From Zoogloea oleivorans (lineage in GTDB: Bacteria > Pseudomonadota > Gammaproteobacteria > Burkholderiales > Rhodocyclaceae): 32,465 nucleotides of DNA. The position numbers and the translations under genes are program-made. Below, piece after piece: positions 1 through 32,465 of the stretch. Numbering within the stretch: the stretch's first letter is position 1; each line of letters starts with the position of its first letter. The DNA is taken from the NCBI RefSeq assembly GCF_008107625.1, contig NZ_SDKK01000012.1, positions 74,356 through 106,820 of the forward strand, given 5' to 3'. The notes below the pieces were generated by a model. That model had not been told where the DNA came from, did no database searches, and was given only the letters and a program-made list of their open reading frames with translations.

Positions 1-71
1 ACGCGGCGGTGACGGCGCTGGCGCGGGCCCGTGCCAGACCGGGTGAAGATCAGAATTCGGGAGAGAAATAA
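1..71 (+). CDS. hoxK: C-terminal end of the hydrogenase small subunit (partial)
   Basis: The third forward frame is open from the left edge to a TAA at 69-71. That stop overlaps the hoxG ATG by one base (TAATG), as expected of coupled genes. The roughly 22 visible residues are Ala/Arg-rich and then polar, which suits the tail after the membrane anchor helix of an uptake hydrogenase small subunit. Nothing diagnostic, such as Fe-S cysteines or a Tat signal, lies inside the window. The assignment rests mainly on the invariant small-then-large subunit order of this operon type. Confidence 0.5.
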
Positions 72-1861
72 TGAGTGTGCTTGAAACCCAGGGCTTCAAG
101 CTCGACAACTCGGGCAAGCGCGTGGTGGTTGATCCGGTGTGTCGCATCGAAGGCCATTTGCGCGTCGAAGTGAATATCGACAGCAACAATGTCATCCGCA
201 ACGCGGTGTCCACCGGCACCATGTGGCGCGGGTTGGAGGTGATTCTCAAGGGCCGCGATCCGCGTGATGCGTGGGCTTTCACCGAGCGCATCTGCGGCGT
301 ATGCACCGGCACCCACGCGCTGACCTCGGTGCGCGCGGTGGAAGACGCCCTCGGCATCCAGATTCCCGACAACGCCAACATCATCCGCAACCTGATGCAG
401 CTGGCGCTGCAGATTCACGACCATCTGGTGCACTTCTACCACCTGCACGCACTCGACTGGGTGGATGTGGTGTCGGCGCTGAAGGCCGATCCGAAGCGCA
501 CCTCCGAACTCGCCCAGAGCATTTCGGCCTGGCCGCTGTCGTCGCCGGGCTACTTCCGCGACGTGCAGAACCGCCTCAAGAAGTTCGTCGAATCCGGCCA
601 GCTTGGCCCCTTCATGAACGGCTACTGGGGCAACCCGGCCTACAAGCTGCCGCCCGAAGCCAACCTGATGGCGGTCACCCACTACCTGGAAGCCCTCGAT
701 TTCCAGAAGGAAATCGTCAAGATCCACACCATCTTCGGCGGCAAGAACCCGCACCCGAACTGGCTGGTGGGCGGCGTGCCCTGTGCCATCAACATGGAAG
801 GGGCCGGTGCGGTGGGGGCGATCAACATGGAGCGCCTGAACCTGATCAGCTCCATCATCGACCGCTGCATCGAGTTCATCGACATGGTCTATGTGCCCGA
901 CCTGCAGGCCATTGCCGGCTTCTACAAGAGCTGGACCTACGGTGGCGGGCTGTCGAGCCAGTGCGTGATGTCCTACGGTGACATTCCCGACAAGGCCAAC
1001 GACTACTCGGCCAGCAACCTGCTGCTGCCCCGCGGCGCCATCATTGGCGGCGATCTGAGCAAGATCCACGAAGTGGACCTGCGCGACCCGGAGCAGGTGC
1101 AGGAGCACGTGGCCCACAGTTGGTACAAGTACCCCGACGAATCCAAGGGCCTGCACCCGTGGGATGGCGTCACCGAACCCAACTTCGAGCTGGGCAAGGC
1201 CACCAAGGGCACCAAGACGCGCATCGAGAACATCGACGAAGGCGGCAAGTATTCATGGATCAAGGCCCCGCGCTGGCGCGGCCACGCCATGGAAGTCGGC
1301 CCGCTGGCCCGCTACATCATCGGCTACGCGCAGAACAACGCCGAGTTCAAGGAGCCGGTGGACAAGCTCCTGCACGACCTTGACCTGCCGCTGACGGCGA
1401 TCTTCTCGACCCTTGGCCGCACCGCGGCGCGGGGCCTGGAGGCGTCCTGGGCGGCGCACAAGTCACGCTACTTCTTCGACAAGCTGATGGCCAACCTCAA
1501 GGCCGGCGACCTGAACACCGCCAACATCGAGAAGTGGGACCCGAGCACCTGGCCGAAGGAGGCCAAGGGCGTCGGTTTCACCGAAGCGCCGCGCGGTGCG
1601 CTGGGCCACTGGATCCGTATCAAGGACACCCGCATCGACAACTACCAGGCGGTGGTGCCGACCACCTGGAACGGTGGCCCGCGGGATGCGAAGGGCCAGA
1701 TCGGGGCTTTCGAAGCCTCGTTGATGGACACCCCGGTGGCGAAAGCCGACGAACCGCTGGAAATCCTGCGGACCCTGCATTCCTTCGACCCGTGCATGGC
1801 GTGCTCTACCCACGTCATGTCGCCGGATGGGCAGGAAATGGCGTCGATCAAGGTTCGCTAG
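71..1861 (+). CDS. hoxG: Membrane-bound uptake [NiFe]-hydrogenase large subunit
   Basis: This 596-residue catalytic subunit oxidises H2 at a Ni-Fe(CN)2CO site and pairs with HoxK on the periplasmic face of the membrane. The N-terminal RICGVC motif supplies C75 and C78, and the C-terminal DPCMAC motif supplies C575 and C578. After H581 come 15 further residues starting VMSPDG. This is the extension that the protease HoxM removes once nickel is inserted. A GGGAGAG ribosome site (59-65) precedes the ATG, which overlaps the preceding stop. V77 and L125 occupy the two positions thought to line the gas channel, as in energy-converting enzymes. The length and motifs fit the group 1 uptake class (HoxG/HupL/HyaB). 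Confidence 0.97.
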
Positions 1862-1871
1862 GGAGGCCGTC

Positions 1872-2576
1872 ATGCTTTCACAACAAGACATGCTGGAGGC
1901 CGAAAGGCACGGCCGGCAAGTACGTTCGATTTACGTGTATGAAGCCCCGGTGCGCCTGTGGCACTGGATCAATGCGCTGGCGGTGGTGGTGCTGGCGGTC
2001 AGCGGCTATTTCATCGGCAAGCCGCTGCCGACCATGCCGGGCGAGGCCTCCGACAACTTTCTGATGGGCTACATCCGCTTTGCCCACTTTGCCGCCGCTT
2101 ACCTCTTCGCGGTGGGGCTGCTCGGGCGGGTTTACTGGGCCTTTGTCGGCAACCACCACGCCCGGCAGATTTTCAGGCTGCCGATCACCAATGCGCACTG
2201 GTGGAGCGAGGTGTTCTTCGAGTTGCGCTGGTATCTGTTCCTCGAGAAGCAGCCGAAGAAGTACGTCGGCCACAACCCGATGGCTCAGTTGATGATGTTC
2301 TTCTTCTTTACGATCCTGGCCATCGGCATGTTGTGCACGGGCTTCGCGCTGTACAGCGAAGGCCTGGGTCTGGGCTCGTGGGCAGATACGCTGTTTGGCT
2401 GGGTGTTGCCGCTGCTGGGCGGCTCAATGCAGGTGCACAGCCTGCACCGGCTGGGCATGTGGATCATGATGAGTTTCGTCGTGGTGCACGTGTATGCCGC
2501 CATCCGCGAAGACATCATGAGTCGCCAGAGCCTCATCTCGACGATGATCTCGGGCTGGCGGATGTTCAAGGATTGA
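1872..2576 (+). CDS. hoxZ: Hydrogenase b-type cytochrome subunit
   Basis: This 234-residue integral membrane dihaem cytochrome b anchors the hydrogenase and passes electrons to quinone. The start at 1872 was chosen because AGGGAGG lies just upstream (from 1860) and because the product then begins with the short polar N-terminus normal for HoxZ/HyaC. Four hydrophobic segments can be read at about residues 33-50, 68-92, 140-161 and 195-212. Candidate haem ligands are H31, H72, H192 and H206. It follows hoxG after 10 bases, so it is surely in the same operon. It is the last gene of the structural block before an inserted leftward gene. Confidence 0.95.
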   Translation: MLSQQDMLEAERHGRQVRSIYVYEAPVRLWHWINALAVVVLAVSGYFIGKPLPTMPGEASDNFLMGYIRFAHFAAAYLFAVGLLGRVYWAFVGNHHARQIFRLPITNAHWWSEVFFELRWYLFLEKQPKKYVGHNPMAQLMMFFFFTILAIGMLCTGFALYSEGLGLGSWADTLFGWVLPLLGGSMQVHSLHRLGMWIMMSFVVVHVYAAIREDIMSRQSLISTMISGWRMFKD

Positions 2577-2605
2577 GGGCGCGTGCATGACGACCCGACC
2601 AAAAC

Positions 2606-3700
2606 TCAGTGGACCATCGAAACCAGATAGATGAAGCCCGAGGTGACGGCGGTGAGCAGGACGACCACTGCGCTGCCCGCCGCAAGAATCGGCGTGTAGC
2701 TGACAATGGCGAAGTGCTTGCCGCAGTGCTTGCAGCGGAAGTATTCGGTGAAGTTGATGCCGGCAAAGCGGTGCGGATGCATGCGCGACAGTCGCACATC
2801 GGTGCTCTTGCAGTGTATGCAGTGGGGGCTGGTGCTCAGGGCCAGCGTGAAGCGACGGGCAGGTCGGCGCGATGAGCCGTCCCGGCCCGCCGCTGACGTG
2901 GTCGGGTCGCCGGCTGCCCGCGTCCTGACGGAGGGCATTTCACTGTCCGGTGCGCTGCTCTTGATCCGGGCCAGCTCCCGGTTTACCTGGGTACGCCGGA
3001 GCAGGAAGAAGGCCAGACCACCGGTGATGAAGGCCACAAAGGCTACTGCGCCCATGGTGACGTAGGGGCCGATGATGTCCCAGTAGGCGCGCCCTTGCGG
3101 TTCCCCGGATGTCGATGCAGTGGCCGGTTCTGCTCCGCCCTTGGCGGCGTTGCCCTGGCCCTTGAGTTCCTTCAGCTTCTCCTGGCCGTGCCAGGCCGCG
3201 TCGGCGGGTGTCATGCCTGCCCGGAAGAGGATGATGGCGTCGTCAAAGGCGAAGCCGGCTTCCCACCAGGCCAGCCGGTCTCTGGGCGTGAGTCCTTCGC
3301 GTTTCCATTGGGCCGGGTCCGAGTGGTCGAGGTCGGCCATCATGGTCCGGCTGCTCTTGGTCGAGTCCAGCCACTCCCGCGCTTCGTCTGCGTCGAAGCC
3401 CTTGTCCGACCAGGTTCGGGCAACGAGAGGGGTGAAGCCAGCATGCTTCCAGTTTGTCGCGTCGTGAGGCGTGAAGGCATAGGCCTGCCACTCCCGCGCC
3501 TCCACGGGCGTCATTCCCGTGTCTTCCCAGCGGGTGATCTTCTGGACGGGCAGAAGGAGTTCGTCCTTTGCCTTGCTGTCCTTTTCTGCCGTCGCGGCGC
3601 TCTGCGGCGCTGCCGCGGTGGCTGCTTCCGTAGGCGTTTGGGCCGAGGCTGGGGACGCCGCGAGGGCAAGGGCGGAGAGGGCGGCTAAAAGGACTTTCAT
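2606..3700 (-). CDS. Exported membrane protein with 13-residue Trp repeats and a zinc-ribbon-like tail; function unknown
   Basis: I do not recognise this 364-residue protein as a named family. The start at 3700 was chosen because it gives a clean signal peptide ending ASPASA at residue 20; an upstream in-frame Met adds 37 unconvincing residues. Residues 58-110 hold a strict repeat: W58, W71, W84, W97 and W110 are each 13 apart, with the pattern W-x3-G-[FM]-T-P-x-[ED]-A between them. W132 and W145 continue it. A hydrophobic helix lies at about 210-235. The C-terminal part has C294/C297 and C323/C326, a zinc-ribbon-like set, then a second hydrophobic segment at about 337-362. No clear ribosome site was seen. 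It runs against the hox operon, ends 29 bases from hoxZ, and separates hoxZ from hoxM, which normally adjoin. Confidence 0.85.
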   Translation of the reverse strand: MKVLLAALSALALAASPASAQTPTEAATAAAPQSAATAEKDSKAKDELLLPVQKITRWEDTGMTPVEAREWQAYAFTPHDATNWKHAGFTPLVARTWSDKGFDADEAREWLDSTKSSRTMMADLDHSDPAQWKREGLTPRDRLAWWEAGFAFDDAIILFRAGMTPADAAWHGQEKLKELKGQGNAAKGGAEPATASTSGEPQGRAYWDIIGPYVTMGAVAFVAFITGGLAFFLLRRTQVNRELARIKSSAPDSEMPSVRTRAAGDPTTSAAGRDGSSRRPARRFTLALSTSPHCIHCKSTDVRLSRMHPHRFAGINFTEYFRCKHCGKHFAIVSYTPILAAGSAVVVLLTAVTSGFIYLVSMVH

Positions 3701-3841
3701 GGGAACAGGACAATAAATCACCAGACTCTCAAACGTACCGGGAAATCGTCTCTCAATGCGACAAAAGTCATAGGGTTTAATGCCTTTGATTTTCTTTGAA
3801 AATGCTTTCATCAGGCGATTGTATGTGTTTGGAATGTTGTC

Positions 3842-3856
3842 CGCAGCTTGGCTGCG
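3842..3856. repeat. Inverted repeat CGCAGC-TTG-GCTGCG
   Basis: Perfect 6-base arms flank a 3-base spacer, about 200 bases before the sigma54-like promoter of hoxM. That distance is within the range of enhancer sites for NtrC-type activators such as HoxA. No run of T follows, and no transcript is expected to end here. The role is unknown. Confidence 0.35.
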
Positions 3857-3957
3857 TCCATTTCGGAAAAGGTGTTCAGACCAGGGGTGGTGTCCGGAGG
3901 ATGTGAAACCATTTCCATGGGATGGTGTGCTGGGTGAGAGTCTGGCTTGCGGTTGTT

Positions 3958-3984
3958 GGTGAAAGTGGATGTATTGTTTTCACC
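3958..3984. promoter_or_regulatory. Inverted repeat GGTGAAA-N13-TTTCACC, candidate activator site
   Basis: Perfect 7-base arms are centred at 3971, about 77 bases before the -24 element and about 103 before the predicted start site. NtrC-family activators usually bind at this distance. HoxA, encoded in the same cluster, is the obvious candidate, but I know of no published HoxA motif that this matches. It could also belong to the divergent gene. Confidence 0.4.
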
Positions 3985-4046
3985 TTCGCGGTGGGGTGTC
4001 GCGACGGTTACAGGTAAATCCGCTTCTGTGCGCCTTTTGAGTCAGC

Positions 4047-4062
4047 CGGCACGGAACTTGAT
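4047..4062 (+). promoter_or_regulatory. Sigma54-type (-24/-12) promoter for hoxM and downstream genes
   Basis: CGGCACGGAACTTGAT differs from the consensus TGGCACG-N4-TTGCW at two positions: C for the first T, and A for C at -12. The GG-to-G spacing is exact. Transcription would begin near 4073-4074, leaving a leader of about 22 bases before the hoxM ATG. Sigma54 use fits the NtrC-type activator HoxA encoded in this window. The -12 mismatch is the main doubt. Confidence 0.6.
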
Positions 4063-4086
4063 TGTGTAAGGGGTCCCGTTACACAA
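4062..4086. promoter_or_regulatory. 25-bp palindrome over the predicted hoxM transcription start
   Basis: The arms TTGTGTAA (4062-4069) and TTACACAA (4079-4086) are perfect. The centre GGG-T-CCC (4071-4077) is also symmetric, leaving one mismatched pair (4070/4078). The palindrome overlaps the end of the sigma54 element and the expected start site, a position typical of a repressor operator. As RNA it could be a hairpin only if transcription starts upstream of it. I do not recognise the motif as a known regulator's site. No good ribosome site lies between it and the hoxM ATG. Confidence 0.5.
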
Positions 4087-4095
4087 ATTCTATCC

Positions 4096-4707
4096 ATGTC
4101 TTCTTTGCCCCGCATTCTTGTTCTGGGTATCGGCAACATCCTGTGGGCCGATGAAGGTTTTGGCGTGCGCTGCGCTGAGGCCCTGGCCGAGCACTACGTG
4201 ATGCCCGATCACGTGACGGTGATGGATGGTGGTACCCAGGGACTCTACCTGCTGCCCTACGTAGAGGAGGCAAAGCGCCTGCTGGTCTTCGATGCCGTCG
4301 ATTACGGGGACCCGCCGGGCACCCTGCACATTGTTGTCGGCGACGAAGTGCCGCGCTTCATGGGTGCCAAGAAAATGAGCCTGCACCAGACCGGTTTCCA
4401 GGAAGTGCTGGCCTCCGCCGAGCTGCTGGGGCGCCTGCCGGACGAGCTGGTGCTGATCGGTTGCCAGCCGGTCGAGCTGGAGGATTTTGGCGGCAGCCTG
4501 CGCGATGCCGTCAAGGCGCAGATCGCCCCGGCCATCGATGTGGCCTGCGAATGGCTGACCCGCTGGGGCGCACCACCGGTGCGCTGGGAGGGGGCGGGGC
4601 GGCAGCTTAATGTGGACAGCCTGTTGATGTCCGCCTACGAAGCCGGCCGGCCAAGCGCACGGGCGGCCTGTCGCACCGGCGATGCCCGGTTCATGCAGGA
4701 GGACTGA
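4096..4707 (+). CDS. hoxM: Hydrogenase maturation endopeptidase (HyaD/HupD family)
   Basis: This 203-residue cytoplasmic protease cuts the C-terminal extension from nickel-loaded HoxG. The N-terminus carries the family signature with GIGN and the acidic ADEGFG segment. Residues aligning with the nickel-binding set of E. coli HybD are E20, D66 (in FDAVD) and H97. The C-terminal tail of about 45 residues is somewhat longer than the minimal fold. The ATG is not preceded by a convincing Shine-Dalgarno sequence, although a sigma54-like promoter lies just upstream. It starts the accessory run hoxMLOQRTV, and the next gene follows after 4 bases. HoxC lacks a cleavable tail, so HoxG is its only visible substrate here. 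Confidence 0.95.
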   Translation: MSSLPRILVLGIGNILWADEGFGVRCAEALAEHYVMPDHVTVMDGGTQGLYLLPYVEEAKRLLVFDAVDYGDPPGTLHIVVGDEVPRFMGAKKMSLHQTGFQEVLASAELLGRLPDELVLIGCQPVELEDFGGSLRDAVKAQIAPAIDVACEWLTRWGAPPVRWEGAGRQLNVDSLLMSAYEAGRPSARAACRTGDARFMQED

Positions 4708-4711
4708 ACCC

Positions 4712-5017
4712 GTGTGCCTCGGTGTTCCGTATCGCGTCATGGAATCCACGGCCTGGATCGCCCGCTGTGAAGGGCCGGACGGCGAGCTGCTGATCGATCT
4801 TTCCCTGGTCGGTGAACAGCCCGTGGGCACCTGGCTGCTGACCTTTCTCGGTGCCGCGCGGGAAGTCATCGACGCTGCGCGGGCGACGGCCATCAACAAC
4901 GCACTGGCCGCCCTCGACGCCGCCATGCTCGGCGACACGGCGCGCATCGACGCGCTGTTTGCCGACCTGGTGGACCGGGAACCGGCCCTGCCCGATCACC
5001 TCAAGGACCTGCAATGA
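4712..5017 (+). CDS. hoxL: HypC-family chaperone dedicated to the uptake hydrogenase
   Basis: This 101-residue protein is translated from GTG at 4712, since the family needs the sequence (M)CLG at its N-terminus: Cys2 becomes the free N-terminal ligand after Met removal. AGGAGG at 4698-4703 sits 8 bases before the GTG, which settles the start. HypC proteins carry the Fe(CN)2CO unit; in Ralstonia, HoxL is needed to deliver it to the membrane-bound large subunit. A second, shorter HypC lies at 11846-12088, so the two may divide the work. The gene ends in an ATGA overlap with hoxO, implying coupled translation. Confidence 0.93.
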   Translation: MCLGVPYRVMESTAWIARCEGPDGELLIDLSLVGEQPVGTWLLTFLGAAREVIDAARATAINNALAALDAAMLGDTARIDALFADLVDREPALPDHLKDLQ

Positions 5018-5466
5018 CTCTTCAGTTTGCCCCGCCCCAGTCGTCCCTCGACAAGCTCGATGCAGCCCTCCGGCGCCTCGTCGAGCGGCACGGCTTTGTC
5101 CGGGTGGCGGATGCCGCCGCCTTCGAGGCGGGTGAGGGTTTTGTCCTGCTGCTCCTCACCGATGACCCGCAGCGCAGTCCCGAATCCCTGGACGTGGCCG
5201 TTGTGCTGCCGGAGGCCCTCAAGGTGCTTGGCCTGCCGGCCCGCTGCTTTGCTGCCGACTCGATGCATAGCCCGGGTCTTGGCAAGCGCTACGGTGTCAA
5301 TCGCTACCCGGCCGTGGTGGCCCTGCGCGACGGCGCCTACCTGGGCACTTTCAGCGGCATTCTCGACTGGATGCCCTTTGTTACCGAACTTCGCCGTCTC
5401 GCCGAAGCGGCGCCCAGCCGCCCGCCGATTTCCATTGCCAGCCAGGATGTCAGGAGCTGCTCATGA
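5014..5466 (+). CDS. hoxO: Hydrogenase small-subunit chaperone (HyaE/HupG family)
   Basis: This 150-residue protein belongs to the thioredoxin-like HyaE group. The fold is suggested by the RYGVNRYPAVVALRDG stretch with its cis-Pro-like position, but there is no CxxC redox pair, as is normal for the group. In Ralstonia, HoxO binds the precursor of the small subunit, guarding its Tat signal and Fe-S assembly until HoxG is ready. It overlaps its neighbours by 4 bases on each side (ATGA at 5014 and at 5463), so all three genes are probably translated in step. The family call rests on position and overall resemblance. Confidence 0.88.
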   Translation: MTLQFAPPQSSLDKLDAALRRLVERHGFVRVADAAAFEAGEGFVLLLLTDDPQRSPESLDVAVVLPEALKVLGLPARCFAADSMHSPGLGKRYGVNRYPAVVALRDGAYLGTFSGILDWMPFVTELRRLAEAAPSRPPISIASQDVRSCS

Positions 5467-6317
5467 AACCTTTTCCGATTCCAGTGGTGCCCGTCGGCCC
5501 GGGTAGCCAGACCGACGAGTCCCCCGATTACCTGGCCATGCCCAGTGGCATGAACACCTTCCAGGCGCCGCGTCTGCCGGAGGCTGCCACGGCTGCCGAC
5601 ATTGGCCGGGCAGTGGAAATCCTCGAAGGCCTGCTGGCGGTGATGCGCGTCCAGCCCATCGATGTGCCCCGGCCGGCGACGGCCGCGCTGGATGGCGAGT
5701 CGGCCGGCGTGCGCGAGGTGCTGACCCAGTCCCTCGGTTTTGGCGAAGTCTCCGCCTTCACCCTGGCGCCGACCCGCGTGCGGGTGCAGGAAACCGCCTT
5801 CGCCGCCCTGTGGCGCGTGCTGGAGGAGGGCGAGGGCGGCGGTATCGTCGCCGATCGCCTGGAAGCCAGTGCCGTGCCGATGGCGCTTTACGCCGCCATG
5901 CGTGCCACCAGTCTGCCCGAGCTCGCCGTGCCGGCCCTGCTGCCCAACATGATGAACGGCGAGGCCTTGCTGGCCGAAGTGCAACTGCAGTGCGCTCGCC
6001 ACCAGCCCGGCAAGCCGGCCCACGTGATCAACCTGACTCTGCTGCCGGTTACCGACACCGATCTCGACTACCTCTACGGCGCCCTTGGTCACCGGGAGGT
6101 GTCGATCCTGTCGCGCGGCTACGGCAACTGCCGGGTCACCAGCACCCGGCTGGCCAACGTGTGGTGGGTGCAGTATTTCAACAGCATGGACACGCTGATT
6201 CTCAACACCATCGAGGTGGTGGACATGCCCGAAGTGGTGCTGGCCGCCGCTGAGGATTACGCCGACAGCGTCGAGCGCCTCGGTGAATACATCGCCATGC
6301 TGAAGGAAGATTGCTGA
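5463..6317 (+). CDS. hoxQ: Hydrogenase accessory protein (HyaF/HupH family)
   Basis: This 284-residue cytoplasmic accessory protein of the HupH group is thought to act with HoxO and HoxR on maturation of the small subunit. The C-terminal third, with the SRGYGNCRVTSTRLANVWWV stretch, is the best conserved part of the family. Length is normal. The ATGA overlap at 5463 couples it to hoxO, and hoxR starts 2 bases after its stop. No membrane segment, signal peptide or metal-binding cysteine cluster is visible. The precise reaction of this family is not established. Confidence 0.9.
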   Translation: MKPFPIPVVPVGPGSQTDESPDYLAMPSGMNTFQAPRLPEAATAADIGRAVEILEGLLAVMRVQPIDVPRPATAALDGESAGVREVLTQSLGFGEVSAFTLAPTRVRVQETAFAALWRVLEEGEGGGIVADRLEASAVPMALYAAMRATSLPELAVPALLPNMMNGEALLAEVQLQCARHQPGKPAHVINLTLLPVTDTDLDYLYGALGHREVSILSRGYGNCRVTSTRLANVWWVQYFNSMDTLILNTIEVVDMPEVVLAAAEDYADSVERLGEYIAMLKEDC

Positions 6318-6319
6318 GC

Positions 6320-6532
6320 ATGTTTGAAGGCTCCTTCCTTGGCGACGGCGGCAAGCTCGCCGATACCGACCGGCTGGAATGCGGCATCTGCTGGAGCGTC
6401 TACGACCCGGCGGAAGGTGACCCGCACTGGAACGTGCCGGCCGGTACGCCCTTCGCGCAGTTGCCGGAGCACTGGCGCTGCCCTACCTGCGACGCGCCGC
6501 AGCACAAGTTCATGGTGCTCCGGAATGATTGA
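6320..6532 (+). CDS. hoxR: Rubredoxin-like hydrogenase assembly protein (HupI family)
   Basis: This 70-residue iron protein has CGIC (C21, C24) and CPTC (C54, C57), the four ligands of a mononuclear Fe(Cys)4 rubredoxin site. The aromatic residues normal for rubredoxin are present around W25, Y28 and W52. The start at 6320 was preferred to an in-frame TTG at 6311 because GAAGGAAGA precedes it at a suitable distance. In Ralstonia and Rhizobium this protein helps assemble the small-subunit Fe-S clusters when oxygen is present, so it points to hydrogen oxidation in air. Its end overlaps the start of hoxT by 8 bases. Confidence 0.95.
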   Translation: MFEGSFLGDGGKLADTDRLECGICWSVYDPAEGDPHWNVPAGTPFAQLPEHWRCPTCDAPQHKFMVLRND

Positions 6533-7031
6533 GCTAGCGGGCGCCGCTGAGCTCGTCGGGCGCATCGAGGCCCATTACCAGGCGGTAGCGCTTGGCCCGA
6601 TGGCCGACATGCCCCTGTGCAATCCGCGGCTGTCGGTGCGACTGGTGCAGATGGTGGCGTGGGAGGAGGGATATTTAGGCGTGCTTGTCATGCCCTGGGC
6701 GATCAACCTGCTGCGTCTGCCGGGGGCTTCCGCCTGGCCGCAGGCGGCGCCGCTGGCCAAGCAGGTGTTGCGCTTTCCGAGTGGCGACTATGTTTTCGTC
6801 CACGGCAACGACGTGGGCTTCGGGCCCTACCAGGTGTGTTCCCTGTTCTCTCCGGCGCTTGAGTTCGATTCGATGGAGGCCGCTTGCGCCACCGCGGTCG
6901 CCGCGTTGCTGGCCTTGCTGCGTGTGCCAATGGCGGTGCCGGAAGTGCCGCAGGCCGCCGAGCCGGTATCCCGCCGTCGCTGGTTGTTCGGTCGCGGGGA
7001 TGCCCGCCGCACTGACGGTCATCTGCGGTGA
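6525..7031 (+). CDS. hoxT: Hydrogenase assembly chaperone (HybE/HupJ family)
   Basis: This 168-residue member of the HybE group was recognised by PMADMPLCNPRLSVRLV near the N-terminus, followed by the LGVLVMPWAINLLRLP segment. The family takes part in large or small subunit assembly before export; the exact step is uncertain. The start at 6525 overlaps the hoxR stop (ATGATTGA). The last codon overlaps the hoxV start as GTGA. The C-terminal 25 residues are Arg-rich and look unstructured. Length is normal. Confidence 0.9.
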   Translation: MIELAGAAELVGRIEAHYQAVALGPMADMPLCNPRLSVRLVQMVAWEEGYLGVLVMPWAINLLRLPGASAWPQAAPLAKQVLRFPSGDYVFVHGNDVGFGPYQVCSLFSPALEFDSMEAACATAVAALLALLRVPMAVPEVPQAAEPVSRRRWLFGRGDARRTDGHLR

Positions 7032-7879
7032 GTACGCCTGGCCGCCTGACTCTCGCCGGTGGCTTGAGCGTTTCGGCCCGCTGGAAGGATGGGGTCCTCG
7101 ACAACTGGCAGGTGTGTCTTGTCCGTCCGCCAGTGGCGCGGGCGCTGGTTGGCCTGGCGCCGTCCGAGGCGCTGGCGCGGCTACCCCTCTATTTCAGTTT
7201 GTGTGGTCAGGCCCAGCGGGAGGCCGGTCGGCTGGCCCTCGAAGCGGCGGGCTACGCCGAGGACGAACCCGTCGCGTCGTGGCTGCTGTGGGCGGAATGC
7301 CTGCATGAGCACCTGTGGCGTCTGCTTCTCGACTGGCCGCAAACCTTTGGCGAGCCGCCGCAGAGCGCCGCTTTTGCGGCCTGGCGGGCGGCGCGGGGGC
7401 AGGGGCGCCCGGTGCTGCTGGATGCGACTACCCGCTTGATTGACGACGTATTGCTCGGTCGTTCCGGCGCAGGTCTGGTCGCCCGCGGCCTGATCCGCCT
7501 GCAGGCCGAGGACGATTCGGCCCCGCTGTGCGCTGGCCTCGAGGTGCGGCTGGCGGCTGTGGTGGCAGCGGCGCAGGCGCTGGCGGCCGATGCGGCCTAC
7601 CCCCACGGCGAGACGGGCGAGCCGGCGCAGGGGTGCGGTGAAGCGTGGATCCATACGGCGCGCGGTGCCCTCCACCACGGCGTGCAACTCCTCCGCGGAA
7701 GCGTCGCCGGCTGGCAGGTGGAGGCGCCGACCGATCGCAATTTTCTCGACGAAAAGGGTATCGTGAGGCGATTGCCGGCGAGCCTGGGTTCCCCCGCGCT
7801 GGCGCGTCGTGCAGTGGAGCGGGCCATATTGGTGCTCGATCCCTGCGTGCCGTTTTCGGTGGAGATTTCGAATGCATGA
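7028..7879 (+). CDS. hoxV: Hydrogenase maturation scaffold (HupK family)
   Basis: This 283-residue cytoplasmic protein starts at GTG in a GTGA overlap with hoxT. HupK/HoxV proteins are distant relatives of the large subunit and are thought to act as a scaffold for the Fe(CN)2CO unit during HoxG maturation. The relationship shows at the C-terminus, where LDPCVPF resembles the large subunit's DPCxxC but keeps only the first Cys. The N-terminal CxxC motifs of a catalytic subunit are absent. The stop lies within the hypA start (8-base overlap), linking hox and hyp genes in one transcript. Confidence 0.88.
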   Translation: MSTPGRLTLAGGLSVSARWKDGVLDNWQVCLVRPPVARALVGLAPSEALARLPLYFSLCGQAQREAGRLALEAAGYAEDEPVASWLLWAECLHEHLWRLLLDWPQTFGEPPQSAAFAAWRAARGQGRPVLLDATTRLIDDVLLGRSGAGLVARGLIRLQAEDDSAPLCAGLEVRLAAVVAAAQALAADAAYPHGETGEPAQGCGEAWIHTARGALHHGVQLLRGSVAGWQVEAPTDRNFLDEKGIVRRLPASLGSPALARRAVERAILVLDPCVPFSVEISNA

Positions 7880-8213
7880 AATGTCGCTGGCGGAAGGTAT
7901 CCGCCAGATCGTCGAGGATGCCGGGCGCAGCCAGGGTTTTGGCAAGGTGAAGATCGTCGTGCTGGAAATCGGCGAGCTGTCGTCGGTGGAGCCCGAAAGC
8001 CTGCGCTTTTGCTTCGACGTGGTTATGAAGGACAGCATCGCCGATGGCGCGCAACTGCAGATCGACCCGGTGCCCGGCAGTGGCTGGTGCATGCAGTGCG
8101 CCGAAACGGTGCCGATAAGTGCCCTGTACGATCCTTGCCCGAAGTGCGGCAGCTACCAAGTGCAGGCCACCAGTGGCACCGAGATGCGGGTCAAGGAACT
8201 GGAAATCGAATGA
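7872..8213 (+). CDS. hypA: Nickel metallochaperone HypA
   Basis: This 113-residue protein works with HypB to put nickel into the large subunits. The start at 7872 gives the obligatory N-terminus MHEMSLAEGI; His2 is part of the nickel site. The zinc site is the double CxxC in the C-terminal half (GWCMQC and DPCPKC). It overlaps hoxV by 8 bases and precedes hypB by 11. Length and motifs are fully typical. Confidence 0.97.
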   Translation: MHEMSLAEGIRQIVEDAGRSQGFGKVKIVVLEIGELSSVEPESLRFCFDVVMKDSIADGAQLQIDPVPGSGWCMQCAETVPISALYDPCPKCGSYQVQATSGTEMRVKELEIE

Positions 8214-8224
8214 AGGTGGTTTGA

Positions 8225-9160
8225 ATGTGCAATGTGTGCGGTTGCGGAACCGGTGAAACCCGCATCGACGGCGAGGCTGTCGATCACGAACAGGAACACG
8301 AGCACGTGCTTGCGGACGGCACGGTGCATCGGCATAGCCACGGCCCGGCCGGCCAAAAGTGGGCGCCGGTGGCGGCAGGCCATGCGCACAGCCACGGGCC
8401 CGAGGGCGAGCACGTGCATGAAGACATGGACGGCAGCCTCCACTACGGCCACGGCCCGGCCGGTGCCCACGCACCGGGCATGAGCCAGGCCCAGATGGTG
8501 AAGATCGAGCAGAACATCCTTGCCAAGAACGACGGCTTTGCCGAGCGCAACCGCAGCTGGCTGGCGGAGCGGGGCATCCTGGCCCTCAACCTGGTGTCGA
8601 GCCCCGGTTCCGGCAAGACGACGCTGCTGGTGCGCACCATCGAAGCGCTGAAACGCCGAGTGCCCGTCGCTGTTGTCGAAGGCGACCAGCAGACCAGCTT
8701 CGATGCCGAGCGCATCCGTGCCACCGGCGCCCCGGCCCTGCAGATCAACACCGGCAAGGGCTGTCACCTCGACGCCCACATGGTCGGCCGGGCGCTGGAA
8801 AAGCTGGCTCCGTCCGACAACAGCGTGCTGCTCATCGAAAACGTCGGCAACCTGGTGTGCCCGGCCGCCTTCGACCTGGGCGAAGCCGCCAAGGTGGTGG
8901 TGCTGTCGGTCACCGAGGGCGAGGACAAGCCCCTCAAGTATCCCGACATGTTTGCCGCCGCCAGCCTGATGCTGGTGAACAAGATCGACTTGCTGCCCTA
9001 CCTGAACTTCCCCGTGGACAAGGCCATCGAGTACGCCTTGCGGGTCAATCCGAAGCTCCAGGTGATCCAGGTTTCTGCCACTACCGGCGCCGGTTTCCAC
9101 GAATGGCTGGGCTGGATCGATGCCCGGCTGGCCGAGGCCGTGGCCGCCAGAACCCGGTGA
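8225..9160 (+). CDS. hypB: Nickel-binding GTPase HypB
   Basis: This 311-residue GTPase delivers nickel with HypA. The N-terminus MCNVCGCG carries the high-affinity metal motif. Residues 21-82 contain 14 histidines, giving a nickel-storing stretch like that of rhizobial HypB. The P-loop SPGSGKT is at about 126-132. The CHLDAH segment holds the Cys and His residues of the GTPase-domain metal site. NKIDLLP is the guanine-specificity motif. The combination of storage and insertion functions fits the NikR and nickel-transport genes elsewhere in the window. Confidence 0.97.
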
Positions 9161-9167
9161 TGTGCCC

Positions 9168-11542
<2,375 letters not shown>

Positions 11543-11546
<4 letters not shown>

Positions 11547-11842
11547 GCAAGCTGGCCCGCAGCGTTGCCTCCGTGCACCGCCTGGAAGACATTCCCAACG
11601 TCGGCCAGGCCGTTGCCGACAAGTTGCGCCGCATCGGCATCACCACGCCGGCCGATCTCGTGGGCGCCGATCCCTACGCGCTCTACGCCACGCTGAACGC
11701 CGAGATGGAGGTCTGCCACGATCCGTGCCTGCTCGACACCTTCATTGCCGCTACCCGCTTCATGGCCGGGGAGCCCGCCAAGCCCTGGTGGGCCTACACG
11801 GCCGAACGCAAGGCCTGCTGCAGCCAGTACAAGGACAAGTAA
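11543..11842 (+). CDS. Small helix-hairpin-helix protein (Cdd1/'pathogenicity locus'-like)
   Basis: This 99-residue protein starts at GTG in a GTGA overlap with hypF. Residues 14-45 (LEDIPNVGQAVADKLRRIGI, then TPADLVGADP) form a classic helix-hairpin-helix. The second half has Cys residues (CHDPC, then a C-C pair near the end) and ends ACCSQYKDK. This is how I remember the family called Cdd1 or 'pathogenicity locus', whose function is not known; the motif usually contacts DNA backbone. It lies 3 bases before hypC, so it is cotranscribed and probably co-translated with hydrogenase maturation genes. A role for the cysteines in metal handling is possible but only a guess. Confidence 0.8.
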
Positions 11843-11845
11843 AGC

Positions 11846-12088
11846 ATGTGTCTCGCCATTCCGACCCGCGTGGTCGAACTCCTCCCCGACGGCCAGGCCC
11901 TGGTGGACCTGGGCGGCGTGCGCAAGGCGATCTCCCTTGAACTGGTGGATGACGTGGCCCCCGGCGACTACGTGATCGTCCACGTGGGCTACGCCCTCAC
12001 CAAGCTCGATCAGGAGGAGGCCGAGCGCACCCTCGCGCTGATGGTCGAGGCCGGCATCGACGTTTCCGGCGAGGCCGCCTCCGCATGA
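11846..12088 (+). CDS. hypC: Hydrogenase maturation chaperone HypC
   Basis: This 80-residue protein begins MCLAIPTRVVEL, with the essential Cys2. HypC carries iron with HypD while CN and CO are attached, and then hands the unit to the large subunit. It is the general HypC, set next to hypD with an ATGA overlap; the longer homologue at 4712-5017 (HoxL) belongs to the uptake-enzyme genes. Either could serve the sensor HoxC. Length is typical. Confidence 0.96.
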   Translation: MCLAIPTRVVELLPDGQALVDLGGVRKAISLELVDDVAPGDYVIVHVGYALTKLDQEEAERTLALMVEAGIDVSGEAASA

Positions 12089-13224
12089 AGTACGTGGATG
12101 AGTTCCGCGATGGCGAGGTGGCCCGAGGGCTGGCCGAGGCCATCGCCCGCGAAGCCCGGCCGGATCGCCGCTACGCCTTCATGGAGTTCTGCGGCGGCCA
12201 CACCCACGCCATTTCCCGCTACGGCGTGGCCGACCTGCTGCCGCCCCAGGTGAAGATGATCCACGGCCCCGGCTGCCCGGTGTGTGTGCTGCCCATCGGG
12301 CGCATCGACCAGATCATCCGGCTGGCGCTGGAGGAGGGCGTCACCGTGTGCAGTTACGGCGACACCTTGCGCGTGCCGGCTTCCGAAGGCCTGTCGATGC
12401 TGCGCGCCCGCGCCCGCGGTGCCGACATCCGCATGATCTATTCCGCCGCCGATGCGCTGGCCCTGGCGCAGAAGGAGCCGGCGCGGCAGGTGGTGTTCTT
12501 CGCCATCGGCTTCGAGACCACCACGCCGCCCACCGCGCTGGTGATCCGCCAGGCGGCGCAGCTGGGGCTGAAGAATTTCAGCGTGCTGTGCTGCCACGTG
12601 CTGACCCCGTCGGCCATCACCGCCATTCTCGAGTCGCCCGAGGTGCGCGAGCTGGGCACCGTGCCGCTGGACGGTTTCATCGGCCCGGCCCACGTCAGCA
12701 CCATCATCGGCAGCCGCCCCTACGCCCACTTCGCCGAGGAGTACCGCAAGCCGGTGGTCATCGCCGGTTTCGAGCCGCTGGACGTGATGCAGGCCATCCG
12801 CATGCTGGTGCGCCAGGTGAATGAAGGGCGCGCCGAAGTCGAGAACGAATTCACCCGTGCCGTTACCGAAGACGGCAACCTCAAGGCCCAGGCCCTGGTG
12901 TCGGAGGTCATGGAATTGCGTCGCGAGTTTGAATGGCGCGGCCTCGGCGTGGTGCCCTATTCGGCCCTGCGCATCCGTGAGCGCTACGCCGCCTTCGACG
13001 CCGAGGCGCGCTTCGGCCTCACATACCAGGGCGTGCCCGACCACAAATTCTGCGAGTGCGGGGCCATCCTGCGCGGGGTCAAGCGGCCCCTCGACTGCAA
13101 GCTGTTCGGCACCGTGTGCACGCCGGAAACGCCGATGGGCTCGTGCATGGTGTCGTCCGAAGGGGCGTGCGCCGCGCACTACACCTATGGTCGTTTTCGC
13201 GATATTCCGGTTGTTGCTGCGTGA
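12085..13224 (+). CDS. hypD: Hydrogenase Fe-(CN)2CO assembly protein HypD
   Basis: This 379-residue Fe-S protein is the scaffold with HypC on which the Fe(CN)2CO unit is built. Key residues are visible: C36 in CGGHTHAISRYG, C64 and C67 in GPGCPVC, and the FETTTPP motif. The C-terminal [4Fe-4S] set is formed by cysteines in CECG, CKLFGTVC and GSCM. Length is normal. It overlaps hypC by 4 bases. The operon appears to pause after it: a 160-base gap with a strong hairpin follows before the chemoreceptor gene. Confidence 0.97.
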   Translation: MKYVDEFRDGEVARGLAEAIAREARPDRRYAFMEFCGGHTHAISRYGVADLLPPQVKMIHGPGCPVCVLPIGRIDQIIRLALEEGVTVCSYGDTLRVPASEGLSMLRARARGADIRMIYSAADALALAQKEPARQVVFFAIGFETTTPPTALVIRQAAQLGLKNFSVLCCHVLTPSAITAILESPEVRELGTVPLDGFIGPAHVSTIIGSRPYAHFAEEYRKPVVIAGFEPLDVMQAIRMLVRQVNEGRAEVENEFTRAVTEDGNLKAQALVSEVMELRREFEWRGLGVVPYSALRIRERYAAFDAEARFGLTYQGVPDHKFCECGAILRGVKRPLDCKLFGTVCTPETPMGSCMVSSEGACAAHYTYGRFRDIPVVAA

Positions 13225-13260
13225 TGGAGCAAGGCTGGGCGGGGTTTGTGCCGAAAGGGT

Positions 13261-13285
13261 GCAGGGGCCGTATGCAAGCCCCTGC
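13261..13285 (+). terminator. Hairpin after hypD, possible terminator or processing site
   Basis: Perfect 8-base arms GCAGGGGC and GCCCCTGC flank a 9-base loop, 37 bases after the hypD stop. The expected U-run is missing, so it may be a weak or Rho-assisted terminator, or an RNA-stabilising element. It lies about 100 bases before the next start codon. Confidence 0.4.
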
Positions 13286-13384
13286 CCTGATTGAGGTATT
13301 TGCTGGGAGAGGGGTAAATCTTGTCTTTTCGCGGCCGATAAGCCGCCACACGGTCCGTTTCGAGGCCGGGTAAGGAGACAAGAA

Positions 13385-15415
13385 GTGAATCTGTTCAAGA
13401 AACTGCGGGGCGCCTCCGCCCCGGGCGTTGTGACCCTCCAGTGCCGCGCATCGGAAGTGGGCCAGACCCTCGCCTCCGCCTCGATCAGCCCGACCTTCGT
13501 CAGTGGCTACGTGTCTCCCCACGTGGACATCGAGCCGGTTGCCCGTGCGGTGACGGCGCGCTTTCCCGGCGTGCCGCTGATGCTGTGCTCCACTGCCGGT
13601 GAGCTGTGTGCGAGCGATGAAAGCCTCTACTGCCGCACCGGCGACAGCTGGGACCGGGTGGTCCTGCAGTGTTTCGACGCCACGCTGATCGCCCGTTCGC
13701 AGATCGTCGCGATTCCCCTCGGCAGCGAAGACATGCGCCGCGGCAACAGCGAAGTGTCGGTCAAGGAGCGCGTGGCGCGCATCGCCCGCAACATCCAGTC
13801 GGCCCGGGTGGAGGTGGATATCGACTACCGGGACACCCTGGCCTACATCATGTTCGACGGCCTGTCGGCCTCTGAATCCTTCTTCATGGAAGCGCTCTAC
13901 GATTCCGGGCGTTTCCCCTGTCTGTTTGTCGGCGGCTCGGCCGGTGGCAAGTTCGACTTCAAGAACACCTGGATCCACGACGGCACCCGCAAGCTCGAGA
14001 ATCACGCCCTGATCGCTTTCCTGAAGGTGGCCAAGGGCACCCGCTTCGGTGTGCTGAAGAGCCAGAACTTTGTGCCCGACGGCCCGCATTTTCCGGTCAT
14101 CGGGGCCTCGCTGGAACAGCGCTACGTGAGCCAGGTGATTGATGCCGACGGCCGCATCGTGCCCTTTGTGGACGCCCTGTGCGCGCACTTCCGCTGTGCC
14201 CCGCGGGAGCTGGAAGGCAAGCTCGCCGATTACTCTTTCGCCATCCAGGTCGGCAAGGAGATTTTCGTGCGTTCGGTGGTGAACGTGAATGTTGCCGCCG
14301 GGCGGGTCAATTTCTACTGTGACATTTCCCCGGGTGAAGAACTGCTGCTGGTGCGCCGTACCGGCCTGGTGCACAGCACCGAGCAGGATTTTCGCACCTT
14401 CATGGCCGGCAAGCCCGGCGCCCCGGTGGCCGGCATCCTCAACGACTGCATCCTGCGTCGCCTCTACAACGACAAGGAATTGTCCAAGGTTGGCTCGGCC
14501 CTGCCGTGCCAGCAGATGGCGGGCTTCTCCACCTTCGGCGAAATCCTCGGCCTCAATCTCAATCAGACGCTGACGGCGGTGTTCTTCTTCCGGGTGCCGG
14601 AGGGCACGCCCTTCCGCGATGATTACGTGGACAACTTCGTTGCCCATTACGGCGAGTTCAAGGCCTTTTTTCTGCGTCGCCAGAGCGCCAAGCTGGCCGG
14701 GTTGTCGCGGGTCATCGTCAAGCAGATCGCCGACTACCAGGACCAGCAGTTCGACAGCCAGCTCGATCCGTCCAGCTTCGACGACAACATCGGCCTGGTG
14801 GTGTATGGGCTCAACAGTCTTGGCCAGACCCTGAAAGCATCCAACGATCTGCGCAAGGACACCGGCCGCCAGCTGGAATCCTGTGCCGGCGACCTGTACG
14901 CCTCGGTCGGCGCCCTGGCCGGCCACATCCAGGAGCAGGAACAGGTGGTGCACGAAGCCGGCGAGACCGTCAGCGACCTGACCCGCCAGGCGGCCGCGGC
15001 CGCCGACAGCGCGCGCAAGCTGGCTCACGCCAGTGGTCGCATCCAGGGCGTGGTGGAAGTCATCCAGCAGATTGCCGACCAGACCAACCTGCTGGCCCTG
15101 AATGCCGCCATCGAAGCGGCCCGGGCCGGTGAGGCCGGCCGCGGTTTTGCGGTGGTGGCCGACGAGGTGCGCAAGCTGGCCGAGAAATCCCGCATGAGTG
15201 CCGGCGAGATCGGCGTCGACATCTCGACGCTGGCCAGCGAGATCGGCCGGGTGGCCGGCGAGATCGAACGCCAGGCCGGTGATGTCTCCAACCTGTCCAG
15301 CATGCTCACCAATATCGAGGCCTTCAGCGGCAAGACTGCCGAGACCGCTGGCCATACCCGGGGCGTCGCCGACACCCTCAAACATCTCACGGAGAACCAG
15401 CTCGTCCAGGCTTGA
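13385..15415 (+). CDS. Soluble chemoreceptor: FIST sensor domains fused to an MCP signalling domain
   Basis: This 676-residue protein starts at GTG; GGAG at 13374-13377, 7 bases upstream, settles it. The N-terminal half (about 30-380) reads as FIST and FIST_C sensor domains, with [12 protein letters not shown] and a later [15 protein letters not shown] segment characteristic of the family. After a linker come the helical arms of a methyl-accepting chemotaxis domain. Its CheA-contact tip lies at about 568-602 ([20 protein letters not shown]). No membrane segment or signal peptide is visible, so it should be cytoplasmic. There is no receptor pentapeptide at the C-terminus for CheR/CheB docking. 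It lies inside the hyp cluster, in the same direction as hypD and hypE. I infer a link between hydrogen metabolism and motility; the ligand is unknown. Confidence 0.92.
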
Positions 15416-15421
15416 ACGGCT

Positions 15422-15436
15422 CCGGGCTTGCCCCGG
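15422..15436 (+). terminator. Short GC hairpin after the chemoreceptor gene
   Basis: CCGGG and CCCGG arms flank a 5-base loop, 6 bases after the chemoreceptor stop. There is no T-run, so termination would be weak. It may only mark the boundary before hypE, which has no evident ribosome site and no promoter that I can name in the 84-base gap. Confidence 0.25.
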
Positions 15437-15499
15437 CGCTTCCCGTCGGCCGGATGGCGTCCTCGCCGTGTTTCCTCTTTCCATGACGCCAACCGACCC

Positions 15500-16546
15500 A
15501 TGAAAAAAGCCTACATCCGTCCCCTCGACCTGCGTCACGGAACGGTTGATCTCTCCCACGGCGGCGGTGGCCGTGCCATGGTCCAGTTGATCGGCGAGAT
15601 CTTTGGCCGCGCCTTCGACAACGAATGGCTGCGCCGCGGCGACGACGGCGCCGTGCTGCCGGCCCCCCGCCCGGGCGAACGTCTGGTGGTGGCCACCGAT
15701 GCCCACGTGGTGTCGCCGCTGTTTTTTCCGGGGGGCGACATCGGCTGCCTGTGCGTGCATGGCACCCTCAACGACGTGGCGGTGATGGGCGCCCGGCCGC
15801 TCTACCTGGCGGCCAGCTTCATCCTCGAAGAAGGCTTTCCGCTGGCCGATCTGCAGCGCATCGTCGCCAGCATGGCGGCGGCAGCGAAGGAGGCCGGCGT
15901 GCCGGTGGTTACCGGCGACACCAAGGTGGTGGAGAAGGGCAAGGGCGACGGCATCTTCATCACCACCACCGGCATCGGCGCGTTGCCCGTCGGGCGCGAG
16001 CTGTCGGGCGCCAACGCCCGGCCCGGCGACGCCGTGATTGTTTCCGGCACCCTCGGCGATCACGGCATGGCCATCATGGCCCAGCGGGAAAACCTCGCCT
16101 TCGAATCCGAAATCCGCTCTGACACCGCGGCGCTGCACGGCCTCATCGCCGAGCTGCTGGCCGCGGTGCCGCAAACCCGCGTGCTGCGCGACCCGACCCG
16201 CGGCGGGCTGGCGGCGACGCTCAACGAGATCGCCCAGCAGTCCGGCGTCGGCATCGTTCTTGACGAAGCCGCGATCCCCGTTGACCCGCAAGTTGCTGCT
16301 GCCTGCGAGTTCCTCGGCCTCGACCCGCTCAACATCGCCAACGAAGGCAAGCTCATCGCCATCTGCCCGGCACAGTTTGCCGATGCTCTGCTCGCCGCGC
16401 TGCGCGCCCATCCCCTCGGTACCCGTGCCGCGCGCATCGGCGAAGTCACCGTTGATGCGCAGCACTTCGTGCAGATGAAAACCGCCTTTGGCGGCCGCCG
16501 CATGGTGGACTGGCTGGCCGGCGAACAGCTGCCGCGCATTTGCTGA
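15500..16546 (+). CDS. hypE: Hydrogenase maturation protein HypE
   Basis: This 348-residue enzyme dehydrates the carbamoyl group on its own C-terminal Cys to a thiocyanate, with ATP, to supply cyanide ligands. The C-terminus is PRIC, the required end. The N-terminal DLSHGGGGRAM and the central TRGGLAATLNEIA segments are the ATP-binding parts of the PurM/SelD-like fold. The start at 15500 was chosen because longer readings add residues unlike the family. No Shine-Dalgarno sequence is visible before it. HypE is separated from hypD by the chemoreceptor gene, an unusual break. Its stop overlaps the hypX ATG (TGATG). Confidence 0.97.
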   Translation: MKKAYIRPLDLRHGTVDLSHGGGGRAMVQLIGEIFGRAFDNEWLRRGDDGAVLPAPRPGERLVVATDAHVVSPLFFPGGDIGCLCVHGTLNDVAVMGARPLYLAASFILEEGFPLADLQRIVASMAAAAKEAGVPVVTGDTKVVEKGKGDGIFITTTGIGALPVGRELSGANARPGDAVIVSGTLGDHGMAIMAQRENLAFESEIRSDTAALHGLIAELLAAVPQTRVLRDPTRGGLAATLNEIAQQSGVGIVLDEAAIPVDPQVAAACEFLGLDPLNIANEGKLIAICPAQFADALLAALRAHPLGTRAARIGEVTVDAQHFVQMKTAFGGRRMVDWLAGEQLPRIC

Positions 16547-18273
16547 TGCGCATCCTGCTGCTCACCCACAGCTTCAACAGCCTCACCCAGCGCCTTTTTG
16601 AAGAACTTTCGGTACGCGGGCACGCGCTGTCGGTGGAGTTCGACATTGCCGATTCGGTGACCGCAGAGGCCGTCGCGCTGTTTCAGCCCGACGTGGTGCT
16701 GGCGCCCTTTCTCAAGCGGGCGATCCCCGAATCCGTGTGGTCGCGGCACGTGTGCCTGATCGTGCACCCCGGCATCGTCGGCGACCGCGGTCCGTCGGCC
16801 CTCGACTGGGCAATCCAGACGGGCGCGGCGGAGTGGGGCGTCACCGTGCTGCAGGCGGAGGCCGAGATGGACGCCGGCCCGGTGTGGGCGAGCGCCACCT
16901 TTCCGATGCGTGTGGCGACCAAGGCCAGCCTGTACCGCAACGAGGTGACCGAGGCGGCCGTCACCGCGGTGCTGGAAGCGCTGGGTCGCATGGACGACTG
17001 GCGGGCCGGACGCTGGCAGCCCGTGCGCCCGTCGGCTGATGATCCGGCGGTGCGTGGCCGCCTGCAGCCGACCCTGCGCCAGGCCGACCGGGCCATCGAC
17101 TGGGCGCGTGACGACACCGCCGCCATCCTTGCCCGCCTGCGCGCCGCCGATGGCTTTCCCGGCGTGGCGGATGCGCTGTTCGGCGTGCCCTGCCACCTGT
17201 TCGATGCCCATCTCGCCCCGGCGGAGGCTGGGGCGCAGCCGGGCGAACTGCTTGCCCGCCGCGACGGCGCGGTGCTGCGCGCGACGCGTGACGGCGCGAT
17301 CTGGATCGGCCATGTGAAGCGCGGCGAGCTCAAGCTGCCGACGACCGTGGCCTTTGCGGCCGAAGTCGCCGACCTGCCGGAGCGCCCGGCGGATCTGTGG
17401 CGTGACGCCACCGACGACGGCGCCGAGCTGCGCTACCGGGAGGCGGGCGCCGTCGGCTTCCTGTCCTTCGACTTCTACAACGGTGCCATGGCTACCGACC
17501 AGTGCCGGCGTCTGCTGGCGGCCATCGATTTTGCCCGTACGCGCCCGACCCGCGTGCTGGTGCTCGAAGGCGGCGCGGATTTCTGGTCCAACGGCATCCA
17601 CCTCAACCGCATCGAGGCGAGCGAGTCCGCCGCCGACGCGTCGTGGGCCAACATCAACGCGATGGATGACGTGTGCCTGGCCATCCTGCAACTCACCGAC
17701 CGCCTGACTGTTGCCGCCTTGCGTGGCAACGCCGGCGCCGGTGGCTGCTTCCTGGCGCTGGCCGCCGACCAGGTGTGGGCGCGGCAAGGCGTGATCCTCA
17801 ACCCCCACTACAAGAACATGGGCAACCTGTATGGCTCCGAGTACTGGACCTACCTGCTGCCCCGCCGCGTCGGTGCCGACGGTGCCCGCAAGCTGATGGC
17901 CGAACGCCTGCCGCTGGGCGCCCCGCGTGCCGCGCACAGCGGCCTCATCGACGCCAGCTTCGGCGCCAGCCGGGCCGCTTTCGAGCTTGAGGTGGCCAGC
18001 CGCGCCGCCGCCCTCGCCTGCGCCCCGGACTACGCCGATCAACTCGCCGCCAAGCAGGCCCGCCGAGCCGCCGACGAAGTCGCCAAGCCACTTGCCGCCG
18101 ACGAAGTCGCCAAGCCACTTGCCGCCTACCGTGACGAAGAGCTCACCCACATGCGCCGCAACTTCTATGGCTTCGACCCCAGCTACCACGGAGCACGCTA
18201 CCATTTCGTGATGAAAAGCCCCCAGTCCTGGACTCCCCGCCACCTCGCCGTTCACCGGGAACTCAAGCGATGA
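16546..18273 (+). CDS. hypX: HypX: formyltransferase/crotonase-like protein making CO for the active site in air
   Basis: This 575-residue two-domain protein (also called HoxX) starts at the ATG that overlaps the hypE stop; an in-frame TTG two codons earlier is less likely. The N-terminal half resembles formyl-tetrahydrofolate transferases (HPGIVGDRGPSALDWAI at about 70-86). The C-terminal half resembles enoyl-CoA hydratases (RGNAGAGGC, then NPHYKNMG). In Ralstonia and Aquifex, HypX takes a formyl group from N10-formyl-THF and releases CO, which becomes the iron ligand under aerobic conditions. A perfect 27-base tandem duplication near the end repeats AADEVAKPL. hoxA follows with a 4-base overlap. 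Confidence 0.94.
   Translation: MRILLLTHSFNSLTQRLFEELSVRGHALSVEFDIADSVTAEAVALFQPDVVLAPFLKRAIPESVWSRHVCLIVHPGIVGDRGPSALDWAIQTGAAEWGVTVLQAEAEMDAGPVWASATFPMRVATKASLYRNEVTEAAVTAVLEALGRMDDWRAGRWQPVRPSADDPAVRGRLQPTLRQADRAIDWARDDTAAILARLRAADGFPGVADALFGVPCHLFDAHLAPAEAGAQPGELLARRDGAVLRATRDGAIWIGHVKRGELKLPTTVAFAAEVADLPERPADLWRDATDDGAELRYREAGAVGFLSFDFYNGAMATDQCRRLLAAIDFARTRPTRVLVLEGGADFWSNGIHLNRIEASESAADASWANINAMDDVCLAILQLTDRLTVAALRGNAGAGGCFLALAADQVWARQGVILNPHYKNMGNLYGSEYWTYLLPRRVGADGARKLMAERLPLGAPRAAHSGLIDASFGASRAAFELEVASRAAALACAPDYADQLAAKQARRAADEVAKPLAADEVAKPLAAYRDEELTHMRRNFYGFDPSYHGARYHFVMKSPQSWTPRHLAVHRELKR
18067..18126 (+). repeat. 27-bp in-frame tandem duplication within hypX
   Basis: Units at 18067-18093 and 18094-18120 are identical, and the first six bases of the unit recur at 18121-18126. 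Each unit encodes AADEVAKPL. The identity at every third-codon position suggests a recent slippage event. It lies in the region after the crotonase core and keeps the frame. Confidence 0.95.
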
Positions 18274-19751
18274 GCAGCCCCTTCAAACCCGCCGCCCGCC
18301 TGCCCGCCGTGCTGGTGGTGGACGACGAAGTCCGCTCCCAGGAAGCCTTGCGTCGCACCCTCGACGAAGAGTTCGAGGTGTTCACCGCCTCGTCGGCCGA
18401 GGACGCCCAGAAGATCATGGAGCGGGAAACGTTACAGGTGCTGCTGTGCGACCAGCGCATGCCCGGCGAGTCCGGCGTCAGCTTTCTGAAGCGGGTGAGG
18501 AGCCAGTGGCCGGACGTGGTGCGCATCATCATCTCGGGCTACACCGATTCGGAAGACATCATCGCCGGCATCAACGATGCGGGCATCTACCAGTACCTGC
18601 TCAAGCCCTGGCAGCCCGACTCGCTGCTGATGGCGATCCGCAACGCTGCCGAGCTGTATCGCCTGCAGGCCGAAAACCAGCGCCTCAGCCTCGAGCTGCG
18701 CACCAGCAGCCCGGTGCTCCGGAAACGCGTTGAAATGAAGTACGAACGGGTCAAGCGCGAGTTCGGCCTCGACGGCCTGACCCGTGCGCCGGACAGCCCG
18801 CTGGGCCCGATCTGTGATCTGATCGCCCAGGTGGCGCCCTTCGACCTGTCGGTGCTGATCTCCGGTGAATCCGGCACCGGCAAGGAGATGCTGGCGCGGG
18901 CCATCCATTACCAGAGCCGCCGCGCCGACAAGGCCTTCGTGGTCGAGAACTGCGGTGCGCTGCCCGACGAACTGCTCGAAGCAGAACTCTTCGGTTACAA
19001 GCGCGGCGCCTTCACCGGCGCTTACGAAGACCGCATCGGGCTTTTTCAGCACGCCGACGGCGGCACGCTGTTCCTCGACGAGATCGGTGAAACCTCGCCG
19101 GCCTTCCAGGTCAAGCTGCTGCGTGTGCTGCAAGAGGGCGAGTTCCGCCCGCTGGGCAGCCCGCGTCCGATGACGGTGGACGTGCGGGTCATCGCCGCCA
19201 CCAACCGCGACCTGGAAACCGAGGTGCGCGAAGGGCGCTTCCGCGAGGATCTGTATTACCGTCTGGCCATCGTGCCGATCCACGTGCCGCCGCTGCGCGA
19301 GCGGCCGATGGACATCCCGCTGCTGGTCGAACGCCTGCTTGCGGTGAGCCAGGGCGCGCTGGGCAAGAGCTGCGAGGGCTTTACCCCCGAGGCCTTGGCC
19401 TGCCTCGCGGCCTACCGCTGGCCGGGCAATGTGCGCGAGCTGCAGAACGCCATCCTGCGCATGCTGGCGCTGTCCACCGGGCCGAAGCTGGGCGCTCACT
19501 TGCTGTCGCCGAAGGTCTTGCAATCCGGCACTGACGGGCACGATGACACCGATCTGGCGGCCGTCGGTTTTGCCGGCACCCTGCAGGAGCGGGTCGATGC
19601 GCTGGAAGCGCGGGTGCTCAAGGAAACCCTGATCCGCCTGCGCTGGAACAAGACCCGCGCGGCCAACGAGTTGGGCCTGTCGCGGGTTGGCCTGCGCGCC
19701 AAGCTGGTCCGCTACGGGCTGGACGGCGACAAGTCGGGAGGCGCCGAGTGA
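18270..19751 (+). CDS. hoxA: Sigma54-dependent response regulator of hydrogenase genes
   Basis: This 493-residue NtrC-type activator (HoxA/HupR) has three domains. The receiver has acidic residues D18/D19 and probable phosphoacceptor D61 (LLCDQRMPG). The AAA+ domain has Walker A GESGTGKE, the sigma54-contact loop GAFTGA and the DEIGE Walker B region. A Fis-type helix-turn-helix near the C-terminus contains [18 protein letters not shown]. In Ralstonia the unphosphorylated form is active, and the kinase HoxJ restrains it when H2 is absent. It overlaps hypX (ATGA) and hoxB (GTGA). The sigma54-like site before hoxM at 4047-4062 is a plausible target. Confidence 0.95.
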
Positions 19752-20743
19752 AGCTCCTGTGGTTGCAGTCCGGCGGCTGTGGTGGCTGCAGCATGTCCCT
19801 GCTGTGCTCCGGCGCGCAGGACGTGCTGGGGCTGCTCGCATCGGCCGGTATCGAGCTGGCCTGGCATCCGTCCCTGTCGGAAGCCAGTGGCGACGAGGTG
19901 CGGGCGATTCTGGCCGACTTCGAGTCCGGCCGCACGCCGCTGGATCTGCTGTGCGTGGAAGGTTCGCTGCTCACCGGGCCGAATGGCTCGGGGCGGTTTC
20001 ACATGCTGGGCGGCACCGGCCGGCCGATGATCGACTGGGTCAGGAGCCTGGCCGCCCGTGCCCGCTATACGCTGGGCGTCGGCACCTGCGCCACCTATGG
20101 CGGGGTGACGGCCGGCGGCATCAATCCGGCTGGCGCCATTGGTTTGCAGTACGACGGCAACCAGCGTGGCGGCTTGCTGGGGCCGGATTACCGCTCCGCC
20201 GCGGGCCTGCCGGTGATCAACATTGCCGGCTGCCCGACCCATCCGGACTGGGTGACCGACACCTTGCTGGCGCTCGCCCTGGGCCAGTTTGGCGAGGCCG
20301 ACATGGATGCTCTCGGTCGCCCGCGTTTCTACGCCGACCAGCTGGTGCACCACGGCTGCACCCGCAACGAGTTCTACGAGTTCAAGGCCAGCGCCGAGAA
20401 GCCCGGCGACCTCGGCTGCATGATGGAGCACATGGGTTGCGTCGGCACTCAGGCCCATGCCGACTGCAACATCCGGCCGTGGAACGGCGCCGGTTCGTGC
20501 ACCAACGGCGGCTACCCGTGCATCAGTTGTACCGAGCCGGGCTTTGAATCGCCCGGACACGCTTTCGGGCGGACGCCGAAGGTGGCCGGCATTCCCATCG
20601 GCCTGCCCTCCGATATGCCCAAGGCCTGGTTCGTGGCGCTGGCCGCCTTGTCCAAGTCGGCGACGCCGGCGCGGGTGCGCCAGAATGCGGTGGCCGAAAT
20701 GCCGGTGGTGGCGCCGGCCATCCGCAAGACAGGACTGAAATGA
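19748..20743 (+). CDS. hoxB: H2-sensing regulatory hydrogenase, small subunit
   Basis: This 331-residue Fe-S subunit of the cytoplasmic regulatory hydrogenase (HoxB/HupU) starts at GTG in a GTGA overlap with hoxA. It begins directly with the catalytic domain (SGGCGGCSMS, with C11 and C14). It has no Tat signal and no C-terminal anchor, which separates it from an uptake small subunit. Further ligands are visible in GTCATYGG, INIAGCPTHPDW, HHGCTRNEF, GCMMEHMGC and the NGGYPCISC region. With HoxC it detects H2 and signals through HoxJ. It ends in an ATGA overlap with hoxC. Confidence 0.95.
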   Translation: MKLLWLQSGGCGGCSMSLLCSGAQDVLGLLASAGIELAWHPSLSEASGDEVRAILADFESGRTPLDLLCVEGSLLTGPNGSGRFHMLGGTGRPMIDWVRSLAARARYTLGVGTCATYGGVTAGGINPAGAIGLQYDGNQRGGLLGPDYRSAAGLPVINIAGCPTHPDWVTDTLLALALGQFGEADMDALGRPRFYADQLVHHGCTRNEFYEFKASAEKPGDLGCMMEHMGCVGTQAHADCNIRPWNGAGSCTNGGYPCISCTEPGFESPGHAFGRTPKVAGIPIGLPSDMPKAWFVALAALSKSATPARVRQNAVAEMPVVAPAIRKTGLK

Positions 20744-22179
20744 GCCGGATTACGGTCGGACCTTTCAACCGGGTCGAGGGCGATCTGGAAATCAGCCTTG
20801 AAATGGAGAACGGGCGGGTTGCCGCGGCCTACGTGAATTCGCCGCTGTTCCGTGGTTTTGAGCAGATCCTGGTGGGCCGCGAGGCGATGGACGCGCTGGT
20901 GATCGTGCCGCGCATCTGCGGCATCTGCTCGGTGTCCCAGTCGGCTGCCGCGGCGGCGGCGCTGGCCGATCTGGCCGGCGTGCGGCCGACGCCCAACGGG
21001 CAGCGGGTCAGCAACCTGATCCTTGCGGCCGAGAACCTGGCGGATCACTTCACCCATTTCTACCTGTTCTTCATGCCGGACTTTGCCCGCGAGGCCTACC
21101 GGGCACGGCCGTGGTTTGCGGCGGCGGAGGCACGCTTCAAGGCGGTCAGCGGTTCGGCGGCGGGGGACGCGTTGCCGGCCCGGGCGGCCTTCATGCAGAT
21201 CATGGGCCTGCTGGCCGGCAAGTGGCCGCACACCCTCACGCTGCAGCCTGGCGGGGTGGCGCGGGCGCCGCAGGCGGCCGAGCGCCTGCGCGTGTTTGCG
21301 GCTCTGCGTGAATTCCGTGGGTGGCTTGAAAAGCGGCTGTTCGGCGATCGGCTGGAGAACATCACGGCCCTCGAATCGATTGCCGCGCTGCGGCGCTGGA
21401 TGGATGGGCGGTCGGCGACGAGTAGCGATTTTCGTCTGTTTCTCGAGATTGCCGATGACCTGCAACTGGCCCGCTACGGTCGGGCGACGGACCGTTTCCT
21501 CAGCCACGGCGCCTATCCACGGGAGGGCGGCTGGCTCTTGCCCCGGGGTGTGCTCGATCTGCCTGCGGGCTCACTGCAACCCTTTTTGCCCGCCGACGTG
21601 CTGGAGGATGTCAGCCATGCCTGGCTGGAGGACGATCAGCCGCGTCACCCCTCGGAGGGCGACACCCGTCCGGTGGAGGAGAAGGCCGGCGCCTACACCT
21701 GGTGCAAGGCGCCGCGCTGGCAGGAGCAGGTGGTGGAGTGCGGCGCGCTGGCCCGCCAGGCGGTGGCCGGCCATCCGCTGATCCGCGCACTGGTGGTGGA
21801 GGCCGGCGGTAACGTGGCCAGCCGGGTGATCGCCCGGCTGCTCGAACTGGCGCTGGTGGTGCCGGCCATGGAAAGCTGGCTGCGTGATCTGGATGACGGC
21901 CCTTTTTGCGCACAGACCGAGATCCCCGCCGACGGCCGCGGCTGCGGTCTCATCGAAGCGGCCCGGGGTGGGCTGGGTCACTGGCTCACGGTGCGCGGTG
22001 GCCACATCGTGCGCTACCAGATCATTGCCCCGACCACCTGGAACTTCTCGCCCCGCGATGCGGCCGGCACGCCGGGGGCGCTGGAGCAGGCCCTGGTGGG
22101 CCTGCCGGAGGCCGAACCGTTACTGGTTCAGCACGTGGTGCGCAGCTTCGATCCCTGCATGGTCTGCACCGTGCATTGA
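20740..22179 (+). CDS. hoxC: H2-sensing regulatory hydrogenase, large subunit
   Basis: This 479-residue catalytic subunit of the H2 sensor (HoxC/HupV) has nickel ligands C60 and C63 (RICGIC) and C473 and C476 (DPCMVC). The protein stops right at the His of DPCxxCxxH (H479), so there is no tail for a protease. This is the mark of regulatory hydrogenases. Ile62 and Phe110 occupy the positions that are Val77 and Leu125 in HoxG of this window; in Ralstonia HoxC these bulky residues narrow the gas channel and keep oxygen out. It is the last gene of the hypE-X-hoxABC run, with a GC hairpin 3 bases after the stop. Confidence 0.96.
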   Translation: MSRITVGPFNRVEGDLEISLEMENGRVAAAYVNSPLFRGFEQILVGREAMDALVIVPRICGICSVSQSAAAAAALADLAGVRPTPNGQRVSNLILAAENLADHFTHFYLFFMPDFAREAYRARPWFAAAEARFKAVSGSAAGDALPARAAFMQIMGLLAGKWPHTLTLQPGGVARAPQAAERLRVFAALREFRGWLEKRLFGDRLENITALESIAALRRWMDGRSATSSDFRLFLEIADDLQLARYGRATDRFLSHGAYPREGGWLLPRGVLDLPAGSLQPFLPADVLEDVSHAWLEDDQPRHPSEGDTRPVEEKAGAYTWCKAPRWQEQVVECGALARQAVAGHPLIRALVVEAGGNVASRVIARLLELALVVPAMESWLRDLDDGPFCAQTEIPADGRGCGLIEAARGGLGHWLTVRGGHIVRYQIIAPTTWNFSPRDAAGTPGALEQALVGLPEAEPLLVQHVVRSFDPCMVCTVH

Positions 22180-22182
22180 CGA

Positions 22183-22197
22183 GGGGCTGCGCGCCCC
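22183..22197. terminator. GC hairpin between convergent hoxC and the SH3 gene
   Basis: GGGGC and GCCCC arms flank a 5-base loop and sit between two stops only 20 bases apart. It could end transcription from both sides. No T-run follows on either strand, so strength is uncertain. Confidence 0.4.
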
Positions 22198-22199
22198 AG

Positions 22200-23003
22200 T
22201 TACTCGCGGCGTTCGCCGCGGGGGCCGTCAGGCCGGTTGCCGTGTTCGCGAAAGGTCCCTTCCCGGTTACCGCCACGGTTCGGCTCCCGCTCCTGACGCG
22301 GTTGCCCTTCCGGCGGTCGCTGCTGCTGGGGAGGCTGGGGTTGCGGTTGGATCTGCTCCTGGCGCGGCGGGTTGATTCTTTCCCTTTCCTGCTGCTGCGG
22401 TGGCGGGAAGGCGCGTCCTGGCGGCGGGTTCGGTTGATGTGGTGGGTTGATCCGCTCGCGCTCGCGGCCGCGTTCGCGATCTCCGCGATCTCCCCAGTCA
22501 CGCTCGCCGCGCTCGTGGTGTGGCGGGTAGGGCTGATTCCAGCCGCCCCGATGCTCCGGAAAAGGCGGTCGTATCACATGTGGCGGCGGCATCGGGCGCG
22601 ATGGCGGGTGGCGCCAGTGGCGCGGCTCGTTGTACCAGGGCTGGTTGCGGTAATGGTGGCCCCAGTAGTCGCCGATGATGAAGGTGATCAGCGGGATGCC
22701 GATGCTCGCCCCGTACTGGGGAACAGGCAGTGCCTCGCCCATCCAGCTGTACGACAGCCCCCCGCCATACACCCAGCCGCGCTGGCCGTCGGGGAGGATC
22801 ACGTCGCACCACTGGTAGCCCGGCAGGCAACCGGCCACTTCGAGGCCCATGCCCGGAAAAAGAGTGAACAGGATCGGATAGCTGGTGTCGGGGCCGGCAT
22901 ACAGCTGGACCGGCGTGCTGATATAAACCTGTTGCGCCTGGGCAGCAGCAGGCAGCAGCAGGGCGGCCAGGGCAAGGGGGCGAAGCAGCGAACGAAGAGA
23001 CAT
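22200..23003 (-). CDS. Exported SH3-domain protein with a Pro/Arg/Gln-rich tail
   Basis: This 267-residue protein has a signal peptide cut after AQA (residue 23). The start at 23003 was chosen for that signal and a GGGAG site 6 bases upstream; longer readings are not plausible. Residues 25-85 form a bacterial SH3 domain (VQLYAGPDTSYPIL, then GQRGWVYGGGLSY) with two cysteines, C59 and C66, that could pair in the periplasm. From about 130 on the chain is low-complexity, rich in Pro, Arg, Gln and Glu, and probably disordered. Such proteins are often tied to the cell wall. It runs towards hoxC and has no evident link to hydrogenase. The exact partner or ligand is unknown. Confidence 0.85.
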   Translation of the reverse strand: MSLRSLLRPLALAALLLPAAAQAQQVYISTPVQLYAGPDTSYPILFTLFPGMGLEVAGCLPGYQWCDVILPDGQRGWVYGGGLSYSWMGEALPVPQYGASIGIPLITFIIGDYWGHHYRNQPWYNEPRHWRHPPSRPMPPPHVIRPPFPEHRGGWNQPYPPHHERGERDWGDRGDRERGRERERINPPHQPNPPPGRAFPPPQQQERERINPPRQEQIQPQPQPPQQQRPPEGQPRQEREPNRGGNREGTFREHGNRPDGPRGERRE

Positions 23004-23144
23004 GGAGTGCTCCCGGAGGAGTGAAAAGGGTCGGTCAATCTGCCGACGTTGCCCTCCTAGAACGCGCGAGCCGGCCTGCCCGGCCGACATCGACTGTGTA
23101 AGCGCAGATTTCACGGCTTTTCCCCTGTGTTTTTGGCGCTGTGC

Positions 23145-23164
23145 CAGGCTTTCCGGCAAGCCTG
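23145..23164. repeat. Inverted repeat CAGGCTT-N6-AAGCCTG
   Basis: Perfect 7-base arms lie in the 241-base gap between divergent genes, about 20 bases upstream of the sigma28-like promoter. It may be an operator or chance; no T-run follows it. Confidence 0.35.
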
Positions 23165-23183
23165 TGAGCTCCCCATAAGCCGG

Positions 23184-23210
23184 TAAAGTTGTCCTCCGGG
23201 GGGCCGTAGA
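23184..23210 (+). promoter_or_regulatory. Sigma28 (FliA)-like promoter for the gene at 23245
   Basis: TAAAGTTG, an 11-base spacer and GCCGTAGA match the flagellar consensus TAAAGTTT-N11-GCCGATAA. The match is 7 of 8 in the -35, 5 of 8 in the -10 including the key GCCG, and exact in spacing. Transcription would start near 23217, giving a leader of about 28 bases with GAGGAG before the ATG. Confidence 0.55.
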
Positions 23211-23244
23211 GTCGGGCATATCCCTGCCTGTCGAGGAGTCCGCC

Positions 23245-24279
23245 ATGAAAATCGCTGCAGCCAGTCTGGAACTTGCCGCCTTCCATCACACGTCCAGCAA
23301 GGTCGAGGTGGAGGAGCGCCTGTCGGCGTGGGTGGGGCGCCGCTTGCCGTCCCGGAGTGATGCGGATGACGCTTCGTCGCGCAGCGTGTTGCTGTCCGAT
23401 GCGGGGCGACAGGCTTTGAGCAATGATCGGAGCGTGATCTCGGCAGCCAGCGCGCCAGTGTCCGGTGACGAGGTGGAAACCGATCCGAAGCTGGAACTCC
23501 TCAAGTCCATCGTCGAAATGCTGACCGGTCAGCGGATCCACCTGATGTCGGCCTCGGCGATGAGCCCGGATGGGCTGCCTGCTGCCGAGGCGGCCAACGG
23601 GGCCGCCCGCGGGCCGGAGTTCGGTATCGAGTATGAGCGCACCGAGACGCGTCAGAGTAGCGAGGAAACCGGTTTCGAGGCCAGCGGGACGATTCGCACT
23701 GCAGACGGGCAGAACATCCAGTTCAGCGTCGGGCTGTTCATGTCGCGCAGTGAGACCGAAACCAGCAGTTTCAGCTTCCGTGCCGGCAATGCGGTGAGCA
23801 AGGATCCGCTGGTGATCAACTTCGGCGGCAACGCAGCCAGTTTGCGCAACCAGCGCTTCCAGTTCGACCTGATGGGCGATGGCAAACAGGTGGATATTCC
23901 TGTGCTTGGCCAGGGCAGCGGCTTTCTGGTGCTCGACGCGGTGGATAGCGGCAAGGTGAACTCCGGTAAGCAACTGTTCGGGCCGGCCAGCGGCGATGGT
24001 TTTGCCGACCTGGCCAAATACGACAGTGACGCCAACGGCTGGATCGACGAGGCTGACCCGGCATTCCAGCGCCTGGGTGTATGGACGCCGGATGCCAAGG
24101 GCGGTGGCGCCGTGGCGAGCCTGGCAGAGGCCGGCGTCGGGGCGCTCTACCTTGGGTACAGCGCCACGCCTTTCACGCTGAAGGACGGGGCCGAGCTGGG
24201 GGCGGTGCGCAGTTCCGGTATCTACGCCCGCGAGGATGGCAGCGTGGGCACGCTGCAGCAGGTGGATCTGAAGGTCTGA
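23245..24279 (+). CDS. Conserved protein with EF-hand-like calcium loop, probable flagellar regulon member
   Basis: This 344-residue protein has a GAGGAG ribosome site at 23233-23238. The N-terminus MKIAAASLELAAFHHTSSKVE is a pattern I associate with a proteobacterial hypothetical family that lacks a named function. The C-terminal half has PLVINFGGNAASL, a GSGFLVLD-KVNSGKQLFG segment, and then DSDANGWIDEADPAFQRLGVW at about 259-279. The last is an EF-hand-like calcium loop typical of VCBS/dockerin-like repeats. There is no signal peptide. The sigma28-like promoter upstream suggests expression with late flagellar genes. It ends 10 bases from the convergent thioesterase gene. Confidence 0.8.
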   Translation: MKIAAASLELAAFHHTSSKVEVEERLSAWVGRRLPSRSDADDASSRSVLLSDAGRQALSNDRSVISAASAPVSGDEVETDPKLELLKSIVEMLTGQRIHLMSASAMSPDGLPAAEAANGAARGPEFGIEYERTETRQSSEETGFEASGTIRTADGQNIQFSVGLFMSRSETETSSFSFRAGNAVSKDPLVINFGGNAASLRNQRFQFDLMGDGKQVDIPVLGQGSGFLVLDAVDSGKVNSGKQLFGPASGDGFADLAKYDSDANGWIDEADPAFQRLGVWTPDAKGGGAVASLAEAGVGALYLGYSATPFTLKDGAELGAVRSSGIYAREDGSVGTLQQVDLKV

Positions 24280-24288
24280 GGCCCGGGC

Positions 24289-24729
24289 TTACGCCACAAC
24301 GGCCGGTGCGCCTATCTTGATCCGGAAGGCTTCGGGGATGCCGGCGGCCCGCTTGGCGGCGTAATCGAAGAACAGGATGCCCATTTTGCCGCGGGCCACT
24401 TCGCGGCCGCTGGCCTTGTCGGCTACGCGCCACATCAGGTCGAAGCCGTATTTGTTGAAGTCGGCGGGGGCCATCGAGAAGACCAGGGTTTCGCCGTGAA
24501 AGGCTTCGGACTTGTACTGCAGCGCGGCGTCGGCGACCACGATGCCGACCCCTTCCACGTCCAGTTCGTCGTAGCCGAAGGAGCGGAAGAAGCGCACGCG
24601 GGCTTCCGACAGCAGGGCGATGAGGGCGGCGTTGTCGAGGTGCTGGGCCTTGTTGATGTGGGTGATGTAGATCGGCACTTCGGTGGAGAACAGGAAGTGC
24701 TCGGGCAGATCGATGAGGATGCGGGCCAT
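24289..24729 (-). CDS. Hot-dog-fold acyl-CoA thioesterase family protein
   Basis: This 146-residue single-domain protein is of the 4-hydroxybenzoyl-CoA/YbgC thioesterase type. The N-terminal stretch ITHINKAQHLDNAALIALLSEARVRFF resembles the family pattern in which an Asp or Asn next to an aligned His activates water or forms an acyl intermediate. The start at 24729 has AAGGA 7 bases upstream. It stands alone, convergent with the gene before it and divergent from nikR. The substrate cannot be read from the sequence. No tie to hydrogenase is apparent. Confidence 0.85.
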   Translation of the reverse strand: MARILIDLPEHFLFSTEVPIYITHINKAQHLDNAALIALLSEARVRFFRSFGYDELDVEGVGIVVADAALQYKSEAFHGETLVFSMAPADFNKYGFDLMWRVADKASGREVARGKMGILFFDYAAKRAAGIPEAFRIKIGAPAVVA

Positions 24730-24861
24730 GGGTGAATCCTTGGAGGGGGCAGGTCGGAGAAGCCCTGATTATCGCAGTGCAGCGAGGGCGGAGGGGGGAC
24801 GATTGCGCCCGTGTCATGGGCGCAGGCAGAATGGGCCGATTGATCCTGTCCGGAGTGCCCC

Positions 24862-25338
24862 GTGGAACGCTTCACCATTTCCCTCGACGAAGACCTGGCC
24901 CGCGAGTTCGACGCGCTGATTGCGGCGCGGGGGTACTCCAACCGTTCCGAGGCGGTGCGCGACATCCTGCGCGCCCAGATCGAAGCGCGTCGCCTGGCCA
25001 GCGAGGAGGCGAGCCACTGCATCGCCAACCTGTCCTACGTGTACAACCACCACGAGCGCGAGCTGGCCGAGCGGGTTACGCAGGACCAGCATGAACACCA
25101 CGACCTGTGCGTGGCCACACTGCATGCTCATCTGGATCACGACAATTGCATGGAGAGCGTGATCCTGCGCGGCCCGACCAGCGAGGTGCAGGCCTTTGCC
25201 GAGGCGTTGATCGCCAAGCCGGGCATCCGCCACGGCGCGCTCAACCTGGTGACGGCCGAATTCCGCAGTCAGCCGCATTCGCATTCTCACGCGGACGGAC
25301 ACAGCCATCCCCATGGTCACTACCGTCCGCGCAGCTGA
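24862..25338 (+). CDS. nikR: Nickel-responsive regulator NikR
   Basis: This 158-residue ribbon-helix-helix repressor starts at GTG (MERFTISLDEDLAREFDALI), the exact family N-terminus. The DNA-binding part is residues 1-45 and the ACT-like nickel-binding part about 55-135. The residues matching E. coli NikR H76, H87, H89 and C95 are H77, H88, H90 and C96, all present. An extra tail of about 20 residues (137-158) is rich in His (HSHSHADGHSHPHGH), which is unusual and may buffer nickel. hoxJ begins 3 bases after the stop. The NikR-like operator at 26821-26847 before the nickel permease gene is an obvious target. No such site was seen before nikR itself. Confidence 0.97.
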   Translation: MERFTISLDEDLAREFDALIAARGYSNRSEAVRDILRAQIEARRLASEEASHCIANLSYVYNHHERELAERVTQDQHEHHDLCVATLHAHLDHDNCMESVILRGPTSEVQAFAEALIAKPGIRHGALNLVTAEFRSQPHSHSHADGHSHPHGHYRPRS

Positions 25339-25341
25339 GCC

Positions 25342-26688
25342 ATGAGCAACCCGGAGCGTCTGCTGCCCGATTCCACCGCCCTGCTGGCCGCGGCGCCGGA
25401 GGGCGTGGGTGAGGGGGCGTGGATCGATGTGATCCAGAAGATGGACGAGGTCTATTCCGACCTGCTCCAGTACGAGGTGGCGCTGGAGGAGAAGAACGCC
25501 CGGCTGGAGGAGAGTCAGGGTTTCATCCTGTCGGTGCTGACCTCCATTTCCGACATTCTGGTGGTGTGCGACCGGGGCGGACGCATCGAGGATGTGAACC
25601 GTTCTCTGGAGGTGTTCACCGGTCGCTCGCTGGATGAACTGCGCGGCAGCCTGTTCTTCGATCTGCTCGCCGACCCGGCGGCGGTGGGCGTGGCGAAGGG
25701 CCTCTTCGCCCTGCGCAGCGATGCGCCGGTGCACGATTGCGAGCTGGCCCTGCGGGCCGCCGATGGCAGTGCAGTGCCGGTATCGCTCAACTGCACACCG
25801 CGCTATTCGTCGGTGGGCAAGTCGCTGGGGGTGGTGGTCACCGGCCGGCCGGTGGGCGAGCTGCGCAAGGCTTACTCGGCGCTGCGTCAGGCTCACGACG
25901 ACCTGAAGCGCACCCAGCAGCAGCTTCTGCATTCCGAGAAGATGGCTTCGCTTGGGCGGCTGGTGGCGGGGGTGGCCCATGAGCTCAACAACCCGATCAG
26001 CTTCATCCTTGGCAATACCCATGCGCTGAAGCGCTACGCGGCCCGGCTCGGCGAATACCTGGCGGCCGTGCACAGCGGGGAGCCGCCTGAGGCGCTGCTG
26101 GCATTGCGCGAGCGCCTGCGCATCGACCGCATCCTTGGCGATCTGGATCCGCTCATCGAAGGCACCATCGAGGGGGCCGAGCGGACCCGCGACATCGTGG
26201 ATGGCCTCAAACGCTTCTCGGCGCTGGACCGGGAGGAGAGCGTTCGCTTCGATCTGGTGACGGTGGTCGAGCGTTCGGTGAGCTGGGTCTGCAAGGCCGC
26301 GCCGGAGCGTTTCACGGTGACGGTGACCTTGCCGGACAGCTTGCCGGTGATCGGTTCATCGGGACAGATCCAGCAGGTGGTGATGAATCTGGTCCAGAAC
26401 GCCTGCGATGCGACGGCGGAGCAAGGCGCGGCGCGGCTCGAAATTGCCGGCGTGGTCGAGGGGGCGGACGTGGTGCTGCGTTTCCACGACAACGGGCCGG
26501 GTATCGAGGCCCGCCATCTGGCGCATATCTTCGATCCCTTCTTCACCACCAAACCGGTGGGGAGCGGAACCGGGCTGGGGCTGTCGATCAGCTACGGTAT
26601 CGTCGAACGTCACGGCGGCAAGCTGTTGGCCGCCAATCATGCCGACGGCGGTGCCGAGTTCGTGCTGCGCCTGCCGTTGGCGGGGTGA
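25342..26688 (+). CDS. hoxJ: Histidine kinase of the H2-sensing system
   Basis: This 448-residue cytoplasmic kinase (HoxJ/HupT) has a PAS domain at about 60-170 and a short coiled stretch at 175-200. Its dimerisation box carries phosphoacceptor H213 (GVAHELNNPISF). The ATP-binding domain has the N box (NLVQNACDAT), DNGPGI and GSGTGLGLS. No membrane segments are seen, in keeping with a kinase that binds the soluble HoxBC sensor. Every catalytic motif is intact, so it should be active; in some strains HoxJ is mutated. It lies about 3.2 kb from hoxABC, unlike the usual hoxABCJ order, and sits immediately behind nikR in what looks like one transcript. Confidence 0.94.
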   Translation: MSNPERLLPDSTALLAAAPEGVGEGAWIDVIQKMDEVYSDLLQYEVALEEKNARLEESQGFILSVLTSISDILVVCDRGGRIEDVNRSLEVFTGRSLDELRGSLFFDLLADPAAVGVAKGLFALRSDAPVHDCELALRAADGSAVPVSLNCTPRYSSVGKSLGVVVTGRPVGELRKAYSALRQAHDDLKRTQQQLLHSEKMASLGRLVAGVAHELNNPISFILGNTHALKRYAARLGEYLAAVHSGEPPEALLALRERLRIDRILGDLDPLIEGTIEGAERTRDIVDGLKRFSALDREESVRFDLVTVVERSVSWVCKAAPERFTVTVTLPDSLPVIGSSGQIQQVVMNLVQNACDATAEQGAARLEIAGVVEGADVVLRFHDNGPGIEARHLAHIFDPFFTTKPVGSGTGLGLSISYGIVERHGGKLLAANHADGGAEFVLRLPLAG

Positions 26689-26806
26689 GTGCGATCCGCT
26701 GTCACCCAGTGGATGTAGGGCAAGCATGGTTTGCGATCGGGCTGCGTTCTGGCAGGACGCTTGCCATCCGTCCGTGGCGACAGCTTGATGGAACGGTGTT
26801 TTTTGC

Positions 26807-26834
26807 TTGGCATGGATTTTGTATGAACTAAAAT
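26807..26834 (+). promoter_or_regulatory. Sigma70 promoter of the nickel import operon
   Basis: TTGGCA (26807-26812) and TAAAAT (26829-26834) are each one base off consensus and 16 bases apart. The start would be near 26841, about 26 bases before the permease ATG. The NikR-like operator covers the -10 region, so nickel-bound NikR would block RNA polymerase. Confidence 0.65.
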
Positions 26835-26847
26835 AACTTCTTCATAC
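26821..26847. promoter_or_regulatory. NikR-like operator: GTATGA-N15-TCATAC
   Basis: Both half-sites are identical to those of the E. coli NikR operator (GTATGA-N16-TCATAC), but the spacer is 15 rather than 16. The site overlaps a good sigma70 promoter and ends 19 bases before the start codon of a nickel-permease gene, with nikR encoded about 1.5 kb upstream. Context and perfect arms make the call strong despite the spacer. Confidence 0.8.
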
Positions 26848-26866
26848 GCGCGTGCCAGCCGATCCC

Positions 26867-27691
26867 ATGACTGCCTTGCCAACCGACAGCCTCGCCCTCG
26901 TCCTGCTGGTGTTCGTGCTTGGCCTCAAGCACGGTTTCGACGCTGACCATCTGGCCACCATTGACGGCCTGACGCGCTACAACGCCCGGACCAACCCGGG
27001 TCTGGCGCGTTTCTGTGGGACCTTGTTCTCTCTTGGCCACGGGGCGGTGGTGCTGGCGATTGCGCTGGCGGTCAGCCTGCTGTCGCAGGGCTGGACGCCG
27101 CCGGAATGGCTGGAGTTATCGGGCGCATGGATTTCGATTGCCTTCCTGGTCCTGCTTGGTGTGCTCAATTTGCGTGCGGTATTCGCTGCCGAAACGCACG
27201 AAATGGTGCATCCGGTGGGGCTCAAGGGCCGCTGGCTGGGGCGTCTCGGGCAGGTTACCCATCCGGGTGGCGTGGCGCTGGTGGGCGCGCTGTTTGCCTT
27301 GTCATTCGATACGGTGAGTCAGGCCGCGCTGTTTGCGGTGGCTGGCGTACAGGCTGGTGGGTGGCTGCACGCGGTCAGCCTGGGTTTTGTGTTCATGTTC
27401 GGCATGTTGCTGGCGGACGGCGCCAACGGTTTCTGGATCGCCCGGCTGATTGCCCGGGCCGATGATTCCGCCCGTGTGGCGTCGCGCGTGATGGCCTTGG
27501 CGGTGGGGGGCATGAGCCTGCTGGTGGCCGCCTACGGCATTGCCCGGATGGTCCTGCCCGGCATCGCGGCGTGGGGCGAGGGCAAGGAGTTGCTGCTTGG
27601 TGCTGCGGTGATCGGGGTGGTTTTGGCGAGCTTTGTTCTGGGTGTGCGTCTTGCCCGACCACGTGGCGTGGCCAGCCAGGTTGCGGGGTAG
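26867..27691 (+). CDS. hupN: Nickel/cobalt permease of the HoxN/HupN/NixA (NiCoT) family
   Basis: This 274-residue inner membrane permease has several hydrophobic helices. The family signature GLKHGFDADHLATIDGLTR lies near residue 20, and FSLGHGAVV matches the second motif. Two other signatures are altered: LSFDTVSQ instead of LGFDTATE, and MLLADGANG instead of MxLxDTxDG. It may therefore belong to a divergent, shorter branch. The ATG at 26867 was preferred to GTG at 26852 because the latter would lie almost on the predicted transcript start; neither has a good ribosome site. The NikR-like operator upstream argues for nickel as substrate. A TonB-dependent receptor gene follows after 12 bases. 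Confidence 0.9.
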   Translation: MTALPTDSLALVLLVFVLGLKHGFDADHLATIDGLTRYNARTNPGLARFCGTLFSLGHGAVVLAIALAVSLLSQGWTPPEWLELSGAWISIAFLVLLGVLNLRAVFAAETHEMVHPVGLKGRWLGRLGQVTHPGGVALVGALFALSFDTVSQAALFAVAGVQAGGWLHAVSLGFVFMFGMLLADGANGFWIARLIARADDSARVASRVMALAVGGMSLLVAAYGIARMVLPGIAAWGEGKELLLGAAVIGVVLASFVLGVRLARPRGVASQVAG

Positions 27692-27703
27692 AAGAGCGTT
27701 GCG

Positions 27704-29776
27704 GTGCTGATGGCGTTGCGCGCGTTTGCTCTTGTTGCGGCGTTTGTGGGGGTTGCCGGCCAGGTGATGGCTGACGGCGTACCGACCCTGGATGTTGTCG
27801 AGGTACGGGTCGGGCCGGCGGATCTGATCGGCGCGGCCGTGAGCGCCACCGAAGGCGTGCTGACGACGCATCAGCTTGAAACCCGGCCCTTGCTGCGTCC
27901 GGCCGAAGTGCTCGAGGCGGTGCCGGGCCTGATCGTGTCCCAGCACAGTGGCGACGGCAAGGCCAATCAGTATTACCTGCGCGGCTTTAACCTCGATCAC
28001 GGCACCGACTTCGCCACCTGGCTGATGGGCATGCCGGTGAACATGCCGACCCACGCCCACGGGCAGGGGTACACCGATCTCAACTTCCTGATCCCTGAAC
28101 TGGTTTCCAGCCTGCGTTACCGCAAGGGGCCGTACTACGCAGAGGAGGGGGATTTTTCGGCGGCGGGGGCCACCCACATTGACTATCGTCGCAGTCTGTC
28201 CCGCCGTTTTATGCAGGCGGAGTTCGGGCCGCATCAGTACACGCGCCTGCTGGCTGCCGGCTCACGCCTCCTTCCGGAGAATGGCCCGGTACTGCTGGGG
28301 GCTGTCGAGGTGGCGTACAACAATGGTCCGTGGGGCCAGCGAGAGAATCTGCGCAAGCTCAACGCCGTGCTGCGCCTGTCTGCGGGCACGGTCGACAACG
28401 GCTGGTCGGCCACGGCGATGGCCTACCAGTCAGCCTGGACGGCGACCGACCAGGTGCCCCGGCGGGCCGTCGACAATGGTTTCATCGACCGTTTCGGCAG
28501 TCTCGACCCGACCAGCGGTGGCAAGACGAGCCGGTCCAGCCTGTCGGCAGAATGGGCGAGGAGTGACGCGGCGGGGCGGTCGCGGGCCGCCGCCTACCTG
28601 ATCGACTACCGGCTCGATCTCTTTTCCAACTTCACCTATGCCCTCGACAACCCGCTGCGCGGTGATCAGTTCGAGCAGCTCGACCGGCGCCAGATTCTCG
28701 GTGCGACAGCTAGCCATACCTGGTTTGCCGACTGGTCCGGGCGGCCTGTGGAGTGGGTGCTTGGCAGCCAGTTCCGGCACGACCATATCGGCAAGAGCGG
28801 ACTTTTTCTTGCCGAAGCCCGCCAGCGCTACACCACGGTGCGCGACGACCGTGTCGAGCAGACCAGCTTCGGGCTTTTCGGTGAAGCGCGGGTACAGTGG
28901 CGGGACACGCTACGCACCACGCTCGGCTTGCGCGCTGACCAGTACCGTTTCGACGTGAGCAGTGATACGCCGGCTAATAGCGGGCAGGCCGCTGCCTTTA
29001 TCGCCGCTCCCAAGTTCGGCGTCGTTCTCGGACCGTGGATGCAGACCGAGTTTTACGCCAACTACGGCCATGGTTTTCACAGCAACGATGGCCGCGGTGC
29101 GACGATTCGCGTCAATCCCGATCCGCGCAGTGCCGACTACGCTGGCCTGGTGGAACGGGTCAGGCCGCTGGTTCGTGCGCGCGGGACGGAGCTTGGTCTT
29201 CGCAGTGCGCTGGCCTCGGGCTGGCTGACGACCCTGGCCCTGTGGCGGCTTGATGTCGCCTCGGAGCTGCTTTTTGTGGGTGATGCCGGTATCACCGAGC
29301 CGAGTCGTCCGTCCCGCCGCCAGGGCGTGGAGTGGACGACTCACTGGACGCCCCTGTCCGGGCTGGCGGTGGATGCGGATGTCGCCGTGTCGAGCGCCCG
29401 TTTTCGGGTCGATGAGGGGGGCGGCAGTCGTATCCCCGGGGCCCTTGCCAGGGTCGCCTCCCTGGGCGTGACGCTCGATACGGGCGATCGCTGGTTTGGC
29501 GGCCTGCGGATGAGATACTTTGGCTCCCGTCCACTGATCGAGGACAATTCGGTACGATCCGCATCCTCGATCTTGACCAATCTTAAGGTCGGTTACCGTG
29601 TCGACCGGCACATTACGCTGTCGCTGGATGTGTTGAACCTGTTCGACCGCCAGCTCAGCGACATCGATTACTACTACGAGTCCCAGTTGAAAACCGAAAC
29701 CGCGCCCGTTGCCGATCTCCACTCCCACCCGTCCGAGCCTCGCAGTCTGCGGCTGGCGGTGCGCATGGCCTTGTGA
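27704..29776 (+). CDS. TonB-dependent outer membrane receptor, probably for a nickel complex
   Basis: This 690-residue receptor begins at GTG 27704 or ATG 27710, both giving a signal peptide that ends near VMA (residue 23). TLDVVEV at about 28-34 is a likely TonB box. The plug domain contains LLRPAEVLEAVPGLIV and the YYLRGFNLDHGTDF segment. The rest is a beta-barrel with alternating strands. The last residue is Leu rather than the usual Phe/Trp. The substrate is not readable from the sequence. Position in a NikR-controlled transcript between a nickel permease and a TonB protein suggests nickel or a nickel chelate, as known for FrpB4 in Helicobacter. Confidence 0.9.
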   Translation: MLMALRAFALVAAFVGVAGQVMADGVPTLDVVEVRVGPADLIGAAVSATEGVLTTHQLETRPLLRPAEVLEAVPGLIVSQHSGDGKANQYYLRGFNLDHGTDFATWLMGMPVNMPTHAHGQGYTDLNFLIPELVSSLRYRKGPYYAEEGDFSAAGATHIDYRRSLSRRFMQAEFGPHQYTRLLAAGSRLLPENGPVLLGAVEVAYNNGPWGQRENLRKLNAVLRLSAGTVDNGWSATAMAYQSAWTATDQVPRRAVDNGFIDRFGSLDPTSGGKTSRSSLSAEWARSDAAGRSRAAAYLIDYRLDLFSNFTYALDNPLRGDQFEQLDRRQILGATASHTWFADWSGRPVEWVLGSQFRHDHIGKSGLFLAEARQRYTTVRDDRVEQTSFGLFGEARVQWRDTLRTTLGLRADQYRFDVSSDTPANSGQAAAFIAAPKFGVVLGPWMQTEFYANYGHGFHSNDGRGATIRVNPDPRSADYAGLVERVRPLVRARGTELGLRSALASGWLTTLALWRLDVASELLFVGDAGITEPSRPSRRQGVEWTTHWTPLSGLAVDADVAVSSARFRVDEGGGSRIPGALARVASLGVTLDTGDRWFGGLRMRYFGSRPLIEDNSVRSASSILTNLKVGYRVDRHITLSLDVLNLFDRQLSDIDYYYESQLKTETAPVADLHSHPSEPRSLRLAVRMAL

Positions 29777-30495
29777 TGACTGATCGGGGGCTGTTGTACG
29801 CGATGGGGGCGTCGATTCTGGCGCATGGCCTGCTGCTCGGTTTTGGCGGAGCGAGTCATGCGCCGGTGCCAGCAGCGCAGCCTCTGCTGGAGGCTCGCCT
29901 GGTGCCGGAAGCGCTTCCGGAGAAAAAGCCCGAACCCCCCCGCGTCGCGCCAGCGCAGTCCCGGCAGGCGCTACCCGAGCCGCCGCGTCCGGTGAAGGCG
30001 CAAGCCCGGCCGGAGCCTGTCTCGGCCCCACTGCCGCGCATCGTTGCCGATGCGCGCAGCGAGCATCCTGCTCCGGCCATCCTGAGCGCCCCGGCGGTCG
30101 TTGCAGCTCATGCCACCGCTGTCGCCCATGCGCCGGTGGCCAGCGGGCCGGTGACGCCAGCTCCTGCCCAAGTGGCGAGCGCGGCAAGCGGCGCCAGTTA
30201 CTCACCACCCAGTTTCGGGGCGAGCTACCTGGACAATCCCAAGCCCGGTTATCCGATGATGGCCCGTCGGCGTGGCCTGGAGGGCACCGTTCGTCTCGAC
30301 GTGCGGGTGTCCGCCGAGGGCATCCCCATTGCGGTCAAGCTGAAAGAGAGCGCGGGCCATGACTCGCTTGACGAAGCGGCCGTCACCGCCGTCTGGCACT
30401 GGCGCTTTGTTCCGGCCCGGCGTGGCGGTGAGGCGGTGGAGGCGTCGGTGGTCGTGCCGGTGCGTTTCCGTCTGAGCGCCGACGACGCTGGCTGA
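29776..30495 (+). CDS. TonB-family energy-transducing protein
   Basis: This 239-residue protein starts at the ATG overlapping the receptor's stop (TGATG). Residues 6-26 form the N-terminal membrane helix. The middle, about 30-150, is rich in Pro, Ala and charged residues and should span the periplasm. The C-terminal domain (about 150-235) has the TonB fold signature YPMMARRRGLEGTV and ends with VWHWRFVPARRGG. No exbB or exbD is found in the window, so it must share a motor encoded elsewhere. Coupled translation with the receptor suggests a dedicated partner. Confidence 0.92.
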   Translation: MTDRGLLYAMGASILAHGLLLGFGGASHAPVPAAQPLLEARLVPEALPEKKPEPPRVAPAQSRQALPEPPRPVKAQARPEPVSAPLPRIVADARSEHPAPAILSAPAVVAAHATAVAHAPVASGPVTPAPAQVASAASGASYSPPSFGASYLDNPKPGYPMMARRRGLEGTVRLDVRVSAEGIPIAVKLKESAGHDSLDEAAVTAVWHWRFVPARRGGEAVEASVVVPVRFRLSADDAG

Positions 30496-30502
30496 CTACC
30501 TC

Positions 30503-31123
30503 ATGTCTCTTCATCTCTGGTTGGGTTTTCTCGCCGCGACGCTGGTGGTCGCGCTTTCACCCGGTCCGGGCGCAGTGCTCAGCATGAGCGTCGGTCTGCG
30601 CCACGGCTACCGGCACGCGCTGGCGGCAATTCTTGGTTTGCAGACGGCCTTGCTCCTGCAGTTGTCGCTGGTTGCGCTTGGTCTTGGCGCGCTGCTGGCC
30701 GCGTCGGAAAACGCTTTTCTGGCCGTCAAGCTGGCAGGGGCGGCTTATCTGGTGTGGCTGGGCGTGCAGAAATGGAGGTCGCCGGTCGGGGAGGAGGGCG
30801 CGTCGCCGATGGATGAGGCCTTGAAGAGCGGCTTCTACCGGCAGGGCATCCTGGTTAATTTGGGGAATCCGAAGGCGATTGTCTTCATCGCGGCGCTGGT
30901 TCCCCAGTTCATCGATCCCGCGGCCCCCAAGGCGATCCAGTTTCTGGTCATCGGGATCACCATGTTCAGCATCGACGTGGCGGTGATGTCCGGTTACGCG
31001 TTGCTGGCCGGCCGCTTCCGCAATCGCGTGAGGGATCGCCGGGCCGTGGTACTGCAAAACCGGATGTTCGGCGCCATCTTCGTGGGCGCAGGGTGTCTTC
31101 TGGCAGGGGCATCCCGCCACTGA
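30503..31123 (+). CDS. LysE/RhtB-family exporter
   Basis: This 206-residue membrane protein has about six hydrophobic helices. The N-terminal segment LVVALSPGPGAVLSMSVGLRHG and the central ILVNLGNPKAIVFIAALVPQF are signatures of the amino-acid exporter family. It starts 7 bases after the TonB stop and is probably on the same transcript. The true substrate is not known; many members export amino acids, and some relatives in this superfamily move metal ions. Its place behind the nickel genes may be chance or may reflect export. Confidence 0.88.
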   Translation: MSLHLWLGFLAATLVVALSPGPGAVLSMSVGLRHGYRHALAAILGLQTALLLQLSLVALGLGALLAASENAFLAVKLAGAAYLVWLGVQKWRSPVGEEGASPMDEALKSGFYRQGILVNLGNPKAIVFIAALVPQFIDPAAPKAIQFLVIGITMFSIDVAVMSGYALLAGRFRNRVRDRRAVVLQNRMFGAIFVGAGCLLAGASRH

Positions 31124-31132
31124 TCGCCCCGT

Positions 31133-31936
31133 TTAATGTTCGTCGGCGGATATCTGGTCGAGGGCGGCCTCGGTAAGTCCCAGTTCCGCTTCCACGGGTT
31201 CGGCCCAGTCTGTCCAGTCCGGCGATAGGCCGTCGCGGAGCCGTCTTCCGGTGGCGAGCAGCAGGGCAATCCGTCGGGCGCTGTCCCCCAGTCGCAGGGC
31301 CATCGCCGGTTCGTGATGGGCGCGGATGGCTTCGCAGACTTCCACCGGGAGCTTCCAGTTGCGCGCCACCAGAAAGCCGGCTGCGGTGTGGTCGGAGCCT
31401 GTCAGTACGTCCAGGGCGCGGGCTCCTGCTTCAAGGGCGCAACCCGTGCAGTGGAAGAGCACGGCATGTTCCGGGGCGCGGCGCAGCAGCACTGCAATTC
31501 CCGCGTCCTGCATCAGTGCTGCCAGATAGGCTGTGTCAGCCAGCCCCTTGAAAGGTGTCGCGCGGCACACTGCATAAGTAAGATCCGCCGCCCGGGCGCT
31601 GGCCGCCCACAGGGCCTCAATGGCCTTGTCGTCGAGGCCCGAGCCCTGGTTCCTGAGAGCCGTGCTGGCGGCGGTGGCCAGAGTCCGGGTGCGCCCCAGC
31701 ATGGTGATCGCTTCCTGTGCCGAGCGCGGAGCGCTGCGTGGCCTGAATACGGGGGAGTTGGCGACGCGCAGCAAGGCACCGGTTATGGCTGGGTCCTGGC
31801 TTACCGCTGCGGCAAGCTCCCTCGGTCCGGCATTCTCGTCCGCTGCTGCGGCTTGCAGCCTGAGAAAGCCTGGGCCTGGTGCGGGCAGCACCACGCCGCT
31901 GGCCAGAACTGCTTCGACAAGTAGATCCTGATTCAT
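31133..31936 (-). CDS. HDOD-domain signalling protein
   Basis: This 267-residue protein is mostly one HDOD domain (about 10-210), recognised by LAAAVSQDPAITGALLRVANSPVF near residue 42 and a later LMQDAGIAVLL. HDOD proteins lack full HD metal ligands and act in signalling, often linked to motility or second messengers. The N-terminus overlaps no other gene, and GGGAG precedes the start. It converges on the exporter gene with a 9-base gap. Nothing ties it to hydrogenase. Confidence 0.88.
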   Translation of the reverse strand: MNQDLLVEAVLASGVVLPAPGPGFLRLQAAAADENAGPRELAAAVSQDPAITGALLRVANSPVFRPRSAPRSAQEAITMLGRTRTLATAASTALRNQGSGLDDKAIEALWAASARAADLTYAVCRATPFKGLADTAYLAALMQDAGIAVLLRRAPEHAVLFHCTGCALEAGARALDVLTGSDHTAAGFLVARNWKLPVEVCEAIRAHHEPAMALRLGDSARRIALLLATGRRLRDGLSPDWTDWAEPVEAELGLTEAALDQISADEH

Positions 31937-32017
31937 GCTTGGCTCCCGTTCCGGTGTTGCCCACCGTTAGACATTTCTATTACAGCACAGACACAAAAAG
32001 AAAAACGCCAATAGTGT

Positions 32018-32046
32018 TTGACAAGGCTAAAAGGGCTGCCTATAAT
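32018..32046 (+). promoter_or_regulatory. Consensus sigma70 promoter for the tRNA-tuf operon
   Basis: TTGACA and TATAAT match perfectly with a 17-base spacer. The GC-rich stretch GCGCGCTC right after the -10 is the kind of discriminator that makes stable-RNA promoters sensitive to ppGpp. The start would be near 32053, a few bases before tRNA-Tyr. Confidence 0.92.
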
Positions 32047-32058
32047 GCGCGCTCGTTT

Positions 32059-32143
32059 GGAGGGATTCCCGAGTGGCCAAAGGGATCAGACTGTAAATCT
32101 GACGGCACTGCCTTCGAAGGTTCGAATCCTTCTCCCTCCACCA
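32059..32143 (+). tRNA. tRNA-Tyr (anticodon GTA)
   Basis: The 85-base cloverleaf includes an encoded CCA. The acceptor GGAGGGA pairs with TCCCTCC, the anticodon GTA is at 32093-32095, and the long variable arm and GGTTCGAATCC T arm are typical of bacterial tRNA-Tyr. Confidence 0.97.
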
Positions 32144-32214
32144 AGTTTTAGTTGTGAGCTCCGTCCGTGAGTTGCGGTAACGAGAGTGGTGATTGTGAGT
32201 CGCAGCGTTGTAAA

Positions 32215-32288
32215 GCGGGTGTAGCTCAATGGTAGAGCAGAAGCCTTCCAAGCTTATGACGAGGGTTCGATTCCCTTCACCCGCTCCA
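32215..32288 (+). tRNA. tRNA-Gly (anticodon TCC)
   Basis: The 74-base cloverleaf includes CCA. The acceptor GCGGGTG pairs with CACCCGC, the anticodon TCC is at 32247-32249, and the T arm contains GGTTCGATTCC. It follows tRNA-Tyr by 71 bases in the same transcript. Confidence 0.97.
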
Positions 32289-32303
32289 GTTTGAGTGTGT
32301 GAG

Positions 32304-32378
32304 GCCCATGTAGCTCAGTGGCAGAGCACTCCCTTGGTAAGGGAGAGGTCGGCAGTTCAATCCTGCCCATGGGCACCA
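32304..32378 (+). tRNA. tRNA-Thr (anticodon GGT)
   Basis: The 75-base cloverleaf includes CCA. The acceptor GCCCATG pairs with CATGGGC and the anticodon GGT is at 32336-32338. It lies 15 bases after tRNA-Gly and 67 before the EF-Tu start. Confidence 0.97.
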
Positions 32379-32445
32379 TAAATCTCTGGTGCGACAACTC
32401 ATGCTAAGTGTTCCGATTTCCTGATTTTTTTGCGGGGTTGATGAT

Positions 32446-32465
32446 ATGGCTAAGGAAAAATTTGC
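32446..32465 (+). CDS. tuf: Elongation factor Tu, first codons (partial)
   Basis: The reading begins MAKEKF at the right edge, the conserved N-terminus of EF-Tu in betaproteobacteria. The order tRNA-Tyr, tRNA-Gly, tRNA-Thr, tuf is widespread in beta- and gammaproteobacteria and supports the call. Confidence 0.9.

Follow-up and report, generated by a model that had tools for sequence, protein, structure and literature searches.

A predicted NikR-controlled nickel import operon with its own TonB in Zoogloea oleivorans, and retention of that TonB in relatives lacking the adjacent receptor

In the window analysed here, a 32,465-nucleotide stretch of Z. oleivorans DNA, genes for a NicO-family permease, a TonB-dependent receptor (TBDT) and TonB follow one another on the forward strand behind a perfect NikR operator, and very probably constitute a NikR regulon in which receptor, TonB and NicO import nickel to feed hydrogenases, with TonB serving the nickel regulon as a whole. 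The layout given in a preliminary description, a 12-nt gap between permease and receptor followed by an overlap with tonB (of 4 nt), was confirmed. The newer element is the TonB within the set, which genus relatives keep even where the adjacent receptor has been lost.

The operator, GTATGA-N15-TCATAC (GTATGAACTAAAATAACTTCTTCATAC; 26821-26847, forward strand), overlaps the -10 region of a sigma70-like promoter for nicO-TBDT-tonB (TTGGCA-N16-TAAAAT; 26807-26834, forward strand), giving the combination that defines a NikR regulon, a GTATGA-N15/16-TCATAC operator placed on a promoter. Described beforehand only as NikR-like, the site matches perfectly once in the window and in none of 100 shuffles, and occurs at a single place in the 5.68-Mb genome (spacers 13-17 scanned). 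The genomic runners-up at spacer 15 carry two mismatches and resemble background (538 operator matches at up to three mismatches versus 378 for a reversed control), and a wider NikR regulon using the same motif was rejected. The promoter is the sole promoter-like match in 24700-31200, where shuffles average 0.6. Alignment of five upstream regions shows conservation of the operator, of nearly the whole -35 hexamer TTGGCA at 26807 (TGGCA identical in all five) and of the ATG at 26867, between variable flanks, and NicO is therefore taken to start at this ATG, the GTG at 26852 being rejected. In the excerpted text of PMC7055735, the E. coli nikABCDE operator has the same GTATGA/TCATAC half-sites, although its spacer is 16 where that of the window is 15, and a span of 27-28 bp is reported for enterobacterial NikR sites in an excerpt of PMC545781.

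The regulator itself is encoded by a nikR gene (24862-25338, forward strand; PRK02967 200 bits, cut-off 83) that ends 1.5 kb upstream and is single-copy in the genome. Its product has both a ribbon-helix-helix (RHH) and a nickel-binding C-terminal domain (matches to PF08753, 100.9 bits, and PF01402, 40.5 bits), as well as a His-rich C-terminal tail, with a TIGR02793 match (155) under the cut-off of 175.45, and aligns with E. coli NikR (1q5v) to place H, H, H and C at H76, H87, H89 and C95, which we take to be the nickel-ligand positions of the E. coli protein. This proximity, the unique operator on the promoter and the retention of the operator in relatives lend comparative support to the proposed NikR control.

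The surrounding genes would provide the destination for the metal. HypA (7809-8213, forward strand; PF01155 122 bits, cut-off 28.9), for which an ATG further in may be the real start, and HypB (8225-9160, forward strand; PRK10463 410.8 bits, cut-off 385) are present as described. A hydrogen-sensing system comprises a HoxA-like NtrC-family response regulator (18270-19751; NtrC/AtoC-like NCBIfam matches under cut-offs), HoxB-like (19748-20743; small-subunit matches under cut-offs) and HoxC-like (20740-22179) regulatory hydrogenase subunits, and a HoxJ-like histidine kinase with PAS, HisKA and HATPase domains (25342-26688) 3 nt past nikR, all on the forward strand, the regulator and kinase being named from gene order. 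HoxC ends in DPCMVCTVH without a C-terminal extension, which we take as the mark of an H2-sensing type, and the kinase and regulator lie in the same cluster.

NicO (26867-27691, forward strand; PF03824 63.5 bits, cut-off 27.7) is the only copy found in the genome. It fits the wider Pfam NicO family only, assignment to the HoxN/HupN/NixA subfamily being rejected (TIGR00802 63.6 bits versus a cut-off of 333.05), and a sequence search of the PDB gave no match. The receptor (27704-29776, forward strand), a proposed nickel-chelate receptor, starts at a GTG 12 nt past the NicO stop, has barrel (96.3 bits) and plug (44.5 bits) domains, and is modelled by AlphaFold with a TBDT fold (pLDDT 88.7); histidines H81, H99, H119, H459 and H675 are invariant. 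With plug, barrel and homology to a listed member, it would belong to the predicted nickel TBDT family. TonB (29773-30495, forward strand; TonB_C 73.7 bits, cut-off 24.6) combines the C-terminal domain with an N-terminal membrane anchor bearing the SxxxH pattern, a functionally meaningful motif of the TonB N-terminus.

These components suggest a mechanism, for which the sequence itself shows the genes present, the operator and its overlap with the promoter, the conservation, the setting of the paralogue, the scars and the internal element. When cell nickel is low, NikR would leave the operator, and the freed sigma70-type promoter would allow nicO, receptor and tonB to be transcribed, presumably together. 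The receptor would bind a nickel chelate outside the cell, and TonB, drawing its power from ExbB/ExbD of another locus (such as the exbB-exbD pair of contig C73), would drive the chelate into the periplasm, from where NicO would move the metal into the cytoplasm for the Hyp proteins to load into hydrogenases, including the H2-sensing HoxBC. With ample nickel, Ni-NikR would cover the -10 region and switch transcription off. TonB would act for the nickel regulon as a whole, not only for the adjacent receptor.

The substrate was weighed across the receptor family, where 80 loci were kept of 116 found and counts out of 82 include the window and a paralogue from the same genome. A perfect NikR operator lies near the receptor in 20 of the 82 loci and a one-mismatch operator in 14 more (34/82), leaving 48 without one at up to one mismatch; in the same loci, each of 12 permuted half-site controls gave 0-1 perfect and 0-4 one-mismatch matches, versus 20 and 17 for the real half-sites. 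nikR itself is inside the locus in 35/82. The paralogue, 53% identical to the window receptor, sits in a cobN-ExbB-DUF2149 context behind a cobalamin riboswitch (117.7 bits). Such riboswitches precede the receptor in seven of the 82 loci, all seven lacking an operator at up to one mismatch. Of the 79 rows of the receptor tree, from which the partial receptors L007, L062 and L070 were left out, 39 have neither signal. Because 34 loci carry the operator, and the paralogue adjoins cobN and follows a cobalamin riboswitch, these sequences point best to nickel as the receptor substrate; the sole NicO and the hydrogenase and Hyp genes lend the nickel role proposed beforehand further comparative support.

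That the unit instead imports cobalt, or cobalt together with nickel, under a NikR brake that responds to nickel alone, is quite improbable. The NicO family does include cobalt permeases, the receptor family can serve either metal, and the receptors behind riboswitches do not stand apart: a single cobalamin-type clade (the seven riboswitch rows plus L047) was rejected (p-AU 4e-9), and NikR-type and cobalamin-type receptors interleave on the tree, so that receptors of this family may switch metal between relatives or be weakly selective. Against cobalt, however, the genome has another receptor for cobalt or B12, the one with cobN and the riboswitch, the unit lies in a NikR and hydrogenase context, and control by a cobalamin riboswitch was rejected, none being found in the window, where the only RNA matches are three tRNAs. 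With two 53%-identical receptors in one genome, under a NikR operator and a cobalamin riboswitch, respectively, nickel and cobalt specificity become directly comparable.

To our knowledge, nickel passage across the outer membrane has been tested in few bacteria other than Helicobacter, and the unit had been presented as little described beyond that genus. That view is not supported: such receptors are predicted in print and homologues lie near nikR and hypB, hoxN or hydrogenase genes in public records, and this part is therefore known. Excerpts of the published predictions name Daro_3944 (Dechloromonas), Bll6948 (Bradyrhizobium) and pHCG3_081 as nickel/cobalt TBDTs, place Daro_1684 and Rgel01002199 among the same class, and assign one nickel and one cobalt receptor to the single species Dechloromonas aromatica. 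Daro_3944 is presumably homologous to the window receptor. On Afipia pHCG3, a 44.5%-identical homologue, a receptor of the same kind (OCA5_RS17450, probably pHCG3_081), is divergent from nikR and near hypB; on a Bradyrhizobium plasmid, a homologue is flanked by a HoxN-type permease and a hydrogenase cytochrome b. Cupriavidus necator pHG1 shares with the window the order hydrogen sensor (hoxB, hoxC), kinase, nickel permease, but the permease is HoxN-type, unlike the NicO of the window, and the TBDT, 53% identical, follows hoxN at a distance of 4.4 kb, in contrast to 12 nt; no NikR operator was found within two mismatches (spacers 15-17) in 20 kb, and an incomplete PLSDB table for the region lists neither nikR nor tonB. 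The homologue on a Methylorubrum CM4 plasmid lies close to cobalamin genes, with no NikR operator found.

The Helicobacter systems provide partial parallels. Excerpted accounts describe FrpB4 as a NikR-controlled TBDT, like the system proposed here, and TonB2 as needed for normal nickel content, a likeness to the role suggested for the window TonB; in the excerpt of PMC2771747, however, FrpB4 falls in a TBDT cluster distinct from the predicted nickel/cobalt receptors. H. pylori tonB2 lies in an exbB-exbD operon, whereas the window tonB stands behind permease and receptor without exbBD. The overlap of tonB with its receptor also sets the window apart from the receptor loci examined, in 75 of 82 of which no tonB was found 3' of the receptor, although some contigs end too early to tell.

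Comparison within the genus supports the earlier proposal of a TonB linked to the unit. A TonB orthologue (52-100% identity) was present in 21 of 23 genomes, the window's own included, and NicO was followed by TonB in 20; in 15 of those 20 the receptor is missing from between them. When the gaps were compared with four receptors (8.3 kb) and with five control genes (5.4 kb), all but one of the 15 matched the 3' end of the receptor with an E of at most 1e-3, marking these 14 as scars; the G009 gap (E 0.042) did no better than control matches, the lowest of which were E 0.011 (kinase gene versus G004) and 0.032 (nicO versus G021). A small gene within the gap was rejected; no common reading frame was seen in 14 gaps, and the gaps are receptor remnants. 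A homologous receptor with its own perfect NikR operator lies elsewhere in 11 of the 15 scar genomes (G016 among them), and no NikR-linked receptor was found in the other four (G001, G019, G021 and G009). In G009 a receptor is cut by the contig start. TonB is kept behind NicO, the receptor has gone in 15 genomes and NikR-operator receptors lie elsewhere in 11, and because of this TonB looks, from such comparisons, to be tied to nickel uptake and not to the adjacent receptor, although common ancestry within a single genus may account for part of this conservation of neighbours.

It is unlikely that this is a general TonB that merely lies inside the operon and also powers other receptors, those for iron among them. 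One TonB protein can often stand in for another, the genome has five TonB_C and five ExbD places, and a separate conserved element (see below) may drive tonB without NikR. The window tonB does not form a TonB-ExbB-ExbD operon; no exbB is among the genes called around it, and the five ExbD places found sit on other contigs. Retention behind NicO in 20 of 23 genomes, 15 without an adjacent receptor, nevertheless argues for a dedicated TonB, as does the canonical tonB-exbB-exbD set adjoining another receptor on C73. With the neighbouring receptor lost and TonB kept, the genus offers a natural experiment on whether a TonB can serve a single metal.

On a NikR-NicO-TonB-HDOD tree the receptor/scar label requires three changes and a single receptor clade is rejected (p-AU 5e-6), which implies several losses, or one loss followed by return through recombination. 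The scars start alike, 12 of the 15 at about nt 1807-1842 of the receptor (two different receptors supplied the numbering), which would fit one loss with recombination return, or a constraint.

The scars also expose a DNA-conserved element within the receptor 3' end (29529-29588, forward strand), a candidate internal tonB promoter or leader. In six tonB-linked copies synonymous identity rises to 0.71 over codons 607-632 and 0.79 over codons 633-667, versus 0.52-0.64 over codons 40-606; six unlinked copies have no such 3' peak. The codons GTA CGA occur in 6/6 tonB-linked genus receptors versus 0/7 readable unlinked ones (out of 10). The core is present within three mismatches in 12 of 15 receptor-loss gaps, and is perfect once in the genome, where a reversed control gave one match at up to two mismatches; a scan of viral_contigs gave 0 matches. 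It is almost an even prospect, though somewhat short of one, that the element has no promoter role and is a remnant which survives by chance or through recent descent: the promoter scan of 24700-31200 did not flag it, the RNA consensus fold of the scar region had three pairs and no covariation, and thus no conserved fold, three of the 15 gaps lack it, some scars may be recent, and the matching stretch codes for a protein motif that is itself well conserved. The GTA CGA split and the synonymous peak confined to tonB-linked copies speak against this. Four of the 15 gaps (G004, G008, G009 and G018) were left out of the scar-gap alignment.

The element probably gives tonB a degree of independent transcription. 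The single operator earlier assigned to all three genes does lie on their promoter, but that view may be too simple because of this conserved element inside the receptor gene. A broader reading, tentative and less likely than not, is that nickel import in the genus is modular, with a fixed NicO-TonB core under NikR, an exchangeable receptor (lost in 15 of 20 genomes, replaced in 11, perhaps with more than one loss) and the 3' element, the best-preserved part of the lost receptor, as tonB promoter or leader. Regulatory DNA concealed within a coding sequence and uncovered by a deletion scar would make an elegant example open to testing. Downstream, 7 nt past tonB, a LysE/RhtB-family exporter gene (30503-31123, forward strand; PRK10520 216.2 bits, cut-off 209) possibly shares its transcript; 13 of the 20 genus regions retrieved have it in this position 3' of tonB, and contig ends truncate several of the remainder.

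A NicO-family permease (26867–27691), a TonB-dependent receptor (27704–29776) and a TonB gene (29773–30495), identified by gene calls and profile matches, follow one another in that order on the forward strand within 26807–30495, and the 12-base spacing followed by an overlap, as given in the preliminary description, is borne out by gene calls in which the receptor GTG begins 12 nt after the stop codon of the permease and receptor and tonB overlap by 4 nt. The single NikR-like operator proposed ahead of the unit is likewise found, as a perfect palindrome, GTATGA-N15-TCATAC (26821–26847, forward strand; motif search), with a sigma70-like promoter, TTGGCA-N16-TAAAAT, detected by promoter scan from 26807 onward on the same strand. 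The window contains a single copy of the palindrome (0 in 100 shuffles), and a search of the 5.68-Mb genome with spacers of 13–17 gave one site; the second-best genome sites at spacer 15 carry 2 mismatches and are background-like (538 matches at ≤3 mismatches vs 378 for the reversed control). Upstream alignment of the window with Zoogloea loci L004, L005 and L006 and the Rhodocyclales MAG locus L008 shows that most of the −35 element, the palindrome and the ATG at 26867 are conserved, unlike their surroundings. By all comparative signs, drawn from sequence, the unit appears to be a nickel-regulated import operon.

A receptor scan of genome contigs returned 116 relatives, of which the best 80 loci, together with the window and L002, a 53%-identical paralogue in the same genome, form the 82 loci examined. 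Of these 82, 34 have an operator with ≤1 mismatch close to the receptor (20 perfect); in the same loci the real half-site gave 20 perfect and 17 one-mismatch matches, and 12 permuted half-sites 0–1 and 0–4 each. The spacer among these loci is mostly 15, with 16 in three Methyloversatilis loci; a span of 27–28 bp has been published for NikR sites (PMC545781). Genes for NikR (35/82), NicO (20/82) and HoxC (13/82) were detected within the same set of loci at HMM thresholds of 80, 300 and 600 bits, respectively, counts that are lower bounds because contig ends cut many loci.

A cobalamin riboswitch, scanned for at Rfam gathering scores in all 82 loci (best 80 of 116, window and L002), precedes the receptor in seven (L002, L038, L040, L042, L044, L071 and L083), none of which has the operator at ≤1 mismatch. 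L002 is preceded by a cobN-ExbB-DUF2149 set, DUF2149 being, by its position next to the ExbB-like protein, a possible ExbD-like partner; in the region L111 of the same genome (C44:38000–56000) the order is cobN, ExbB-like gene, DUF2149, cobalamin riboswitch and TonB-dependent receptor paralogue. The tree drawn from this set has 79 rows (33 with operator, 7 with riboswitch, 39 with neither), on which the operator and riboswitch classes interleave, and the Zoogloea pair L002/L047 adjoins the Zoogloea nickel clade (SH-aLRT 98). A single cobalamin-type clade, comprising the seven riboswitch rows and L047, was rejected (p-AU 4e-9), and this, with the interleaving, indicates that regulatory context, not deep ancestry, divides the receptor classes; metal preference, as judged from sequence, may have switched more than once.

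The receptor finds only distant TonB-dependent transporters by sequence search, and its confident predicted model (mean pLDDT 88.7) has the fold of this family, with PqqU/YncD the closest solved structures at 17–18% identity. The receptor type is already predicted in print, and the predictions of Rodionov 2006 were reportedly based on NikR sites and gene context. Nickel receptors named in the literature are FecA3, FrpB4, CntO, Bll6948, Daro_3944, Rgel01002199 and NikH (PMC11247825); a nickel/cobalt group holds Bll6948, Daro_3944, RPA_4757, pHCG3_081 and Daro_1684 (PMC3400609), within which Daro_3944 and Bll6948 are given as predicted nickel and Daro_1684 as cobalt receptors, citing Rodionov 2006 (PMC7142613). 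Helicobacter pylori NikR regulates frpB4 and exbB/exbD (PMC7055735), and nickel content is lower in a tonB2 mutant (PMC13367063). The unit had been called little described, which does not hold for the receptor type and may hold for the arrangement: a NikR-controlled NicO-receptor-TonB operon was not found in the literature passages searched, and is not claimed to be absent from print. The new points are TonB kept without a neighbouring receptor, the scars of receptor loss, and an element embedded in the receptor gene.

Receptor homologues occur in 52 plasmid records, five of which were examined. Afipia pHCG3 carries a 44.5%-identical receptor divergent from nikR, with an N16 operator (1 mismatch) between them and one gene separating nikR and hypB; a Comamonadaceae plasmid has nikR followed by the receptor and an N15 operator with 1 mismatch; and Bradyrhizobium 62B combines a HoxN-type permease bearing a 1-mismatch N16 operator, a receptor and a hydrogenase cytochrome b. 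Near the Methylorubrum CM4 homologue lie cobalamin genes, and the operator was not found. On Cupriavidus necator pHG1, a 53%-identical receptor stands 4.4 kb after hoxN, with no operator at ≤2 mismatches and spacers 15–17; the interval, which lies within the region L106 (17842–37824), contains a reverse transcriptase-like reading frame, presumably of the group II intron type, so that receptor and permease may once have adjoined.

A tonB gene after the receptor was found in 7 of the 82 loci (best 80 of 116, window and L002), some of which end too early to tell, overlapping by 4 nt in the window and L004–L008 and following a 38-nt gap in L034. Of 23 genus genomes, counting that of the window, 21 have a full-length TonB orthologue (52–100% identical), the misses being G007 and G020, whose contig ends within the receptor. 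The NicO-TonB locus was fetched in 20 of the 22 other genomes, leaving out G007 and G022 (L007 by coordinates); NicO is followed by TonB on the same strand in 19 of these and the window, hence in 20/23, with the receptor between them in five (G000, G002, G003, G015, G017) and absent in 15. The next gene in the window is a LysE/RhtB-type exporter (30503–31123, forward strand), also found after tonB in 13 of the 20 fetched regions, some of which stop too soon; that it sends out an amino-acid-like nickel ligand is no more than a conjecture.

In all 15 gaps the best match to the receptor gene is its 3′ end (E 1e-20 to 0.04), at 1e-3 or better in 14, with G009 (0.042) no better than chance; among five control genes the lowest E values were 0.011 and 0.032. 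In eleven of the 15 receptor-loss genomes a receptor homologue located elsewhere has a perfect N15 operator of its own (L134–L143 for ten, L153 for G016); no such operator was found at the receptors fetched from G001, G019 and G021, and that of G009 is cut by the contig start. On a NikR, NicO, TonB and HDOD protein tree the receptor/scar label requires three changes, and one clade of receptor-holding genomes was rejected (p-AU 5e-6); repeated loss, or one loss with later return, would both fit these sequences.

The best-kept part of the scars, by alignment of 11 of the 15 gaps with four intact copies, is GGACAATTC-N-GTA-NN-AT with its flanks (window 29529–29588, forward strand). Its core occurs at ≤3 mismatches in 12 of the 15 gaps, equalled by at most one of 200 shuffles per gap, and was not found at that level in G004, G008 and G018. 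Codons GTA CGA stand at the element in all six tonB-linked receptors of the genus set, in none of the seven readable genus receptors (of 10) without tonB, and in 0/25 unlinked rows of the wider list, which shares some genes with the genus set; in the six linked genes GTA makes up ∼4–13% of Val and CGA 3–8% of CGN-Arg codons. Compared with one another, the tonB-linked copies have a synonymous identity of 0.71 over codons 607–632 and 0.79 over 633–667, with 0.52–0.64 over codons 40–606 and 0.53 over 668–690, and six unlinked copies have no such peak (0.69 and 0.72 vs 0.59–0.74). No conserved RNA fold was found in the element region, the promoter scan gave no hit there, and the core at ≤2 mismatches matches the genome once, as does the reversed control. 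With moderate confidence, the element probably serves tonB as promoter or leader. Over 29529–29704 the receptor 3′ end shows elevated conservation at synonymous sites and unusual codons.

NikR and NicO are each encoded once in the genome, both at the window locus, and TonB_C and ExbD domains at five places each, with a canonical tonB-exbB-exbD set adjoining another receptor on contig C73. In the mechanism proposed, for which we infer a nickel chelate, an ExbBD partner and co-transcription, low nickel would free the operator and allow permease, receptor and TonB to be made; TonB with ExbBD encoded elsewhere would drive chelate uptake, NicO would finish import, and the Hyp proteins would then use the metal, high nickel closing the promoter.

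The window's hydrogenase large subunit best matches E. coli hydrogenase 1 (PRK10170, 961.7 bits, below the cut-off of 1101), and profile matches add cytochrome b, HypA, HypB, HypC, HypD, HypE and HypF. The cluster also holds a HoxX-like protein, which combines a formyltransferase with an enoyl-CoA hydratase domain, together with a HoxA-like regulator and subunits resembling HoxB and HoxC, Hox names that we take from gene order. The HoxC-like subunit ends in DPCMVCTVH without extension, and a large subunit lacking a C-terminal extension is a mark of H2-sensing hydrogenases. The nikR gene (24862–25338, forward strand) lies 3 nt upstream of a HoxJ-positioned PAS histidine kinase, and the pair (24862–26688) sits inside the H2-sensor cluster, an adjacency that recurs in relatives. 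The C-terminal tail of NikR is His-rich (7 His in the final 30 residues); of the 35 NikRs encoded near these receptors, most have at least four His there, with two in five Methylophilus proteins and one in L028. A 344-aa protein without Pfam match (23245–24279), encoded between the genes of the hydrogenase sensor and nikR, has relatives in the corresponding position in L004, L005 and L006, and between hypD and hypE a FIST-domain chemotaxis-receptor-type protein (13385–15415; FIST, FIST_C, MCPsignal) is positioned as if the hydrogenase cluster included a chemosensor.
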